Shown here piece after piece: positions 1-64,000 of a DNA stretch of 64,000 nt. The notes under the pieces were generated by a model that saw nothing but the letters and a program-made list of their open reading frames with translations, did no database searches and had not been told where the DNA came from. This DNA is from Oceanicaulis alexandrii DSM 11625 (lineage in GTDB: Bacteria > Pseudomonadota > Alphaproteobacteria > Caulobacterales > Maricaulaceae). Each line of letters opens with the position of its first letter. The stretch's first letter is position 1. The stretch spans positions 930,001-994,000 of the forward strand of contig NZ_ATUP01000001.1 in assembly GCF_000420265.1 (NCBI RefSeq). The letters run 5' to 3'. The position numbers were made by a program, and so were the translations under genes.

Positions 1-2615
1 CGACCGCGCGGTTCTTCCTGTGCACGGTCGAGGCGATGCCATTGAACATGCGCCCGGCTTTTCTCGCGATTGACGAGATCCAGCTGGCCGCAGACCCCGA
101 GCGCGGACATATCTTCACCGACCGGCTGCTTCATGCGCGCGGCACGGCGGAGACCCTGTTTCTGGGCTCCACCACCATGCGGCCTATCCTGCGCCATCTG
201 ATCCCGGAAGCGGAGATCGAGGAACGCGAACGCTTCTCGGTGCTGACCTATGCCGGCGCAAAGAAGCTGACCAAACTTCCCAGGCGCTCCGCCATCGTCG
301 CCTTCAGCTCCGAGGACGTCTATTCCATCGCCGAGCTCGTGCGCCGTCAGCGCGGCGGCGCGGCGGTCGTCATGGGCGCGCTCAGCCCCCGCACCCGCAA
401 CGCCCAGGTCGAGCTTTACCAATCAGGCGAAGTGGATTTCCTGATCGCGACGGACGCGATCGGCATGGGGCTGAACATGGATGTGGACCATGTGGCCTTC
501 GCCAGCTTCTCAAAGTTCGACGGGCGCAAGCGCCGTCAGCTCTTCCCCCATGAGATCGGGCAAATCGCCGGACGCGCTGGCCGGTTCCGCTCTGACGGCA
601 CGTTTGGACAAACCGCGGACGCCCGCCCTCTGGACACAGATATCATCGAGCGGGTGGAGAACCACACCTTTGAACCTGTCCGCAAGCTGACCTGGCGAGA
701 GACCCAGCTTGACCTGCGCTCGCTGGACACGCTTCGCCGGTCCTTGAACCAGCCGTCTCCCGATCCCGTGCTGGAGCGCGTCCGCAATGCAGCCGATGAG
801 CATGTGCTCGACCTTGTGTCGCGCGACAGCGATATTCGAGAGCGCGCCGCCGCTCGCGACGGGACCGCAAGGCTCTGGGATGTCTGCCGGACTCCGGACT
901 TCCGCAAATCCAGCCCGGAAGAACATGCGCGTCTGGTTTCAACACTTTACATGCACCTGACCAGCGCCAAGGGCTATTTGCCCGACAGCTGGCTGGACGC
1001 CCAGTTGACGCGTCTGGCCAAGACCGCGGGAGACGTGGATGCGCTGGCGCAAAGACTGGCTTATGTCCGCACCTGGTCTTACGCCGCCCACCGGAAGGAC
1101 TGGACAAAAGACCCTGAATATTGGACGAGCCGTACCCGAGAGGTTGAAGATCAGCTCTCGGACGCGCTTCATGAGCGCCTGACGGCCCGTTTCATCGACC
1201 GGCGCACCAGCGCGCTGATGAAAGGGCTGCGTGAGAAAACCGATTTGCAATCCGGGCTCAACCGCCTGGGCGAGGTCACTGTGGAGGGCCATTTCGTGGG
1301 ACGATTGAACGGGCTGAGCTTTGAAGCCGACGCTGCAGGCGAGCCTTTGGCGCGTCGGGCCGTGGCGAACGCCGCCATGAAAGCCGTCCGTCCGGAAGTG
1401 AACCGGCTCCTCTCCCAGCTCTCCCAGGCTGACGATGCGGAACTGGCTCTGGGCGAAGACGGCCTGCTGAACTGGAAAGACGATCCTGTGGGTCGCCTGA
1501 GAGCAGGCGGTGATCCGTTCACCCCGGGCGTTGATCTGATCGGCGGCGAGCTGGGATCCAGCGAACTGATCGCCCAGGCCGAAAAACGCCTGATGACGTT
1601 CGCCGCCGAACAGGCCGGCACCCGGCTCGAACCGCTTCTGGATATGCGCAAGGCGCTCAAGGAAGAAGGTCGCCTCGACGGCCTGGCGCGCGGCGTCGCC
1701 TATCAGCTGGTGGAAAATTTCGGCGCCATGTCACGCGCCAAGCTGGCGGATGAATTATCCGCCCTGTCCGTGCCCGAGCGCCAGTCCTTGCGGCGCGCCG
1801 GCGTGCGCATCGGCGAGCATGCGGTGTTCATGCCGGCCTTGCTCAAGCCCGGCGCGGCCCGCCTCCTGTCCATGCTCAAGGCGGTGCATGAGGGCGATAT
1901 CGATCGGGCGGTCAATCCGCCGCCAGGCCTGACCAGCATTCCCAATGATCGCCGTTACACCCTGGCTGATTATGCGGCGGCGGGCTTTCAGCCGTGTGGA
2001 CCGCGCGCAGTGCGCCTCGACATGCTGGAACGTCTCGCCGATCTGATCCGGGATCAGCGCTCTGAAAACAAGGAGCGACGGTTTGAGCCCAACGCGCCCA
2101 TGACGGCGCTGCTGGGGTGCTCCAATGAAGATCTCAGAGAAGTTCTGAAAGCCCTTGGCTATCGACGCGTCCAGACTGCGACCGAGGAGCAACCCGAATT
2201 GTGGGCGGGCCGATCACGCTCCAGCGCCCGTCCGGCGCAAGGCGGAAACAAGCCCCACGGCAAGGGCAAAGGTCCGCGCAAGGATGCACGCGCCGCCAAG
2301 CCTGCGCCGGTTCAGGACAGGCCGATCGACCCGGATTCGCCCTTCGCCGCGCTCGCCGCGCTGGAGTTGGAGCAACCCAAACCGGCCGCCCAGAAACGCC
2401 GCAAGCCGCGCAAGAAGCCCAAAGCCAAGCCCGCCGAAGCGCATGCAGACGAAAGTGCGCCGGAGGCGGCATCCGAGCAGTCGCCCTCGCCGACCGATGC
2501 GCTGGACGCGCAACATGCTGCGCCTGCAACGCCTGCAGAGACGACCGCAGATGAGACCCAGGCAGACACCCAAGCCGCATCTGACACGGCGGAGACGACA
2601 CAAGAGCGCTCATGA
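1..2615 (+). CDS. Suv3-like DEXQ-box RNA helicase, 5' end outside window
   Basis: Superfamily II helicase of the SUPV3L1/Suv3 type, an NTP-dependent RNA unwinding enzyme. The frame is open from base 3 to the stop at 2615, so the gene begins upstream of the window and the Walker A motif is not visible. Counting from Met at 36: motif II reads AIDEIQ (residues 11-16), with Gln instead of Asp/His, the Suv3 hallmark. ATDAIGMGLNMD near residue 140 is motif V and QIAGRAGRF near 175 is motif VI. The last ~150 residues are Lys/Pro/Ala-rich, then Ala/Thr/Glu-rich low complexity, probably a disordered RNA-binding tail. The stop overlaps the next start (ATGA at 2612), indicating an operon with the S4 gene. 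Confidence 0.85.
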   Translation, partial: TARFFLCTVEAMPLNMRPAFLAIDEIQLAADPERGHIFTDRLLHARGTAETLFLGSTTMRPILRHLIPEAEIEERERFSVLTYAGAKKLTKLPRRSAIVAFSSEDVYSIAELVRRQRGGAAVVMGALSPRTRNAQVELYQSGEVDFLIATDAIGMGLNMDVDHVAFASFSKFDGRKRRQLFPHEIGQIAGRAGRFRSDGTFGQTADARPLDTDIIERVENHTFEPVRKLTWRETQLDLRSLDTLRRSLNQPSPDPVLERVRNAADEHVLDLVSRDSDIRERAAARDGTARLWDVCRTPDFRKSSPEEHARLVSTLYMHLTSAKGYLPDSWLDAQLTRLAKTAGDVDALAQRLAYVRTWSYAAHRKDWTKDPEYWTSRTREVEDQLSDALHERLTARFIDRRTSALMKGLREKTDLQSGLNRLGEVTVEGHFVGRLNGLSFEADAAGEPLARRAVANAAMKAVRPEVNRLLSQLSQADDAELALGEDGLLNWKDDPVGRLRAGGDPFTPGVDLIGGELGSSELIAQAEKRLMTFAAEQAGTRLEPLLDMRKALKEEGRLDGLARGVAYQLVENFGAMSRAKLADELSALSVPERQSLRRAGVRIGEHAVFMPALLKPGAARLLSMLKAVHEGDIDRAVNPPPGLTSIPNDRRYTLADYAAAGFQPCGPRAVRLDMLERLADLIRDQRSENKERRFEPNAPMTALLGCSNEDLREVLKALGYRRVQTATEEQPELWAGRSRSSARPAQGGNKPHGKGKGPRKDARAAKPAPVQDRPIDPDSPFAALAALELEQPKPAAQKRRKPRKKPKAKPAEAHADESAPEAASEQSPSPTDALDAQHAAPATPAETTADETQADTQAASDTAETTQERS

Positions 2616-2896
2616 GTGAGCACGGCCCAGCCCAGCGCTGCGATGTCTGGCTGTTCCGGACACGATTGTTCAAGTCGCGCGCGCTGGCGGGTCAGATGGT
2701 CGAGAAAGGCGCTGTCCGCATTGACCGCGGGGGCAAGGTGATGCGCCTGACCAAAGCCTCAAGCCCGGTCCGCGCGGGCGATCAGCTGGTGATCCGGCGC
2801 GGCGATGCGCCCTTCCGGCTTGTCATCTTGGACCTGCCAGAGCGGCGCGGTCCTGCCGTTGAAGCCCAGGCGTGCTACAGCCTCGCCACTGACTAA
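2612..2896 (+). CDS. S4-domain RNA-binding protein (Hsp15-like)
   Basis: A 94-residue protein made almost entirely of one S4 RNA-binding fold: WLFRTRLFKSRALAGQMVEKG followed by AVRIDRGGKV and a basic strand ending in DQLVIRR. Hsp15/YrfH-type S4 proteins bind rRNA or stalled large subunits, so a role in translation quality control is plausible but inferred. Its start overlaps the helicase stop by 4 nt, so the two RNA-acting proteins are translationally coupled. The size fits short alphaproteobacterial S4 proteins, which lack the longer basic C-terminal tail of E. coli Hsp15. Confidence 0.85.
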   Translation: MSEHGPAQRCDVWLFRTRLFKSRALAGQMVEKGAVRIDRGGKVMRLTKASSPVRAGDQLVIRRGDAPFRLVILDLPERRGPAVEAQACYSLATD

Positions 2897-2920
2897 AGCA
2901 TCAAGTTTTCTGGATTGATC

Positions 2921-3355
2921 ATGTTTGAAACCCTGAAACGCCTTTTCACATCCGCAGAGCCCGCAGCCCGGGACGCTCTGACCCCGGAAGTGTGCACCGC
3001 TGCGCTGATGGTTGAAGCCGCGCTCTCAGACGGCATTTACGCCGATGTTGAGGAAGCCGAGATCGTATCCGTGCTTCGCACCGGGTTTGACCTCGATGAA
3101 ACCAAGGCCGCCGAAGTGTTGCAAGAAGCGGAGGAACTGGCGGAAGCCGCCGTGGACCATCACCGCTTCACACGCGTGGTCAAGCAATTGCCGCGCGATC
3201 AACGGCTCACGATCCTGACCGATCTGTGGCGCGTGGTCCTGGCGGATGGCGAACGGGACGCGCATGAAGATGCATTGATCCGACGCCTGGCGCCGCTGCT
3301 GGGCTTGTCAGATCGTGACCGCGCCGAAGCGCGGCAAGCCGCCTCGGAACGTTGA
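2921..3355 (+). CDS. TerB-family protein
   Basis: A 144-residue acidic, all-helical protein resembling the TerB/DjlA N-terminal fold. It has repeated blocks of the kind LMVEAALSDGIYADVEEAEI and LWRVVLADGERDAHEDALIRR, where the D-G-x-x-x-x-x-E pattern is the metal-binding TerB signature. The biochemical role is not established; TerB domains are linked to tellurite resistance and general stress. ATG at 2921 is preferred over the in-frame TTG two codons upstream because MFETLKRLF is a typical family N terminus. It lies 24 nt after the S4 gene and 72 nt before fdxA, so it probably belongs to the same transcript. Confidence 0.75.
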   Translation: MFETLKRLFTSAEPAARDALTPEVCTAALMVEAALSDGIYADVEEAEIVSVLRTGFDLDETKAAEVLQEAEELAEAAVDHHRFTRVVKQLPRDQRLTILTDLWRVVLADGERDAHEDALIRRLAPLLGLSDRDRAEARQAASER

Positions 3356-3427
3356 CAAACGCCCTGCAGGGGGCCATGTCCCCGCCAACTTATCGTCTCT
3401 TATCCCTGTCCCGAGGCCGCCCGCGCG

Positions 3428-3760
3428 ATGACCTATATCGTCACTGACGCCTGCATTCGCTGCAAATTCACCGACTGTGTCGAAGTCTGTCCTGTGGACT
3501 GCTTTTATGAAGGCGAGAACATGCTCGTCATTCATCCTGACGAGTGCATTGATTGCGGTGTCTGCGAGCCTGAATGCCCGATTGAAGCCATCAAGCCGGA
3601 CACGGAAGACGATGCAGACGGCAAGTGGCTGGCGCTGAACTCAAAATACGCCACCGTCTGGCCGAACATCACGGTGCGTAAAGACCCGCCCGCCGACTAT
3701 AAAGAGTTCGAGACCATCACGAACAAGCTGGAGAAATATTTCTCCGAAAAGCCGGCTTGA
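3428..3760 (+). CDS. fdxA: 7Fe ferredoxin FdxA
   Basis: A 110-residue seven-iron ferredoxin (one 3Fe-4S and one 4Fe-4S cluster) of the Azotobacter FdI family. The first half carries C-x2-C-x4-C-x3-C ([15 protein letters not shown]), and the second [12 protein letters not shown] supplies the classical 4Fe-4S motif. The C-terminal ~45 residues ([16 protein letters not shown]...) are the family's non-cluster extension. It is a soluble cytoplasmic electron carrier whose physiological partner cannot be read from sequence. The gene lies between the RNA helicase operon and carD, an order I recognise from alphaproteobacterial chromosomes. Confidence 0.95.
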
Positions 3761-3839
3761 AAATCTCTGAACTCATTCAAAATCTTAGCGATTGGTTAAC
3801 CGCCCTCCGCGTGCGGAATAGACACGACTGCGCATCAAG

Positions 3840-3868
3840 TTGAGTTTTTGCAGTTTTTCTGTTATGAT
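3840..3868 (+). promoter_or_regulatory. Probable sigma70-type promoter of carD
   Basis: TTGAGT at 3840-3845 and TATGAT at 3863-3868 are separated by 17 nt, a near-consensus -35/-10 pair inside an unusually T-rich stretch between fdxA and carD. It would give a 5' leader of about 170 nt. Read by eye; no transcript data. Confidence 0.5.
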
Positions 3869-3949
3869 CTTCGTCTTCGGTAAGCGCACAAGCGCGTATT
3901 CCGGGACAGCAACCGCCTTGATGTAACTGTATCATAGAAAGTCCGACCG

Positions 3950-3970
3950 CTGATCTTCCACTTAGATCAG
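3950..3970. repeat. Perfect 7-bp inverted repeat in the carD leader
   Basis: CTGATCT (3950-3956) and AGATCAG (3964-3970) flank a 7-nt spacer, about 75 nt before the carD start and downstream of the proposed promoter. It could be an operator or an RNA hairpin in the leader; there is no T-run strong enough to call a terminator. Confidence 0.35.
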
Positions 3971-4044
3971 AACGGGTTTTCGTGTGGTCTATTCTGACCC
4001 GCGAACATGACCAGTTCGGCAGGCTTTGGACGAGAGGGCCTCGT

Positions 4045-4563
4045 ATGACCAAGAAATCCGCCAACGATAATAAGACGTTCAAGAAAAGCGACTATGTGGT
4101 CTATCCAGCACATGGCGTGGGCCGCGTTGTGGGCGTCGAAAAAGAAAGCGTCGCCGGATTTGATATCGAGGTCTACGTCGTCTCCTTCGAGCAAGACAAA
4201 ATGACCCTGCGCGTGCCGACCGCCAAGGCGACCGATGCTGGCATGCGCCCGCTCGCCAGTGACGATGTCCTGCAGAACGCGCTGAAAACCCTGAAGGGCA
4301 AACCCAAGGTCAAGCGCACCATGTGGAGCCGCCGCGCCCAGGAATACGAAGCCAAGATCAATTCCGGCGATCTGATCTCCATCGCGGAAGTCGTGCGCGA
4401 CCTGCACCGCCAGGAAGACCAGCCCGAGCCGTCTTATTCCGAGCGCCAGCTTTATGAATCCGCGCTCGACCGCATGGTCCGCGAAGTGGCGGCGGTCGAA
4501 AAAGTCGACCGCGAGGAAGCGCTTGAGCTTCTGACCACCACCCTGACCAAAAAAGCCGCCTAA
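4045..4563 (+). CDS. carD: CarD-family transcriptional regulator
   Basis: A 172-residue CarD protein that binds the RNA polymerase beta subunit and stabilises open promoter complexes. The RNAP-interaction domain, related to that of Mfd, occupies about residues 10-65 (KSDYVVYPAHGVGRVVGVEK...). The helical remainder (KVKRTMWSRRAQEYEAKI...) is the DNA-contacting domain. ATG 4045 is chosen over an in-frame upstream codon at 3982 because the domain starts just after MTKKSANDN and a GAGAGG ribosome site lies 7 nt upstream. The gene has its own promoter and a strong terminator, and precedes rpoH as in many alphaproteobacteria. Confidence 0.93.
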   Translation: MTKKSANDNKTFKKSDYVVYPAHGVGRVVGVEKESVAGFDIEVYVVSFEQDKMTLRVPTAKATDAGMRPLASDDVLQNALKTLKGKPKVKRTMWSRRAQEYEAKINSGDLISIAEVVRDLHRQEDQPEPSYSERQLYESALDRMVREVAAVEKVDREEALELLTTTLTKKAA

Positions 4564-4599
4564 ACCCCGCTTCGTCCAGTCAGGACATTCACAGTTCAA

Positions 4600-4632
4600 C
4601 GCCCCGCCAGAGCGATCTGGCGGGGCGTTTTT
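4600..4632 (+). terminator. Rho-independent terminator of carD
   Basis: A perfect 12-bp G+C-rich stem (4600-4611 with 4616-4627) with loop GCGA, followed by TTTTT at 4628-4632, 37 nt after the carD stop. Confidence 0.92.
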
Positions 4633-4691
4633 CGTTCCACCCCAGCAAATCGTGAACCATCACATCAGAGCGTGATCCAGGTCCGGACATC

Positions 4692-4711
4692 GTTCGTATA
4701 AGCTCACGAAC
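4692..4711. promoter_or_regulatory. Inverted repeat GTTCGT-N8-ACGAAC upstream of rpoH
   Basis: GTTCGT (4692-4697) and ACGAAC (4706-4711) form an interrupted palindrome 35 nt before the rpoH start, overlapping a TATAAG sequence at 4697-4702 that could be a -10 element. A regulator site is plausible; the cognate factor is unknown. Confidence 0.35.
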
Positions 4712-4746
4712 AAGTTAGTGGCCCATGCGAAACGAAAGCGAACAAG

Positions 4747-5652
4747 ATGTCACAATCTGCGCCGACTCGCTCCGCCCCATCGCGCTCCGTCGATCCTGAT
4801 CGGCGTTACATGAAGCAGGCGATGGATGCTCCTTTGCTCGAGCGTCAGCAAGAGCTGGACCTCGCCACCGCCTGGAAAGAGAAGGGCGATGAAGAGGCGC
4901 TGCATGCGCTGACCACGGCCTATATGAGGCTGGTCATCTCCATCGCCGCCAAGTTTCGCAATTACGGCCTGCCGTTCCCCGACCTGGTTTCAGAAGGCAA
5001 TATCGGTCTGATGCAGGCCGCCGCCCGCTTCGAACCGGAACGCGAGGTTCGCTTCTCCACCTACGCCACCTGGTGGATCAGGGCCTCTATTCAGGATTAC
5101 GTCCTGCGCAACTGGTCCATCGTACGCACCGGCACCACCGCCGCCCAGAAGTCCCTGTTCTTCAATCTCCGCCGTCTGCGCGCCCTGATCAAGGACACGA
5201 GTTCTGGCGCGCTGACGCCGGAAAACCGCGCCTATGTGGCCCAGGCCCTGCGCGTCGGCGAAGACGATGTGGAGAAGATGGCGAGCCGTCTGGCTGCTGT
5301 GGATCGCTCCCTTAACGCCCCCTTCACCGAGGATGGTGAAGGCGAATGGCAGGACTTGCTACAGGATGACAACCCGGACCCCGAAACGCAGGTCATGGAA
5401 GGCCGCGACCAGAACCAACGCTCGCAATGGCTCGGCCAGGCCTTGGGCCGGTTGAGCGAGCGAGAACAGCTCATTATCCGCGAGCGCCGTCTGGGCGAAG
5501 ATTCTGTCACGCTTGAGAAACTGGGCGAACGCCTGGGCATCTCAAAAGAACGTGTCCGACAGGTCGAGCATCAAGCGCTGAAAAAACTCAAACAATATCT
5601 GACCGAAGTGGTCGGAGACCCGGAAGAAGCCGGCCTGATCCCTACCGACTGA
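4747..5652 (+). CDS. rpoH: RNA polymerase sigma-32 factor RpoH
   Basis: A 301-residue heat-shock sigma factor. Region 2 is intact (LVSEGNIGLMQAAARF, then FSTYATWWIRASIQDYVLRN). It is followed by the RpoH-specific box QKSLFFNLRRLR, which distinguishes it from RpoD and RpoS types. Region 4.2 carries the promoter -35 helix-turn-helix (LEKLGERLGISKERVRQVEH). The N-terminal ~20 residues are Ser/Pro-rich and non-conserved, and region 1.1 is absent, as expected for the family. It is transcribed alone after the carD terminator. Its 3' end converges with the lipoprotein gene on the opposite strand, only 3 nt away. Confidence 0.96.
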   Translation: MSQSAPTRSAPSRSVDPDRRYMKQAMDAPLLERQQELDLATAWKEKGDEEALHALTTAYMRLVISIAAKFRNYGLPFPDLVSEGNIGLMQAAARFEPEREVRFSTYATWWIRASIQDYVLRNWSIVRTGTTAAQKSLFFNLRRLRALIKDTSSGALTPENRAYVAQALRVGEDDVEKMASRLAAVDRSLNAPFTEDGEGEWQDLLQDDNPDPETQVMEGRDQNQRSQWLGQALGRLSEREQLIIRERRLGEDSVTLEKLGERLGISKERVRQVEHQALKKLKQYLTEVVGDPEEAGLIPTD

Positions 5653-5655
5653 CGT

Positions 5656-6447
5656 TCAAGGCAAAGGTGTCGGGTCTGGCGCATCGAGGATTTCGATCTG
5701 CGCCGGACTCGACACATGGATCATGGGTCCATTCTCGGCATACAGCCAACCTCGTACGCGAATGACGGCGCCCTCCAACTCGGCCGGGTCCGAAAGCCCC
5801 TGCGCTTCAAACCGCTCGCGGTCCGCCCGGTTCAGGCTCACCGTGAAATCCGTGCGCCAATTCAGGCCAAAATTGAGATAAAGGCGGCCATTGCGCGCCT
5901 CTCCCACCGCCACGACGCGGCCTTCAATGATCTGGGCGCTGTCGAGAGTCTGGGCCAGGCGGTCCGGGTCCGGATCTCGGATTGTAAAATCACCGCTGCC
6001 CCAAGCTCCCTCTGCGGCCAGTCGCGCTTCAGCTTCCAGCGCATACAGACTATGGGCGCGCTCGTCCCCGCCAGGTCTGGGCCAGACCATGGCTTGGCCG
6101 GAGCGCACCATTTCAGCATCCAGATACGCCTCATCCTCCATCCGATCAAACAGCGCCAGAACCACAGCCCGTTCATATCGGTCGCGTCCCGCCTCTGTTT
6201 CGATCAACATCAGCGCCGGCCCTGCTTCATCAAGAAGACGTTGAAGCTGTTCACGGGAGTGCGGCGTCTCCGCGCCTCGTATTCCTGCAAGCAGGGCGGT
6301 TTGCCGTGCGCCCTCCTCATCCAGATAAGTGAAGCTGTGACCCGAGCGCGCGCCCAGAGGCGCGACGCTCGAAACCTCGGCCCGTTCCGGCGCATGACAG
6401 GCTGACAGGCTGGCCAAAACCAACACGCAAAGCGCGATTTTGAGCAT
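5656..6447 (-). CDS. SNase-like (thermonuclease-fold) lipoprotein
   Basis: A 263-residue predicted lipoprotein: signal peptide with lipobox LSAC, lipidated Cys at 17. The middle part follows the staphylococcal-nuclease/OB-fold pattern: LLAGIRGAETP at about residue 55, DRYERAVVLALF near 110, MVRSGQAMVWPRPG near 135, and LYALEAEARLAAEGAWG. Canonical catalytic residues appear only partly conserved, so enzymatic activity is uncertain. A C-terminal segment (IEGRVVAVGEARNGRLYLNFG) looks like a second OB-type domain common in alphaproteobacterial relatives. Its ribosome site lies in the loop-proximal arm of a small hairpin at 6454-6469. It follows the TonB receptor on the same strand and may share its transcript. 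Confidence 0.65.
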   Translation of the reverse strand: MLKIALCVLVLASLSACHAPERAEVSSVAPLGARSGHSFTYLDEEGARQTALLAGIRGAETPHSREQLQRLLDEAGPALMLIETEAGRDRYERAVVLALFDRMEDEAYLDAEMVRSGQAMVWPRPGGDERAHSLYALEAEARLAAEGAWGSGDFTIRDPDPDRLAQTLDSAQIIEGRVVAVGEARNGRLYLNFGLNWRTDFTVSLNRADRERFEAQGLSDPAELEGAVIRVRGWLYAENGPMIHVSSPAQIEILDAPDPTPLP

Positions 6448-6502
6448 TTAGAACTCCCCCAGAAGGGGAGCATACTGCCTGTCAGCCTCACAAGATCAAA
6501 GC

Positions 6503-8614
6503 CTAGAAGCGGGTATTGAGCCGCAACCAGACTCCCGCGCCAGCGCCCGGCAGACGTTCGCCAACGGGCACGCCGAGACCGGAATTGCGATTATAGCCCG
6601 CCAAATGATCGCGATAGGGCTGGTCGAGAATGTTCTCGACGCCCGCAGACAGGCTGACCTGATCATTGACCGCCCAGCGCCCGTAAGCGTTCAGCACCAC
6701 ATGACCCGGAGTTTCCAGCTCGCTGTTCTCGGCGGACACCTTGTCTTGCTCGGCGACCATCAAAGTTTCGACGGTCGCGGACCACACCGCCTGCTCATAG
6801 GTGGCGCTCAGGCGCAAGCTGGCGGGGGTGATGCGGTAGAGGTCATCGTCCACATCATCGCGTTCGCCACGCACATAGGTCAGCACGCCGTCCAACCGCC
6901 AGCTCGGCGTCAGGACCAGACCGAAATCCGCATCAATGCCGTAAAGCCGCGCATCCACATTGGAAAACCGCAAGGGCGTCGGATCCCCATTCATCGCCGA
7001 CACCATTTCAAGCGGCGTGTCGGCGACGCCCGGCGTATTCGGATCTGCCGGAACGCCCTGGATATAATCCTCGACCCAAGCAACATAGACGGTCGGCCGC
7101 AAATACGCCCGGTCTGACGCATAGTCGAAACCCGCTTCCAGGCTGGTCGCCACTTCCGGGTTCAGATCCAGCGTCCCCACATAGGTGTTGCCGTCCGCCA
7201 GACCGCCAGACGCCGTGATCGGCAGCCAGCCATAGCGCTCCACCTGCCCGGCGACGCGGGATTTGCGCGCCAGCGCGCCCCGCAGCGTCAGGGTTTCTGT
7301 GACGGGACGCGCAAGGCGCAGCAGGCCGTCCACCGTCATATCATCCCAGGACCGATCCGCCGAAGAGAACGCCGCCGCCAACATGCGCGGCCCCATGGGC
7401 AGAGCCGCTCCAAGCGACGGCTCGCCCGCATCTGCATCATGAGCGTCGAGCCGCACGCCGGCATACAGCTCGTAAGCCGAGAGCGGCCCCTCCCATTCGG
7501 CATAGGCGCCCGTACGCGCCAGCTCCACATCAGGAAACGGCGTTACGAAGAAGTCTGCATTCATGGGATTGGTGATGGTGGTGTCATGACGAATGTCTGC
7601 GCGGTCCAGTCCGAGACGCAAGACGCCGTCACGCAGGGCGCGTTCCGCATCGAACCCGAATGTCACGGTTTCAGAACTCGCCAAAGTCTCTCGCCAGCGC
7701 ATGGGCGCCGGCGCCGGGCGTTGATCAAAGTTGTTCATCGCGTGATCGACGCGCGCATGCTCGGCGCGCACTGACAAGCTCCATGCCTCAACCTGCGTAT
7801 TCAGGCCCAGACGGCTCGTGGAGGTGTCCATATAGCGAATGTCCATGGGGAAAGGCGGGTTGCCCGTCTCACCGCCTTCCTGGCGCCGGAAGTCCGCCGT
7901 CACTTCAGTGTTCGCGGTCAGGCGCAGGCCATAGCCCAAACCGTAGACATCGCGCGCATGGCCGGTCCCATTCAGGGGGCCATAGGGCGTGTCTCGATCC
8001 TCACCGCGCTCGGTGGATGCGATCACTTCAAAGCGCTGACGATCCGTCGCAATCCCGGCCACGCCGCCGACGGCATAGCTTTCGTCGACGCTGCGCACGA
8101 TGGAGGTGATATCCGCGCTCAAAACGGGGCTGGCGGTCTCGGCATAGTCGACATGCTTGAACACCGCGTTCACACCTGCGCTCAGGGACGGACCCTGGCT
8201 CACCTGCGCCGGGCCGCGTGTCACTTCCAGCCGCTCCAGCAAGGGCGCCGGCGCATAATGCAGCGGCGGATCCATAAGGTTGGGGCCGCCCGAATGGAAG
8301 GCCTGCCCATCAAGGCGAACAGCGACACGCGCGCCATACAGGCCGCGATACTGGACCTGACCCGATAGCGCGCCGTTATCCACGAGCGCCGCGCCAGGCA
8401 GGCGCGCAGCGAGCCCGGCGGCGTCCGGCGCCACCGCGGGCGCAAGCTCGGTGGAGACGGCAGTCGTGTCTGGAGACAAGGGCGAGCGGCCCGTGACGGT
8501 GATGACATCCACCCAGCGTGGATTGTCAGACTGGGGCGCAGCCTCGGCTGTTGAGGTTGAGGCTGCGGCGGACAAGGCGAGCGCAGACGCGCCCGCACAC
8601 AGGATGACAGACAT
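6503..8614 (-). CDS. TonB-dependent receptor, OprC/NosA-like (putative copper receptor)
   Basis: A 703-residue outer-membrane receptor with a signal peptide, a TonB-box region (DVITVTGRSP), a plug domain (residues ~50-160) and a beta-barrel ending in Phe (WLRLNTRF), as required for barrel insertion. The plug motif NLMDPPLHYAPAPLLERLEV resembles the MDPP-x-x-Y segment of copper receptors OprC/NosA. I therefore infer copper or another metal as ligand, not an iron siderophore. Support comes from the neighbouring DUF2946-like gene, a family often found beside such receptors. It lies 84 nt downstream of that gene on the same strand, so a short metal operon (DUF2946, receptor, lipoprotein) is likely. 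Confidence 0.8.
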   Translation of the reverse strand: MSVILCAGASALALSAAASTSTAEAAPQSDNPRWVDVITVTGRSPLSPDTTAVSTELAPAVAPDAAGLAARLPGAALVDNGALSGQVQYRGLYGARVAVRLDGQAFHSGGPNLMDPPLHYAPAPLLERLEVTRGPAQVSQGPSLSAGVNAVFKHVDYAETASPVLSADITSIVRSVDESYAVGGVAGIATDRQRFEVIASTERGEDRDTPYGPLNGTGHARDVYGLGYGLRLTANTEVTADFRRQEGGETGNPPFPMDIRYMDTSTSRLGLNTQVEAWSLSVRAEHARVDHAMNNFDQRPAPAPMRWRETLASSETVTFGFDAERALRDGVLRLGLDRADIRHDTTITNPMNADFFVTPFPDVELARTGAYAEWEGPLSAYELYAGVRLDAHDADAGEPSLGAALPMGPRMLAAAFSSADRSWDDMTVDGLLRLARPVTETLTLRGALARKSRVAGQVERYGWLPITASGGLADGNTYVGTLDLNPEVATSLEAGFDYASDRAYLRPTVYVAWVEDYIQGVPADPNTPGVADTPLEMVSAMNGDPTPLRFSNVDARLYGIDADFGLVLTPSWRLDGVLTYVRGERDDVDDDLYRITPASLRLSATYEQAVWSATVETLMVAEQDKVSAENSELETPGHVVLNAYGRWAVNDQVSLSAGVENILDQPYRDHLAGYNRNSGLGVPVGERLPGAGAGVWLRLNTRF

Positions 8615-8698
8615 GGTTTCTCATTTCACAGAACAGATTCCGCGCCCGCCCCACGGGACAGACGCCGACACGCGCCTTCGGGCGCGGCGAGGAGACGA

Positions 8699-9109
8699 TC
8701 AGCTGTAAAACGGAGGTGCGCGCAGCCCGACGGGAGGGCCGGTGGGCGTGCGGGGGCTCGCCTGATCCACCCGCAAGAAAGCGGGTTCGGACTGGATCGG
8801 TGTTCGGTGCGCCAGGCGCGGCGCGTCTGCGATCACCGCCGCAACATGCCCCAGCGCGCAGGCGACGCAGTCATAGGGTTCAAAGCCTGACGGGTGGTCT
8901 TGAGGCTCTTCCAGTCCGGTCAGTGCGACCAGTTCGGCGATCTGGGCGCGGGCTTCCGCGTCCAGCTCCATCGCCAGCGTGCCGCACAGATATTTCGCCT
9001 CATCAAACCCAGCGGCATAGGCCGTCGCCGCCATGGACGACCACAACGCCTGCAAGGCGATGAAGGCCGCCGCAATCCGGCACAGGACAGGGTGAGACGC
9101 ACGAAACAT
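8699..9109 (-). CDS. DUF2946-like exported small protein
   Basis: A 136-residue protein beginning MFRASHPVLCRIAAAF with a hydrophobic N-terminal segment, and a central CVAC motif (YDCVACALGHVAA) like the Cys-containing core of DUF2946 proteins, which are associated with copper-related loci. The start at 9109 is chosen because residues upstream of it are not signal-like and the hydrophobic segment begins right after it; an in-frame start at 9220 would run into the upstream terminator hairpin. No enzymatic function is known for the family. Adjacency to an OprC-like receptor supports a metal-handling role (inference). Confidence 0.55.
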   Translation of the reverse strand: MFRASHPVLCRIAAAFIALQALWSSMAATAYAAGFDEAKYLCGTLAMELDAEARAQIAELVALTGLEEPQDHPSGFEPYDCVACALGHVAAVIADAPRLAHRTPIQSEPAFLRVDQASPRTPTGPPVGLRAPPFYS

Positions 9110-9178
9110 GACAGCGCTATAAGACAAGCTCGCCTTTATTGGAAATACCCGGCGCGCGACATAGTGCAGCGGACAGCA

Positions 9179-9211
9179 AAGCGCCCCGGAGCTGTTCGCT
9201 CCGGGGCGCTT
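9179..9211 (-). terminator. Terminator of the phytase-linked TonB receptor
   Basis: A perfect 14-bp stem (9179-9192 with 9198-9211) with a 5-nt loop, 35 nt beyond the stop of the minus-strand receptor. The trailing T-tract on the minus strand is weak, so efficiency is uncertain, but the stem is very stable. Confidence 0.75.
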
Positions 9212-9245
9212 GCAGTCCATGGCGCGTCGTTAAAGACGCTCAGGC

Positions 9246-12032
9246 CTAGCCGCCAAAGGTGTAGCGGAAGCCGAACTGGGTCTGCCAGCCATACTCTTCA
9301 TACTGGGAGTTCAACTCAACTCCGCCATCACGGAAGGCCGCACGGAACGGCTCGTCAAAGGCGTTCTTGAAGTCGAAATACAGACGCAGATTATCGGTCA
9401 GATCGTACTTGGCGGAGAAATCAATCTGGGTGTGTTCCAGAGCGATCCGGTCTTCCGCCGCTTCGCCGCCCAGCTCATCAATGAAATCGTCGCGATACGA
9501 CAGCGCAGCGCGCAGATCGAGACGTCCGTCATCATAGCCAAGCATCAGGTTGAAAACGTTCTGGGACTGCAGAGGCAGCGTGATCTCACGACCATCCGCC
9601 AACGTCGCTTCGGAGTCCACATACGTGTAGTTCGCACCGATGAGGGTGTGCTGCAGAACGCTCGGCAGCATGGTGAGCGCCTGCTGGTAGTTGAACTCGA
9701 AGCCCAGCAGATCCGCCTCGTCGATATTGGCGAAGGTGGTCAGCTCGTTGATGTCTGCGCCATTCAGCTGGCCCGGATTGTCATCCACGAAGGTCGCGAT
9801 CAGATTGTCGATCGACTTGTAGAACACGCCGCCGGAGATCACTGCGTCTTCGGTAGGATAATACTCCACCATCAGATCAAAGTTCTGGGCCTGCTGGCGA
9901 TCGAGATCCGGATTGCCGGCTTCGGCCTCGTCATCATCGTCGATGACGATGCGCGGCGCCGTCTGCGCCAGGTTCGGGCGCGAGATCGAGGCGTAGTACG
10001 CACCGCGCACGATCACGTTCTCGGCGGCTTCATAGCGCAGGTTCACGCTGGGCAGCCAGTCAGTGTACGCGTTCTCGGCGCTGACCGAGGTGACGCTCTC
10101 AAGATCTTCGTCGATCTGGTTGCCCGTGGTGTCAAACTGGGTGTCTTCAACCCGAACGCCCGCAACGATACGAAGGGCGTCGATGTCCACAGAGCCCATC
10201 AGATAGGCCGAGAAGACGTCTTCCGAGGCGGAATAATCATCCCCGGCGCTGGCGAACAGCGTATCGGTGTCATCGAGTTCGAAATTGGCGCGGTTGGCGT
10301 TGAAGAAACCGCGAACCGTCTGAGGCACTGCAGCCGGACCGAACTCACCCAGCGGATACTCCACCGACGACGCGAAACCGGCCAGGGTCAGGTCATCGCC
10401 GGATCCATCGTCATAGCCGCCATACACCAAAGTGGTTGCATCATAGGACTTTTCACGGGTGCGATACTGAACGCCGGATTTCAAAAAGCCGAAATACTGA
10501 CCGAACGCCATGTCGCGCTGAACGTTGAACTGGAAGGACCATTCGTCATCTTCCGCAACGCCGTTCAGGAACTCCAGATCATCAAACTCATAGTTTGACG
10601 CATCCAGATAGGCGGCCTCGGCGGCGGCGTCGCCGAAAATCACTTGCGGCAGCATGGCGTCGTTCACGTTGACGCCGAAAACGCCCTCATCGAACTTGGC
10701 GCGAAACCCGGTATCGATCCGGTCGGGCTCGGCTTCTTCGGCATAGGCGTAGGCCAGCTGGTAATCGAGCGTCCAGGGACCGGTGAAGGTCTCGCCGCCC
10801 ACAGCGATGGCGTAGATGGTCTGCTCTTCCAGACGATCCTTGATGTCGCGGTCGACTTCGAACTCATCGCCGGTGGAGGCGTCAAAGAAGGCGCCGCCTC
10901 CCGACGAGCTATCGAGATAATCAGGGTCTTCAAACTTGTTCTCGACCCGCGAGCGATATTCCTGATCGGAGAAATCGGAATAAGTCGAGCGCAGATAGAG
11001 GTTGGTGGATTCAGTGGCGTCAAAATCGAGATTGAAGACCACGGAGGTGCGTTCGCGCGTGATGTCGTAATTGCGGTTCTCAAACTCACCCGGGAACGGA
11101 ACCGACACGCCGGTTTCCCAGCCGCCATCCACTTCGGCGTTTTCCGAGCCGAACTTGCGGAGCTGGTCGGAGATCGACAGAGCGACGCCCAGACGGCCAT
11201 CCATGAAGTTGTCGGCGAAGGTCAGAGAGCCGCGATAGCCGAACTCTTCCACCACATCGGCATAAATGCCGCGCAGGCTGAACTGCAGCAGGCGCTCGTC
11301 CTGATCCAGGCCCGAAAGCGTCTCGATCTCGATATTGCCGCCAATGGTGTCGCCAGACATGTCCGGGGTCAGCGATTTGGAGATCACGATCGAGGACAGG
11401 ACATCGGAATCGATCACATCGAGCGGAACCTGGCGGTTGTCCGCTTCAGGGGACGGCAGGCGCACGCCGTTCACCGTGGTGGTGTTCAAGTTCGGGTCGA
11501 TGCCGCGGATCGAGACAAAGCGGCCTTCGCCCTGATCGTTGAGCACGTTGACGCCCGCGATTCGGCGAGCGGCTTCCGCCACGTTTTCGTCAGGCAGGCG
11601 GTCCACAGCGTCGGCTGACAGAACAGAAATGAGACCTGCTGCGGCCCGCTGTCGGTTCAGCGCGCTGGTCAGCTGACCGCGCTGACCGATGATGAGAATA
11701 TTGTCATCGGCGGCGACGTCCGCGCCCAGCACGAAATTGGTCTCGACCTGATCGTCGGCGCTGATCAGGGTGACGGAACGGGTCTGGGCGTCCGCGCCCA
11801 GATAATCCACCACCAGGGTGAAATCACCTGCCGGCACATTGCTGAGACGGAAGGAGCCGTCACGCGCGGAGGACACTGTTTGACCGGTCTCGGAAATCCG
11901 GACAATAGCGCCCTGAAGACCGACCGTTCCGGTCGATTCTGTCACACGGCCGGTAATCTCGCCCGCTTGGGCCGCCCCCGCCGCAAGCGCCATCATGGAC
12001 GCCGCACCCAGCAAACTGGTCATACGCTTCAT
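9246..12032 (-). CDS. TonB-dependent receptor with carboxypeptidase-like N-terminal domain
   Basis: A 928-residue outer-membrane receptor. It has a signal peptide ending AGAAQA, then a carboxypeptidase-regulatory-like beta-sandwich (EITGRVTESTGTVGLQGA..., residues ~24-105). Next comes a plug domain with NVAEAARRIAGVNVLNDQG and FVSIRGIDPNLNTTTVNG, and a C-terminal barrel ending FRYTFGG. The family imports large substrates or their breakdown products through TonB. Met at 12032 is preferred over 12050 because GGGGA lies 7-8 nt upstream and the signal peptide starts there. It is divergent from a beta-propeller phytase, so its ligand may be phytate or inositol phosphates (inference from context). 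Confidence 0.88.
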   Translation of the reverse strand: MKRMTSLLGAASMMALAAGAAQAGEITGRVTESTGTVGLQGAIVRISETGQTVSSARDGSFRLSNVPAGDFTLVVDYLGADAQTRSVTLISADDQVETNFVLGADVAADDNILIIGQRGQLTSALNRQRAAAGLISVLSADAVDRLPDENVAEAARRIAGVNVLNDQGEGRFVSIRGIDPNLNTTTVNGVRLPSPEADNRQVPLDVIDSDVLSSIVISKSLTPDMSGDTIGGNIEIETLSGLDQDERLLQFSLRGIYADVVEEFGYRGSLTFADNFMDGRLGVALSISDQLRKFGSENAEVDGGWETGVSVPFPGEFENRNYDITRERTSVVFNLDFDATESTNLYLRSTYSDFSDQEYRSRVENKFEDPDYLDSSSGGGAFFDASTGDEFEVDRDIKDRLEEQTIYAIAVGGETFTGPWTLDYQLAYAYAEEAEPDRIDTGFRAKFDEGVFGVNVNDAMLPQVIFGDAAAEAAYLDASNYEFDDLEFLNGVAEDDEWSFQFNVQRDMAFGQYFGFLKSGVQYRTREKSYDATTLVYGGYDDGSGDDLTLAGFASSVEYPLGEFGPAAVPQTVRGFFNANRANFELDDTDTLFASAGDDYSASEDVFSAYLMGSVDIDALRIVAGVRVEDTQFDTTGNQIDEDLESVTSVSAENAYTDWLPSVNLRYEAAENVIVRGAYYASISRPNLAQTAPRIVIDDDDEAEAGNPDLDRQQAQNFDLMVEYYPTEDAVISGGVFYKSIDNLIATFVDDNPGQLNGADINELTTFANIDEADLLGFEFNYQQALTMLPSVLQHTLIGANYTYVDSEATLADGREITLPLQSQNVFNLMLGYDDGRLDLRAALSYRDDFIDELGGEAAEDRIALEHTQIDFSAKYDLTDNLRLYFDFKNAFDEPFRAAFRDGGVELNSQYEEYGWQTQFGFRYTFGG

Positions 12033-12267
12033 CTGAAAGTCCCCCGACATAAATCAAGACGCAATAAGTCACGCGCAAAACTGCACGCTGAGAGGAAGAG
12101 GTTATGAAGAGCTCTGACGACACTTTCATGTTGCCTGCGATACGGCTTTATGTCGGCTGTACGCACTCAATATGACAATGCTTGAACGCGACTTGTCCAA
12201 GACAGGACACTCCCTTTATGCAAGCTGCCGAGAGAACCGGTTCAGTCCGACAAAAGGGGGATGCGTT

Positions 12268-13320
12268 ATGCGCACGACAGTTTCTATGCTCTTTGTGACA
12301 GCGTGCGCAGGCGCTTTAATCGCCTGTTCCGGGGCTCCCGCGCCGAGCCTTCCGCGCGTCTCTGTCCCCGCCAGCATGGAAACCGCAGCCGTCGCCGGCG
12401 CTGGCGACGCGGCGGATGATCCCGCCCTGTGGCGCGCCGCAGACCCGGCCCGGTCGCGCATCCTCGGCACAGACAAGAAAAGCGGGCTCTACGTCTACAC
12501 GCTGGACGGAGAAACCGCTCAATACCTGGCCGCCGGGCGCATGAACAATGTCGATGTGCGCTATGGCTTTGAGGCCGGCGATGAGACCGTGGACATCGCG
12601 GTCGCCTCGGATCGCACCAATATCGCTCTGGCCGTGTTTTTCATCGACCGTGAAACGGGAGCGCTGAGCGCGGCGCCCGGCGGGGTCCTGCCGCTCGATT
12701 TTGTCGATCCCTATGGCCTGTGCCTGTATCAGCGCCCGTCCGACAACGCCCTGTTCGCCTTTGTCACAGAAGACGATACCGGTCGCCTGATGCAGCAACG
12801 CCTGCGGTTCGAAGACGGGGCGATGCGCAGCGAGACTGTACGCAGCTTCTCCCTGGGCACGATCACCGAAGGCTGCGCCGTCGATGATCAGACGGGCACG
12901 CTTTATATCGCTGAAGAGAATGTGGCGGTCTGGGTCTATGACGCAGATCCTGAGAGCGGCGATGCGCGCTCCAAGCTGGCGGACGTGAACTCTGACAGCC
13001 TGATCGCCGATGCGGAAGGCGTGGCCCTGTGGCCGCAAGACGGCGCCGCACCCTGGCTCGTCGTCTCCAGCCAAGGCGACAACGCCTATGCTGTCTTCAA
13101 CACCGCTGACAATGGCCTGATCGGTCGTTTCGAGATCAATGGCGGCGAGATCGACCGCACCAGCGAAACAGACGGCATCGACGTGCACGCCCTGCCTTTG
13201 CCTGGCTACCCCGAAGGCGTGTTCCTGGCGCAGGACGACGCCGAAGACACGGGCGGCCAGAATTTCAAACTAGCGGACCTCGCCGCAATCCGCGCCGCGC
13301 TGACCCAGGCGCCGCAATAA
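12268..13320 (+). CDS. Beta-propeller phytase, lipoprotein
   Basis: A 350-residue 3-phytase of the beta-propeller class, which releases phosphate from Ca-phytate outside the cytoplasm. Recognised by DDPALWRAADPARSRILGTDKKSGLYVY near the N terminus, NVDVRYGF in the next blade, and TDGIDVHALPLP near the end, all family landmarks supplying Ca-binding acidic residues. The N terminus is a lipoprotein signal (LIACSG), so it is probably anchored in the outer membrane. GTG/ATG alternatives exist, but ATG 12268 with GGGGG 8 nt upstream fits the signal peptide. It is divergent from a TonB receptor, a pairing seen repeatedly in aquatic proteobacteria. I found no convincing Pho box between them. Confidence 0.9.
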   Translation: MRTTVSMLFVTACAGALIACSGAPAPSLPRVSVPASMETAAVAGAGDAADDPALWRAADPARSRILGTDKKSGLYVYTLDGETAQYLAAGRMNNVDVRYGFEAGDETVDIAVASDRTNIALAVFFIDRETGALSAAPGGVLPLDFVDPYGLCLYQRPSDNALFAFVTEDDTGRLMQQRLRFEDGAMRSETVRSFSLGTITEGCAVDDQTGTLYIAEENVAVWVYDADPESGDARSKLADVNSDSLIADAEGVALWPQDGAAPWLVVSSQGDNAYAVFNTADNGLIGRFEINGGEIDRTSETDGIDVHALPLPGYPEGVFLAQDDAEDTGGQNFKLADLAAIRAALTQAPQ

Positions 13321-13326
13321 GCATTC

Positions 13327-13361
13327 GCCGGGGTGACGCGCCTGTCATCCCGGCTTATTTT
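13327..13361 (+). terminator. Terminator of the phytase gene
   Basis: An 11-bp stem (13327-13337 with 13344-13354, one G-T pair), loop GCGCCT, then TTATTTT; starts 7 nt after the phytase stop and just before the tRNA gene. Confidence 0.85.
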
Positions 13362-13371
13362 CCCTGCGCGT

Positions 13372-13448
13372 GTCCCCGTAGCTCAGCAGGATAGAGCATC
13401 AGATTCCTAATCTGAGGGCCACTGGTTCGAATCCAGTCGGGGACACCA
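13372..13448 (+). tRNA. tRNA-Arg (anticodon CCU)
   Basis: Complete cloverleaf: acceptor GTCCCCG paired with CGGGGAC, anticodon stem TCAGA/TCTGA around loop TTCCTAA giving anticodon CCU (reads AGG), T arm ACTGG-TTCGAAT-CCAGT, and an encoded CCA at 13446-13448. Confidence 0.96.
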
Positions 13449-13817
13449 GCCAGCTGACAACCTGACTCCCCACTCACGCGCCGCAATTGCCGAATCAGCG
13501 CAGGCGAGCCTGTTTGTCGACCCGTCGCAGACCGGGATTGCGAAATGGAGGCGCCGCGCCGAAACCTGTCGGTTCAGTTACAAAATGAACACAAAGATGA
13601 ACAGAAACGGTCTTCAAGACTGCCGGAGCGTAAGCACTTGCGCAGCAACCACAATCACAGGCAATAACACACCCGACCTGAACAAGCTTTCACTTGACCC
13701 CTGAGAATGCTTCTTAGCAACTGTTCAAAATTCAACATTATCCGAAATATCGCTTTTCACAGTCAAAACGTCACATTAGCGTCAACATGGACAAAAATTT
13801 AGGCTTGGGGATGCCCT
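13449..13817. other. Intergenic region before the response regulator
   Basis: No coding frame is supported in these 369 nt. The last ~200 nt are A+T-richer than the surroundings. Small palindromes occur at 13572-13590 (GTTCA...TGAAC) and 13610-13620 (GTCTTCAAGAC), which may be regulator sites for the downstream gene. No clean -35/-10 pair was identified. Confidence 0.5.
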
Positions 13818-14237
13818 ATGAAGGCGATGGGAACATACAAACCTACTCTGCTCCTGGTTGAAGATGACGACCAAGAGGCTTTTCTGTTCGAGAAGATGCT
13901 CCGCGAAGAATCCGGAGCGGCCGTTATCGATCGCGCCGTGGAAGGTGAGCAGACCCTGGACCTTGTGCGCTCCAATCCTGATTATGATTGTATTGTCCTT
14001 GACCTGAAGCTCGCGGGTGAAGACGGCGTCTGGGTTCTTGAGCAGCTGTCACAGAATCCCGCCTTCTCCCATATCCCGGTGATTGTCTTCTCAGGCGATG
14101 CAGAGCGCCTGCAACAGGCCTGCTCACAGTACGCCAATGTGGTCTCGTCAGTGCGCAAGCCTGAAACGCTTGAGCAATATCGCGCCGCCCTGACCATCGT
14201 TATGGCGATCCTTCACGCAGCGCTGGATGTGGCCTGA
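13818..14237 (+). CDS. Single-domain response regulator
   Basis: A 139-residue CheY-like receiver without an output domain. Acidic pocket EDDD at residues 15-18, phosphoacceptor Asp62 in CIVLDLKL, Ser92 of FSGDAE in the Thr/Ser switch position, and Lys114 in VRKPE are all present, so it should be phosphorylatable. Stand-alone receivers of this kind often act in phosphorelays or by protein-protein contact. No histidine kinase lies nearby, so the partner is unknown. ATG 13818 is used; ATG 13827 (MGTYK) is an equally possible start. It has its own long A+T-rich upstream region. Confidence 0.9.
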   Translation: MKAMGTYKPTLLLVEDDDQEAFLFEKMLREESGAAVIDRAVEGEQTLDLVRSNPDYDCIVLDLKLAGEDGVWVLEQLSQNPAFSHIPVIVFSGDAERLQQACSQYANVVSSVRKPETLEQYRAALTIVMAILHAALDVA

Positions 14238-14315
14238 TCCGGCGCCCACCTTGCGCCTTGCGACTTGTCCTTAACCGTTTAAGCTTCCTGCAAAACCATG
14301 CGGGAGGACAGAGCA

Positions 14316-15110
14316 GTGGATCTCAACGGTAAAATCGCCATCGTCACCGGCGGCGCCAGCGGCATCGGCAAGGCTTGCGCGTCCGCCTTTCATGCGCGCG
14401 GCGCCAAAGTCGTCATCGCAGACCTCAATCATGACGCCGCCAAAGCGGCGGGTGAACAATTCGGCGGGTTCGGCCTGGGCGTCGACGTCACCGATGAATC
14501 CGCGCTGGCGCGTCTGGTCAATCGGGTGGAGCGTCAGCTGGGGCCTGTGGACATCTTCATGTCAAACGCCGGCATTGGCGTCTCTGACGGCCCTGGTTGG
14601 GGCGCAGGCGATGCGCCAACCCCGTCCTGGGATGCCTGCTGGCAGGTCAATGTCATGGCCAGCGTCTTCGCTGCACGCATGCTGGCGCGCTCAATGGCGG
14701 AGCGGCACGGTCACTTCATCATCACGGCTTCGGCGGCCGGCCTGCTCAACCAGATCGGCGACGCCCCCTATTCCGCCACCAAGGCGGCGGCGGTATCGTT
14801 TGCCGAGAGTTTGGCGATCACCCATGGCGATGACGGCCTGAAGGTTCAGTGCCTGTGCCCGGAAGGCGTGAATACGCCGCTGGTAAAGGGCATTGAAGGC
14901 GGCGCCCAGGGGCTAAGCGGCTATCTCGAACCTGAAGAGGTCGCGGAGACGCTGCTCAAGGCCATGGAGGAGAACCGTTTCCTGGTGACCACCCACGCCC
15001 AGACCCCCGAATACGTCGCCAAGAAAGGCAGCGAGCGGGACCGCTGGGTCGGAGGCATGCGCAAACTGCGCCGCATGCTGGTTGAAGCCAATAACGGTCG
15101 ACCTTTGTAG
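14316..15110 (+). CDS. Short-chain dehydrogenase/reductase
   Basis: A 264-residue classical SDR. The nucleotide-binding motif TGGASGIG lies near the N terminus, NAG in SNAGIGVSD, and the catalytic Ser and Tyr-x-x-x-Lys in ITASAAG and YSATKAA. The cofactor is probably NAD(H), given the Asp in VIADLN at the end of beta-2. The substrate is not deducible. GTG at 14316 is preferred to ATG at 14298 because GGGAGGA lies 7 nt upstream and the protein then begins VDLNGKIAIVTGG, as usual in the family. It stands 42 nt before the MaoC-phosphotransacetylase gene and may be co-transcribed with it. Confidence 0.88.
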   Translation: MDLNGKIAIVTGGASGIGKACASAFHARGAKVVIADLNHDAAKAAGEQFGGFGLGVDVTDESALARLVNRVERQLGPVDIFMSNAGIGVSDGPGWGAGDAPTPSWDACWQVNVMASVFAARMLARSMAERHGHFIITASAAGLLNQIGDAPYSATKAAAVSFAESLAITHGDDGLKVQCLCPEGVNTPLVKGIEGGAQGLSGYLEPEEVAETLLKAMEENRFLVTTHAQTPEYVAKKGSERDRWVGGMRKLRRMLVEANNGRPL

Positions 15111-15152
15111 CGCTCGGGCACACAATGCGCGCTCGAATACAAGGAGTGCGCC

Positions 15153-16583
15153 ATGACCGAGACAGCGGGCCGACAGGGTCTTGATCTATCCGCCCTGAGC
15201 GTAGGTCAACGCGCGGAAGAGGTACGGCGGATCACGCCCAATGCCTTGGTGTTCTATACCCATGCGTCGGGCGACCTTAATCCGCTGCATATTCCGGAAC
15301 TGGATGGCGATGGCGACGGCAAGCCCGAGGGGATTTGCCCGCCCGCCTTTCTCGCCAGCCTGATCTCTTCCGTGGTCGGCCAACGCCTGCCCGGACCGGG
15401 CTCGCGCGAACGCAGATGGCGCTTTGAAACGGGCGAACCCGTGTGCATCGGCGATGAAGTGGCGATCCGGGTGCATCTCATCGCCAAGCACAAGGATTAC
15501 GTCACCCTCTCCGCCAGCGTAGATGGCCCCGACGGCCCCGCCTTGAGCGCTGAACTGGATGTAGTCCCGCCCAGCCAGTCGCGTCATTTCGGCCCGTATG
15601 ACTTGCCGGACCTGATGGTGCAGCGCCACCGCCATTTCGAACGCTTGCTGACCGCCTGCCGCGATATCGCCCCTGCCGTCACAGCCGTCGTTTGCCCCCA
15701 GAGTGAAGATGCCTTGGCGGGCGCAATGGCGGCGGCGGATCGCGACTTGATCACGCCTATACTGGTGGGCGATCCAGACGCCATCGCCAAGGCCGCACAA
15801 GCTGCCGGGCGCTCCCTTGACGGCATCCGCATTGAAGCGGCGCCAGACGCCCAAAGCGCGGCGACGCTCGCCTGCAAGCTGGTGGCGGACGGGCAGGCGC
15901 AAAGCCTGATGAAGGGGCACTTGCATACCGACACCCTGCTGCGCGCCGTGCTGAACCGCAGCCATGGGCTGCGCACTGAACGCCGCTTGTCCCATGTCTT
16001 CGTGATGGACGTGCCCGCCCATGACAAGCTTTTGCTGGTCACGGATGCGGCGGTGAACATTGCGCCCGACCTGTCGGCCAAGGCCGACATCACCCAGAAC
16101 GCCATCGACCTGGCCCGCGGGCTTGGAATTGCACTGCCCAAGGCCGGCATCCTGTCAGCGGTGGAGACCATCAACCCGGCCCTGCCGTCGACGCTCGACG
16201 CCGCCGCCCTGTCGAAAATGGCCGATCGCGGCCAGATCACCGGCGGCCTGGTGGACGGGCCGCTGGCCATGGACAACGCCGTGGATCTGGAAGCGGCGCG
16301 GGTGAAGGGGCTGACGGGCGCTGTCGCAGGCCGCGCCGATATATTGGTCGCGCCCAATCTGGAGGCGGGCAACATGCTGGCCAAGGAGCTGACATTTGTA
16401 GCGCGCGCGGAAAGCGCCGGCGTGGTGCTGGGCGCGGCAGCCCCCGTGATCCTGACCAGCCGGGCGGATTCTGAGTTCTCGCGCCTGATGTCCTGCGCGG
16501 TGGCGGCGCTGCACGCCCAATGGCTCAAGACCGGTCATCCCGCGCCCGCCCTCACTCAATCCGTGCCAGAGGCCGCACAATGA
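15153..16583 (+). CDS. Bifunctional MaoC-like hydratase / phosphate acetyltransferase
   Basis: A 476-residue fusion. Residues ~15-145 form a MaoC/hot-dog enoyl-CoA hydratase-like domain (TPNALVFYTHASGDLNPLHI...). Residues ~165-470 form a phosphate acetyl/butyryltransferase domain, which interconverts acyl-CoA and acyl phosphate (AGAMAAADRDLITPILVGDP; SLMKGHLHTDTLLRAVL; VAPNLEAGNMLAKEL). The architecture is well known from alphaproteobacteria. It overlaps acetate kinase by ATGA at 16580, so the pair would form an acetyl-CoA / acetyl-P / acetate module with substrate-level ATP formation. The hot-dog domain's substrate is uncertain. An upstream GGAGTG ribosome site supports ATG 15153. Confidence 0.92.
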   Translation: MTETAGRQGLDLSALSVGQRAEEVRRITPNALVFYTHASGDLNPLHIPELDGDGDGKPEGICPPAFLASLISSVVGQRLPGPGSRERRWRFETGEPVCIGDEVAIRVHLIAKHKDYVTLSASVDGPDGPALSAELDVVPPSQSRHFGPYDLPDLMVQRHRHFERLLTACRDIAPAVTAVVCPQSEDALAGAMAAADRDLITPILVGDPDAIAKAAQAAGRSLDGIRIEAAPDAQSAATLACKLVADGQAQSLMKGHLHTDTLLRAVLNRSHGLRTERRLSHVFVMDVPAHDKLLLVTDAAVNIAPDLSAKADITQNAIDLARGLGIALPKAGILSAVETINPALPSTLDAAALSKMADRGQITGGLVDGPLAMDNAVDLEAARVKGLTGAVAGRADILVAPNLEAGNMLAKELTFVARAESAGVVLGAAAPVILTSRADSEFSRLMSCAVAALHAQWLKTGHPAPALTQSVPEAAQ

Positions 16584-17740
16584 GCCTTGTGGTGCTGAAT
16601 GCGGGCTCGTCCTCGCTCAAATTCGCCGTCTTCACCGCCAATGGCCAGAACCGTCAGCTCACCGGGCATATCGATGGTGTCGGCGAAGCCATGCAGCTGA
16701 CCTTGAAAAGAAACGGCGCTGAAGAAACGCAAGCTGTCCCGGCCGCCGCTGATCATGGCGGCGCCATGGCGGCGGCGCTCGACATCCTGGCCGATGAAAT
16801 CGACGATCAGGTGCGCGGCGTCGGGCACAGGATCGTACATGGGGGGACCCGCTTCACCGATCCTGTAATTCTGACCCCGGAGGTTGAAGCGGATCTTGAC
16901 GCGCTCAGCCCGCTCGCCCCTCTGCACCAGCCGCACAATCTGGCGGGCGTGCAGGCGGCGCGGCGCGCCTTTCCTGACGCCATTCAGATCGGATGCTTCG
17001 ACACCGCGTTTCATCGCACCCATCCCTGGGTGAACGACACCTTCGCCCTGCCGCTGGAATACTTTGACAAGGGCGTGCGTCGATACGGGTTTCACGGCCT
17101 GTCCTATCAATGGCTGACACGGCGTCTTGGGGACCTGTCTCCGGGCGGGCGGCCGCAAAAAGTGATTCTGGCGCATCTGGGCGCCGGGGCATCCATGTGC
17201 GCGGTCAGGGATGGCCGATCCATCGGTTCCACCATGGGGTTTTCCGCGCTGGACGGGCTGCCCATGGCCACGCGCTGCGGCCAGATCGACCCCGGCGTCC
17301 TGCTGCACCTGATGGAGGCCGAAGGCCTGGACGCCGCCGCCCTGACCGAACTTCTGTACAAACAGAGCGGGCTGAAAGGCCTGTCGGGGCTATCCGGCGA
17401 CATGCGCGTGCTTGAAGCCAGTGAGACCCAAGAGGCGGCGCAGGCGCTGGACTATTTCGTCTTTCGCTGTCGCCGGGAAATCGGGGCGTTGACGGGCGTG
17501 CTGGAGGGTCTGGACGCATTGGTGTTCGCGGGCGGTGTGGGCGAGAACGCCCAATCCCTGCGCAAGCGCATCTGTTCAGGCTTTCAGTATCTCGGTCTCG
17601 CGATCGACCAGGACGCCAATCGGGCTGTGCGCGACGACGCCGCCCGGATCAGCGCAGCGGACAGCTCGGTCGATGTCTGGATGATCCCGACCGATGAAGA
17701 GGCGGTGATCGCCGACGCCATGGTCGAGCTTCTGTCCTAA
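16580..17740 (+). CDS. ackA: Acetate kinase
   Basis: A 386-residue acetate kinase that makes ATP and acetate from acetyl phosphate, reversibly. Family motifs: NAGSSSLK at the N terminus; HGGTRF; AHLGAGASMCAVRDGRSIGS near residue 195; GFSALDGLPMATRCGQIDPG; and GGVGENA near the C terminus. The start at 16580 follows from the N-terminal phosphate-binding motif and the 4-nt overlap with the preceding phosphotransacetylase fusion. The 3' end overlaps the convergent pgeF gene by 4 nt; no terminator hairpin was seen there. Confidence 0.96.
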   Translation: MSLVVLNAGSSSLKFAVFTANGQNRQLTGHIDGVGEAMQLTLKRNGAEETQAVPAAADHGGAMAAALDILADEIDDQVRGVGHRIVHGGTRFTDPVILTPEVEADLDALSPLAPLHQPHNLAGVQAARRAFPDAIQIGCFDTAFHRTHPWVNDTFALPLEYFDKGVRRYGFHGLSYQWLTRRLGDLSPGGRPQKVILAHLGAGASMCAVRDGRSIGSTMGFSALDGLPMATRCGQIDPGVLLHLMEAEGLDAAALTELLYKQSGLKGLSGLSGDMRVLEASETQEAAQALDYFVFRCRREIGALTGVLEGLDALVFAGGVGENAQSLRKRICSGFQYLGLAIDQDANRAVRDDAARISAADSSVDVWMIPTDEEAVIADAMVELLS

Positions 17741-18519
17741 GCCGTCAGCATGATGACGCCGCACTGACCGCCGAAATGACCGGCATGGCCGTCCCGCGCC
17801 GCGCGGCGACACGAGAAGAACCGGTCCTCGTCCGCAAAGGTGCAGGCCTCCAGCCATTCTATGGCGTCTTCTGACAGCCCGGCGCGCACCAGCTGACGCC
17901 GCGCACCTTCGGAGACGTTCAGCCCTGCGCCGCCCTCGCTGTCGCGCGGCAAGGCTAGTCCGTCATCAAGCGGTCCGAACATCGTCTCGAATTGCTCAAG
18001 CACTTCCGGACCGACCCGGTAATTTTCAGGACTGACAGCGGGGCCGATCACAGCCTGCAGCGCTTCAGCGCGACTGCCATAGGCTTGGTTCAAGGCGTTG
18101 ATCGCCGCAGGAATGACCTCGGCGATCACTCCGCGCCAGCCCGCATGAATAGCGGCGATGGCGGCGTTCTCGGGATCATAAAGCAGGACCGGCGTGCAAT
18201 CGGCGGTCTGGGCGCACAAGGCGAGGCCGGGCTGATTGGTGATCAGCGCATCGCCTTCACCAGCGGACCAGTCCTCAGGGGCGGCGTCCACCTTCAGCAC
18301 TGTCGCGCCATGAACCTGATTGGCGAAGACCAGTCGGGCGCCGTCGAACGCCTGTGACACGCGGGCGCGATTGGCTTCGACGGCGGCTTTGTCGTCGCCG
18401 CGCGACCAGGACAGGTTCAGGCTGGCGTAAGGACCGGTGCTGGTCCCGCCTGTGCGCGTGGTGAAGCCATGCGCAATGCGGTCATCGCCAAACCCGTCCG
18501 CACGTAGAATGTCCAGCAT
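17737..18519 (-). CDS. pgeF: PgeF/YfiH (LACC1-type) family protein
   Basis: A 260-residue member of the multicopper-oxidase-like laccase-domain family. Members act in peptidoglycan editing (removing misincorporated L-Ser precursors) or as purine nucleoside phosphorylase/adenosine deaminase. Metal and active-site residues sit in ANQVHGATV, CAQTADCTPVLLYD and AAIHAGWRG, and the C-terminal CTFADEDRFFSCRRA is typical. The length matches the family. It is separated by 3 nt from selO upstream on the same strand, suggesting co-transcription. Confidence 0.93.
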   Translation of the reverse strand: MLDILRADGFGDDRIAHGFTTRTGGTSTGPYASLNLSWSRGDDKAAVEANRARVSQAFDGARLVFANQVHGATVLKVDAAPEDWSAGEGDALITNQPGLALCAQTADCTPVLLYDPENAAIAAIHAGWRGVIAEVIPAAINALNQAYGSRAEALQAVIGPAVSPENYRVGPEVLEQFETMFGPLDDGLALPRDSEGGAGLNVSEGARRQLVRAGLSEDAIEWLEACTFADEDRFFSCRRAARDGHAGHFGGQCGVIMLTA

Positions 18520-18522
18520 GCC

Positions 18523-19965
18523 CTACTCCGACAGAAAGCCGATCCGGTCCCGGCCCAGATCATAAGCGCGGCGAGCCTCGCTCACATCCGTCAATGTCTG
18601 CTCGAAAGCTGACCAGTCATCATCTGCGGCGATCGGCGCCCAGAGGCCTTCCACATGGTCAATGGTCATATGAACAGGATCCTCGCGCTGGAAATAGGAA
18701 TGAGACAGGCGCTCGGGCCGCACAGGCGTCCGCGAACTCAGCGCCTCGATCACGGGCGCGAAGGCGTCCTGACGATACAGGCCTGACCGGTCTGAATGCA
18801 GCGCGCGTTCGCGCGACGCCTCACCGCCGAACCAGTCGAAAAACAGGGCTTCAAACGGGATCTGAAGCTCGCGACCAGCGTTCAAAAGACCGCTGACCAG
18901 TTCGCCGTCGCTGTCATCGCCCAACGCTTCAACACCCAGCCTGTGATGAAAGGCGTGGGTGATCTCGCGCTTGTAAAGCTCAGGGTACCGTTCCAGCGCC
19001 TGGATCAGGCCGTCGCGTTCGCCCACAAGGCTCAGCGCCGCCGCCAGTTGCTGAAGCGCCCAGAACACGCTCTCGGGCTGACGCGCATACGCGTAAAGCC
19101 CCTGTTCGTCAAAATAGGCGGCGGTGAAGCCCGGTTCAAAATACGGCAGGAAGCGCCAGGGGCCGTAATCAAAACTCTCACCAGTCACCACCAGATTATC
19201 GGTGTTCAGAACGCCGTGAACAAACCCCGCCGCCATCCATTGCGCCGCCAGCGTCGCCGACCGTCGCACCACAGCCTCCAGCAAGGCCGTCGCCCGATCC
19301 CCCTCAAGCTCAGCGGCTTCTGGCGCCAGGTTTTCAATCGCATACTCGACCAGTTCAGAGATCAGGTCCGGCCGGTCATGATAGGCATGACGCTGAAACA
19401 CCCCGAAGCGCAGATGGGAATGCTGCAGCCGGGTCATCACAGCCGAGCGCGTCGGTGACGGTTCATCGCCGCGGTGAAGCTGTTCGCCGGTCTCAAACAC
19501 CACAAAGGTCTTGGATGTGTAGACGCCAAGAGCCTCCAGCATTTCAGAGGCCAGCACCTCACGCACCGCACCCTTGAGGGTCAAACGCCCATCGCCGGAG
19601 CGCGAATACGGCGTCTGGCCCGAGCCTTTGGTCCCCAGATCCAGCAAGCGGTCATGGCTGTCACGAAGCTGGGCGTAAAGAAAACCCCGCCCATCGCCGA
19701 TCTGCGGATTGTAAACGCGAAACTGGTGGCCGTGATAGCGCAGGGCGCGCGGCTCGGTCTGATTGTCCGGCAAGGGCGAGAAGCGATGGAAATACGCCTG
19801 GCGCTCTGCGTCATCCAGCCCGTCCAACCCGACCTCCTGCGCCCAGCGCGCATTCCACCAGCGCAAATGCGCCTGGGGGAAGTCGGCAGGTTCCACAGTG
19901 TCAGAAAAGGCGTCGCCCAAAGCGGCGAAACGCGGATCGGCTTGGTATCTGGGTGTTACGCTCAT
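18523..19965 (-). CDS. selO: SelO/YdiU protein adenylyltransferase
   Basis: A 480-residue pseudokinase-fold enzyme that transfers AMP from ATP to Ser/Thr/Tyr of target proteins, linked to redox stress. Diagnostic segments: NPQIGDGRGFLYAQLRD, LGTKGSGQTPYSRSGDGRLT, LKGAVREVLASEMLEALGV, and GFVHGVLNTDN in the catalytic loop. The length is full. Bacterial homologues use Cys at the Sec position near the C terminus; here the protein ends in RDRIGFLSE without an obvious terminal Cys. Upstream is a 38-nt gap from the esterase gene on the same strand. Confidence 0.95.
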   Translation of the reverse strand: MSVTPRYQADPRFAALGDAFSDTVEPADFPQAHLRWWNARWAQEVGLDGLDDAERQAYFHRFSPLPDNQTEPRALRYHGHQFRVYNPQIGDGRGFLYAQLRDSHDRLLDLGTKGSGQTPYSRSGDGRLTLKGAVREVLASEMLEALGVYTSKTFVVFETGEQLHRGDEPSPTRSAVMTRLQHSHLRFGVFQRHAYHDRPDLISELVEYAIENLAPEAAELEGDRATALLEAVVRRSATLAAQWMAAGFVHGVLNTDNLVVTGESFDYGPWRFLPYFEPGFTAAYFDEQGLYAYARQPESVFWALQQLAAALSLVGERDGLIQALERYPELYKREITHAFHHRLGVEALGDDSDGELVSGLLNAGRELQIPFEALFFDWFGGEASRERALHSDRSGLYRQDAFAPVIEALSSRTPVRPERLSHSYFQREDPVHMTIDHVEGLWAPIAADDDWSAFEQTLTDVSEARRAYDLGRDRIGFLSE

Positions 19966-20003
19966 GGCGTTGAGCTAAGATATGCCCCCGCCCTCGGCAA
20001 GGC

Positions 20004-20930
20004 TCAGGCCTCAAAGGTCTTGCTGAGCGAGCGCGCAGACGCCTCGATCGCCGAAATGCAGGCGGGAAACAGGCGTGACATGTTCAAGAAGCCGTGCGGC
20101 ACGGTCTTCCAGAGCTTGTATTCCACCGGGACGCCCGAGGCTGTCAGCCGATCGCGATAGGCCGCGCCCTCATCAAGCAGCGGGTCCATCTCTGCGGCGA
20201 GGATATAGGCGGGCGGCAAGCCCTGCAGATCGTCCGCCAGAAGCGGAGAAATCCGCACATCAGCCGGATCGGCGCTGGCGATGTAATGCTTGCGGATCTC
20301 TTCGAGCGTGAACTCGGACAACAAAGGACCTTCCTGCCAGCGCGGACGATCTTTCTTGGTCTGCAACAGTTGCATCAGCGGATAGAGCAAGAGCTGATAG
20401 TGCAGCTGATCGCGGCGTTCACGCGCGACGCTCGCCGCCAGATTGCCGCCAGCAGAATCCCCGCCGACCGCGAGACGGTCTGCATCAAAGCCGTAGGCCG
20501 AAAGCTCCCCAGCCAGCGCGGCGTCCATGGCGGCGAAGGCGTCATCAACGGCTGCGGGAAAAGGATGCTCGGGCGCCAGTCGATAATCGACCGAACAGAT
20601 GCGCACGCCCGACACCGCCGCGAGACGACGGCACAACGGATCATGCGATTTGAGCGAGCCCACCATGAACCCGCCGCCATGATAGAAAATCAGGCCCGGT
20701 CCGCTGTCAGGTTGCGCGCCATAAGGCAGATACACACGCGCCGGGCGCGCACCCGCGCCGCCTGCGATCTCGATATCATGGATGGCTGCGACCGGAGGCG
20801 GCGCGACCTCCACCAGTTCCTCCATCCGCGCCATGGCGTCGCGCATGGCGGTGACGGTTTTCTGCGGGTTGAACAATTCGTTCAGCCCGGCCTGACTGAT
20901 CCAGGTGTCGAAGAGTGAAGGGTCGCTCAT
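20004..20930 (-). CDS. HSL-family alpha/beta hydrolase (esterase/lipase)
   Basis: A 308-residue carboxylesterase of the hormone-sensitive-lipase group. The oxyanion motif HGGGF (residues ~80) and nucleophile elbow GDSAGG are intact, and catalytic Asp and His are likely in EMDPLLDEG and TVPHGFLN. There is no signal peptide, so it is cytoplasmic. Substrates are probably short acyl esters, but this is not deducible in detail. It is followed on the same strand by selO and pgeF. Confidence 0.9.
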   Translation of the reverse strand: MSDPSLFDTWISQAGLNELFNPQKTVTAMRDAMARMEELVEVAPPPVAAIHDIEIAGGAGARPARVYLPYGAQPDSGPGLIFYHGGGFMVGSLKSHDPLCRRLAAVSGVRICSVDYRLAPEHPFPAAVDDAFAAMDAALAGELSAYGFDADRLAVGGDSAGGNLAASVARERRDQLHYQLLLYPLMQLLQTKKDRPRWQEGPLLSEFTLEEIRKHYIASADPADVRISPLLADDLQGLPPAYILAAEMDPLLDEGAAYRDRLTASGVPVEYKLWKTVPHGFLNMSRLFPACISAIEASARSLSKTFEA

Positions 20931-20990
20931 GTCTTAAAGCTGTCTGAGCGCGTGCAGCATGGCAAGACATACTGCCATGTCATCCGCGCA

Positions 20991-21221
20991 CTATTGCATC
21001 TGGATCGGACTTTCACGGACAATCACCCCCGAGAGAGCATCCTGAATTTCCCAGCGCAACACCCGCCAGGCGTTGGCGCTTTCATCTTCGCCCTTTTCTT
21101 CAAGCTCCATCACGGCAAGATCAGCATAGTTCAGCGCCTGATCGCCATGGCGGTCCACCAGGGTGAAGGCGATGGCGCGAATGTCGAGCGGCGTGATGCG
21201 GGACTGGCGTTGGGCGGACAT
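20991..21221 (-). CDS. Small conserved-looking hypothetical protein
   Basis: A 76-residue protein of unknown function, predicted helical (TPLDIRAIAFTLVDRHGDQA; AVMELEEKGEDESANAWRVL). No recognised domain. ATG 21221 is chosen because GGAG lies 8-9 nt upstream (CAGGAGCCCCCGTTC), while the longer in-frame version adds a non-conserved-looking stretch. It sits alone between an esterase and the DUF924 gene. Codon use and G+C look native. Confidence 0.5.
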   Translation of the reverse strand: MSAQRQSRITPLDIRAIAFTLVDRHGDQALNYADLAVMELEEKGEDESANAWRVLRWEIQDALSGVIVRESPIQMQ

Positions 21222-21348
21222 GAACGGGGGCTCCTGAGAAATCGCTTCTTGCCCGTCTTGCAAAGCGCCTGCCGAACTCAACGCCTAATAAATCAATTGG
21301 TTAGATTAAACTCTCAAGATCAGCGCTGAGTCAGGACTGCCCTTGGGA

Positions 21349-21930
21349 TTATTTTGCCGGGCGTTTCAAGCCGGGGGCATATCCGCCCTCTTCCAGAAAC
21401 CGGATCTCTTCGGCGCGCGGCGTACGCCCCAGCACGGCGTTGCGATGCGGGAAGCGGCCAAAGCGCGCGATCACATCCATGTGCGCGCGGGCATGACGCG
21501 TGTTCTCGCTGTCCGGTCCCAACCGTTCCTCGCACATCAGAACCGCCAGGGCCTGATCCTCAATGTCTTCAGAATGCGAGAACGGCAAATAGACGAAAGC
21601 CCTGCGCTCTTTGGGCAAGGCCCAGTCAAACCCGGCCTCCAGCATGGCCATGGCGGCTTCACGCGCCAGCGGGTCCAGCCTGAACGCGGCGTTCGAGCCA
21701 CGCCAGACATTGCGCGGCGCCTGATCGAGCACGATCACCAGCGCGAGTGCGCTGTCGGGCTCGACCATCCAGGGATGATCCAGCACGGAACGGGTCTGTA
21801 GAAAGCTGTGACAGGCCGGGCCCAGCATCCGGCGGACACGGGCGTCAAAGGCCGCATCCACCGAAAACCAGGCTTTAGGTCCAGCCTGCTCGAACCAGAA
21901 GTCGAGAACGTCTTCCGGCAACAACACCAT
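21349..21930 (-). CDS. DUF924 family protein
   Basis: A 193-residue DUF924 protein, recognised by VLDFWFEQAGPKAWFSVDAAFD at the start, VLDQAPRNVWRG in the middle, and ERRAFVYLPFSHSEDIEDQ. Members have a TPR-like all-helical fold; no biochemical role is firmly established. It begins 2 nt after the stop of the acyl-CoA synthetase gene, so the two are very probably co-transcribed. Confidence 0.9.
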   Translation of the reverse strand: MVLLPEDVLDFWFEQAGPKAWFSVDAAFDARVRRMLGPACHSFLQTRSVLDHPWMVEPDSALALVIVLDQAPRNVWRGSNAAFRLDPLAREAAMAMLEAGFDWALPKERRAFVYLPFSHSEDIEDQALAVLMCEERLGPDSENTRHARAHMDVIARFGRFPHRNAVLGRTPRAEEIRFLEEGGYAPGLKRPAK

Positions 21931-21932
21931 GA

Positions 21933-23747
21933 TCAGACCCGCTTTTCGCCGGAAATGATCTGGGCGCGAATCTCCGCGGTCAGGGGAATGTATTCCCCCG
22001 CTTCGGGATCATCGAAATATACAGGTTCGGGAATCGCTTCGGGGTCCCAGCCCTGTTTGACCAGGTCCGTCTTCTTCAATTTGAACGTGCCGGTCGTGTT
22101 CTCGTCCTGAGTATCTTTGCTCAGGCGAATGAAGAGCGGGCGTGCAAAGTGCGGCAGCTCTTTCGTCACATGCGCATGAAGCGATTTGAGATCCAGCCCG
22201 TCTTCCGCCACCAGCGCCACCATGCCGGCCTTGCCCGAATAATCGGCCACCTCCACGCCATAGACATTGGCCTGAACGACTTTGTCGTGCGTGCCGAACA
22301 CTTCCGCGACTTCATTGGTGGAGACGTTTTCCGACTTCCAGCGGAAGGTGTCGCCCACCCGGTCGACGAAGTAGAAATAACCCTGCGCGTCGCGTTTCAT
22401 CAGATCGCCGGTGCGGAAATACAGATCACCTTCGTCAAAAACGTCACGCAGAATCTTCTTCTTGGTGGCTTCTTCATCGCCATAGCCATCAAAGCGATAG
22501 CGGGCGTCATCGGCGCGAATCTCGCCAATCGCCTCGCCGACCTCGCCGGGTTTGCATTCGATGCAATGACCGTTGGCGTCCCGAATCGGAGCTTCCTCGT
22601 CCATGTCAAACTGGACGAGCTTGATGTTGAAGCGTTTGGACAGGTGCGGCGGCACGCGGCCGATGGCGCCTTGCTTGGAGTCCAGATTGATCAGGCCCAC
22701 ATTGCCTTCGGTCGCGCCATAAAACTCCATGATCCGCGGAATGCCGGACCGCTCCACAAAGCGGGGCCAGACGTCAGGGCGCAAACCGTTGCCGATGGCG
22801 ATGCGGATCTTGTGTTTCTTTTCCCATTCATTGGGTTCGGCGGCGACCAGGAAGCGGCACAGCTCACCCACATACATCAGCATGGTCGCGCCGGTTTCGG
22901 TGGCGTCCTGCCAGAAGCGCGTCGCAGAGAATTTCTTGCGCACGATCACAGCGCCGCCGAACGACAGCGCCGCGCCGACCCCGCATAGCCCCCCGGTGGC
23001 GTGATACATGGGCAGCACCATCATCATGCGATCGTCTTTGGTCGCATGACCGGATACACCGAAAACCTGCAGGTAATACAGCGCGCGCGTATGCGCCACG
23101 ATCGCCGCTTTTGGCAGGCCGGTCGTCCCCGACGTGTACATTTTCATGCACGGGTCCTTGGCGGTGAACTGAGCGCGATAGGACCGGTCAGGACGCACAT
23201 CAGACTGGCCGGACAACGCCGCATCAAAATCCTTGCCGCCGGGCGCCTTGGCCTGTCCGCCGTCGCTGACCCAGGGCGTCATGGCGCAGTCAATCAACTC
23301 GCAAGCGCTTTCATACGCTTCCGCCATATCGCCCTCGACGATCACATGCTGGGCGCCCGACACGTTGATGCAATGCGCCAGCGAGTGCCCGGTGATCTGG
23401 TTGTTGAGGAGCGCCGCCATGATGCCGACCTTGGACAGGCCGTACCAGATCGCCACATATTCCCAGCGATTGGCCATGTAGAGCGCGACAGTGTCGCCGG
23501 GCTTCAGGCCCTGGGTGAGCGCCCAATGGGCGACCCGGTTGGCGTAGCGATCAAACTGGGCGTAGCTGATCTCAACGCCGCTTTCAGTGATGAACGCCGT
23601 ACGTTGCTGGTGCTTGTCAACGCTGTCTTCAAACAGGTCCGGGGTCAGATAGTCAGAATCCGGCGTGATTTTTTTCAGTGCGCCCAGCATGCGCGCCAAT
23701 TGCGTCGTATAAAACCACTCGCGACGGATCGCCGACCATAAGCCCAT
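21933..23747 (-). CDS. FATP/VLCS-type long-chain acyl-CoA synthetase
   Basis: A 604-residue AMP-forming acyl-CoA synthetase of the fatty-acid-transport-protein group. The AMP-binding P-loop-like motif YTSGTTGLPKAA lies near residue 205, MEFYGATEGNVGLINLDSKQGAIGR near 340 is the FATP signature, and YFRTGDLMKRDAQGYFYFVDRVGDTFRWKSENVST near 445 is the motif holding the catalytic Asp and hinge. It would activate exogenous long-chain fatty acids at the inner membrane as they enter. It is transcribed away from the XRE regulator and upstream of DUF924. Confidence 0.92.
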   Translation of the reverse strand: MGLWSAIRREWFYTTQLARMLGALKKITPDSDYLTPDLFEDSVDKHQQRTAFITESGVEISYAQFDRYANRVAHWALTQGLKPGDTVALYMANRWEYVAIWYGLSKVGIMAALLNNQITGHSLAHCINVSGAQHVIVEGDMAEAYESACELIDCAMTPWVSDGGQAKAPGGKDFDAALSGQSDVRPDRSYRAQFTAKDPCMKMYTSGTTGLPKAAIVAHTRALYYLQVFGVSGHATKDDRMMMVLPMYHATGGLCGVGAALSFGGAVIVRKKFSATRFWQDATETGATMLMYVGELCRFLVAAEPNEWEKKHKIRIAIGNGLRPDVWPRFVERSGIPRIMEFYGATEGNVGLINLDSKQGAIGRVPPHLSKRFNIKLVQFDMDEEAPIRDANGHCIECKPGEVGEAIGEIRADDARYRFDGYGDEEATKKKILRDVFDEGDLYFRTGDLMKRDAQGYFYFVDRVGDTFRWKSENVSTNEVAEVFGTHDKVVQANVYGVEVADYSGKAGMVALVAEDGLDLKSLHAHVTKELPHFARPLFIRLSKDTQDENTTGTFKLKKTDLVKQGWDPEAIPEPVYFDDPEAGEYIPLTAEIRAQIISGEKRV

Positions 23748-23967
23748 AGCACTGTCCTCCCTCGTAGCCGCACGTTTGGCGGCTTTGTTGAGGCGACAGT
23801 ACGGCCCGAAAACGTCCGGTCAAGTTCAGCTCGACAGGTCACAGACGCATTTTTCAACCGCGAATGCGTTGCAGTGCAGCACTATTGGGAATATGACCGG
23901 ATAAATCACTGAGTCAGATTCAATAAACGCACCGCAGTGCTCCGTACAATTGAATGGGTCTAAAATC

Positions 23968-24621
23968 ATGAATTGGGGAAAAGAGCTTAGAGCGTTCCGC
24001 CAACGCACCGGCCTCAAACAAGAGGCGGCGGCTCATTTGCTCGGCGTCAGCCAAGCCTATGTCTCGCGACTGGAAAACTCTACGGCGTCGCCATCCACAC
24101 AATTGGAAACCAAACTCGAGCGCCTGCTGCAGGAGCCTGAACACAGGCCGCTGTTTGAGCACTTCCGCACGACCATCAGCCATTCACCGCACCTGATCAG
24201 CATGCTCGCTGAGGTCGACGGCAAGGTCCATGTGGACACGGTCAGTGAAGCGCTGCGCGATCATGGAACACCTTTCCATCTGCTCACCCCCGGTGAAGTT
24301 CTTGAATCCAAGAACTCGGACGTGATCGAGATCCTGGACGCCTTTCTGGATCTGGGCGCCTTCTCTGGGCGCATCGCCTCCATGCAGGTGACCTGGACCT
24401 ACGAGAATGAAGGCGACCCGGTCTCCCACTGGCGCACCACCGAAATCCCGGTGCGAGACGACGCCGGCCGCTGGTATCTGCATGGCGCGCACGTGCAGAT
24501 CACCGCAGAAGAAAAACAACAGCTTCTGAAAGACTGGGGCGGCCCCATCAAGGTGCGCACCTTCGCTGATGACGAAGCGGAGTCCGAGCCCAAAGCCGCC
24601 AACGACACCGCAGCGGCCTGA
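23968..24621 (+). CDS. XRE-family transcriptional regulator with PAS-like C-terminal part
   Basis: A 217-residue protein. Residues ~5-60 form a Cro/CI-type helix-turn-helix (LRAFRQRTGLKQEAAAHLLGVSQAYVSRLE). The C-terminal half (DVIEILDAFLDLGAFSGRIASM... to VQITAEEK) has strand patterns like a PAS or sensor domain; that is inference. ATG 23968 is used; an upstream in-frame TTG at 23950 is less likely. It is divergent from the acyl-CoA synthetase gene, with about 220 nt between them containing two GCAGTGC repeats (23871-23877, 23934-23940) that could be operator parts. Confidence 0.8.
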   Translation: MNWGKELRAFRQRTGLKQEAAAHLLGVSQAYVSRLENSTASPSTQLETKLERLLQEPEHRPLFEHFRTTISHSPHLISMLAEVDGKVHVDTVSEALRDHGTPFHLLTPGEVLESKNSDVIEILDAFLDLGAFSGRIASMQVTWTYENEGDPVSHWRTTEIPVRDDAGRWYLHGAHVQITAEEKQQLLKDWGGPIKVRTFADDEAESEPKAANDTAAA

Positions 24622-24641
24622 ACCCCTCCCACTCTGCTTGC

Positions 24642-24675
24642 AAAACAGCCCGGACCAGACGGTCCGGGCTGTTTT
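24642..24675. terminator. Bidirectional terminator between the XRE gene and cydX
   Basis: A perfect 15-bp stem (24642-24656 with 24661-24675), loop AGAC, with T-runs on both strands. It sits between convergent transcripts and can serve both. Confidence 0.93.
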
Positions 24676-24696
24676 GTTTTCAGCAGGCGCCCAGCG

Positions 24697-24822
24697 CTAG
24701 AACGCTTCATCCGAGCTGCCAGTGTCACCGCTGTCGCTAAGCGACAGCTCGTGCCACATGGCGTTGAGAATGGCGAAGGTGCAGGCCAGCCCGAGGCCCA
24801 AAATCCAGGTGAAATACCACAT
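24697..24822 (-). CDS. cydX: CydX small subunit of cytochrome bd oxidase
   Basis: A 41-residue single-membrane-span protein (MWYFTWILGLGLACTFAI..., then an acidic tail ending DEAF). The N-terminal M-W-Y-F-x-W-x-L-G pattern is the CydX hallmark, and the gene lies directly after cydB. CydX stabilises the CydAB haem groups in the inner membrane. A GGAGA ribosome site lies 7 nt upstream (AAGGAGAGACGACCC). It is short enough to be missed by length-filtered gene calling. Confidence 0.92.
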   Translation of the reverse strand: MWYFTWILGLGLACTFAILNAMWHELSLSDSGDTGSSDEAF

Positions 24823-24841
24823 GGGTCGTCTCTCCTTGGTG

Positions 24842-25987
24842 TCAGTAATAATCGCCGTTGGCGACCGCTTCGGTCGTCACCCGCCCCCACATCACCTTGA
24901 ACGCCCAGGCGGTGTAGAGCAGCACGATCGGCAACAAGACAGCGGTCACGATCAGCATGACGAACAAGGTCGTATGGCTGGACGAGGCGTTCCAGACCGT
25001 CAGTGACGCATTTGGATCCACGCTGGAGGGCAGGATGAACGGGAACATCGAGACGCCCACCGTCGAGATGATGCCCACCACCGAGAGCTTGGAGCCGACA
25101 AAGGTCAGCGCCTCGGAGTTCGACCGCAGGCCGAACAGGGCCAGAGCCGCGCCGCCGAACCCGAGCACAGGCGCGATCAGCATCCATGGGTACCGGCCGT
25201 AATTGGACAGCCAGGCGCCGCCCTCACGCACGGTCTCCGTCAATCTGGGATTGGAGGGGCCGTCAGCGGCGACCGTATTTGTCACCTGATAGCCAATATC
25301 CCCGAACGCCACCCAGGCGCCCGCCAGAGCGAAGAGCACGATTGAGGCGAACGCGAAGAGCGGCGCATAGGCGCGCGCCCGGTCCCGGACGATGCCGTAT
25401 TCGGTCTTCATCGACAGCCAGGCGGCTCCGTGCAGCAACAGCATGGTCACGCTCAGAAGGCCGCACAGCAGCGAGAAGGGATTCAGCAATCCGAAGAACG
25501 ACCCGTCCCAGAAGATGCGCATGTCGTCATTCATCCGGAAGGGCGCGCCCACCAGCACATTGCCCACCGCGACGCCGAAGATCAGCGCCGGGACGAAACC
25601 GCCGGTGAACAGCGCCCAGTCCCAGAAGCTGCGCCAGCGCGGATCCTCCCGCTTGGAGCGGTATTTGAACGCCACCGGGCGCAGGATCAGCGACGCCAGC
25701 ACGACGAACATGGCCAGATAGAACGACGAGAAGGAGACGGCGTAGACCAGCGGCCAGGCGGCGAAGATGGCGCCGCCCCCGAGGATCAGCCAGACCTGAT
25801 TGCCTTCCCAGGTCGGACCAACCGTATTGATCGCGAGCCGACGCTCGGCGTCTGTGCGAGCGACAAAGGGCAACAGCCCCGCAACGCCCAGATCAAAGCC
25901 GTCCGTAATCGCGAAACCGATCAGCAGAACGCCCAGAAGCGCCCACCAGATCACCCGCAACAGTTCATATGACAGAGGAATTTCCAT
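24842..25987 (-). CDS. cydB: Cytochrome bd ubiquinol oxidase subunit II
   Basis: A 381-residue inner-membrane protein with about nine hydrophobic spans, beginning with VIWWALLGVLLIGFAITDGFDLG, the conserved CydB first helix. It pairs with CydA in the high-affinity quinol oxidase that reduces O2 to water under microaerobic or stress conditions. The gene is 12 nt after cydA and 19 nt before cydX, clearly one operon. Confidence 0.96.
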   Translation of the reverse strand: MEIPLSYELLRVIWWALLGVLLIGFAITDGFDLGVAGLLPFVARTDAERRLAINTVGPTWEGNQVWLILGGGAIFAAWPLVYAVSFSSFYLAMFVVLASLILRPVAFKYRSKREDPRWRSFWDWALFTGGFVPALIFGVAVGNVLVGAPFRMNDDMRIFWDGSFFGLLNPFSLLCGLLSVTMLLLHGAAWLSMKTEYGIVRDRARAYAPLFAFASIVLFALAGAWVAFGDIGYQVTNTVAADGPSNPRLTETVREGGAWLSNYGRYPWMLIAPVLGFGGAALALFGLRSNSEALTFVGSKLSVVGIISTVGVSMFPFILPSSVDPNASLTVWNASSSHTTLFVMLIVTAVLLPIVLLYTAWAFKVMWGRVTTEAVANGDYY

Positions 25988-25999
25988 AATCCATCCTCC

Positions 26000-27577
26000 C
26001 TATTCGGCCGGCAGCGGGGCGAACCCGCCCTGAGGCTTATGGGATGCGCCGCGTGATGGACCGTCCGGATACGGTCCCTTGCGGACATATTTGATCATCA
26101 ACATCACTTCCACGACCGCCAGCGCGCCATAGAGCGCGGTGAAACCGACAATGGTCATGATCATTTGCGTGGGATGAAGGCTCGACACCCCTTCAAAGGT
26201 CGGCAAGACGCCTTCAATGATCCAGGGTTGGCGGCCATATTCCGCCAACAGCCAGCCCAGCTCGGCGGCCACCCAGGGCAGCGGCAACGACACCAGGGCC
26301 AGCTTCAGGAACCAGCGCGTTTCATGCTTGCGCATCGAGCTCAGCACAAAAGCGGTCCCGAACAGGGCGATGAAGTAGAAACCCAGCCCCGCCATGAAAC
26401 GAAAGCTCCAGAACATCACCGCCACATTGGGCACCGTGTCCATCGCAGCTTGCGCGATCAGGTCCGGCCCCGCCTCGCGCGGGTCAGCCACATAGCGCCG
26501 CAACAGCATGGCGTAGCCCAGATCATCCCGGGCGCTTTCAAACTGCGCCTGGGCGTCTGCATTCTCAGGATCCTCGCGCAGGCGCATCATGGCGTCATAA
26601 GCTAGAACGCCGTTTTCGATACGGGTCTCCGCCTGCTCGACCAACGGCAGAATGCCTTCCACCTCGCCATCCAGAGACCGGGTCGAGATCAGACCCAGCA
26701 CCCACGGGATGCTGATGGCGTGCTCGGTTTCCTGGGTTTCGCGATTGGGAAAGCCCACCAGCGTCAGGGGCGCCGGCGCGGGTTCGGTGTGCCACATGGC
26801 CTCAAGTGAGGCGAGTTTCATTTTCTGGTTATCGGTCAGCGCGTAACCGCTTTCATCGCCCAGCACCACGACCGACAGGGCGCTCGCCAGACCAAACGCG
26901 GCGGCGACCGTCATCGAGCGCTTGGCGAAGCCCACAAAGCGGCGATTGAGCAAGAAGAAGGCTGAGATCGCCAGGACGAACAGCGCGCCTGTGACATAGC
27001 CGGCGGACACGGTGTGTACGAATTTCGCCTGGGCGACCGGGTTGAAGAGCACCGCCATGAAGTCAGTGACCTCCATCCGCATGGTCTCGGGATTGAACTC
27101 GGAGCCCACAGGGTTCTGCATCCAGCCATTGGCAATCAGAATCCACAGCGCTGACAGGTTGGTGCCCAGCGCCATCAGCCAGGTCGCGGTCAGATGCCCG
27201 CGCTTGCTCATCCGATCCCAGCCAAAGAAGAACAGGCCCACCAGCGTGGCTTCCAGGAAGAAGGCCATCAGGCCCTCAATCGCCAGCGGCGCCCCGAACA
27301 CATCGCCCACATAATGAGAATAGTAGGACCAGTTCATGCCGAACTGGAATTCCATGGTGATCCCGGTGGACACGCCCAGCACGAAGTTGATGCCGAACAG
27401 CGTGCCCCAGAACTTCGTCATGTCCCGCCAGACCTGCCGGCCCGTCATCACATAAACGCTCTCCATGATGGCGAGTATGATGGACAGTCCAAGCGTGAGC
27501 GGTACAAAGAGGAAGTGATACATCGCGGTCAGCGCGAACTGCCACCGCGATAATTCCACAACGGTCATATCGACCAT
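26000..27577 (-). CDS. cydA: Cytochrome bd ubiquinol oxidase subunit I
   Basis: A 525-residue haem-bearing subunit. The haem b595 ligand His is in ALTAMYHFLFVPLTLG near the start. A long hydrophilic Q-loop lies around residues 250-380, making it the long (E. coli-like) form. GRQPW in LAEYGRQPWIIEG is invariant near the C terminus. Met at 27577 (MVDMTVVEL) is chosen because GGAGGG lies 6 nt upstream and homologues start there; the ~57 upstream in-frame residues are not protein-like. First gene of cydA-cydB-cydX. Confidence 0.96.
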   Translation of the reverse strand: MVDMTVVELSRWQFALTAMYHFLFVPLTLGLSIILAIMESVYVMTGRQVWRDMTKFWGTLFGINFVLGVSTGITMEFQFGMNWSYYSHYVGDVFGAPLAIEGLMAFFLEATLVGLFFFGWDRMSKRGHLTATWLMALGTNLSALWILIANGWMQNPVGSEFNPETMRMEVTDFMAVLFNPVAQAKFVHTVSAGYVTGALFVLAISAFFLLNRRFVGFAKRSMTVAAAFGLASALSVVVLGDESGYALTDNQKMKLASLEAMWHTEPAPAPLTLVGFPNRETQETEHAISIPWVLGLISTRSLDGEVEGILPLVEQAETRIENGVLAYDAMMRLREDPENADAQAQFESARDDLGYAMLLRRYVADPREAGPDLIAQAAMDTVPNVAVMFWSFRFMAGLGFYFIALFGTAFVLSSMRKHETRWFLKLALVSLPLPWVAAELGWLLAEYGRQPWIIEGVLPTFEGVSSLHPTQMIMTIVGFTALYGALAVVEVMLMIKYVRKGPYPDGPSRGASHKPQGGFAPLPAE

Positions 27578-27726
27578 TTCACCCTCCAAGGCTTTAAAAG
27601 CAGTCTTTAAATGAGTACGCCCGAAAGCGCATTGGCCGCCCTTATCAGGCAGAAACGTTAGTTTGTATCGTCTGCAAGGTGTCGCATGGGACGAGGCGCC
27701 GCAGTCAAAACCGGGCAAGGGCGTGT

Positions 27727-29451
27727 ATGTCGCAGGCCATGAGCACATCTGAATTGTCAGCCGACACCGAAGCAGCAGCCCGTAAAGCCCGCAAGGCGGA
27801 GCTGGGCGCCCTACTGAAGGCGTGGGGCGAACCCGCGACCGCCTTGACCCGGCAAAGCACGGCCTTCGGCGCGGCCCAGTATGCCGTTTTCATCGGCTTC
27901 GCCTGGGGGGCGGCCTGGGCGGTCAGCGCCCTGGTGAACGGCGGTGCAGTCTGGCCCGGACTGTGTCTTGCGTTAGTGTGCGCAGGCGTTCGGGCGGCCC
28001 TGCAGGCTGCAGAAACCCGAACCGGGGTGGAGGCCAGCCTGAAAGTGCGCCAGACCGTACGCGCCCTGGCGGCCCGCAAGCTCGCAGCCCTCGGCCCAGG
28101 CTATACGGAGCGCTTTGATTCAGGGGAGACGACCTCCGCCCTGATCGACGCCGTGGACAAGCTTGACGGGTATTATGGACGCTATCGTCCCTTGATGGGC
28201 GTGGTCATGGCCGGGCCTTTGATCATCATGGCGGCGGCGTTCAGCGCCAGCTACATCGTCGGCCTGATCTTCCTGATCACCGCCCCTCTGCTGATCGTCT
28301 TCATGGCGCTGGTAGGCGCAGGCGCAGCTGCGGCGTCCAAAGACCAGCTCACGACGCTGCAGCGTCTCGCAGGACGGTTCAACGACCGCCTGCGTGCGCT
28401 TGAAACCCTGAACGCCTTTAACGCTGTGGAACGCGAGCGCGACGGCCTGGCCCAGGCGTCTGAAGACTTCCGGCGGCGCACGATGAAGGTGCTGGCGATG
28501 GCCTTCCTGTCGTCGGGCGTGCTGGAGTTTTTCGCAGCGCTGTCTGTTGCAGGATCCGCGATCTATATCGGCTTTTCGCTATTGGGCGAGATGCCGTTCA
28601 GCACCGGCGAGACCATCACGCTTCAGACCGGGCTGTTCTGTCTGATCCTGGCGCCGGAATTCTATATGCCATTGCGACGCCTCTCTGCGGCGTATCATGA
28701 CCGTGCGGACGCCGAGGCTGGGGCTGAGGCGCTAGCGCCTTTCATGGCGGAGGCTGACGCGACGCCTCAAACCACTTTGGCGACGACCGTCACCACAGAC
28801 ATACCCGCCCCTCCCGCAATCCGGTTCGAGCAAGCAGGCTCCGTCTATCCCGATGGGCGCCGCGGGCTCGACCCGCTCAGCTTTGAAGCGCCTGCTGGCC
28901 AAATCACCGCCCTTTGGGGGCCGTCCGGCGTTGGAAAGTCCACCGCGCTGAAACTCTTGATGGGCTATGCGCCGCATACGGACGGCCAGGTCCTTGTGGA
29001 CGGCGTCGAGCTCACAGCGCCTCTGATCGGGCAAGCGGCCTGGATCGCGCAACGTCCCCATGTGTTTTACGGAAGTCTGATCGACAATATCAGCCTGTTT
29101 GACCGCTCCTTGCCTCTTGATCGTATCCAGAGCGCGGCGGAAACCGCGGGCGTCATGGATTTCGCCGCCAGCCTGCCTGATGGTCTTGAAACCCTCATCG
29201 GCGATCAAGGCTACGGCCTGTCTGGCGGCCAGGCGCAACGCCTGGCGCTGGCGCGCGCCTGGGCGGTGGATATGAAAATCGTCCTGCTGGACGAACCCAC
29301 CGCCCATCTGGACGGCGAGGCGGAAGCGCGCTTTCTCACGGCGCTCAAACGCATCAGCGAAGGCCGCACCGTGATCATCGCCACCCACAGCCCCGCCGTG
29401 CGCGATGTCGCAGATCAGGTCATCAGGCTTGAGACCGAGGGCGCGTCATGA
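27727..29451 (+). CDS. cydD: ABC transporter CydD (cytochrome bd assembly)
   Basis: A 574-residue half transporter: six-helix membrane domain (residues ~40-330) fused to an ATPase domain with Walker A GPSGVGKST, signature LSGGQ (YGLSGGQAQRL) and Walker B VLLDEPTAHLD. CydDC exports cysteine/glutathione or controls haem supply to the periplasm and is needed to assemble cytochrome bd. ATG 27727 is used; MSTSE at 27739 is another possibility. It is divergent from cydA, 149 nt apart. That gap contains two CTTTAAA repeats (27592-27598, 27605-27611), but no FNR box was visible. Confidence 0.93.
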   Translation: MSQAMSTSELSADTEAAARKARKAELGALLKAWGEPATALTRQSTAFGAAQYAVFIGFAWGAAWAVSALVNGGAVWPGLCLALVCAGVRAALQAAETRTGVEASLKVRQTVRALAARKLAALGPGYTERFDSGETTSALIDAVDKLDGYYGRYRPLMGVVMAGPLIIMAAAFSASYIVGLIFLITAPLLIVFMALVGAGAAAASKDQLTTLQRLAGRFNDRLRALETLNAFNAVERERDGLAQASEDFRRRTMKVLAMAFLSSGVLEFFAALSVAGSAIYIGFSLLGEMPFSTGETITLQTGLFCLILAPEFYMPLRRLSAAYHDRADAEAGAEALAPFMAEADATPQTTLATTVTTDIPAPPAIRFEQAGSVYPDGRRGLDPLSFEAPAGQITALWGPSGVGKSTALKLLMGYAPHTDGQVLVDGVELTAPLIGQAAWIAQRPHVFYGSLIDNISLFDRSLPLDRIQSAAETAGVMDFAASLPDGLETLIGDQGYGLSGGQAQRLALARAWAVDMKIVLLDEPTAHLDGEAEARFLTALKRISEGRTVIIATHSPAVRDVADQVIRLETEGAS

Positions 29452-31175
29452 AGGATCTGCGCTTCTTCCTCGCCCTGGCGCGTCCGGACCGCTGGTGGCT
29501 TCGCCTGGGCGCCGCCTTGTCCGCGCTGACGCTGCTGGCCGGCATCGGTCTTCTCTCTTTGTCAGGCTGGTTCATCACCGCGTCCGCGGTCGCCGGACTG
29601 GCGGGCGCCGGACGCGCCTTCAACTACCTGTTCGCCTCAGGCGGCGTACGCGGCTTTGCCCTGAGCCGCACGGTCGGGCGCTATGCCGAGCGCATGGTCA
29701 CCCATGAAGCCACATTCCGGATTCTCTCGCGCCTGCGCCTCTGGGTGTTTGAAACCGCCGCACCGCTGGCCCCCGCCGGGCTCGGGCGCATAAGAGGGGG
29801 AGATCTGCTCTCCCGCGTCACCCAGGATGTGGACGCGCTGGATGCGCTGTATCTGCGCTTTGTGACGCCTGTCACCGCCGCACTGGCGGGCGCGCTGTTC
29901 ACCAGCGTGCTGCTGGCGTTTCTGGCGCCAGCCGCCTTGCCGGGCGTCTTGGGGGTGTTCGTTCTGGCGAGCGTGATCCTGCCTCTGCGCGTCGCCAAGA
30001 CCGCAGGCAAGGCCGGCGAGGCCCTGACGCAAAACGCCAGTTCCATGCGGGCGGACGCCGCAGACCTGGTCTCCGGACTGGCTGAACTCAAGGCCTATGG
30101 AGCTGAACACCGCATCATCGCCCATCTGGAAGACTCAAACGCCAAATGCGTCGCAGCGCAGCGCGAGATCGCCCGCATCTCCATGTGGAATGGCGCGCTT
30201 CTGGCGCTCTCTGCGCCCGCAAGTTTCGTGCTTGGCTTTGGCCTGGCCGCGGCGTCAGGCGCTTCCGCACCAGTCTCCGCGCTGGCGGGCTTTGTCGCCT
30301 TCGCGCTTTTTGAAGCCGCCGCGCCACTGGTTCAGGCGGCCGAGCTCTATGGCAAGACCACAGCCTCCGCCCGCCGGCTCAAGGCGCTGACGGAAATCAC
30401 ACCCGCCGTAAGCGATCCCGATTCGCCTCAGCCCTTGCCTGATCGCTGGGATATTGAGGTGAAGGAGCTTCATTTCAGCTATCCGGATACGGATGCGCCC
30501 GTCCTGCAAAACGCAAATCTGGGCCTGCCCGAAGGCGGGCGGCTGGCGCTGGTCGGCGCATCCGGCGCCGGAAAATCCAGCCTGATCAAACTTTTGATGC
30601 GCTTTTACGCAGCTCAGTCCGGCGAAATCAGCTTGGGCGGGACAGCGCTGGACGCCCTTCCGATCGCCGACACCCGCAGCCGCTTCGCCCTTGTCGATCA
30701 ACGCGCGGAGCTCTTGTCGACGACCATCCGCGCCAATTTGCGCCTGGCGGATCCCGAGGCGAGCGATGAGGCGCTCTGGCATGCGCTGGAACGCGCGCGC
30801 GCGGCGGATTTCGTCCGCAAATTGCCTGACGGGTTGATGAGCTGGACCGGCGAGCTGGGCGGCTTGGTGTCAGGGGGACAGGCGCGCCGGATCGCCCTGG
30901 CGCGCGCCTTCGTCAAGAACGCTCCGGTGCTCTTGCTCGACGAACCCACAGAAGGGCTCGACGCGGGCACCGAAACTGATTTCCTGAATGCGCTGGATGA
31001 CTGGCTGGATGAAGATGCACGCCGCAGCACGCTCATCGTGACGCACCGTGCACGCCTGCTGGAGCGGGCCTATCAAGTCGCGGTTCTTGATAAAGGCGAG
31101 ATCGCCGATCAAGGATCCACACAAGAGATGAGAGCCTCGAGCCCGGCGTTCAGACGCCTCTTCCCGAACGCCTAG
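29448..31175 (+). CDS. cydC: ABC transporter CydC (cytochrome bd assembly)
   Basis: A 575-residue half transporter, heterodimer partner of CydD. Membrane domain about residues 15-300; ATPase domain with Walker A GASGAGKSS, signature LVSGGQARR and Walker B VLLLDEPTEGLD. The start overlaps the cydD stop by ATGA (29448), so the two are translationally coupled, matching equal stoichiometry. The 3' end overlaps the convergent hypothetical gene by 4 nt. Confidence 0.94.
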   Translation: MKDLRFFLALARPDRWWLRLGAALSALTLLAGIGLLSLSGWFITASAVAGLAGAGRAFNYLFASGGVRGFALSRTVGRYAERMVTHEATFRILSRLRLWVFETAAPLAPAGLGRIRGGDLLSRVTQDVDALDALYLRFVTPVTAALAGALFTSVLLAFLAPAALPGVLGVFVLASVILPLRVAKTAGKAGEALTQNASSMRADAADLVSGLAELKAYGAEHRIIAHLEDSNAKCVAAQREIARISMWNGALLALSAPASFVLGFGLAAASGASAPVSALAGFVAFALFEAAAPLVQAAELYGKTTASARRLKALTEITPAVSDPDSPQPLPDRWDIEVKELHFSYPDTDAPVLQNANLGLPEGGRLALVGASGAGKSSLIKLLMRFYAAQSGEISLGGTALDALPIADTRSRFALVDQRAELLSTTIRANLRLADPEASDEALWHALERARAADFVRKLPDGLMSWTGELGGLVSGGQARRIALARAFVKNAPVLLLDEPTEGLDAGTETDFLNALDDWLDEDARRSTLIVTHRARLLERAYQVAVLDKGEIADQGSTQEMRASSPAFRRLFPNA

Positions 31176-31621
31176 GGGAAGGGGAGGCGGTCCTCGTTCT
31201 CGACTCCGGGATCAACCACGACGCGCTGGCCCGTCTCCTGGTTTCGCAGAACGATCTGATAGCGATAGGTGAAAAACTCGTTGCACCGATCCAGCACGAC
31301 GACGCTTTGTCTGCCGTCATCACCGAAAGACACCTCAAAGTCTGTGTCTTCAGGCATGACGGCGATGCCGTCCCAGACTTTCCCGTCCAGCTCGAAACGC
31401 TCGAATTCCCAGCCCTGCGTCATGACGACGAAAATCATGTCGGTGGGAAAGTCGATAAAGAAATTGCCGTTTCGTTCGCCCACATAGGCGGAAAAGGTCT
31501 GAACGAGCTCATTATCTATTTCGGTGATGGCAGGTTCTACATAGACGGCGATATGGCGAACATCGCGCCCGCTGAATCCGAGCGCCTTGACACGCTCGAC
31601 CTGTGATTGAACGCCACTCAT
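31172..31621 (-). CDS. Hypothetical protein, partner of the TPR gene
   Basis: A 149-residue protein that I do not recognise. It is soluble, acidic and predicted alpha/beta with several strand-like segments (GNFFIDFPTDMIFVVMTQGW; SFGDDGRQSVVVLDRCNEFF), with no signal peptide or membrane span. ATG 31621 begins 1 nt after the stop of the TIR-like/TPR gene, so translation is probably coupled and the products may act together. It overlaps cydC at the 3' end. Confidence 0.6.
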   Translation of the reverse strand: MSGVQSQVERVKALGFSGRDVRHIAVYVEPAITEIDNELVQTFSAYVGERNGNFFIDFPTDMIFVVMTQGWEFERFELDGKVWDGIAVMPEDTDFEVSFGDDGRQSVVVLDRCNEFFTYRYQIVLRNQETGQRVVVDPGVENEDRLPFP

Positions 31622-31622
31622 A

Positions 31623-33629
31623 TCAGCCCCCTTGAGATACCCCACTCTCGGCGGTGTTCGCCTGATCCACTTCAGACCAAAACGCCAAGAAAGAGCGACG
31701 AGCGTAGCCCAATTCCTGTAAAGACTGTCTTACTTGCAAAGCCCGACTGACATCACCCATGCGCCAGGCGATTCGCGCTTCCAGATCCCGCGCCTGCATC
31801 GGACGCGGTTCGGCGATCAGAGCGATCTGATTGAGCGCAGAGCGGTACATCATATCCGCCTCCCCCTGCTGCCCCAGCGCACTCAAGGCTTCGGCGCGCA
31901 CATAAGACGCTTCAGCCAGGTAAGGACGCGCGGTTTCAAAGCCTGCGGCCACCGATTGCTCGCCGGCGCTGACGGCCTGGGTCGCCTCCAGAACGGCGGT
32001 GTCATACGATCCCGCTTTCAACGCGAGCGAAGCCGAGAGAGTGAGGGCTGCGGACCGGCTCAGGAACCGCCCGTCATTCTCACCGTTTTCATTACTTCGC
32101 GCCGCCAGTCGGCGCGCCTCGCCAATCAGCAATTGCGCCCTGATCAGGTCATCGCGCATCAAAGCGATCTGGGCGCGCTGAAAAATCAAACTGACATACA
32201 GCCGCGCATACCGGTCATTGTCAGGCGACGCTTCATAGAGTGCGCTGACGCTGTCCAGAGCCAGGTCCAGAAACTGCGCGCCTTGTTCATCTTCACCCAT
32301 ATCGGTTGCTAGCGAAGCGATCTGGGCGCGCGTATGTGCGACTTTCACCAGCGTGCGGGAATCACCCGGCGCTTGGGCAAGCTGCTCTTGATATAGCGCC
32401 AGCTGCCTCTCACGACTGCTGCGCGCCGCCCCCATATCGCCCGTTTCGCGCTGTGCGTCCGCCAGCCAACCCAGCGTATTGCCAAGGTCGGACACGCCCA
32501 CCACGCCCGCCTGGACCAATCCGTCTCCAAACCGGTCGGCCGCCTGCGAAAAAAGATCCGCGGCGGTCAGAGGGCTGCCGCTCTCGAGTTCGATCACGCC
32601 CCGGTTCAAGGCCGCATAACCTTGTTCAGCCTGATAGCTGGGATTGCCGGGCTCGCCTGCAATCAGAACCTCCGCCATCTGGGCGTAAATGTCGAAATAG
32701 CGATCAGCGGTCATAAGATCACCGCTGCGATAGGCCTGATTGCCGACCCAGTATGCGGACTGCGCATGGTCATAGACGCGCTGCATATTGTTGGGAGCCC
32801 GGTCCAGAAGCGCCTGGGTCAGCTCAAAGGCCGCCGAGAACGCTTCCCGTGCGCCCTCAGGGTCGCCATGCACGTCACGCGCTTCGCCGATCAGATTGAA
32901 CAGTCGCGCGCGGCGGCCCAGCTCATCGTCTGACAGTCCGGCTGCGGACGTGGTGAGATAGGTCTCGGTCAGATCATCGGCCAGGCGGATCAAGGTTTCC
33001 CGGCGCGCCGTATTGGGCAAATGTTGTGTGATGTCGGTCAACAGGCGACTTGAGAACGCTTTTGCGTCCTCCGCCTCATCCTGATAGGCGCTGATCTGGT
33101 CTGCCTGCCAGACGCTTACCCCCAGCATCAGGGCGCAAGCGGCCGCAAGTCCGGTCGCCAGAGGCCGGCGCGCCACAGAACTGGCTGCGGTGCGCGCCAA
33201 AGTCGCGGACGAATCCGTACTGCACTCATGCGCGATGTCGTCAGCCAGATGCTCAAGGCTCATGGTGTCATTATAGAGCGCGCCGATGACCGGCGGCCGC
33301 GGCAAGGTCCAGAAGGCGCCGTTGCTGCGTCGCTCGGCTCGGAGCGCCATAGGCAGCACGGGCCGTTCGCTCTCCAGTCCGACGACATGGACGTGGTGCA
33401 TCCCGTTGGACCAGACAAAGTCTTCCAGAAAATTGTTGAGCGGCTGGCATTTCAAAGAGGCGGGAGAACACAGAACGATCAATCGCGCCTTTTTCTCCGC
33501 CACGCCCACATCAGCGGCCATGGCCACGCGAACGCCCCTGTCGAGCAGGGCTTGCCGCAGGTTCTGTGCGGACGCCTCGTCGGCGTTCGCGGCGGCGATG
33601 ATCACCAAGGGCTGCTTACTGGCGTTCAA
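31623..33629 (-). CDS. TIR-like domain / membrane span / TPR-repeat protein
   Basis: A 668-residue protein in three parts. Residues ~5-130 look like a degenerate TIR/flavodoxin-like domain (PLVIIAAANADEASAQNLRQ; KKARLIVLCSPASLKCQPLN), lacking the usual opening F-x-S-Y-S and the catalytic Glu context. A single membrane helix follows (PLATGLAAACALMLGVSVW). About 450 residues of TPR-like helical repeats come next, presumably periplasmic. A TTG start at 33629 with AGGA 9 nt upstream is favoured; a TTG at 33662 is the alternative. Eukaryotic-like sensor or scaffold proteins have this shape, but the ligand is unknown. Confidence 0.65.
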   Translation of the reverse strand: MNASKQPLVIIAAANADEASAQNLRQALLDRGVRVAMAADVGVAEKKARLIVLCSPASLKCQPLNNFLEDFVWSNGMHHVHVVGLESERPVLPMALRAERRSNGAFWTLPRPPVIGALYNDTMSLEHLADDIAHECSTDSSATLARTAASSVARRPLATGLAAACALMLGVSVWQADQISAYQDEAEDAKAFSSRLLTDITQHLPNTARRETLIRLADDLTETYLTTSAAGLSDDELGRRARLFNLIGEARDVHGDPEGAREAFSAAFELTQALLDRAPNNMQRVYDHAQSAYWVGNQAYRSGDLMTADRYFDIYAQMAEVLIAGEPGNPSYQAEQGYAALNRGVIELESGSPLTAADLFSQAADRFGDGLVQAGVVGVSDLGNTLGWLADAQRETGDMGAARSSRERQLALYQEQLAQAPGDSRTLVKVAHTRAQIASLATDMGEDEQGAQFLDLALDSVSALYEASPDNDRYARLYVSLIFQRAQIALMRDDLIRAQLLIGEARRLAARSNENGENDGRFLSRSAALTLSASLALKAGSYDTAVLEATQAVSAGEQSVAAGFETARPYLAEASYVRAEALSALGQQGEADMMYRSALNQIALIAEPRPMQARDLEARIAWRMGDVSRALQVRQSLQELGYARRSFLAFWSEVDQANTAESGVSQGG

Positions 33630-33805
33630 TGATTCATGTCCTGAAAAATGAAATGGCCTCAACTTATTTGTATAGACTCTTGGTCAATTGATAAGCGTCA
33701 GGATTAACAGGAGTTTGCGCAAGGTCTCTCAGGTGTGTTCGGCAAGTATCACTCATAAAGAGAATTTGCGCCAGACCTTCATTCCGCGTCAATTCCTATC
33801 AAGCC

Positions 33806-33830
33806 ATTGAATTAATATATCGAATTCAAT
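33806..33830. promoter_or_regulatory. 8-bp inverted repeat upstream of the TPR gene
   Basis: ATTGAATT (33806-33813) and AATTCAAT (33823-33830) flank 9 nt in the A+T-rich ~350-nt gap (33630-33982) between the TPR gene and tRNA-Leu. Its form suits a dimeric regulator. No clear promoter pair could be assigned, and the rest of the gap shows no gene. Confidence 0.4.
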
Positions 33831-33982
33831 TATCGGAAAAACTTTCAAGACCTTGAGCGAAAAAATGAAAATCACGTTTCAGGGCATTTAAGCCCTCGCA
33901 ATCATTTCATCTTTTGTTGTGGAAAGGTGGATGGTCGACATCGCTTTCGCCCTGGGCGGTTCGAGACTGACCAGGGACGAGA

Positions 33983-34069
33983 TGGTACGGGCGGTCGGAC
34001 TCGAACCGACAAGGGCTTGCGCCCGGGGGATTTTGAGTCCCCTGCGTCTACCAATTCCGCCACGCCCGC
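33983..34069 (-). tRNA. tRNA-Leu (anticodon CAA)
   Basis: An 87-nt class II tRNA on minus: acceptor GCGGGCG/CGCCCGT, anticodon stem GGGGA/TCCCC around CTCAAAA giving CAA (reads UUG), a long variable arm (CGGGCGCAAGCCCT region), T arm GTCGG-TTCGAGT-CCGAC and encoded CCA (33983-33985 complement). Confidence 0.95.
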
Positions 34070-34241
34070 ACGCATGTCGACGCAAGCGGTGTATATGCCT
34101 CGAAATTTCTGCCTGGTCGACCCCGGCTTTCAGTACCGTCATCGACATGAATTTCAGCCAGCGCCACCGCAGAGCTGCGTGGACGGTTCGCCTCCCGCTG
34201 ATTAAGACAGAAGCGCCTCTCCTCCCCAAAGGTGACACGCC

Positions 34242-34919
34242 ATGGTGCAATCCCAGCAGGATGAAGCCGGCTCGCAAGACGCCGAGCAAGATCAGCCGCT
34301 CAGTCTGACGGCCGAGTTGGCGCGAATCGCGCACGCCGCCCCTGAAGAGGGGCTGTCGCTTGGCGCATTCAGCGACGCTCTGGGCGAACGGGTGTTCGGC
34401 GCCTTGCTGTTTGCGCTCGCCATTCCGGTCTGCATGCCCTTTCTCTACGGCGTGCCTCAGATTGTCGCTCTGCCCATGATGGCCATCGCCGTGCAAATGG
34501 CGGGCGGACGCGCGCACCCTTGGATGCCGAAGAGCTTTCGCAACCGTCAGCTGGACAAGCCCGGTCTCGTCCGCATCGCGACCTGGTCCCGCAAATGGTT
34601 TGGGTGGCTGGAGGCTCTGGCCCGTCCGCGGCTGAGTGTCTTGTCAGGCCCGACCGCAGAGCGGATTGTCGGCGGCGTCTTCGTCCTGTTTTGCGCGTCC
34701 ATACTCGTCCCTTTACCGGCCACCAACACCACGCCGGGCATCGCCATCGCCATCGCCTCCATCGGCCTGATCACCCGCGACGGGCTGCTGGTTCTGGCGG
34801 GACTGGTCTTAGGCGTCGTCTGGGTCAGCCTTCTGGTCGTCGGCTTCACGTTTTTTGGAGCGGCGTTTATTGATGTGCTGAAAACCTTCATTCTGGGGGT
34901 GTTCGGCGCTGGCGGCTAA
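34242..34919 (+). CDS. ExoD-family membrane protein
   Basis: A 225-residue inner-membrane protein of the ExoD family, named for a Rhizobium locus affecting exopolysaccharide synthesis and alkali tolerance. Conserved pieces: LSLGAFSDALGERVFGALLFALAIP, the P-G-x-P segment AIPVCMPFLYGVPQ, and ILVPLPATNTTPGIAIAIASIGLITRDG. It has four or five hydrophobic segments. The molecular function remains undefined in the family. An upstream AGGTG ribosome site supports ATG 34242. Confidence 0.88.
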   Translation: MVQSQQDEAGSQDAEQDQPLSLTAELARIAHAAPEEGLSLGAFSDALGERVFGALLFALAIPVCMPFLYGVPQIVALPMMAIAVQMAGGRAHPWMPKSFRNRQLDKPGLVRIATWSRKWFGWLEALARPRLSVLSGPTAERIVGGVFVLFCASILVPLPATNTTPGIAIAIASIGLITRDGLLVLAGLVLGVVWVSLLVVGFTFFGAAFIDVLKTFILGVFGAGG

Positions 34920-34987
34920 GACTTGCGTCGCCCTGCGGCTCAGCTCCGTACTCGCCTCGCCCCTGTCTGTGATCTAGGTTTATCGCC

Positions 34988-35521
34988 ATGCTTGAACTTT
35001 CCACCTTCGCCGACCGCTGGACACGCCCGGATCAATGGCCGCTCATCGGGGCGCTCGTTTCCGCCGCATTGCTCGCCGGGGCTTTCGGGTTCGAATTGAT
35101 CGGGCGCTACGCCCCCTGCCCGCTCTGCATCGAGCAACGCTGGGCGCACGCCTATGTTCTGGCGGGCGGGCTGATCACGTTCGCCGCCCTTCACATCCTG
35201 AAACCCGCCAACGCCCTGTTCTGCCGCGCAGCCAGCGCGCTCATCGCGGTTCTGGCCGGGTTCAGCGCCTGGGTGGCGGGCTATCACGCAGGGGGTGAAT
35301 ACGGCTTCTGGCCGCTGTCATGCCAGGCGGGCGACACGACGTCCTTAAGCGTGGATGCACTCTTGAGCTCGCTGAACACGCCGACCAATGTGGTGCTGTG
35401 TGATGAGCCAGCCTGGACCCTGCTGGGCGTATCCATGGCGGGCTATAATGTTCTGATCAGCGCTGCCGTGATGCTGATCTCGATCCTGGTGGTGTTCCGC
35501 AAACCGTATCGGAGCGTGTGA
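34988..35521 (+). CDS. dsbB: Disulfide bond formation protein DsbB
   Basis: A 177-residue inner-membrane quinone reductase that reoxidises periplasmic DsbA. Four membrane spans; the first Cys pair is CPLC (GRYAPCPLCIEQRWAH), and the second pair is Cys in SCQAGDTTS and VVLCDEPAW. All four catalytic cysteines are therefore present, with the partner Arg after CPLCIEQR. The stop overlaps the coq7 start (TGATG), linking a quinone-using enzyme to a quinone-making one. Confidence 0.9.
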   Translation: MLELSTFADRWTRPDQWPLIGALVSAALLAGAFGFELIGRYAPCPLCIEQRWAHAYVLAGGLITFAALHILKPANALFCRAASALIAVLAGFSAWVAGYHAGGEYGFWPLSCQAGDTTSLSVDALLSSLNTPTNVVLCDEPAWTLLGVSMAGYNVLISAAVMLISILVVFRKPYRSV

Positions 35522-36096
35522 TGTCTCAACCGCAAACCCGCAAAACCGTCCGTCGCCCCGGTCGGAAAGCAGACGCTTCCCGTATTGAATCCATGGTGCG
35601 CGTCGATCATGCAGGCGAGTATGCCGCGGTGGCGATCTATCAGGGCCAGCGCGCCGTGTTCAAAGGCCGCCCCGACAAGGCCCGCATCGCCAGCCAGCTG
35701 GTGCATATGGAAGCGGACGAACAGCACCATCTGCAGGCGTTTGACGATCACATCCTGAGCGGGAAAGCGCGTCCGACCCTGCTGGCGCCCATCGCCAATC
35801 TGGCGGGATTCGCGCTCGGCGCCGGAACAGCGCTGCTGGGCGAGAAAGCGGCCCACGCCTGCACCGAAGCGGTCGAAGCGGTGATCGAGGGGCATTACGA
35901 CGAACAAGTGCAGGAGCTGCGCCTCGCCGAACAGGACGCGCTGGCGGACCAGTTCGCCCAGTTTCGCGATGAAGAGGTCGCCCACAAAGAGCTCGCTGTG
36001 GAAGAAGGCGCTAAAGACGCCGCCGGCTATCCGGTCCTCTCCGCGCTGATCACCGCCGGCTGCCACGCCGCCATCGCGGTGTGCAAACGGATCTAG
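35521..36096 (+). CDS. coq7: Demethoxyubiquinone hydroxylase Coq7
   Basis: A 191-residue di-iron hydroxylase of ubiquinone biosynthesis, inserting the C6 hydroxyl before the last O-methylation. Iron ligands appear in order: E of DHAGEYAAV, E and H of MEADEQHH, E in ACTEAVEAVIEGHY, and E and H of DEEVAHKELA. ATG 35521 overlaps the dsbB stop by 1 nt; an in-frame GTG precedes it but adds only one residue. The 3' end overlaps the convergent HAD gene by 4 nt. Confidence 0.94.
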   Translation: MSQPQTRKTVRRPGRKADASRIESMVRVDHAGEYAAVAIYQGQRAVFKGRPDKARIASQLVHMEADEQHHLQAFDDHILSGKARPTLLAPIANLAGFALGAGTALLGEKAAHACTEAVEAVIEGHYDEQVQELRLAEQDALADQFAQFRDEEVAHKELAVEEGAKDAAGYPVLSALITAGCHAAIAVCKRI

Positions 36097-36929
36097 CGCT
36101 CCAGCGTTTTGAGCCGCTCCACGGCGACCATCTTGTCGATGGCGGCCTTCACGTACGCATCCAGCTTCGAGCCGTCTGAGTAATCGGCGTCCGTGGTGAA
36201 ATGCACGCGGCGATCCGTCTTGAGCTTGGCGGTCTTCTCCGCGCCTTTCACGTCGCCTGCGGGATGCACGGCGATCGACACGCCGCCCTGTTCCTTCACC
36301 GTGCGCATGCACGGCACATCCGTATCGCCATCTCCCACATAGATCATATTGCGGAAGGGGACGGGCCGGTCATCCTCGGGCACATAAGCGTTCACTTCGG
36401 TGTGGTCCGACAGATCCAGCGCGCCCTTATTGATGCGGAACAGGAACTGGGTCTTGTTGGTGTAGTTCACCGCAGACGCCGCCCAGACCGGCACGTCATC
36501 GGCGTTGTATTTGAACTCGCTGGCGAAAATAGCGTCGAACTGATCGCCGACGGCGCTGGCCGCGATCATCTCCTTGAGCCCGGACGAAATGATGTAGTGC
36601 TCGACCCGCACCTGACGCTCGGCGCCATAGGCCCGCAAACGCTCAAACCAGCCTTCGACCACGCCGGGAAAGAAGCCCACGGACGCGCCATGGCGTTCGA
36701 TATCCTCGCGACGGAAGCGCACATCCTCACGCTGGGCGGCTTTCACCATCTCATGCATGTAGATGAGGATGTTGTCTGCGCCCAGCCGCGCCGCCTCGCC
36801 ATTCACCCGCCCCCAGAACGCGTCGATCTGCTCGCCGATTTCGGGGATGAAGGAATGCTCCTGCATGGAGCCCGGGCTCAGCGTGCCGTCAAAATCATAG
36901 GCGATGGCGATGGTCGGGGTGCGGGTCAT
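36093..36929 (-). CDS. HAD-superfamily phosphatase
   Basis: A 278-residue haloacid-dehalogenase-like hydrolase. The nucleophile motif is AYDFDGTLSPGS (DxD) near the N terminus, the second motif ISSG (YIISSGLKE), and the third acidic motif YVGDGDTDVPCM. The phosphoserine-phosphatase-like subgroup is likely; the substrate is unknown. Met at 36929 immediately precedes the catalytic strand and is favoured over a TTG at 36965. It is encoded just after the HNH gene on minus. Confidence 0.85.
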   Translation of the reverse strand: MTRTPTIAIAYDFDGTLSPGSMQEHSFIPEIGEQIDAFWGRVNGEAARLGADNILIYMHEMVKAAQREDVRFRREDIERHGASVGFFPGVVEGWFERLRAYGAERQVRVEHYIISSGLKEMIAASAVGDQFDAIFASEFKYNADDVPVWAASAVNYTNKTQFLFRINKGALDLSDHTEVNAYVPEDDRPVPFRNMIYVGDGDTDVPCMRTVKEQGGVSIAVHPAGDVKGAEKTAKLKTDRRVHFTTDADYSDGSKLDAYVKAAIDKMVAVERLKTLER

Positions 36930-36977
36930 GGGCGAGGGTGAAACCTGATCTGGGTCAATTGGCAAGAGCGCAGGACG

Positions 36978-37544
36978 CTAGGCCTCAAGCTCCACATCCC
37001 AGTAGAGATAATCGAGCCAGCTTTCGTGCAGGTATTTGGGCGGGAAGCGTCGCCCCTGTGATTGCAGCTGATGCTGGCTGGGACGGTCCGCCTGCTGAAG
37101 CAGCGGCATCTTGGCTTCTCGCGGCGTACGACCGCCTTTTTTGAGATTACAGGGCGCGCAGGCGGCGACGATATTGTCCCAGGTCGTCCGGCCGCCATAG
37201 GCGCGCGGCGTCACATGGTCAAAGGTCAGCTGATCAAGACTGTCTGCGCCGCAATACTGACACCGAAACCCGTCGCGCAGAAACACGTTGAAGCGGGTGA
37301 AGGCGGGCGGACGATTCTGGCTGACATAATCACGCAGCGCCACCACTGACGGCGCCCTTATCGAGCGTGACGGGCTGCGGATCTCTGTGGCGTATTCAGA
37401 GACGATGTCCACGCGCTCCAGGAACGCCGCCTTGATGGCGTCCTGCCAGGGCCAGGTGGACAGAGGATAATAGGACAGCGGCTGGAAGTCCGCGTTCAGG
37501 ACAAGGCATCGAAGATCGGTGGGCGCCGTCTTAAAGACTCGCAT
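36978..37544 (-). CDS. HNH endonuclease
   Basis: A 188-residue protein with a complete HNH nuclease core: CQYCG, LTFDHVTPRAYGG, WDNIVAACAPCNLKKGGRT, where two CxxC pairs bind structural zinc and His/Asn/His form the metal site. The N-terminal LVLNADFQPLSYYPLSTWPWQDA is typical of a widespread chromosomal HNH family in alphaproteobacteria, whose function (repair or restriction) is not settled. ATG 37544 (MRVFKTAP) is used; the in-frame codon at 37562 is less likely. No methylase is next to it. Confidence 0.88.
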   Translation of the reverse strand: MRVFKTAPTDLRCLVLNADFQPLSYYPLSTWPWQDAIKAAFLERVDIVSEYATEIRSPSRSIRAPSVVALRDYVSQNRPPAFTRFNVFLRDGFRCQYCGADSLDQLTFDHVTPRAYGGRTTWDNIVAACAPCNLKKGGRTPREAKMPLLQQADRPSQHQLQSQGRRFPPKYLHESWLDYLYWDVELEA

Positions 37545-37644
37545 CACCGCCCCCGCACACACGCGCCGGGCGGCGCAGTTTCAGGAGGTGATCCCTCTGA
37601 TATGCAAGCGCTATCTTGAAGACGCGCCTCCCTCTAAGCCTTCG

Positions 37645-37668
37645 CGTTGATCCATAATCGAATCAACG
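37645..37668. repeat. 7-bp inverted repeat upstream of the HNH gene
   Basis: CGTTGAT (37645-37651) and ATCAACG (37662-37668) flank 10 nt in the gap between the HNH and esterase genes, both on minus. It may be an operator or a weak RNA hairpin; no T-run follows. Confidence 0.3.
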
Positions 37669-37753
37669 CCCCGTTCCTTGAGACGATCTAACACTAACCC
37701 TGTTCGTGTGACGGCGCCATGACGCTCGCTCGACGCTTGCTTGACATCGGCGC

Positions 37754-38416
37754 CTAGCCGCGCAGGCGCCCCGAAAAGGCCGCCTCCATGAAATGCCGCC
37801 CCAGCTCCAGCCCGTCCGGGCCGATGGAATGGGGAATGCCTCTGGAGATATGAAACTGGGCGCCATGACCCGCCTCGGCAAGTCCCTGGGCCGCCATCAA
37901 GGTCATGCCCACCGGCAGCACGTCATCACTGTCGCCATGGATCAGCAGGATCGGCGGCTTGACGGTCATTTCAGATTTCAGCCGCTCCGGCCCCGGCAGG
38001 GCGCCGGAATAGCCGATCACCGCTGCGGGCGCGACCTCGCGCCGGAGCGCGGTGTGAAGCGCCATCATCGTGCCTTGGGAAAACCCGATCAGAACGAGGT
38101 TTTCCGGCGCCACTTCCCAGCGGTTCAGCTCGGAGCGGACAAACTGTTCCGCCGTGGCGTGCGCCGAGCGCACCCCCTGTTCCATCAGCGCCGGATCAAG
38201 ACGCGAAATCGGGAACCATTGATACCCGCCCGGCGCGCCGGGCACCGGTTCAGGCGCATCGGGCGACGCCCAGGCCACATCCGGAAAATGCGGCGCCCAG
38301 TGCTGGGCGAGACCCGCAAGGTCTGCGCCATTAGAGCCGTAGCCATGAAACAGGATGACCAGTTTCTTCGCCTGCCCGGATTTGGGCGCGATGCGCGGAC
38401 CGTCGATCAAGATCAT
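37754..38416 (-). CDS. Phospholipase/carboxylesterase family hydrolase
   Basis: A 220-residue alpha/beta hydrolase of the YpfH / acyl-protein-thioesterase group. FHGYGSNGADL forms the oxyanion region, GFSQGTMMAL carries the nucleophile Ser, HGDSDDVLP the Asp, and SRGIPHSIGP the His. It is cytoplasmic, with no signal. The physiological ester is unknown. It is divergent from gluQ, with about 100 nt between them. Confidence 0.9.
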   Translation of the reverse strand: MILIDGPRIAPKSGQAKKLVILFHGYGSNGADLAGLAQHWAPHFPDVAWASPDAPEPVPGAPGGYQWFPISRLDPALMEQGVRSAHATAEQFVRSELNRWEVAPENLVLIGFSQGTMMALHTALRREVAPAAVIGYSGALPGPERLKSEMTVKPPILLIHGDSDDVLPVGMTLMAAQGLAEAGHGAQFHISRGIPHSIGPDGLELGRHFMEAAFSGRLRG

Positions 38417-38520
38417 GGAGGGGCGTTCCTTTGTTATGCCTGCAGGCGATCATAGACCGCTTGGAGGACGGGAAAACCCCAAGCCTCGCACAAGCTTCAG
38501 CACGGTGATATGCAAGCGCA

Positions 38521-39393
38521 ATGACCGCTTTTCGCACCCGCTTCGCCCCTTCGCCCACCGGCTTCCTGCATCTGGGTCACGCCTTCTCGGCGCTGACGGT
38601 GTTCGATGCTGCGCGAGAGGCAGGCGGGATGTGTCTGTTGCGGATCGAGGATATCGACACGACGCGCTGCAAACCTCAATACGAGGCGGCGGTTCTGGAA
38701 GACCTTCGCTGGCTGGGCTGTGACTGGCCCGAGCCTGTACGTCGGCAGAGCGAGCATTTCGCCGAGTATCACGCAGCCCTTGCGCAGCTTCACTCAAAAG
38801 GGCTCGTCTATCGCTGCTTCAAGACGCGGCGGGAAATCGCCGAGGACATCGCCCGCGCGCCCCATCATCCCGGCGAAGGCCCCGAAGGCGTGATCTATCC
38901 TGGCCCGTCCCAGCCGATGAGCGCGGACGAGGAAGCCGAGCGTCTGGAGACGGGCGACGCTTTCTCCTGGCGGCTCTCCATCACCGCCTGCCGCGATCAT
39001 CTTGGCGCGGACTTTGACCGTCTGACATTCACCGAAACAGGCGAAGGCCCGGACGGCGAAACCGGTGAGGTGCGCGCCCGACCTGAAACGCTGGGCGATG
39101 TGATTTTGGGGCGCAAGGATGTGGGGACGAGCTATCATCTCGCCTGCACCCATGATGATGCGCTGCAGGACGTGACCCATGTCATCCGCGGCCTGGACCT
39201 GTATTTCGCCACCCATCTGCACCGCCTGCTTCAGGAGCTGATGGGCTGGCCGGTCCCGGTCTATCGCCATCACCCCCTGATGCTCGATGAGCACGGCAAG
39301 CGCTTCGCCAAGCGCGATCAGTCCCTCACTTTGCGCGCCTTGCGGGAGGCTGGTGAGACGCCGGACAGCCTGCGCAAGCGGGTTGGGCTTTAA
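38521..39393 (+). CDS. gluQ: Glutamyl-Q tRNA(Asp) synthetase
   Basis: A 290-residue truncated GluRS paralogue that glutamylates queuosine-34 of tRNA-Asp. The class I signature is HLGH in RFAPSPTGFLHLGHAFSAL, and the KMSKS-equivalent is KRFAKRDQS. It lacks the anticodon-binding domain of true GluRS, hence its length. DIDTTRCKPQYEA and VIRGLDLYFATHLHRLLQELMGW are family segments. Its 3' end overlaps the convergent MFS gene by 4 nt. Confidence 0.93.
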   Translation: MTAFRTRFAPSPTGFLHLGHAFSALTVFDAAREAGGMCLLRIEDIDTTRCKPQYEAAVLEDLRWLGCDWPEPVRRQSEHFAEYHAALAQLHSKGLVYRCFKTRREIAEDIARAPHHPGEGPEGVIYPGPSQPMSADEEAERLETGDAFSWRLSITACRDHLGADFDRLTFTETGEGPDGETGEVRARPETLGDVILGRKDVGTSYHLACTHDDALQDVTHVIRGLDLYFATHLHRLLQELMGWPVPVYRHHPLMLDEHGKRFAKRDQSLTLRALREAGETPDSLRKRVGL

Positions 39394-40637
39394 CCGCCCG
39401 TCTGGCGTTTTCGCACCACGAACAGCGTCAGCGCGATGACGTTGAACACCGCCGCCATGACGAACGGCGCGCCCGGAAACACCACCCCGCCCACCCCTTG
39501 CTGGAAGGCGAAAAAGAGCTGGGTGTAGATCAGCGGGCTGAGGATCAGCACGATCGCGCCGAGGCCGGACAATCCGCCCTGCAGCTCGCCCTGAGCGTCC
39601 GGCGGCGTGCGCTCGGTCATCACCTTCTGAAGCGCCGGCCCCTCCATGCCTGTGAACAGGGCGGGCAAGAGCCAGAGATACAGCACCCAGGGCGATGGCG
39701 CCGTCGCCAGACCGATCAGGGCGACGGCCTCCAGGGCGAAGGCGATCCAGATGACCCGGCGCTCGCCGATCCGGGGCATCAGCAAGGGTGTCACCACCGC
39801 CTGACAGATCACGAACAGCACGCCATAGGCCACCAGAGAGACGCCGATCTCGCCTTCGGTCCAGTCAAACTTGGCGATGCCCACATAGGCCCAGACCGCC
39901 GGATACACAAAGCCAGCCAGCTGAGACAGGAAATAGACCCAGACCAGCACCCCGAGCCCCTCGGCCCGACGCAAGCGCATCAGCGTGGCGATGGGGTTTG
40001 ACCGTTTCCAGGAGAAAGAACGACGGCTTTCGGGTTTGAGCGATTCCGGCACCACGAACCAGCCATAGAGGGCGTTGATCCCGGCCAGCGCCGCCGCCGC
40101 AAAGAAGGGCGCGCGCGGGCTCAACTCCCCCAGCAAACCGCCGAGCCCCGGCCCCAATACGAAGCCCGCCCCCATGGCCGCGCCCAGAAGCCCGAAGCGG
40201 CGCGCGCGTTGTTCCGGAGTGGAGATGTCGGCGATGTAGGCGTTGGCGGTGGAATGGGTGGCGGCGAAAACGCCCGACAGCAAGCGCGCGATGAAGAACA
40301 CCACAAGGGCGTGCGCCAACCCCATCAGCAGGAAATCGATCATCAGGGCGGTCAGCGACAGCAGCAGCACCGGACGTCGCCCGAACCGGTCTGACAATCC
40401 CCCGATGATCGGCGAGAAGACGAACTGCATCAGCGCGAAGACAAAGGTCGCCAGCCCGCCCCAGCGCGCCGCCTCACCCACGCCGCCGCCCGTCAGCTCC
40501 ATCAGGAGGGTCGGCAGGACGGGAATGATCAGCGCAAAGCCCAGCGCATCGATCGCCACGGTCCCCGTGATAAAGACGGTGGCGGCCGCGCGAGGAGCGG
40601 GTTTCACTGCAGCAGGGTCAAGCGGGCTCTGGGTCAT
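39390..40637 (-). CDS. MFS transporter, TetA/TCR-like
   Basis: A 415-residue, twelve-span major-facilitator antiporter. Motif A is GGLSDRFGRRPVLLLSL between helices 2 and 3. IDALGFALIIPVLPTLLMEL is the first helix of the TetA-like drug:H+ group, and VLGPGLGGLLGEL is the motif C region typical of exporters. Drug export is plausible, but the substrate cannot be assigned; similarity to TetA alone is not evidence of tetracycline resistance. Confidence 0.87.
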   Translation of the reverse strand: MTQSPLDPAAVKPAPRAAATVFITGTVAIDALGFALIIPVLPTLLMELTGGGVGEAARWGGLATFVFALMQFVFSPIIGGLSDRFGRRPVLLLSLTALMIDFLLMGLAHALVVFFIARLLSGVFAATHSTANAYIADISTPEQRARRFGLLGAAMGAGFVLGPGLGGLLGELSPRAPFFAAAALAGINALYGWFVVPESLKPESRRSFSWKRSNPIATLMRLRRAEGLGVLVWVYFLSQLAGFVYPAVWAYVGIAKFDWTEGEIGVSLVAYGVLFVICQAVVTPLLMPRIGERRVIWIAFALEAVALIGLATAPSPWVLYLWLLPALFTGMEGPALQKVMTERTPPDAQGELQGGLSGLGAIVLILSPLIYTQLFFAFQQGVGGVVFPGAPFVMAAVFNVIALTLFVVRKRQTGG

Positions 40638-40687
40638 GCCTGTCTATGCGCCCAGCACAAAGCTCGCCGCAAGCTCACAACCAAAGA

Positions 40688-40711
40688 AAGCGACTGGACA
40701 TCCAGCCGCTT
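40688..40711 (-). terminator. Terminator of the S9 peptidase gene
   Basis: An 11-bp stem on minus (40701-40711 with 40688-40698, one G-T pair), followed by a T-rich stretch (TCTTTGGTT); about 30 nt past the stop at 40740. Confidence 0.65.
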
Positions 40712-40739
40712 CCTTCGTTTCTCAGACCACTTCCAGCGA

Positions 40740-42722
40740 TCAGTCAGCGTCCACAAGCCCCAGCACCTCTTCCAGGAACTCGGCCTGACGACGATAGTAA
40801 AACAGCTGATTGGACAGCTTGCGCCAGCCATGACCCTCGTCAGGGATGCGGATAAAGTCCGCCCGCACGCCGTTCTCGCGCAGGGTGCGCACCATCACTT
40901 CGGTCTCATAAATGTCGATGCGCGGATCCATCACGCCGTGCGAGTAGAGCACCGGCACATTGATCTGATCGGCCTGACGGATGGGTGAGTTCTCGGTGTA
41001 GTAATCGCGCCAGCGCTGCTCGGTGATGTCGCCATATTCAATCCGGTCAGACGCCTTGAGCCCTGGCGAGGCGATGTCCAGCGCCGTCACCCAGTCCGCC
41101 ACGCCGTACAGCGACGCGCCTGCTGCGAAATGACCGGGGAAATTCGCCAGCACAGCGTTCACGGCGTACCCGCCATAAGAGCCGCCCACGACCGCGGCGC
41201 GCTCCGCATCAACGCGGCCGTCCTCGGCCAGCCAGTTGAGCATGTCCACCAGATCCGCGATGGATTCCAGACGATTTTCGCGATCATCCAGCGTCACATA
41301 GGTATGACCAAAGCCCGTGGAGCCGCGCACATTGGGCTCGAACACCGCCATGCCGCGATCCACATGATACTGGACCACCGCATCAAAGGTCGGTCGCGAT
41401 TGCGCGGTCGGGCCGCCATGGACGAAGAAGACCACCGGCGGCAGGCCGTCGCTGGGACGCGAGCTGTCGTCGGGCAGATACAAAAGACCTTGCAGCTCGA
41501 CGCCGTCGCGTGCGGTGATGCGCACATCTTCGGGTCGCACCAGGCGATCCGCGTCCAGTCCCGCCATGGACGCCGAGAAGGTCTCGAAGACCTCGCCGGT
41601 TTGCATGTCCCAGAGTTGGAACCCGCCCGGCGTGCGCCAGCCGTTCACATTGATCAGGATGCGGCTGGACTGATCGGTGCAGCTGACGCCGTAAACGCCC
41701 TCGGCCAGCACAGGAGTGTCTAGTGTTTCACCTGTCTCAAGGTCTCTGGCGTGCAGACGCGAATAGCCGCCTTCATTGACGGTCCAGACCAGATAGCGGT
41801 CATCTGCGCCGCACAGATCGACGCTTTCGATGTCGTGCTCCGCCGTCTCAATGACGCTGAACGAGTTGGTCCAGACGTCAAACTTCATCAGGGCGCTGTA
41901 TTCGCGCTCCCGGTTTGAGACCAGGTAGAAGCTCGAGGAATCGTCCTGCCAGGCGATCGACCCATGCGCAGCACGGCGTTCAGGGGCTGAAATCTGAGTG
42001 AATTCGCCATTGGCCAGATTGAGCAAGGCGAGATCGTTTGAATCCTCGCCGCGCGACTGGCTGACGGTCACATAGCGTCCATCCGGCGACATGGCGCCCG
42101 GATAGTTCGCGAACGAACCTTCATAGATCATCTGCCGGTCGCCGGTCTCGAGATTGGCGGCGTAGATGTCGAAATCGAGATTGTTACGCGCGGTTGAGGC
42201 GAAGACGATGGTTTCTCCGTCCGCGCCAAAGTCGCCAAACACCCGGAAAGCGCCGGCTTCGGCGGGAAAGACTTGGCGCTCGGTCAGGCCATCTGCGGAA
42301 ATGCGGTAATAGGCTTCTTGCTCATTGCCGTCATTGTCAGCGCCATAGATCAGGCTCTCGCCGTCCGGCGACCAGCGAAAGAAGGTCACGCCATTGCCAT
42401 AGGTCAGGCGCGTGGGCTGTCCGCCTTCAGCCGGCATGATCCACAGCTGGGGTTCGCCGGTGATCGACCAGCGGAACGCTGCGAGCGATCCATCCGGGGA
42501 GAGCTGCGCGCCGCCGGCTGCACCATTGGCGGCCAGCAGATAGCGCGCAATGTCAGCGGGATCTTCACCGGCAAGGCCGATGCTGACGGCTTCGTCCGTC
42601 GGCGAAATCGCCTCCAGGCTTTCATCGTATCCTGACTGGCCGCCTGCGGTCTGGGCCCAGCCCGCAAAGCTGACAGAGATGGCGGTCGCGCCCGCCAGCA
42701 CTCCCATAAGCAAACGCGACAT
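40740..42722 (-). CDS. S9 family (prolyl oligopeptidase-type) exported peptidase
   Basis: A 660-residue serine peptidase with a signal peptide (MSRLLMGVLAGATAISVSF), an N-terminal beta-propeller built of WSPDG-like repeats (FRWSPDGESLIYGAD; DGRYVTVSQSRGED), and a C-terminal alpha/beta hydrolase domain from about residue 400. The catalytic triad is read as Ser in GGSYGGYAVNA, Asp in GVMDPRIDI and His in PDEGHGW. It probably trims oligopeptides in the periplasm. The start at 42722 is supported by GGGGGAAAG upstream and by the signal peptide. Confidence 0.92.
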   Translation of the reverse strand: MSRLLMGVLAGATAISVSFAGWAQTAGGQSGYDESLEAISPTDEAVSIGLAGEDPADIARYLLAANGAAGGAQLSPDGSLAAFRWSITGEPQLWIMPAEGGQPTRLTYGNGVTFFRWSPDGESLIYGADNDGNEQEAYYRISADGLTERQVFPAEAGAFRVFGDFGADGETIVFASTARNNLDFDIYAANLETGDRQMIYEGSFANYPGAMSPDGRYVTVSQSRGEDSNDLALLNLANGEFTQISAPERRAAHGSIAWQDDSSSFYLVSNREREYSALMKFDVWTNSFSVIETAEHDIESVDLCGADDRYLVWTVNEGGYSRLHARDLETGETLDTPVLAEGVYGVSCTDQSSRILINVNGWRTPGGFQLWDMQTGEVFETFSASMAGLDADRLVRPEDVRITARDGVELQGLLYLPDDSSRPSDGLPPVVFFVHGGPTAQSRPTFDAVVQYHVDRGMAVFEPNVRGSTGFGHTYVTLDDRENRLESIADLVDMLNWLAEDGRVDAERAAVVGGSYGGYAVNAVLANFPGHFAAGASLYGVADWVTALDIASPGLKASDRIEYGDITEQRWRDYYTENSPIRQADQINVPVLYSHGVMDPRIDIYETEVMVRTLRENGVRADFIRIPDEGHGWRKLSNQLFYYRRQAEFLEEVLGLVDAD

Positions 42723-42785
42723 GATCTTTCCCCCGTGTCTTCGCAGATGCATCAAGACTAGGGGCAAAATTTTAAACGTGGAAGC

Positions 42786-43832
42786 CTAGAAGCCGTAAAG
42801 CAGCGACACGTCCAGTCGCGTATCGGTGGGCTCGAAGCCCGGCTCGGTTTCAAACTCGTGCTCAATATGAAGCCCGGTCTGCACCGCCCAATGACCAAAC
42901 AGGCGATTGGTCAGAGTGAAGCGTTGATCCACCTTCGAGCCGCCGCCGCCATACACAGTGGTCCTGGATTCAAAACGGCTGGTGTCGCTGATCTGGAAGG
43001 TCAGATCAGACGCAGCCTCGGCTACCCAATCGCCAAGCGTCTCTCCGCTGCCGGCGCGCTCGCGCCAGCGATGGCCGACACCCGCCCGCAGCTCAAGACC
43101 CAGCCGGTCGCCGTCAATGGCGTGCCAGACCCCGCCCGCCGTCGCAAAGGCCGATTGTTCATAGGCCCCGACCAGATCGCGCTCGTACGAGCCGCCTGCG
43201 TAATACCCATAACCGGAATCCAGCGCGCGGGAGATGCGGCTTTCCGCCAGCCAGTTGTCGCGGCTCGTCCGGTCGCCATGCTCGGTCAGGAAATACTCAA
43301 ACTGGTTATCCACCCGCCAGCCATGGGGCAATTGGCGGTCGATCTCGACCGCAAACGAGAAATCAATCAGCTCTGAATTGCCGTTTTCAACCTGGACGCC
43401 CGCGCGGATCTGCCCGGACCATAGCTCGCCATGCAGCGCCCGGATCGGAGCGGCGAGCCAGCCGCCAGACCCTTCCGGCGCGCCCGACAGCGCCACAGGG
43501 GCGCCGCCCAGAGAGCGATGCTCGTGTTCAGGCTCGGCCTCGGACTGAGGCGCGCTTTCTGCTTCAGGCTCAGGCTCTGGCAGCGGCCAGTCGCTGAGCG
43601 CGCCGGCCCGGCTGGGCAAATGCGCAATGACATCAGCATGCACCGCCGCCCGACCGCCAGGAACCAGCACAGCCACCATATCCGCGGTTTCTACAAATCG
43701 CGCGTCGTCGATGTCCCGCCTGTCCGCCTCAGCCAGAAGATTGCGATAAGCGGGCGGAATCTCGGCGAAGGCCGCCGCGCTGGAGACGGTCATCGCCAGA
43801 CTGGCAAGACCATATTGGAAAACTGAACGCAT
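42786..43832 (-). CDS. DUF481 outer-membrane-type protein
   Basis: A 348-residue exported protein with a signal peptide (to about residue 26), a Pro/Glu-rich linker (PEPEPEAESAPQSEAEPE), then a DUF481 beta-barrel domain of about 220 residues (SGQIRAGVQVENGNSELIDF to LLYGF). It ends in Phe, as outer-membrane barrels do. Family function is unknown (YdiY-like). It starts 11 nt after the stop of the upstream small C-W family protein, so the two may be co-expressed. Confidence 0.78.
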   Translation of the reverse strand: MRSVFQYGLASLAMTVSSAAAFAEIPPAYRNLLAEADRRDIDDARFVETADMVAVLVPGGRAAVHADVIAHLPSRAGALSDWPLPEPEPEAESAPQSEAEPEHEHRSLGGAPVALSGAPEGSGGWLAAPIRALHGELWSGQIRAGVQVENGNSELIDFSFAVEIDRQLPHGWRVDNQFEYFLTEHGDRTSRDNWLAESRISRALDSGYGYYAGGSYERDLVGAYEQSAFATAGGVWHAIDGDRLGLELRAGVGHRWRERAGSGETLGDWVAEAASDLTFQISDTSRFESRTTVYGGGGSKVDQRFTLTNRLFGHWAVQTGLHIEHEFETEPGFEPTDTRLDVSLLYGF

Positions 43833-43843
43833 GATTATGCCTG

Positions 43844-44215
43844 CTATTCGGTGCGCATTACGGGACCAAGGGTGAACCAGCACACATCCCGGCTCTCGCC
43901 GACCTGCAGATCAGGCCAGCCGTCGGGACAGTCCGCGGAAAAGGCGTCACTCATCATAGCGTCCGCCTCGGCGCATGTATTTTTACCCGTACTCAGCACA
44001 ATCTGGTCGCCGTCAACACGCCAGTCCAAATGTGCTTCCGCCGTGCAGAAGAGAATGTCTTTATGAAGCTCCGCACCGCCAGAGCTGGGGCCTTCACCAA
44101 AGAAGACAGAGCCTAACTCGCCCAGCTCATAGCTTTGCCCGGCCGGGCTGACCGCCCCCTCGCCCTCAGTAACGAGGGCCAAACTCGCCAACAGCCCGAT
44201 CATCCATGACGTCAT
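43844..44215 (-). CDS. Small exported C-W family protein, paralogue A
   Basis: A 123-residue protein with a signal peptide (MTSWMIGLLASLALV). I do not recognise its family, but it shares a layout with five neighbours. After the signal comes the box PAGQSYEL, then strand-rich sequence with a Cys. The end carries CPDGWPDLQVGESRDVCW and a terminal MRTE. Four cysteines suggest disulfides in the periplasm or at the surface. GGGGGCGAG lies upstream of ATG 44215. Directly followed by the DUF481 gene. Confidence 0.6.
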   Translation of the reverse strand: MTSWMIGLLASLALVTEGEGAVSPAGQSYELGELGSVFFGEGPSSGGAELHKDILFCTAEAHLDWRVDGDQIVLSTGKNTCAEADAMMSDAFSADCPDGWPDLQVGESRDVCWFTLGPVMRTE

Positions 44216-44348
44216 GTCTCGCCCCCTTCGGCTCAATTGCCCGGAAGGCTTGCACAATCAGGGTTAAGATCGCGCTTACCAGCGAACAGGTGACCGATGA
44301 GCTGGGGCTCTCGGAGCGAACGAGACCAGGCGTCGCCGCTCGACCGCC

Positions 44349-44777
44349 CTATTCGATACGGGTGATCCGCCAGTCGAGCGCGCCGCCCTCTGGTCCGAGC
44401 CAACAGACGCCCGTGGCTTCCCAGTCGCCGCCGACCGAGGTGATGTCTTCACCGATCGGATAATCGGGCCAGCTGCGGCATTCGGGACGTTCACCCCACG
44501 GATCCATCCAGAAAATGTCGGCGTCGACATAAAACCGGCCATTATTGGTTTCGCTCCACTCCGTCGACCAGGGATCGCTGCCCATGGCGTCAGAAATGCC
44601 GGAGACGGTGACCGAGCCGCCCTCTTCAAAGCGGATGGTGGCGGTGTCGCCGACCCGCGCGAAATCGGTGTTGCGGGTCGCCACGGCCTGAAAGACCTGA
44701 CCCGCCGGGCCGTCATTGGCCAAAGCGCACGGCGCGAGAAGGCTTAGCGCGAGGCTGGCGATAATCGTCTTGTTCAT
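44349..44777 (-). CDS. Small exported C-W family protein, paralogue B
   Basis: A 142-residue protein with a clear signal peptide (MNKTIIASLALSLLAPCALA), the box PAGQVFQA directly after it, and the C-terminal signature CRSWPDYPIGED, then GVCWLG and the ending WRITRIE. The C-to-CW spacing is longer than in paralogues A, C, D and F. No enzyme motif is seen. Mature cysteines are limited to the two signature residues, so one disulfide is likely. GGA lies 8-9 nt before the ATG. Confidence 0.6.
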   Translation of the reverse strand: MNKTIIASLALSLLAPCALANDGPAGQVFQAVATRNTDFARVGDTATIRFEEGGSVTVSGISDAMGSDPWSTEWSETNNGRFYVDADIFWMDPWGERPECRSWPDYPIGEDITSVGGDWEATGVCWLGPEGGALDWRITRIE

Positions 44778-44838
44778 AATCGTATCCTGTCTCCGCCGCT
44801 CTGGAGCGGCCGTGTTGGCGGCATGAAAAGGCTCAGCG

Positions 44839-45318
44839 CTATTGCGTCCGCGTCACCGAAAGGACGTTTGAATTAGTGATCCAGCACAGGTCCGAAGGCT
44901 GCGCGCTGGAGCCCACGTCAATGTGCGGCCAGGACTCGCAACTGACCTCGCTCTGCCCGTCTGCGAGAAGCTGCAAAGCGGGTCGTGGCGGTAATTCTTC
45001 ACCCTCATAACCCGGATCCGCGGCATCGCCCAAAATGGAGATCCGGCCGCCCCCTTCCGCATACCAGGTACCGGTCCCGCCGGGTTGATCAGCGCCGCCA
45101 ATGCCCGTTTCGGTGTAGCTGTCGATCAGACCGTCACCGAACGAGAAAGAGATCGCGCCGCCATAAATAGGCGGGGCGCTGCCAAATTCGACACGATAGA
45201 TCTGATTGAGCGGCGATGCGCTTTCATCCTGCCGGGCAAGCGCGCTCCCACACGTGACCGCCGAGGTCAGCGTCAGGCTAATCGCTGCGCCACAGATCAT
45301 TTTCAATCTCAAAGGCAT
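44839..45318 (-). CDS. Small exported C-W family protein, paralogue C
   Basis: A 159-residue protein. ATG 45318 is chosen for the GGGGGA site 7 nt upstream and the following signal peptide (MICGAAISLTLTSAVTCGSALA). The box is PLNQIYRV, the centre is Gly-rich (GIGGADQPGGTGTWYAEGGG), and the C-terminal signature is CESWPHIDVGSSAQPSDLCW, with ending VTRTQ. Function unknown. Its layout matches paralogue B closely, supporting tandem duplication. Confidence 0.6.
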   Translation of the reverse strand: MPLRLKMICGAAISLTLTSAVTCGSALARQDESASPLNQIYRVEFGSAPPIYGGAISFSFGDGLIDSYTETGIGGADQPGGTGTWYAEGGGRISILGDAADPGYEGEELPPRPALQLLADGQSEVSCESWPHIDVGSSAQPSDLCWITNSNVLSVTRTQ

Positions 45319-45402
45319 GCCGTCTTCCCCCATGCAAATTTGATGGGCGAAGACTAGGCGACAGGTCTTTAAGATCAGGTGAGCGTTGCGCGATCACGCG
45401 CT

Positions 45403-45909
45403 TTAGTCAGGGGCGCGCCCTGCGCCGTCAAACGGGCCATGGTCATAGCTGACGATGCGGGTGAGCTTCCATCCGTCCGCGTCCTGACGCCAGACATGCA
45501 GGAATCGCCCCTGTCCATGCGGCTCGTCCGCGCCGTAATTGATGAAGGCGTGCCAGCCGGTCTGGATCGCGCCATAGCCCGGCACCGGCCAGACCTCGAT
45601 GGAGCCTGGCGTCAGCTGCCGCTGGAAATTGCCGCAGATCGACGTGTTCACGGAATCAATCAGCGCCGCACGATCCAGGATCAGCCCGTCCACATCGTGA
45701 TAAAACTCGATACCTTCAGCGATATAGGCGCCGAACCCCTCGCCGTCACAGGAGTTGAACGCCTCAAACACCTGCGCATCCAGCGCAATGACCGTTTCCA
45801 GCAAAGGGGCTTCACCCCCCGCATCCGGCGCAGGCTGGGCGAACATCAGGGCGGCGGCGAGCAAGACGGACATGAGCAAGACTCCAAGGTGACGAACCCT
45901 CAGCTTCAT
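45403..45909 (-). CDS. Exported NTF2-like (DUF4440) protein
   Basis: A 168-residue protein: signal peptide (HLGVLLMSVLLAAALMFAQPA), then an NTF2/SnoaL-like cone domain of the DUF4440 type (LDAQVFEAFNSCDGEGFGAYIAEG; FLHVWRQDADGWKLTRIVSYDH). Members are mostly of unknown function; some are accessory domains binding small ligands. It lies inside the cluster of C-W paralogues on the same strand but shows no similarity to them. Confidence 0.75.
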   Translation of the reverse strand: MKLRVRHLGVLLMSVLLAAALMFAQPAPDAGGEAPLLETVIALDAQVFEAFNSCDGEGFGAYIAEGIEFYHDVDGLILDRAALIDSVNTSICGNFQRQLTPGSIEVWPVPGYGAIQTGWHAFINYGADEPHGQGRFLHVWRQDADGWKLTRIVSYDHGPFDGAGRAPD

Positions 45910-46096
45910 CCATTCCGCCCTTGCGTGACAGCGAAACCTTGGGTCTGAAAGATGTCTTTTTAGACAGGCGCCTCCCCCAGAACCGCCTCAAGCCGCCGAC
46001 GCAGACCGCGCTGGAATGATCATATCAATCGCTGTGCGCAAGGCGTATCATGGCGTGAGCGCATCCGCTGGATGCCCCCGTGCGAAGGAGCACACC

Positions 46097-46219
46097 ATGG
46101 CCAAAGGCCAGAAACGATCCAACAAGGAAATCAAGAAGCCCAAAGCGGACAAGAAAGCCGCCAGCGCGGCGCTGTCCCCGACTTCGGTCGGCGGCGTCAT
46201 GGACCGCACCCGCAAATAA
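46097..46219 (+). CDS. Small basic hypothetical protein
   Basis: A 40-residue Lys/Ser-rich protein (MAKGQKRSNKEIKKPKADKK..., ending GVMDRTRK) with a strong GAAGGAG ribosome site 6 nt before ATG 46097. Tiny proteins of this appearance recur in alphaproteobacterial genomes without known function. The composition suggests nucleic-acid binding (inference). It is the only plus-strand gene in the C-W cluster. A hairpin at 46231-46251 follows but lacks a T-run. Confidence 0.6.
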   Translation: MAKGQKRSNKEIKKPKADKKAASAALSPTSVGGVMDRTRK

Positions 46220-46281
46220 CGGGTCTGTCGCCGCGCCCTGACACGGCGCGGCCTCGCCTCGCTAGACTGCGGCTGACCTGT

Positions 46282-47151
46282 CTATTCGACCCGTTGAGGC
46301 GAGGCCGCGTCTTCAGCCATCGCCTCTGCGGTCTCCGCGTCCTGTGAGGCCAGCCGCGCCAGCAGATCAAAATCAATCTCTGAAATCCGCTCACTGACCG
46401 CTGCTGTCAGGTCTGTGGCGGGCGCGACTCCGAGCGCCTGAAGATCAGCGCTATCGGCGATCTCGACCTCTTGCGCCTCGGCCACCCGTCCCATCCCCAA
46501 GCGCGCAATGGACCGCGCCATGCCGCGTGCATAGATGCGGGCGCGCGCAGCCTCGGCCTCGCTCATCTCACCGCCAGCCAGGCGCGCATCAATCTCGGTC
46601 TGGGCCTGGATATAAGGCGGCCAGGTCTGGGCCGCGGCGTCCAGATCCGCGCCTGAAACGGGGGTCTCGCCTTCAGCGTCAGTGTCGGCATACCGGCTCA
46701 GATACATCGCCACATCCGACAGCGCGGCGCTGTCCGCCGTGCGCCAGTCATGGGCGGTCAGGCCGTTCTGCAGCACGCCTGCGCCATCGCTGATCACCAG
46801 CGTCGGCGTACCGAAACTCTCGATCACCCCGAAGCGCTGGAGCTGGTCCTGATTGCGCTGACGCTGGCCCACATCCACGCGCACCAGCACGTAATGATCC
46901 GCGATCAGGGCGGAGAGCCGCGCATCGTCCTCAAGTTTAGACGCCAGCCCCCGGCTGTCATGACACCAGTCAGCGCCGAACACGATCAGCGCCTGTTTGT
47001 CTTCGTCACGCGCCTGCGCCAGCGCCGCGTCGACCATTGCGGCGGCGTCTGCGTGTTCGGGATAAAACGCCGCATCGTGGGCGTCTTGCGCCAGTGCGGG
47101 TGAGCCAAACATGACAGCGAGGACCGCTGTGAGGACCAGTACGAGTTTCAC
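46282..47151 (-). CDS. Exported thioredoxin-like protein
   Basis: A 289-residue protein with a signal peptide (MKLVLVLTAVLAVMFGSPALA) and a thioredoxin fold. The active-site position reads GADWCHDSRGL, so only the first Cys of the usual pair remains; FGVIESFGTPTLVISDG carries the cis-Pro. A single-Cys site argues for isomerase-like or peroxidase-like chemistry, or for a non-redox role. The C-terminal ~100 residues are helical. It stands inside the cluster of Cys-containing small exported proteins, so a folding role for them is possible (inference only). Confidence 0.78.
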   Translation of the reverse strand: MKLVLVLTAVLAVMFGSPALAQDAHDAAFYPEHADAAAMVDAALAQARDEDKQALIVFGADWCHDSRGLASKLEDDARLSALIADHYVLVRVDVGQRQRNQDQLQRFGVIESFGTPTLVISDGAGVLQNGLTAHDWRTADSAALSDVAMYLSRYADTDAEGETPVSGADLDAAAQTWPPYIQAQTEIDARLAGGEMSEAEAARARIYARGMARSIARLGMGRVAEAQEVEIADSADLQALGVAPATDLTAAVSERISEIDFDLLARLASQDAETAEAMAEDAASPQRVE

Positions 47152-47214
47152 GACACATCCTTATTCTGACCCGCAATCATGGAATGATCCTGTCGGGCAT
47201 GAGCGGCGCTCACC

Positions 47215-47616
47215 TTATTCTATACGCCGCACACGATAATTATGCGCATTGACCCAGCAAACGTCCGTGCGGGTCTCGCCCACACTCATGTCTGGCCAGG
47301 CGTTACAATAGATGTCTTCGAAAAACACCGGTTGCACTGCGGACTCTACATCAAATTGCACCGCATAGGACGACAGCGTTAACAGTACGAACCCCGAGAT
47401 ATTGTTCGCAGTATCCTGAGCGCCGCTGCAAATCAGACTGCCCGTCAGAATGTCGTCTTGTGTCGTCTCAGCATCGAACTGAAGCGAGCATGAGAGTGTG
47501 GGATCAATCATAACGTCATAGAGATGCCCCAACGGGTATTCTGGCGCGGCGTCTTCAGACGCATCCAGGCTCGCCAAGGCCAGGCTGCCCGCAAGAAAAA
47601 TCAGGTTTGAAATCAT
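47215..47616 (-). CDS. Small exported C-W family protein, paralogue D
   Basis: A 133-residue protein. ATG 47616 follows an AGAGGAAA ribosome site and starts a signal peptide (MISNLIFLAGSLALASL). The box is PLGHLYDV, the centre contains two extra Cys (SCSLQF, LICSGA), and the C-terminal signature is YCNAWPDMSVGETRTDVCW, ending VRRIE. The signature spacing is the same as in paralogue F. Function unknown. Confidence 0.6.
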   Translation of the reverse strand: MISNLIFLAGSLALASLDASEDAAPEYPLGHLYDVMIDPTLSCSLQFDAETTQDDILTGSLICSGAQDTANNISGFVLLTLSSYAVQFDVESAVQPVFFEDIYCNAWPDMSVGETRTDVCWVNAHNYRVRRIE

Positions 47617-47808
47617 GGCTGTTTCCTCTGTCCGTTCAATATATCCAGCATGATGACCGATGACCCGGAAGCGAAGGCGATCCCGCCCGGAACCGCCAAA
47701 GCGGTCCATGGAGTTTTCATGATGCATCCCTCTTCGCTGACAGCTCAGCCTGGTGCGCCATAACAGCGGACAAGCCCCACAAAGACCTGATGAAGACCTA
47801 TCCGGCGC

Positions 47809-48234
47809 CTACTCTCCTTGCGGTCCGGAGATCACCCGCATCGCGCCATAGCGCTCGGGGTGATGCAGCTCGGCCCAGCAGCCTGCATCCTCATTGAGCC
47901 AGGCTGGCCCGGAACTGTCGCGGATATAGTCGGGTCGACCGTCCCAATCCTGGCCCGCCTCCAGCACAGGCCAAACATCGCAAAGCGAATGGCCACGCGG
48001 GAACTCAAGAATAATCGTCTCCCCTGTCGATTCCCAGCTGCCGACAAAGAACATGCAGGTATGGGGATCGTCGCCCTCTGACAGGACGTCGCCGTCGGCG
48101 GTGAATGTGACCTGACACGTATCGCCCTGGTAGACGACCTCCACGACTTCGCCGTCGGGCGTGCGGACGCCCTCCTGAGCCAACGCAGCGGCGGGGGTCG
48201 CGATGAGCGCAAAGAGTGCAAGGAGCTGTTTCAT
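47809..48234 (-). CDS. Small exported C-W family protein, paralogue E (divergent)
   Basis: A 141-residue protein with a signal peptide (MKQLLALFALIATPAAALA). It is the most divergent paralogue: the P-x-x-Q-x-Y box is replaced by PDGEVVEVVY, and the signature LCDVWPVLEAGQDWD is separated from GCWAE by about 23 extra residues. Cys pairs DTCQV and HTCMF match the central Cys of paralogue F. Its ATG overlaps the stop of paralogue F (ATGA at 48231), so the two are translationally coupled. Confidence 0.6.
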   Translation of the reverse strand: MKQLLALFALIATPAAALAQEGVRTPDGEVVEVVYQGDTCQVTFTADGDVLSEGDDPHTCMFFVGSWESTGETIILEFPRGHSLCDVWPVLEAGQDWDGRPDYIRDSSGPAWLNEDAGCWAELHHPERYGAMRVISGPQGE

Positions 48235-48602
48235 CGGATCCGCATCACCAGAGCATGCTCGCGCAGATCGACGTCCATCCAGCAGACATCTTGCGTGGTT
48301 TCGCCCTCGGCGATCTCCGGCCAATGCGTGCAGTCATTGGACAAGAACTGCTCGACATCACCGGTAAAGTGCGGCGCGCCGCTGCTCATCTCGATCACGC
48401 CTTCACGCAGGAACGCCCCACCATCACAGCTGAACATGAAAGCCAGCTCGTAATCGATCTCGAGCATGCAGCGCTCGTCCTCGAAATTGATCGTATAAGA
48501 CTGTCCGGCGGGCGAAGCGCCCGCCTCATCGGCGTACGCGACGCCCAGCGTCATCACGCCCAAGGCCAGCCCCGCCGCAGCGGTTTTCAGTACTGATGTC
48601 AT
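48231..48602 (-). CDS. Small exported C-W family protein, paralogue F
   Basis: A 123-residue protein with a signal peptide (MTSVLKTAAAGLALGVMTLGVAYA), the box PAGQSYTI (same opening as paralogue A), central Cys in RCMLEI and FSCDGG, and the C-terminal signature DCTHWPEIAEGETTQDVCW, ending VMRIR. It is the first gene of a coupled pair with paralogue E. Function unknown. Its 5' leader contains one copy of an imperfect repeat also found next to the integrase. Confidence 0.6.
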   Translation of the reverse strand: MTSVLKTAAAGLALGVMTLGVAYADEAGASPAGQSYTINFEDERCMLEIDYELAFMFSCDGGAFLREGVIEMSSGAPHFTGDVEQFLSNDCTHWPEIAEGETTQDVCWMDVDLREHALVMRIR

Positions 48603-48620
48603 GGCTGTCCCCTCTGCCCG

Positions 48621-48667
48621 TTTCGCAAAGCCTGCGCGATCCGGGATGAAGGGGGGATGAATAGAGG
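48621..48667. repeat. Imperfect direct repeat, copy 1
   Basis: Forty-seven nt matching 36 of 47 positions of 49460-49506. The longest shared block is GGGATGAAGGGGG. This copy lies just upstream of paralogue F, outside the thiC-linked element. Confidence 0.55.
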
Positions 48668-48947
48668 CCGATCGCTTTGATTTTATAGGTTAATGAGACC
48701 TTGAGGCGGCGACTGACGCGCCGCACGTTTACCCCGCACGGAGCAGTCCGGCAGGGTGGCGAGCGCGCGCGAGACTGTCGTCTTCGGCCGGCGAGGCCGG
48801 CAAGCAGCAAGGTACAGCGAGGTCCGACGAGTCCCGCGCGCGAGCATGTTATCCGGGGTGGGGCCGGGCGCAGTGACGCGCCCGATTACGCCGGTCCGAT
48901 ATGAAGGGCCGGGGCGGATGGCGCCCCGGTTGATCCCTTTTCAAGCC
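48668..48947. other. Non-coding G+C-rich stretch
   Basis: No supported gene. Several short G+C-rich hairpins occur (for example CCGGGGCG...CGCCCCGG near 48909-48930). Together with the next feature it looks like decayed or repeat-type DNA between the C-W cluster and the thiC-linked element. Confidence 0.4.
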
Positions 48948-49134
48948 TTACCCCTGACGCTTGGTCTCTGAGATCCTGCCCTGGCGAGTCATGTCATCCA
49001 GAACACATCCGATCAGATCCCGTCCGTACAGACCGTCACAGGCCGCTTCATACCTGACCGGACCCCACACGCGCCGCCGTCAGCGCGCCTGTCCGCTCTT
49101 TTGCGACAGGGTGCGAACCCGCCGCTCGAGGCAT
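48948..49134 (-). pseudogene. Possible frameshifted small gene
   Basis: From ATG 49134, preceded by GGGGAGGGGGC, the minus strand reads MPRAAGSHPVAKERTGALTAAR before stopping early. A +1 shift at the GTGTGGGG run near 49066-49071 continues as VWGPVRYEAACDGLYGRDLI..., ending in TKRQG at 48948. The second part has protein-like composition. I do not recognise a family; it may be a broken gene or a coincidence. Confidence 0.3.
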
Positions 49135-49255
49135 GCCCCCTCCCCGAACCTGTCAAGACGCCTCCGGACACGCCCCACCCTCAGGGAAGTGCGCGCAGCT
49201 TAAAGCGTGGGGGATGGGGTGGGGATAAGGGGGACGGGGAAGGGCTCTTACCCTG

Positions 49256-49346
49256 TCTTCTCTTTCCCGGCGAAGGCCGGGATCCAGAGCCTTGAAACGC
49301 CTGCGCTTGTCCTCTCTGGGTCCCCGCCTTCGCAGGGAAAGAGAGG
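49256..49346. repeat. REP-like inverted repeat pair
   Basis: Left arm 49256-49289 (TCTTTCCCGGCGAAGGCCGG...) and right arm 49313-49346 (...CCCCGCCTTCGCAGGGAAAG) are imperfect reverse complements, each itself palindromic around CGAAGGC/GCCTTCG. This form is typical of dispersed intergenic REP-type elements in alphaproteobacteria. Confidence 0.7.
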
Positions 49347-49368
49347 TGAGTGAGGAAAAGAAGACGGC

Positions 49369-49398
49369 AAAAAGGCCGAGCGACCCTGCCCGGCCTTT
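49369..49398 (-). terminator. Terminator, probably the displaced terminator of thiC
   Basis: Stem AAAGGCCG (49371-49378) with CGGCCTTT (49391-49398), followed on minus by TTTTT. No minus-strand gene ends next to it now. It would lie about 24 nt past the thiC stop if the 2.07-kb element were removed. Confidence 0.65.
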
Positions 49399-49421
49399 CG
49401 CAATCCCTCAAGCGCCAACCG

Positions 49422-49443
49422 CCCCTAATCAATCGGCTCGCGC
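49422..49443. repeat. Left attachment-site repeat (att)
   Basis: CCCCTAATCAATCGGCTCGC plus a final GC, identical to 51494-51515. It is 87 nt from the integrase start. Read on minus, sequence just right of it encodes GKGKK before REPID-stop, partly resembling the genuine thiC end (KGET before REPID-stop). Confidence 0.8.
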
Positions 49444-49459
49444 TTTTTGCCTTTTCCCA

Positions 49460-49506
49460 TTTCGCAGTGTTTGCGCAATGGGGGATGAAGGGGGCGTGAA
49501 TGGGGG
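49460..49506. repeat. Imperfect direct repeat, copy 2
   Basis: Matches 36 of 47 positions of 48621-48667. This copy lies inside the element, between the left att repeat and the integrase start, so it may be an integrase arm site or a dispersed repeat. Confidence 0.5.
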
Positions 49507-49529
49507 GAGCAGTGTGCTATAAGTTGCAC

Positions 49530-50780
49530 ATGCCTGAACGTGTTCTTCTTACTCCAGAATTCGTCAATTCAGTTGAGCCACCAGAAGCCGGTGAACGCTG
49601 GATATCTGATCTCAAGGTTCGCGGATTTGGTCTTAGAGTGTGGCGTCAGCCTCATGGCTCCTTTGGCTGCGCGTACGCCGTCCGGGCCAAAGGTTCCGAC
49701 GGAAAGTACGTACGCAAAACAGGACCAAGCTGGCGATTTGCGTACGATTGGCGCGAGGAACACCAACTTTGGCGTCAAATGTATGGTGACCTTGAAGAGC
49801 CAACTTTTGGGGAACTTCTACCCTTTGCGAGAGAGTGGGCAAACGAGCAGATACTAGCCTTAAGAGGGCTGCCCACGTTAGCTGAACAAGAGGCAGAACA
49901 GGAGGAATTCAGAGCGTTCAAGCGCAACCAAATGAGCAATTTGAGCTTTGAGGAATTAGTTGAGCTAGAATTAAAGCGAATGCAATATAGGGATATAGAT
50001 CAAAATTACATCGATCGCTCAGCAAAACTATTTTACAGATACTTTCCCGATGCAATCCGATCATGCAAAATAACAAGCATTGATATAGAAAAAATAAATT
50101 TAATACTAAACGATTACCATTTGACAGATTCCAACTTTAACGTCCTCCGCCCCCTAATTGGAAGGTCATACAAGCTCGCTCAATTTTATGGCCCCATAGA
50201 AACAATAAAGAATTGGGACATATCCAAAATTGATCGAAAATTTAATGATAAAGTTTCGATCACACAACTAAACGATTGGAATAACGATGACACCGAAAGC
50301 TTTATTAATTTTATATATGATCTTGATGCACCATGGCAATCTCGTATCGCCATCTGCTTGTTTCTATCTTTAAAAAGAATACCCCTATCCCAACTATTAT
50401 CTGCATGTTGGGACCAACTCGAAATTATGGTCCCAACGGACGGCGATCAATCCCATGCCTCTCATGTGAACTTTCGATGGGCAGAAGGATGGCTCGGATT
50501 TGAACAAGTGTCTAAAGATGCAGGGACATGGCTTGAAAAGGCCCTTACTCACAAAACAGATAAGAGCACTTATAAGAATTACTTGTTTCCGTCGCCGAGA
50601 GAGGGATTGAAGTCGCATTTACAGACAATCGACGCGACATGGTCACAAGCTCTAAGGATAAAGGGAATACCTTACATTTCGGTCGTGAAATTTCGAAAGT
50701 CACTTAACGACACACAGACTAGCCACCTCTACCACCATCAATTTTGGAAACAGGCATGGCAACCAAGACTTACAGAATGA
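49530..50780 (+). CDS. Divergent tyrosine recombinase (integrase-like)
   Basis: A 416-residue protein. Residues ~1-60 match the Arm-DNA-binding (DUF4102-like) domain of island integrases (LTPEFVNSVEPPEAGERWIS then VRGFGLRVW). A core-binding-like helical region follows (~140-260). The catalytic half is strongly divergent: SLKRIPLSQLLSACWDQLE stands where R-x-x-E-x-x-x-L-x-W is expected, the H-x-x-R box is replaced by a segment around VVKFRKSLND, and LYHHQFWKQAW is a candidate Tyr region. Codon use is A+T-rich from about 49900 on. ATG 49530 is chosen from the domain boundary. It may be inactive or use an altered active site. Confidence 0.65.
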   Translation: MPERVLLTPEFVNSVEPPEAGERWISDLKVRGFGLRVWRQPHGSFGCAYAVRAKGSDGKYVRKTGPSWRFAYDWREEHQLWRQMYGDLEEPTFGELLPFAREWANEQILALRGLPTLAEQEAEQEEFRAFKRNQMSNLSFEELVELELKRMQYRDIDQNYIDRSAKLFYRYFPDAIRSCKITSIDIEKINLILNDYHLTDSNFNVLRPLIGRSYKLAQFYGPIETIKNWDISKIDRKFNDKVSITQLNDWNNDDTESFINFIYDLDAPWQSRIAICLFLSLKRIPLSQLLSACWDQLEIMVPTDGDQSHASHVNFRWAEGWLGFEQVSKDAGTWLEKALTHKTDKSTYKNYLFPSPREGLKSHLQTIDATWSQALRIKGIPYISVVKFRKSLNDTQTSHLYHHQFWKQAWQPRLTE

Positions 50781-51338
50781 GGCCATGACGTCCAAACTCT
50801 CTACACACAAACCTGAATATCAAACTTAATACAATTAATACAGATACTTAAATAGAGCGCCGCTAGATTTCAACGCTTTCAATTTCTTGCCTGCGGGCAC
50901 CTCAGGCATGATATCGCTATGCAATACATAGTGGCCAGTCTGTCCAATACCCGACACACGCCTCCCCCTAAGCTGTTGGTTTCGAACAAAAAGGAACTGG
51001 ATCGGCTACAATCGATTTCTAGCAACTCATGGCAGCTCGTCACATAACCAACTGACACCATGAAATTTGGCAGGAATGCCCAAAGGTTGGGAGGTCCAAG
51101 GTCTAAGCGTCAGAAATATCTGAAGCACCTCTCCCTTTTCCCGCTTTTGCTTTCTTGCGGCTCAGAGCGAACCATGGAGAAAACTGAAGGGTAATTTGGC
51201 GTAGCTGTCCAAGGTGTCCCACATAGAAAGCCCAAGACATTGTTTTTCTATGGGGGTTCGAAGCCAAATCCACATCTAATTTCTTGCAATCGATGCTGTA
51301 AGCGCGGCAATGGAAGACCAGATCAAGAGGAACAACTT
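50781..51338. other. A+T-rich non-coding part of the element with a hairpin
   Basis: No reading frame here has both a good ribosome site and protein-like composition; a 60-codon minus frame at 50879-51061 is unconvincing. A hairpin is formed by 51218-51229 and 51245-51256 (11 of 12 pairs, 15-nt loop). It could be an RNA element or an att-proximal arm site. Confidence 0.45.
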
Positions 51339-51446
51339 ATGCTCATTTTGGACCCGATGCTCTTATTCGGCTTGTCGACTGTGATCGGATCAGTTGCTGC
51401 CCTGATATGGGCCATTCGACGCGACCCAACGAACACAGGAAAATAG
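51339..51446 (+). CDS. Small single-span membrane peptide
   Basis: A 35-residue peptide: one hydrophobic helix (MLLFGLSTVIGSVAALIWAI) followed by a short basic/polar tail (RRDPTNTGK). AAGAGG lies 8 nt before ATG 51339, one of the best ribosome sites in the element, which is the main reason to believe in the gene. It is the only plausible cargo of the element. The size and topology resemble small membrane proteins or type I toxins, but no family is recognised and the function is unknown. Confidence 0.5.
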   Translation: MLILDPMLLFGLSTVIGSVAALIWAIRRDPTNTGK

Positions 51447-51493
51447 AGTAAGGCGTCGAATCTTGCTCCATTTTCCTACGTCTTTGCCCTGCT

Positions 51494-53811
<2,318 letters not shown>

Positions 53812-53817
53812 CGCGCT

Positions 53818-53907
53818 GCTCCATCCCGCCGCCGGCATGACCCGGATCCGGTCCTGAGGGTGACGTCTCAGCCCCGCACGACCACCGTGCGGGACACCCC
53901 TTGGAAC
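53818..53907 (-). promoter_or_regulatory. TPP riboswitch (THI element)
   Basis: On minus, the conserved aptamer core is present: GGGGCTGAGA with its partner ACCCTCAGGACC (pyrimidine sensor side) and GGATCCGGGTCATGCCGGCG (pyrophosphate sensor side, differing little from consensus). The closing helix pairs GTTCCA (53902-53907 complement) with TGGAGC (53818-53823 complement). That 3' strand contains the GGAG ribosome site of the YjbR gene, so TPP binding would hide it: translational control of YjbR-thiC. Confidence 0.93.
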
Positions 53908-54001
53908 TGTTCCCACACTGAAGACGCCTGACGCGCTTGGCAAGGGTTTGCGTTCATTCGCTCTGGGCAAATGCGCACTGACCGGATATAAGAAGCGCAC
54001 A

Positions 54002-54038
54002 GAAAAAAGACCCGCCCGGGGGGATCCGGAGCGGGTCT
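54002..54038 (-). terminator. Terminator of the reb operon
   Basis: Stem AGACCCGC (54008-54015) with GCGGGTCT (54031-54038), followed on minus by TTTTTT; about 50 nt past the stop of the last reb gene and before the thiC leader. Confidence 0.9.
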
Positions 54039-54090
54039 AGGTCCAAGTCGCATGGAGCCGGCGAGAGCGATCTCGTCGGCTTCATCGCAT

Positions 54091-54381
54091 TTAGGTCGAC
54101 GAGAAGTTGGCCGAGATCATCCGCGCGACGGCGATGGCGTCGGAGATGGTGTCCACGGAATAGATCTGCATCACGCCCTGGGTGGAGGCGGCCTGGGCGT
54201 TGGTGAAGGCGTGCGACTGGGCGTTCACCGCGTTCTCGAACATCAGGCCGTGCGAGTGCGCCAGCGCCTGATAGACATTGCCCATCGCCATGGCCGGCGC
54301 TTCACCGACCACTTTGACGTTTGACTGGGTCACCGCGTCGGTGACCTGGGAATTCACTTGTTCGTTGGCTTGGGTAGACAT
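54091..54381 (-). CDS. rebB: RebB-family R-body structural protein
   Basis: A 96-residue protein of the RebB ('killing trait') family, the building block of R-bodies. These are coiled proteinaceous ribbons first known from Caedibacter that unroll explosively on a pH change. Recognised by VNSQVTDAVTQSNVKVVGEA, PAMAMGNVYQALAHSHGL, and TQGVMQIYSVDTISDA. It has no signal peptide. GAGGACTT lies before ATG 54381. It is the last gene of the operon and is preceded by a 101-nt gap with a stable hairpin, which could set its expression apart from the upstream genes. Confidence 0.88.
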   Translation of the reverse strand: MSTQANEQVNSQVTDAVTQSNVKVVGEAPAMAMGNVYQALAHSHGLMFENAVNAQSHAFTNAQAASTQGVMQIYSVDTISDAIAVARMISANFSST

Positions 54382-54413
54382 TTCAAGTCCTCATTGTTGT
54401 GTCGTGGTGAAGT

Positions 54414-54443
54414 GCAGACCCGATCCCTGTGAGCGGGATCTGC
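54414..54443 (-). promoter_or_regulatory. Hairpin between reb genes
   Basis: A 9-bp stem with one bulged base and an 11-nt loop in the leader of rebB, without a following T-run. It may be an RNA processing or stabilising element tuning rebB expression. Confidence 0.4.
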
Positions 54444-54482
54444 GAGGCTTTCTGGAGCGCTGACGCCCTCAGAAACTTGGGA

Positions 54483-54737
54483 TCAGTCCTGATTGACGCT
54501 GACCGACGGGCCGTTATTGGGATTCCAGATGGTCTCCGCGCTGCGGCCGAGCGTCAGGATGTAGGCGACGCAAGTCGCTGTGGTGGCGGCTGCGGTCTGG
54601 TTGTTGAGAAGCTGGCTCTGGACATTGCCTTCGAACAGCTTCGCCAGGGAGCTGGCGCTGGCGTTCGTCGCGATGCTTTCGCTGCTGACGACCCCGAGCT
54701 CGTCGATGGTCAGGGTGATCTGTTTTTCTTCGCTCAT
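54483..54737 (-). CDS. Small reb-operon protein, unrecognised
   Basis: An 84-residue protein. It has an N-terminal strand-like part (KQITLTIDELGVVSS), an Ala/Ser/Asn-rich helical middle with QSQLLNNQTAAATTATCVAYIL, and a short Pro/Asn tail (WNPNNGPSVSVNQD). The middle recalls the low-complexity helical character of R-body subunits, but it lacks the RebB signature. AAAGGAG 6 nt before the ATG is a strong ribosome site. It is 11 nt after the 133-residue gene, firmly in the reb operon. A role in ribbon assembly is inference from position. Confidence 0.65.
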   Translation of the reverse strand: MSEEKQITLTIDELGVVSSESIATNASASSLAKLFEGNVQSQLLNNQTAAATTATCVAYILTLGRSAETIWNPNNGPSVSVNQD

Positions 54738-54748
54738 GATGGTCTCCT

Positions 54749-55150
54749 TTAGAATGGAATGCCCGCGAGTTTCTGGGCGATCCGGGCTTGGATCAGGCTG
54801 GTGCGGCGGGCGATGGAGGCGGATTGTTCCTGTTGGCGGGCGATCGCCGCTTGTTCGAGACGTTGACGCATCGCCGCTTCGTCTGACGCTTGCGCCTCGG
54901 CCTCGGTCATTTTCGCCCCCGGCCCGAACCCCGGAATGGGCGGAATATCGATGGGCGTTTGCGGGACCCGGGTTTCAGGAATGGGCGGGTCCGGGATTGA
55001 CGGGTCGGGGATGGGCGGATCGGGAATGACCTCGCCATTGTCCGCCTTCATCGCCTGGATATCCGCCCAGATCTGGTTCAGGACCGCGCTCAAAGGCTCG
55101 ATCTCCGCCATCACGATCGAACGGACTTGCTGTTTGAAGGCTTCATTCAT
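54749..55150 (-). CDS. Proline-repeat/coiled-coil reb-operon protein
   Basis: A 133-residue cytoplasmic protein. It has an N-terminal helix (QQVRSIVMAEIEPLSAVLNQI) and a repeat zone of I-P-D-P-P units (about residues 43-65: IPDPPIPDPSIPDPP and PIPET), giving a stiff extended linker. A Gln/Ala/Arg-rich C-terminal helix follows, likely coiled-coil (RQRLEQAAIARQQEQSASIA). No known family. Such a rod could link or cap R-body subunits, which is speculation from position. GAGG lies 7 nt before the ATG. Confidence 0.65.
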   Translation of the reverse strand: MNEAFKQQVRSIVMAEIEPLSAVLNQIWADIQAMKADNGEVIPDPPIPDPSIPDPPIPETRVPQTPIDIPPIPGFGPGAKMTEAEAQASDEAAMRQRLEQAAIARQQEQSASIARRTSLIQARIAQKLAGIPF

Positions 55151-55177
55151 GGCTGAACCTCGTGATCCTTCAGCGCG

Positions 55178-56122
55178 TTAGATCGTGAAAAAGACGTCGT
55201 TAGGACCACCACCGGGGACCGGATTGCGCGTGTAGCGACGCCCCACCACCATCGGCGCACCGCGACCGGGAACGTTCTGAAGATCATCATCTTCCGGAGT
55301 CACCAGACCGGTCAGTCCGGCTACGCCCCGAAGCGCGCCCCCGACCCCGGCTGCAATCGGGCCAAAGGCGAAGCTGAGCCCGGTGGCGATCAACCCGCCC
55401 GCTTGCAGAACCCCGATCGTGACTTTCTTGGCGGTGGAAGAAATGCCGAGCCCCAGGGCGGCCTGTTGCGACGTGGCGGTCATATCGGTCAGCTCGAACC
55501 CGAAAGACCCGCAGACCGACGCCACTTCAGCGGCGAGCTCCATATCCATGAAGCGCTTGAGATTGGCCGCTTCGTCAGAAGACAGCTCATCAAAAGCGAT
55601 TGTCGTATTCTCGGTCCGGTATTTCAGATCCCCGGCGCCGTTCTTCTGGATGCTGATCAAGGTCTGGGCGAGGCACGATGTCGGCACCGTGATCTGCAAC
55701 AGACCGTCATGATCGCCCTGGGCGATGTCGGCGATGTCGGTCATCGGCAGATAGCTGACCTGAGCCGATATCTCGTTGGGATTCAGCGCTTCCAGCGCCA
55801 GAACCACCAGCCCCGGTTCGCCGTCGGCCCATTCGACCAGAAAGCTGGCGCACCCAGATTTGCTGGGAATGAAGACCCGGCGGATTGTTGGCGTCAGCGC
55901 GCTGCCGTTCAGCATGACGCGCACCAGGGGATTGCCGGTGTCTGGCGACGACGCCCCCAGATGCAGGCGCGGCGCGCCGACGGCGTCATAGCTTTCAGTT
56001 TGCGCGTCCAGATAGACTTGCGGTTCAAGCGCTTCGATGGGCGGAATCCCGGGGGTGAAGACCGGCTTCAACCGCGCCGCATAGCTGTCTGATGGATCGT
56101 TTTTTGTGGCCTGGCGGTTCAT
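55178..56122 (-). CDS. 314-residue reb-operon protein, unrecognised
   Basis: The largest protein of the operon. Residues ~1-190 look beta-rich and soluble (YLDAQTESYDAVGAPRLHLG; CASFLVEWADGEPGLVVLAL). Residues ~225-285 form a Gly/Ala-rich hydrophobic stretch (VTIGVLQAGGLIATGLSFAF, FGPIAAGVGGALRGVAGLTG) that could insert into a membrane or pack in a ribbon. The tail ends PGGGPNDVFFTI. No family was recognised. Its ATG overlaps the stop of the upstream gene (56119-56122), and GGGAG lies upstream. Confidence 0.65.
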   Translation of the reverse strand: MNRQATKNDPSDSYAARLKPVFTPGIPPIEALEPQVYLDAQTESYDAVGAPRLHLGASSPDTGNPLVRVMLNGSALTPTIRRVFIPSKSGCASFLVEWADGEPGLVVLALEALNPNEISAQVSYLPMTDIADIAQGDHDGLLQITVPTSCLAQTLISIQKNGAGDLKYRTENTTIAFDELSSDEAANLKRFMDMELAAEVASVCGSFGFELTDMTATSQQAALGLGISSTAKKVTIGVLQAGGLIATGLSFAFGPIAAGVGGALRGVAGLTGLVTPEDDDLQNVPGRGAPMVVGRRYTRNPVPGGGPNDVFFTI

Positions 56123-56637
56123 GATCCAAAGTCTCCCTTGATGCTGCTGGCGGTGCTGGTGACGCCGCTCGAGAAGGTGATCAGCGAGGTTTGCCAGGTC
56201 GCCAGCTCTTGAAGCGCCTTCTTGCCGGTATCCTGTGTGGCGGGGTCGAGCAGAAGCGCCATCGCCTGACCGGAGGCGGCGAGCACCAGTTGTTCGGAGC
56301 CCTGCATGTAGCCGCGCAAATCCTCGAGCATCATCACCGCCGCCTGGTCCGCGACCGGGTTTTCAAGCGCCGCGAGGACTTCACCCGTCTGCGCGGTCAG
56401 CTGGGCCTGATTGAAGGCCACCGCTTTTTGAACATCGGTTGTGGGCGTCGGCAGGCTGGCGCTGGCCAGCGTGTCGCCCTCATCGGAGATGACGTCGTCG
56501 GCCAGGTCCTGTGCGTCGGTGACGGCGTCGTCCAGGGCCGCATCTTCAGCAGCTTGCGCCGCTGACGGGCTGGTGGGCTTGGGCTTGGCCTTGCCCAGCC
56601 GCGTGCGCGGGGTTCTGGGGGTGGGTTGTCTCGCCAT
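56119..56637 (-). CDS. 172-residue reb-operon protein, unrecognised
   Basis: A basic, Pro/Thr-rich N-terminal tail (RQPTPRTPRTRLGKAKPKPT), an acidic segment (DDAVTDAQDLADDVISDEGD), then an Ala/Gln-rich helical domain (AVAFNQAQLTAQTGEVLAAL; GSEQLVLAASGQAMALLLD; SLITFSSGVTSTASSIKGD). The C-terminal part resembles R-body and phasin-like helical proteins in composition but has no clear signature. AGGAGGA lies 7 nt before the ATG. It is coupled to the next gene by a 4-nt overlap. Confidence 0.65.
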   Translation of the reverse strand: MARQPTPRTPRTRLGKAKPKPTSPSAAQAAEDAALDDAVTDAQDLADDVISDEGDTLASASLPTPTTDVQKAVAFNQAQLTAQTGEVLAALENPVADQAAVMMLEDLRGYMQGSEQLVLAASGQAMALLLDPATQDTGKKALQELATWQTSLITFSSGVTSTASSIKGDFGS

Positions 56638-56654
56638 CGCCGGATCCTCCTGCT

Positions 56655-56879
56655 CTATGAGCCGTTAATCTTGGCGATCGCCTGGGCGACGATCGAAGGA
56701 TTGAGCTGGTTGAGGTTTTGCTGGTTGGAGACCGAATTGGTCAGCGCCAACCCGTTGGCGTTCGCCAGACTCTGGTAGAGCGCCCCGATCGCCACGGATG
56801 GCGCCTCGGCCAACACGCCGACAGCGGTTTGCGCCACCGCATCGGTGATCTTCCCGTTGACCTCGTCAGAACTCGCCAT
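56655..56879 (-). CDS. RebB-family protein, short paralogue
   Basis: A 74-residue RebB-family protein, first gene of the operon. VNGKITDAVAQTAVGVLAEA and PSVAIGALYQSLANANGLAL align directly with the last gene's VNSQVTDAVTQSNVKVVGEA and PAMAMGNVYQALAHSHGLMF. It lacks the C-terminal IYSVDT block of the longer paralogue. AGGAGGTGAGAG before the ATG is a near-ideal ribosome site. Reb loci usually carry several RebB-like subunits, so both may co-assemble. Confidence 0.82.
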   Translation of the reverse strand: MASSDEVNGKITDAVAQTAVGVLAEAPSVAIGALYQSLANANGLALTNSVSNQQNLNQLNPSIVAQAIAKINGS

Positions 56880-57039
56880 CTCTCACCTCCTGAATACCCG
56901 GTGAGTAAAAACAACCCTGACGAGAGTCGCTATGGCGACAATGTCCCTTGCGTTGCAGATTGACTTCGCGCTTAAATTGAAGCCGAACAAAGGAGGAACC
57001 GCGCTCAGGCGCTCAGACTTGACGTTGAGGAGAGTACAA

Positions 57040-57552
57040 TTGACCTCGCACCCCCTTCCCCTGAAAGGCGCCGACATGCTGGCGAAATCCATCGAAGCTA
57101 TTGATGCGCCATACAAATTAATCGCCCCGCGGCTAGGTGCGACCCAGGACCCCTCCTTGATAAAGTTCATAGAGGTCCACTTTGACGCGCTGACGCCGCA
57201 TCTGAACTGGTTCACCGTAGAGTTGTTTTTTCAATGCGGCGTCGCACGCGGGCTGGCGTATCTGGATCGCCACGCCTCCAAGCGGATCAGCACCCAGAAA
57301 ATCCTGGCCGATATTCCGGGCTCCTCCCGGTTCACCTCGGTGGTGATGAACAATGCGGGTCAGACCGGCTATGTGGAAATTCAATCCAAATCCGGCTTCA
57401 TCGAGAATATTCGCCGGTTCATCGCCGTAGAGGCGCTCAACGCAGGCGCGTCCACCGCGGAAGTGGCGCACCTCTGCGGGGTCAGCGTCCGCACAGTCCA
57501 GCGGCTGCAACGCAGCGGCGTGCAAGCACAGGCGCAAGAGCGCACGTCCTAG
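57040..57552 (+). CDS. HTH protein divergent from the reb operon (probable regulator)
   Basis: About 170 residues. The middle (LNWFTVELFFQCGVARGLAY; GSSRFTSVVMNNAGQTGYVE) is an unrecognised domain. The end is a clear helix-turn-helix of resolvase/LuxR-like form (AGASTAEVAHLCGVSVRTVQRLQ). The start is uncertain: TTG 57040 with GAGGAGA upstream, or ATG 57076 with AAAGG; a longer frame from 56932 also exists. It is divergent from the reb genes across about 160 nt, which contain a GTCGC-TATG-GCGAC palindrome at 56926-56939. Control of reb expression is the natural inference. Confidence 0.65.
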   Translation: MTSHPLPLKGADMLAKSIEAIDAPYKLIAPRLGATQDPSLIKFIEVHFDALTPHLNWFTVELFFQCGVARGLAYLDRHASKRISTQKILADIPGSSRFTSVVMNNAGQTGYVEIQSKSGFIENIRRFIAVEALNAGASTAEVAHLCGVSVRTVQRLQRSGVQAQAQERTS

Positions 57553-57585
57553 TCGCGTTGAGGGGGCAGCCACCCTCACACAGAA

Positions 57586-57619
57586 AAAGCGCCGCCGTGA
57601 ACCCTCACGCCGGCGCTTT
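57586..57619. terminator. Bidirectional terminator between the HTH and dipeptidase genes
   Basis: A 15-position stem (14 paired; 57586-57600 with 57605-57619) with loop ACCC, T-rich on both outgoing strands. It serves the two convergent genes. Confidence 0.9.
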
Positions 57620-57644
57620 CATTTTCGCTATACTATTGAGATAT

Positions 57645-58919
57645 CTAGCGCGCAGCCGCCTCAACCGCCCGCATCACCCGCAGCAGGTTGCCGCCCCAGA
57701 TCTTGGCGATGTCGCTTTCAGAATAGCCGCGTCGGATCAGCTCGGCGGTCACCGCCGGCGTGGTGCTGGCGTCATCCCAGCCGCCGACGCCGCCGCCGCC
57801 GTCAAAGTCTGACGCAATGCCCACATGATCGATCCCGGCCACCTGGACAGCGTGGTCGATATGGTCGGCCAGGGTTGAGATGGTGATGTCATTCATCGAC
57901 GCCCGAAGCTCCCGCAGGCGCGCCTGATAGGCGTCCCGCTGGCGCTCGGTCGCCGCCGCGAAATCCTGACGGCTGGCGAATCCGAACTCTTGCGCCAGAG
58001 CACGCTCGGCTTCGGCAAGCTCCGGATCGACCTCACCGATATAGCGGCGGAACGCCACCATCTGGGCCACGCCGCCATTATCACGAATGGCGCGCAGCTG
58101 TTCATCATCCAGATTGCGCGGATGATCATAAACCGCGCGGGCGCCGGAATGGCTGGCCATGACCGGCGCGCGGCTCAGGGCGATCGCTTCCAGCATGGTG
58201 CGTTTGCCCACGTGAGACACGTCCACCATCACGCCATGATCATTGAGTTCAGACACCAGGCCGCGGCCCAGCTCGGTCAGCCCCGGATCTTCAGAGGGGT
58301 CGCCCTGCGCCAGATTGGGGTTGGAGCTGCCGCCAAACTGGTTATTGCCGAAATGGGTGATGGAGACATAGCGAACGCCGCGCTCCGCCCACATGCCCAC
58401 ATTGGACAGGTCCTCACCCAGCGGCCAGGAATTCTCCATGCCGATCAGCGCGACCAGCCGGCCCGACTCATGGATGGCCTCCACCTCATCGGCGGTGGTG
58501 GCGAGAGCGATCTGATCGCGATAGCCGCGGATCATCCGCATGATGGCCTGATACTTGTCTTCGGCCTGATCGGCGGCTTCTTCATAGCCGATCGGGCTGA
58601 TCAGCCCCTGGCCCACATAGACGATGAAAAACGCGGCATCGAGACCGCCATCGCGCATTTTCGGCAGATCGACCTGAGCGCGGGTGAAGCCGCCCGGATC
58701 AAGCGCTGCGGTGGCGTAGCCCTGACCAATGTCCACATGGGTGTCCATGGTCAGCACCCGGTCATGGAGCGAACGATCCGTCTCGCCCAGCGCATCCGCG
58801 CCGCGTAGCGACTGCGCCCCCGTCTCAACAGAAGGGGCGTAGCCAGCCTCTTCGGAATACTCCACGCTCACACAACCGGTCAGCGCCAGCGCCGCAACGC
58901 CTGCCATCCAAGCCTTCAT
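57645..58919 (-). CDS. M19 membrane dipeptidase, lipoprotein
   Basis: A 424-residue zinc dipeptidase of the renal dipeptidase family. Lipobox LTGC near residue 15. Metal and active-site segments: LTMDTHVDIGQG, ALIGMENSWPLG, VMVDVSHVGKRTM, PVMASHSGARAVYDHPRN and GIDHVGIASDFDGGGG. It is anchored to a membrane facing the periplasm and cleaves dipeptides, probably in peptide or cell-wall recycling. Confidence 0.92.
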   Translation of the reverse strand: MKAWMAGVAALALTGCVSVEYSEEAGYAPSVETGAQSLRGADALGETDRSLHDRVLTMDTHVDIGQGYATAALDPGGFTRAQVDLPKMRDGGLDAAFFIVYVGQGLISPIGYEEAADQAEDKYQAIMRMIRGYRDQIALATTADEVEAIHESGRLVALIGMENSWPLGEDLSNVGMWAERGVRYVSITHFGNNQFGGSSNPNLAQGDPSEDPGLTELGRGLVSELNDHGVMVDVSHVGKRTMLEAIALSRAPVMASHSGARAVYDHPRNLDDEQLRAIRDNGGVAQMVAFRRYIGEVDPELAEAERALAQEFGFASRQDFAAATERQRDAYQARLRELRASMNDITISTLADHIDHAVQVAGIDHVGIASDFDGGGGVGGWDDASTTPAVTAELIRRGYSESDIAKIWGGNLLRVMRAVEAAAR

Positions 58920-59013
58920 CGCCCTCTCCCCTTTTTTCCAAGACAGGGAAGGCTAGTCCCCAGCGGGGCGGAGGAGCAAGGCCGGAACGCGGCGGCGAAT
59001 AAAGCATTCAGGA

Positions 59014-60534
59014 TCAGCGCCGTTCGAAACGCGCGTCCTCATAGGTCAGCGCGACGATCTCCCCCGCTTCATCGCGTTCGAACTGCAAGGGCAGCATTTC
59101 GTCCAGAGGATGTTGTTGCAGCCCGAAAACATCGGTTTGGGCTGGCGCGCCCGTGAACCGATAATCCCCCCAAGCGGCCTGAAGCTGTCCCTCCACGACA
59201 GAGACCGTCACCGGTGCGTACATCACGTCATTGACGTACTCACCTTCATAGACGGCGAGGTCAGACGCAGACGGCGTCCAGCTCCAATCTCCAAATGCCG
59301 GATGATTACGGTCTTCATCCACACTCTGCCGGCGCATGCCGAGCAAACGCTCGACACGCTGGGGGTATTGCTCCTGACGGATCTGCATCCAGCGATCCAC
59401 GTCCTCATGGTCGATCACGAACTGCAGGAACTGGATCATGGTGCGGCTGGTCAGCCAGCCCGTCATATTGTCGGAGTTGGAGAACACGCCGATCCCCACG
59501 CCCAGATCCGGCGAAAACGCCATCATGGTGCGCGCGCCGGTATAGCCGCCGCCATGCGCGTAGAGAACATGCCCTTCAAAATCGCAGACATTCCAGCCCA
59601 GTGCATAGCCATAGCAGGGCAGCTCATAGGCGTTGCGCGCCTCACGGCTGACCTCGGCGGCGATGGTGTGGGCTTCGGTCACGACCGCCTCGGTCAGGCC
59701 GGAACCGGCCGGTCCCTCGCCGCGCAGATTCATCTGCAACCAGGTGATCATGTCATCGGGCGAGGTAGTGATCCCGCCGGCAGACTGCATCTGTGCGTCG
59801 GTCTTGGGCCGCACCTCAAACCAGCCCGTCTCGGCCCCGGTCCAGATATGGTTCCAGCTTTGCGCATCAAGCTCGAAATCCGAGGTGCGCGCGCTGGTGT
59901 GCTCAAGGCCCAACGGGTCAAAGACCCGCTCCTCCAGCCAGTCCTGCCAGGTGCGCCCCGTCACCGTTTCCAGGATCGCGCCATAAAGGTTGTAGCCCAG
60001 ATTATCGTAATCAAAGCCGGGCTCGCGCGCGGTCATCACGGCTTCGATCAGTCTGGGATAGTCCGCCGGATCAATGCGCGTGACATAAGCCTCCAAGATC
60101 ACGATCAGATCGGCGCTGACCGGGACCTGGTGGCTGATCAGATCGCGCAAGGTCCAATCCGCAGGGTTCACCCCGTCTGGAAAGCGCACATCCGGCCAGT
60201 GATCAGCCAGCGTTGACTCAAGGCTGAGAACACCTTCTGCATCCAGCTCAGCCGCCAACAGCCCCATATAGGCCTTGGTCTGGGACGCGATGTAGATCGG
60301 CGTATCCGCGGTCAGCGGCGCGCCGGTGCTCGCCCTGCGCTCACCCCAGACCTCGCGCAGCAACACGTCATCGGCCGTTACGGCCACCACGGCGTAACCG
60401 GGGCCAAGTTCCTCAAACCCCGACAGAAAGCCCTGCATCCGCGCCGCGGCGGCTTCCGGGGTTTGCGCTTGCGCGACCAGGGTCGGCGACAGAAGGGCCA
60501 ACGCCGCGCCAGCGACAAGGTTTGAAAAACGCAT
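59014..60534 (-). CDS. Exported serine hydrolase (class C beta-lactamase / DD-peptidase fold)
   Basis: A 506-residue penicillin-binding-protein-like hydrolase with a signal peptide (ending TLVAQAQ). The active-site Ser-x-x-Lys is SQTK in IYIASQTKAYMG, YxN is YDN in FDYDNLGYNLYG, and the third motif HGG in YAHGGGYTGART replaces KTG. The last ~120 residues form a separate lipocalin-like beta domain. Esterase or D-aminopeptidase-type activity is as likely as beta-lactamase, so antibiotic resistance should not be assumed. Confidence 0.88.
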   Translation of the reverse strand: MRFSNLVAGAALALLSPTLVAQAQTPEAAAARMQGFLSGFEELGPGYAVVAVTADDVLLREVWGERRASTGAPLTADTPIYIASQTKAYMGLLAAELDAEGVLSLESTLADHWPDVRFPDGVNPADWTLRDLISHQVPVSADLIVILEAYVTRIDPADYPRLIEAVMTAREPGFDYDNLGYNLYGAILETVTGRTWQDWLEERVFDPLGLEHTSARTSDFELDAQSWNHIWTGAETGWFEVRPKTDAQMQSAGGITTSPDDMITWLQMNLRGEGPAGSGLTEAVVTEAHTIAAEVSREARNAYELPCYGYALGWNVCDFEGHVLYAHGGGYTGARTMMAFSPDLGVGIGVFSNSDNMTGWLTSRTMIQFLQFVIDHEDVDRWMQIRQEQYPQRVERLLGMRRQSVDEDRNHPAFGDWSWTPSASDLAVYEGEYVNDVMYAPVTVSVVEGQLQAAWGDYRFTGAPAQTDVFGLQQHPLDEMLPLQFERDEAGEIVALTYEDARFERR

Positions 60535-60627
60535 CTAAATCTCCATTTCAGGCCGCACACTTTACCGGCAAGCTAGCCCCGCGCAGACACTCGGTCTTGT
60601 ACGCATGTAACCCTGTGCAGCATGAGA

Positions 60628-61383
60628 TCAGGCGAACGCCGCCTTGAGCGCAGTCGCGGTCAGTCCAGTCTCGGACCGCAAGGTGCGCGCCAGATGGGGC
60701 TGGTCTGAAAAGCCGCCGATCTGGGCGGCCTCTGCGGCGCTCACACCCTCTTCCAGCAGACTGCGGATCGCATGGCTCAGCCGCATGCGGCGACGGTCCA
60801 GACTGATCGGCGCGCCATAAAACCGGGCATAGCTACGCGACAGATGCACCCGGTGCACCCCGGCTTCATCCGCCAGCGCTTGAACGTTCATCTCGGCAGG
60901 GTCGTCCCGCACCGCCTCGCGCACGCGCGACAACCATGCCGGCGGTTTCAAAATTGGCGGCTCAGCCGGACCTGCGAGCACCGCCAGAAGGTCCATCAGC
61001 ACCTGATCATCGTTCGCGACGCCTTCCACCATCAGCCGCACAAGATGGGCTGCATCCGCCGCGCAAGCGGCCGGGCTCCAGCTCCACAGCGTCTCCGGGC
61101 TTGAACACGGCTCTGAGTTCACCGCCACCAAGAGCGCGCCGTTCGAACCATAGCGGTTCTCATGTTTATGACCGGCCGCCTTGAACCCCACATGAGACGC
61201 CGAGGGTTGCGCAATTTGAGACGGCGTCTCTTCACACAGCCCTCCGGACAGGATCATGGAATGCTGGTCGCACTCATGCGTATGCGCGGCCATGTAATGC
61301 CCCGACGGGTAATAGCTCAGGATCACCTCAGCGCCTTCGAACCGGGCCAGGGGCCGGCGTTTGGGTTGGAGAGGCTGGAGCAT
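60628..61383 (-). CDS. AraC-family transcriptional regulator
   Basis: A 251-residue regulator. The N-terminal half (~1-100) is a cupin-like sensor (ILSYYPSGHYMAAHTHECDQ; the His cluster may bind metal or ligand). The C-terminal half has the double HTH of AraC (VQALADEAGVHRVHLSRSYAR; and VSAAEAAQIGGFSDQPHLARTLRSETG). It is separated from the hydrolase gene by about 90 nt on the same strand. The inducer is unknown. Confidence 0.9.
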   Translation of the reverse strand: MLQPLQPKRRPLARFEGAEVILSYYPSGHYMAAHTHECDQHSMILSGGLCEETPSQIAQPSASHVGFKAAGHKHENRYGSNGALLVAVNSEPCSSPETLWSWSPAACAADAAHLVRLMVEGVANDDQVLMDLLAVLAGPAEPPILKPPAWLSRVREAVRDDPAEMNVQALADEAGVHRVHLSRSYARFYGAPISLDRRRMRLSHAIRSLLEEGVSAAEAAQIGGFSDQPHLARTLRSETGLTATALKAAFA

Positions 61384-61440
61384 CGGCTGTCCTGGTCCTG
61401 AAATGGAGCGTGCGCGCGATCATGCGGCGCCACCCCATAA

Positions 61441-61473
61441 AACAACAAAAGCCGGCGGACGCCCCGCCGGCTT
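61441..61473 (-). terminator. Terminator of the ferritin-like gene pair
   Basis: Stem AAGCCGGCGG (61449-61458) with CCGCCGGCTT (61464-61473), followed on minus by TTGTTGTT; 55 nt past the stop at 61528. Confidence 0.85.
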
Positions 61474-61527
61474 CTGAATAGATGCCGCCAATCAACAGAC
61501 TGGATGCATCAGCATGTGAGAGCCCTG

Positions 61528-61959
61528 TCAGGCTTTCTCGTCAGCATAGGCTTCACCGCTTTTCGCCGAGCTCAAGGCCTGTTTCAGCAGACCCCGGCCG
61601 ATGTCGTCGACATCGTCTTTTTCAAGCTCGGTCTCGCAGGCCTGAACCAGAAAGGCCTCGCCATCATCAATGGCCTTGAGCGCGGTTTTCTCTTCGCTGC
61701 CGAAATTGGCGCTCATCCCGGTGAGCATTCGGTGCAGGCTGCCCAGCGGACCGCCTTCATCCTTGGGCTCTTCGCCCTGCAGGCGCACATGGGCCTGATA
61801 TTCAAGGATCATGGCCTGACGCTCGGCCAGTTTCTTGGCGAACTTGGCTTTGTGGACATAGTCGTCCTCAACCAGGTTCAACGCCATTTCATAGCCGCGT
61901 CGGCTGTCGATGAGAATCGGCAGAATGTTGTTCAAGGCAGCAGCTGTTTGGTGTCCCAT
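61528..61959 (-). CDS. PA2169/DUF2383-family four-helix protein
   Basis: A 143-residue all-helical protein of the ferritin-like DUF2383 family (LNNILPILIDSRRGYEMALN; GPLGSLHRMLTGMSANFG; DDGEAFLVQACETELEKD). Members are stress-linked and function is undefined. CGGAG lies 8 nt before ATG 61959; longer in-frame versions have no ribosome site. It is 49 nt downstream of the YciF-like gene in the same operon. Confidence 0.82.
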   Translation of the reverse strand: MGHQTAAALNNILPILIDSRRGYEMALNLVEDDYVHKAKFAKKLAERQAMILEYQAHVRLQGEEPKDEGGPLGSLHRMLTGMSANFGSEEKTALKAIDDGEAFLVQACETELEKDDVDDIGRGLLKQALSSAKSGEAYADEKA

Positions 61960-62008
61960 GGGAATCTCCGCTTGGTTTGAATGATGATCAGGTCGGACGC
62001 CTGATCGG

Positions 62009-62500
62009 TCAGCCAAGCGCAGCCGCGTTCACCTGGGTTTCGGCAATGCGCGTCATCTCGCGATCACCGCCATAGGTCTGATCCAGACATTCCTGAATGC
62101 GGACGACGTCTGATTTCAGACCCTGTCGTTGAGCGAAAGCCCGTACGACGCCATAGCCCGCAAGCGCATAATGGGTCATGCGCTGGTATTGGGAGATGAT
62201 GGACGCGTCGCGGACATCATCATCGCTGAAATCTTCTTCCAGCGCATGAGCGCGGGCTTCCGCCACCAGGCCTTCCATACCTTTGCAATGCTTGCCATTG
62301 GGATTGGCGTCATGGGTTTCGATCAAGGCCTGGATCGTCGCCATGCCCTCTTTGACGCCCTCGGCGCCGCGTTTGAGCGCGGCCTTGAGATCAGGATTGG
62401 TCGCCGCTTCGGAAAGCTCTTTCGTCACTGACAGCGATTGCTTGTCAGCGCTGTAAAGGTCCTGCAGCTGGTCGATGTAGAGGTCTTTCAAAGTGTCCAT
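62009..62500 (-). CDS. YciE/YciF (DUF892) ferritin-like stress protein
   Basis: A 163-residue DUF892 protein: MDTLKDLYIDQLQDLYSADK is the family N terminus, with repeated E-x6-Y and E-x2-H pairs across four helices forming a probable di-metal site (ELSEAATNPDLKAALKRGAE; SIISQYQRMTHYALAGYG). Homologues are induced by osmotic or stationary stress. AAAGGAG lies 8-9 nt before ATG 62500. It is followed by the DUF2383 gene, a common pairing in stress operons. Confidence 0.88.
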   Translation of the reverse strand: MDTLKDLYIDQLQDLYSADKQSLSVTKELSEAATNPDLKAALKRGAEGVKEGMATIQALIETHDANPNGKHCKGMEGLVAEARAHALEEDFSDDDVRDASIISQYQRMTHYALAGYGVVRAFAQRQGLKSDVVRIQECLDQTYGGDREMTRIAETQVNAAALG

Positions 62501-62634
62501 GGTTTGGTCTCCTTTATGGGAGTTCTGAACACGGCCCGCGTCATCCGGGGGGGGCGCCACAGGGCTCGTGATCGGGCGTTCGTTCTGACTCAACGCCTGG
62601 TCAGGGCTCGCGTTCCAAATTGGACTCAGCGCAC

Positions 62635-62668
62635 AGACAAAAAGGGCGACCCGTCCGGGCCGCCCTTT
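62635..62668 (-). terminator. Terminator of purA
   Basis: Stem AAAGGGCG (62641-62648) with CGCCCTTT (62661-62668) plus an inner CCCG/CGGG pair, then TTTTTGT on minus; 33 nt past the purA stop. Confidence 0.9.
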
Positions 62669-62700
62669 CTAAACATCATCACACGGCTGGATCAGCCCGA

Positions 62701-63990
62701 TCAGGACTTGAACGGATCCTGCATCAGGATGGTGTCGTCGCGCTCTGGGCTGGTGGACAAGAGCGCCACCGGCGTCTCGATCAGCTCTTCAATACGGCGG
62801 ACATATTTCACAGCCTGAGCGGGCAGATCCGCCCAGGAGCGCGCACCGGCCGTAGAGCCGTCCCAGCCTTCGAAGGTCTCATAGACCGGCTCGACCCCCG
62901 CCTGGGCGCCCGTGCCGGCGGGCAGACGATCATACATCTCGCCGTTGAACTTGTAGCCCACGCAAACTTTCAGCTCGTCAAAGCCGTCCAGCACATCAAG
63001 CTTGGTCAGCGCCACGCCGTTGATGCCGTTGATCTTGCAGCTCTGGCGCACCAGCACGGCGTCAAACCAGCCGCAGCGGCGCTGGCGGGAGGTGACGGTA
63101 CCGAACTCACGTCCGCGTTCGCCGATCTTCTGACCGATCTCGTCGGTCAGCTCGGTGGGAAACGGTCCTTCGCCGACGCGCGTAGTGTAGGCTTTCACAA
63201 TGCCCAGCACATAGCCGACCTTGCCCGGCCCCACGCCTGATCCGGCGGACGCCTGACCCGCGACGGTGTTGGAGCTGGTCACATAGGGATAGGTGCCGTG
63301 ATCCACGTCCAGGAATGCGCCCTGGGCGCCTTCAAACAGGATTTTCTTGTCGTCTGCGATAGCCCGGTCGAGCGTGCGCCAGACAGGGTCCGCATAGGGC
63401 AGGATTTTCGGCGCGATATCCAGAAGCTCGGCGACCAGCGCGTCTTCATCCGCCTCTTCCACGCCCATACCGCGGCGCAGGGCGTTATGGTGATGCAAGA
63501 GTTCGGACACACGGCGGCGCAACTGGGTTTCATCGGCTAGATCAATGACCCGGACGGAGCGGCGTCCCACCTTGTCCTCATAGGCCGGGCCGATGCCGCG
63601 GCGGGTGGTGCCGATCTTCATGCCGTCATCGCGGTTCTCGCGCAGGGCGTCGAGTTCGCGATGGACCGGCAGGATCAAAGTGGCGGTTTCCGCCACGCGC
63701 ACGAGTTTGGGGCTGATGTCCACGCCCTGCTCGCGCACTTTCTCGATCTCGGAGATGAACGCCCAGGGGTCGACGACCACGCCATTGCCGATAAGGGACA
63801 GCTTTTTCTGCACCACGCCCGACGGCATCAGCGACAGCTTGTAGGTCACCCCGTCCACAACCAGCGTGTGACCGGCGTTATGACCACCCTGAAAGCGCAC
63901 GACCACGTCGGCGCGATGAGACAGCCAGTCGACAATCTTGCCTTTGCCCTCATCGCCCCACTGGGCGCCGACAACCACAACATTGGACAT
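62701..63990 (-). CDS. purA: Adenylosuccinate synthetase
   Basis: A 429-residue GTP-dependent enzyme joining IMP and aspartate on the way to AMP. Hallmarks: [17 protein letters not shown] (phosphate loop and catalytic Asp), [12 protein letters not shown] (catalytic His), [34 protein letters not shown], and [13 protein letters not shown]. The length is that of a complete enzyme. Transcribed alone here with its own terminator; the upstream context is outside the window. Confidence 0.97.
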
Positions 63991-64000
63991 CGCGCATACT

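What the first reader, a model, noticed from the sequence alone, without database searches (positions are those of the whole stretch)
54091..57552. R-body (reb) locus with a divergent HTH gene
Seen: six minus-strand genes with strong ribosome sites and gaps of -4 to 101 nt. The first (56655-56879) and last (54091-54381) are clear RebB-family proteins sharing V-N-x-x-[IV]-T-D-A-V and P-x-[MV]-A-[MI]-G-x-[VL]-Y-Q. A terminator with a T-run closes the operon, and an HTH gene lies divergent. Known: RebB proteins form R-bodies, contractile ribbons linked to killing in Caedibacter and to host interactions in some other proteobacteria. Inference: this bacterium can make R-bodies, perhaps against grazers or hosts.
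Basis: partly seen in the sequence, partly recalled or inferred. Interest (0 to 1): 0.8.

Follow-up and report, generated by a model that had tools for sequence, protein, structure and literature searches.

The report
R-body operon with fast-evolving middle gene
A marine alphaproteobacterium (genus Oceanicaulis) carries an operon for R-bodies, coiled protein ribbons that some bacteria use against the eukaryotes they meet; the ribbon genes are nearly unchanged between related strains while one gene in the middle differs so much that it is a candidate for the part that touches the target.

Summary
Both end genes are RebB-family proteins far above Pfam's cut-off, the six-gene layout is as described, and a strong hairpin with a T-run follows. 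The genome is of the genus of Oceanicaulis sp. HTCC2633; Reb homologues in Oceanicaulis alexandrii were already reported (PMC3583457), so 'R-body locus' is correct but not new. One correction: the divergent HTH gene most likely starts at TTG 57040 (170 aa), not ATG 56932; the stretch between is a near-invariant regulatory block, out of frame in one congener. The centre is less ordinary. In three congeners with this operon beside thiC the two RebB proteins are 88-99% identical, but the 314-aa product of 55178-56122 only 31-37%, with 52 invariant alignment columns. Outside these three genomes I found only one weak partial match, and it matches neither partner set tested. Two other middle proteins (84 and, more weakly, 172 aa) look like remote Reb relatives. 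I propose a ribbon of RebB-type subunits with a fast-evolving, target-facing passenger; that role is inferred, and simple drift is the main rival. New variant of a known kind, moderate interest.

The parts
56655..56879 (-). rebA74: RebB-family ribbon protein, 74 aa, first gene of the operon
   Evidence: PF11747 6.8e-18; 88-91% identical in three congeners, dN/dS 0.07-0.12
56119..56637 (-). g172: possible remote ('secondary') Reb relative; variable N-terminus, conserved C-terminal half
   Evidence: No Pfam family below E 0.1; weak match to the second half of Reb-containing profiles (E 0.002-0.004, probability 9-14%), but a direct comparison with a 15-Reb profile gave E 0.16, probability 0.4%; a 112-aa form lies between two rebs in G413
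55178..56122 (-). g314: fast-evolving middle protein, 314 aa; beta-rich domain (about residues 79-176 in a weak model), long helix, two C-terminal hydrophobic segments (234-252, 256-274)
   Evidence: 30.5-36.6% identity among three congeners (alignment); DNA does not align 55104-56128 against G586; models; hydrophobicity; no match at family cut-offs in Pfam or NCBIfam and none at E 0.1 in PHROGs or PADLOC
54749..55150 (-). g133: proline-rich middle, also fast-evolving
   Evidence: 29-55% identity among congeners, dN/dS 0.44-0.91; alignment A7; no family
54483..54737 (-). g84: probable remote ('secondary') Reb relative
   Evidence: hhalign to 15 Rebs E 5e-4, probability 30%; E 1e-4, probability 58% to a Reb-containing profile; core SLAKLFEGNVQ.QL.NNQ invariant in three
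54091..54381 (-). rebZ96: RebB-family ribbon protein, 96 aa, last gene
   Evidence: PF11747 2.5e-28; 88-99% identical in three congeners, dN/dS 0.02-0.13
54008..54038 (-). intrinsic terminator closing the operon (hairpin, then a T-run)
   Evidence: z -5.06 for 54000-54092
57040..57552 (+). divergent HTH gene, revised start TTG 57040, 170 aa, HTH near the C-terminus; candidate regulator of the operon
   Evidence: found only in the three genomes with the six-gene operon: 3 of 15 in the genus, 3 of 398 in the order
56895..57005 (.). near-invariant block between rebA74 and the HTH gene; candidate shared promoter/operator
   Evidence: 90% and 93% identical over 111 and 108 bp in two congeners, one copy each, no match in the other 12 of 15 genus genomes; 68 of 71 columns of 56932-57002 invariant; no unusual RNA folding (z -0.80 and 0.21)
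56926..56939 (.). dyad GTCGC-TATG-GCGAC, the only perfect inverted repeat found in 56880-57040 with arms of 5-8 and spacers of 0-8; candidate operator

Best explanation
An R-body operon. RebA74 and RebZ96 (with the Reb-like g84 and perhaps g172 as minor or assembly subunits) build a coiled cytoplasmic ribbon. The 314-aa protein g314, with proline-rich g133 as a possible linker, is not ribbon but a passenger or end-piece: a beta-rich domain for binding and a C-terminal hydrophobic pair that may stick to or enter a membrane when the ribbon unrolls inside a cell that has taken up the bacterium. It changes fast because it faces a changing target. Transcription starts from a conserved shared promoter block, controlled by the divergent HTH protein. 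Shown: Reb identity, operon layout, conservation pattern, the block. Inferred: ribbon formation, passenger role, membrane contact, HTH control.
For: RebB membership; only reb site in the genome. Same operon, HTH gene and block beside thiC in G503 and G586. Identity over three pairs: thiC 97-99%, M19 92-93%, RebZ 88-99%, RebA 88-91%, g172 61-82%, g84 47-88%, g133 29-55%, g314 31-37%. Of 50 window ORFs of 150+ aa, 45 have a match in each congener region; median identity is 81.8% (G586) and 80.7% (G503), and g314 is third and second lowest, the lowest of those longer than 170 aa. dN/dS of g314 is 0.57-0.87 while its dS (0.96-1.26) lies within the span of rebA74 (0.50-1.46) and a little above M19 (0.76-0.79), so much of the excess is in the protein. 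G413 keeps rebA, a short g172 and rebZ without g314, g133, g84 or the HTH gene, so the middle part is separable. All three g314 proteins have two hydrophobic C-terminal segments. In four loci with the A. brasilense-type large partner (HP1.1 by my reading) that partner is 34-49% identical where one Reb from each locus is 75-88%.
Against: No ribbon, expression or toxicity data. dN/dS is below 1, so relaxed constraint is not excluded; at 31-37% identity alignment and dS are rough, and dS of g314 is above that of thiC (0.22-0.25) and rebZ (0.30-0.75). In two other congener sets no cluster ORF is as diverged as g314; the lowest there is a 109-aa ORF at 44-49%. The C-terminal hydrophobic segments (mean 1.26-1.89 over 19 residues) are borderline for membrane insertion and not outstanding: stretches elsewhere in the same proteins score up to 1.74. 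Models are weak (pLDDT 47.7 and 64.2) and no structural match was significant.
Confidence: 0.42

Rival explanations
1. Ordinary R-body operon in which g314 and g133 are scaffold or linker proteins under weak sequence constraint; nothing faces a target and the divergence is drift.
For: dN/dS below 1; low-complexity proline-rich g133; in other reb loci partner ORFs are also less conserved than the small Rebs, e.g. 44-86% against 77-99% between L046 and its congeners L048 and L050 (best local match).
Against: g314 stays an intact ORF with 52 invariant columns in three genomes and is far below the local median identity.
Confidence: 0.31
2. g314 alleles are swapped by recombination from a wider pool, so the pattern is gene replacement rather than in-place fast evolution.
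For: Against G586 the alignable DNA (89% on one side, 77% on the other) stops at 55104 and resumes at 56128, almost the ends of g314. dS of g314 exceeds that of thiC and rebZ.
Against: Against G503 the unalignable part is wider, taking in g133 and parts of its neighbours; dS of g314 is within the span of rebA74; no pool of g314-like genes was found: 2 loci, both Oceanicaulis, in genome contigs, none in viral contigs or plasmids, one weak partial match among 289 class genomes besides the window's own.
Confidence: 0.16
3. A reduced reb locus that no longer makes R-bodies; the small proteins have another cytoplasmic role.
For: Only two clear RebB proteins, against 6-11 matches in several other genomes; 10 of the 14 genus genomes have no reb match.
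Against: Purifying selection on both Rebs, terminator, ribosome-site-like AGGAGG before rebA74, near-invariant block.
Confidence: 0.11

Closest known systems
Group 1 reb synteny with HP1.1-HP1.4 (Raymann et al. 2013, PMC3583457; opening and Results parts 1-2 of 3 read); example used: Azospirillum brasilense plasmid NZ_CP059453.1, L128
   Same: Rebs, then a 155-172 aa Reb-like protein, a 116-133 aa protein and a 314-359 aa protein; in these loci too the largest partner is more diverged than the Rebs. Which A. brasilense genes are HP1.1-HP1.3 is my reading from size and order.
   Different: Gene order differs; g314 and g133 give no profile match to these proteins, though the profiles are shallow.
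reb clusters with a sigma factor and a Crp-like regulator (Raymann Group 2 by my reading): Ruegeria pomeroyi megaplasmid L127; P. aeruginosa PA14 reb cluster (PMC8322103; passages and one section read)
   Same: Two or three ribbon genes plus uncharacterised partners, with regulatory genes beside them.
   Different: No sigma factor or Crp/Fnr gene next to this operon; partners do not match those of Ruegeria. PA14 partners were not compared.
Azorhizobium caulinodans reb operon with PraR and RebR (PMC5527310; abstract and passages read)
   Same: Alphaproteobacterial reb operon under tight transcriptional control; the RebR palindrome GT(A/G)(A/C)C-N4-G(T/G)(T/C)AC has the same arm and spacer lengths as the dyad here.
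   Different: The local regulator candidate is a small HTH protein with no Crp-Fnr match; the dyad GTCGC-N4-GCGAC does not fit the RebR consensus.
Caedibacter taeniospiralis pKAP298 reb genes
   Same: RebB-family ribbon proteins; tblastn of RebZ96 finds them at 44% identity.
   Different: Plasmid of an obligate endosymbiont; a relative of RebC was not sought here.

Membership tests
RebB family (Pfam PF11747) | Profile score above the curated cut-off of 24 bits | tested here: met
   98.4 and 65.0 bits for 54091-54381 and 56655-56879
reb gene cluster | Two or more Reb genes close together | tested here: met
   Two hits 2.3 kb apart, the only two in the genome
reb cluster as counted by Dorr et al. 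2026 (PMC13430693; abstract and Results read) | At least three reb homologues, primary or secondary, in one cluster | tested here: inconclusive
   Two clear Rebs; g84 (E 1e-4 to 5e-4) and g172 (E 0.002 to 0.16) match Reb profiles only weakly
Primary Reb proteins (signature motifs in PMC13430693) | QITD-like motif, conserved proline, KxxxD/E, conserved tyrosine, NAV, QQ | tested here: inconclusive
   Read by eye: RebZ96 has QVTD, proline, KVVGE, tyrosine and NAV but no QQ; RebA74 has KITD, proline, tyrosine, NSV and QQ but no lysine at the KxxxE place
Raymann Group 1 | Homologues of HP1.1-HP1.4 | tested here: inconclusive
   g314 and g133 match no A. brasilense-type partner profile; g84 and g172 match the Reb-containing ones weakly; shallow profiles, sizes similar
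Raymann Group 2 | Homologues of HP2.1 and HP2.2 | tested here: inconclusive
   Only the partners of Ruegeria (assigned to Group 2 by me) were compared; no match for g314 or g133
Raymann Group 2 | Frequent (not universal) sigma factor and Crp-type regulator with the cluster | tested here: not met
   Neighbours between 51.5 and 61.4 kb are thiC (recognised by me), YjbR, the HTH gene, M19 peptidase, a beta-lactamase-like gene and an AraC-type regulator; the rest of the genome was not searched for them
R-body | Insoluble coiled ribbon seen by electron microscopy | not testable with these tools
   needs experiment

The most novel reading that the evidence does not exclude
g314 is a diversifying effector or receptor-binding end-piece carried on the R-body, so that R-bodies are delivery devices with changeable, target-specific heads rather than mere springs. 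The beta-rich domain gave weak, sub-threshold resemblance to lipid-binding StARkin folds, which would fit a sterol- or lipid-binding head.
Probability: 0.2. Interest if true: 0.75.

Novelty: new variant of a known kind. Interest (0 to 1): 0.45.

Why it matters
How R-bodies harm eukaryotes is open: as PMC3583457 puts it, the Caedibacter reb genes in E. coli make the ribbon but do not give killing, so an unidentified partner is suspected. [quoted passage not shown] It makes the question testable by removing one gene.
Full report
What is there. The outer two, 56655-56879 and 54091-54381, are RebB-family proteins (PF11747, 6.8e-18 and 2.5e-28), and the model finds no other place in this 3.02-Mb genome. 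The four middle genes reach no Pfam or NCBIfam cut-off (best E 0.07-0.14 where anything was listed). The operon ends in a hairpin and T-run at 54038-54008. Downstream lie a TPP riboswitch, a YjbR gene and thiC (recognised by me; no family search was run on it); beyond the HTH gene lies an M19 peptidase gene.

Whose it is. The congener G586 has a contig of the same length (3,168,988) as Oceanicaulis sp. HTCC2633 NZ_CH672428.1, and G503 one (101,112) as Oceanicaulis sp. MMSF_3324 NZ_JASHIU010000012.1, so the window, which the genome tool places in the same genus, is from an Oceanicaulis-type bacterium (Maricaulaceae). PMC3583457 (opening and Results parts 1-2 of 3 read) already names Oceanicaulis alexandrii among Reb-harbouring taxa isolated from dinoflagellates. 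The existence of reb here is therefore known.

Distribution. Reb occurs in 27 of 398 genomes drawn from the order and in 4 of the 14 genus members in that draw, and in 11 of 398 drawn from the phylum, 10 of them over the cut-off; both draws include the window's own genome. The HTH gene is in 3 of 15 genus genomes and 3 of 398 of the order, and these three are the ones with the six-gene operon. G413 has a three-gene form (rebA, 112-aa g172, rebZ), also next to thiC. In G493 thiC and M19 are neighbours with a 1.1-kb gap that holds another gene instead; in G547 thiC and M19 lie apart. So reb is patchy, but in all four genus genomes that have it, it sits beside thiC.

The fast-evolving centre. Across the three congeners (aligned identity, three pairs): thiC 97.0-98.7%, M19 92.0-92.5%, RebZ 87.6-99.0%, RebA 87.8-90.5%, g172 60.6-82.2%, g84 46.9-88.1%, g133 29.2-55.0%, g314 30.5-36.6%. 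dN/dS: Rebs 0.02-0.13, thiC and M19 0.05-0.07, g172 0.17-0.31, g84 0.20-0.64, g133 0.44-0.91, g314 0.57-0.87. dS: thiC 0.22-0.25, RebZ 0.30-0.75, M19 0.76-0.79, RebA 0.50-1.46, g172 0.74-1.25, g314 0.96-1.26; at such divergence dS is rough. As a local yardstick, of 50 window ORFs of 150 aa or more, 45 had a match in each congener region, with median identity 81.8% (G586) and 80.7% (G503); g314 ranked third and second from the bottom, and the ORFs below it lie in a variable stretch at 44.8-47.7 kb. Five of the 50 had no match at all. Against G586 the nucleotide alignment breaks at 55104 and resumes at 56128, almost the ends of g314; against G503 the breaks are wider and take in g133 and parts of g84 and g172.

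What g314 looks like. AlphaFold2 on three sequences gave a weak model (mean pLDDT 47.7, pTM 0.45), better for residues 16-212 alone (64.2, pTM 0.62; ten-residue means of 66-87 for model residues 61-190): a beta-rich domain and a helix. The C-terminal third has two hydrophobic segments in each of the three proteins, mean 1.26-1.89 over 19 residues, but the beta-rich part holds stretches that score as high (up to 1.74). Fold comparison gave only sub-threshold matches, StARkin-like ones first for the whole model. A scan of genome contigs confirmed 2 of 86 pattern stretches, both the known congeners; viral contigs gave 0 of 42 and plasmids none. In a class-wide draw 2 of 289 genomes matched, the window's own and G198 (37% over 83 residues, E 5e-4, not followed up).

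The other middle genes. g84 aligns with the second half of the Reb domain (E 5e-4, probability 30%; E 1e-4, probability 58%). g172 does so much more weakly (E 0.002-0.004, probability 9-14%; E 0.16, probability 0.4%). These E-values are for single comparisons. Both fall in the same part of the Reb domain, so I think they are remote 'secondary' Rebs in the sense of PMC13430693 (abstract and Results read); this is not proven. g133 is proline-rich and matches nothing.

Comparison with published partner sets. I gathered 41 reb loci, the window's own included, and searched their ORFs. g314, g133 and the HTH gene reach E below 0.01 only in the three Oceanicaulis with the six-gene operon. The large A. 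brasilense partner (HP1.1 by my reading) occurs in 4 of 41 loci, where it is 34-49% identical while one Reb that I picked from each of these loci is 75-88% identical to the others. So a fast large partner may be a wider theme, less extreme than here; in two congener sets of other genera the least conserved cluster ORF was at 44-49%.

Regulation. In 56932-57002, 68 of 71 columns are invariant; read as codons, 22 of 23 third positions, against 32 of 74 in rebA74, 203 of 424 in M19 and 499 of 635 in thiC. Because G586 carries an extra base between this stretch and the HTH frame, the stretch is not the start of the HTH protein. It overlaps one dyad, GTCGC-TATG-GCGAC at 56926-56939, and was found only at this locus in the genus. 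I infer a shared promoter with operator sites; no sigma-70 consensus was found.

Mechanism, with my odds. A reb locus: near certain. Makes R-bodies under some condition: about 0.7. g314 and g133 are non-ribbon accessory proteins: about 0.7. g314 is a target- or membrane-facing passenger: about 0.35-0.4. The last is inference from rate contrast and separability; drift remains the strongest rival.

Noticed in passing
L038 7901-8278, L039 7964-8800, L040 7820-8191, L042 8144-8527: In a sister genus of the same family, 4 of 7 reb-bearing genomes have a lone Reb gene whose product begins with a signal-peptide-like hydrophobic stretch before the Reb motif, as if this Reb were exported; judged by eye.
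   Followed up: no
window 43844-50780: Variable stretch on the far side of thiC: several ORFs absent from or very different in both congeners, including a 426-aa ORF at 49500-50780 without a Pfam or PHROG match.
   Followed up: partly
window 53431-53911: A TPP riboswitch (53807-53911, minus strand) lies upstream of a YjbR gene and thiC, so the YjbR gene may be under thiamine control.
   Followed up: no
L076 about 8950-9850: In G493 the gap between thiC and M19 holds a different gene (a putative lipoprotein, read by eye) instead of the reb operon, so this may be a small exchange spot.
   Followed up: partly
L004 (G198:C2:729484-729729): A distant class member gives a weak 83-residue match to g314 (37%, E 5e-4); chance or the only outside relative.
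   Followed up: no
L052, L054, L058, L059, L060: A lone Reb with a long alanine- and glutamine-rich C-terminal tail recurs in five genomes of one genus of the order.
   Followed up: no
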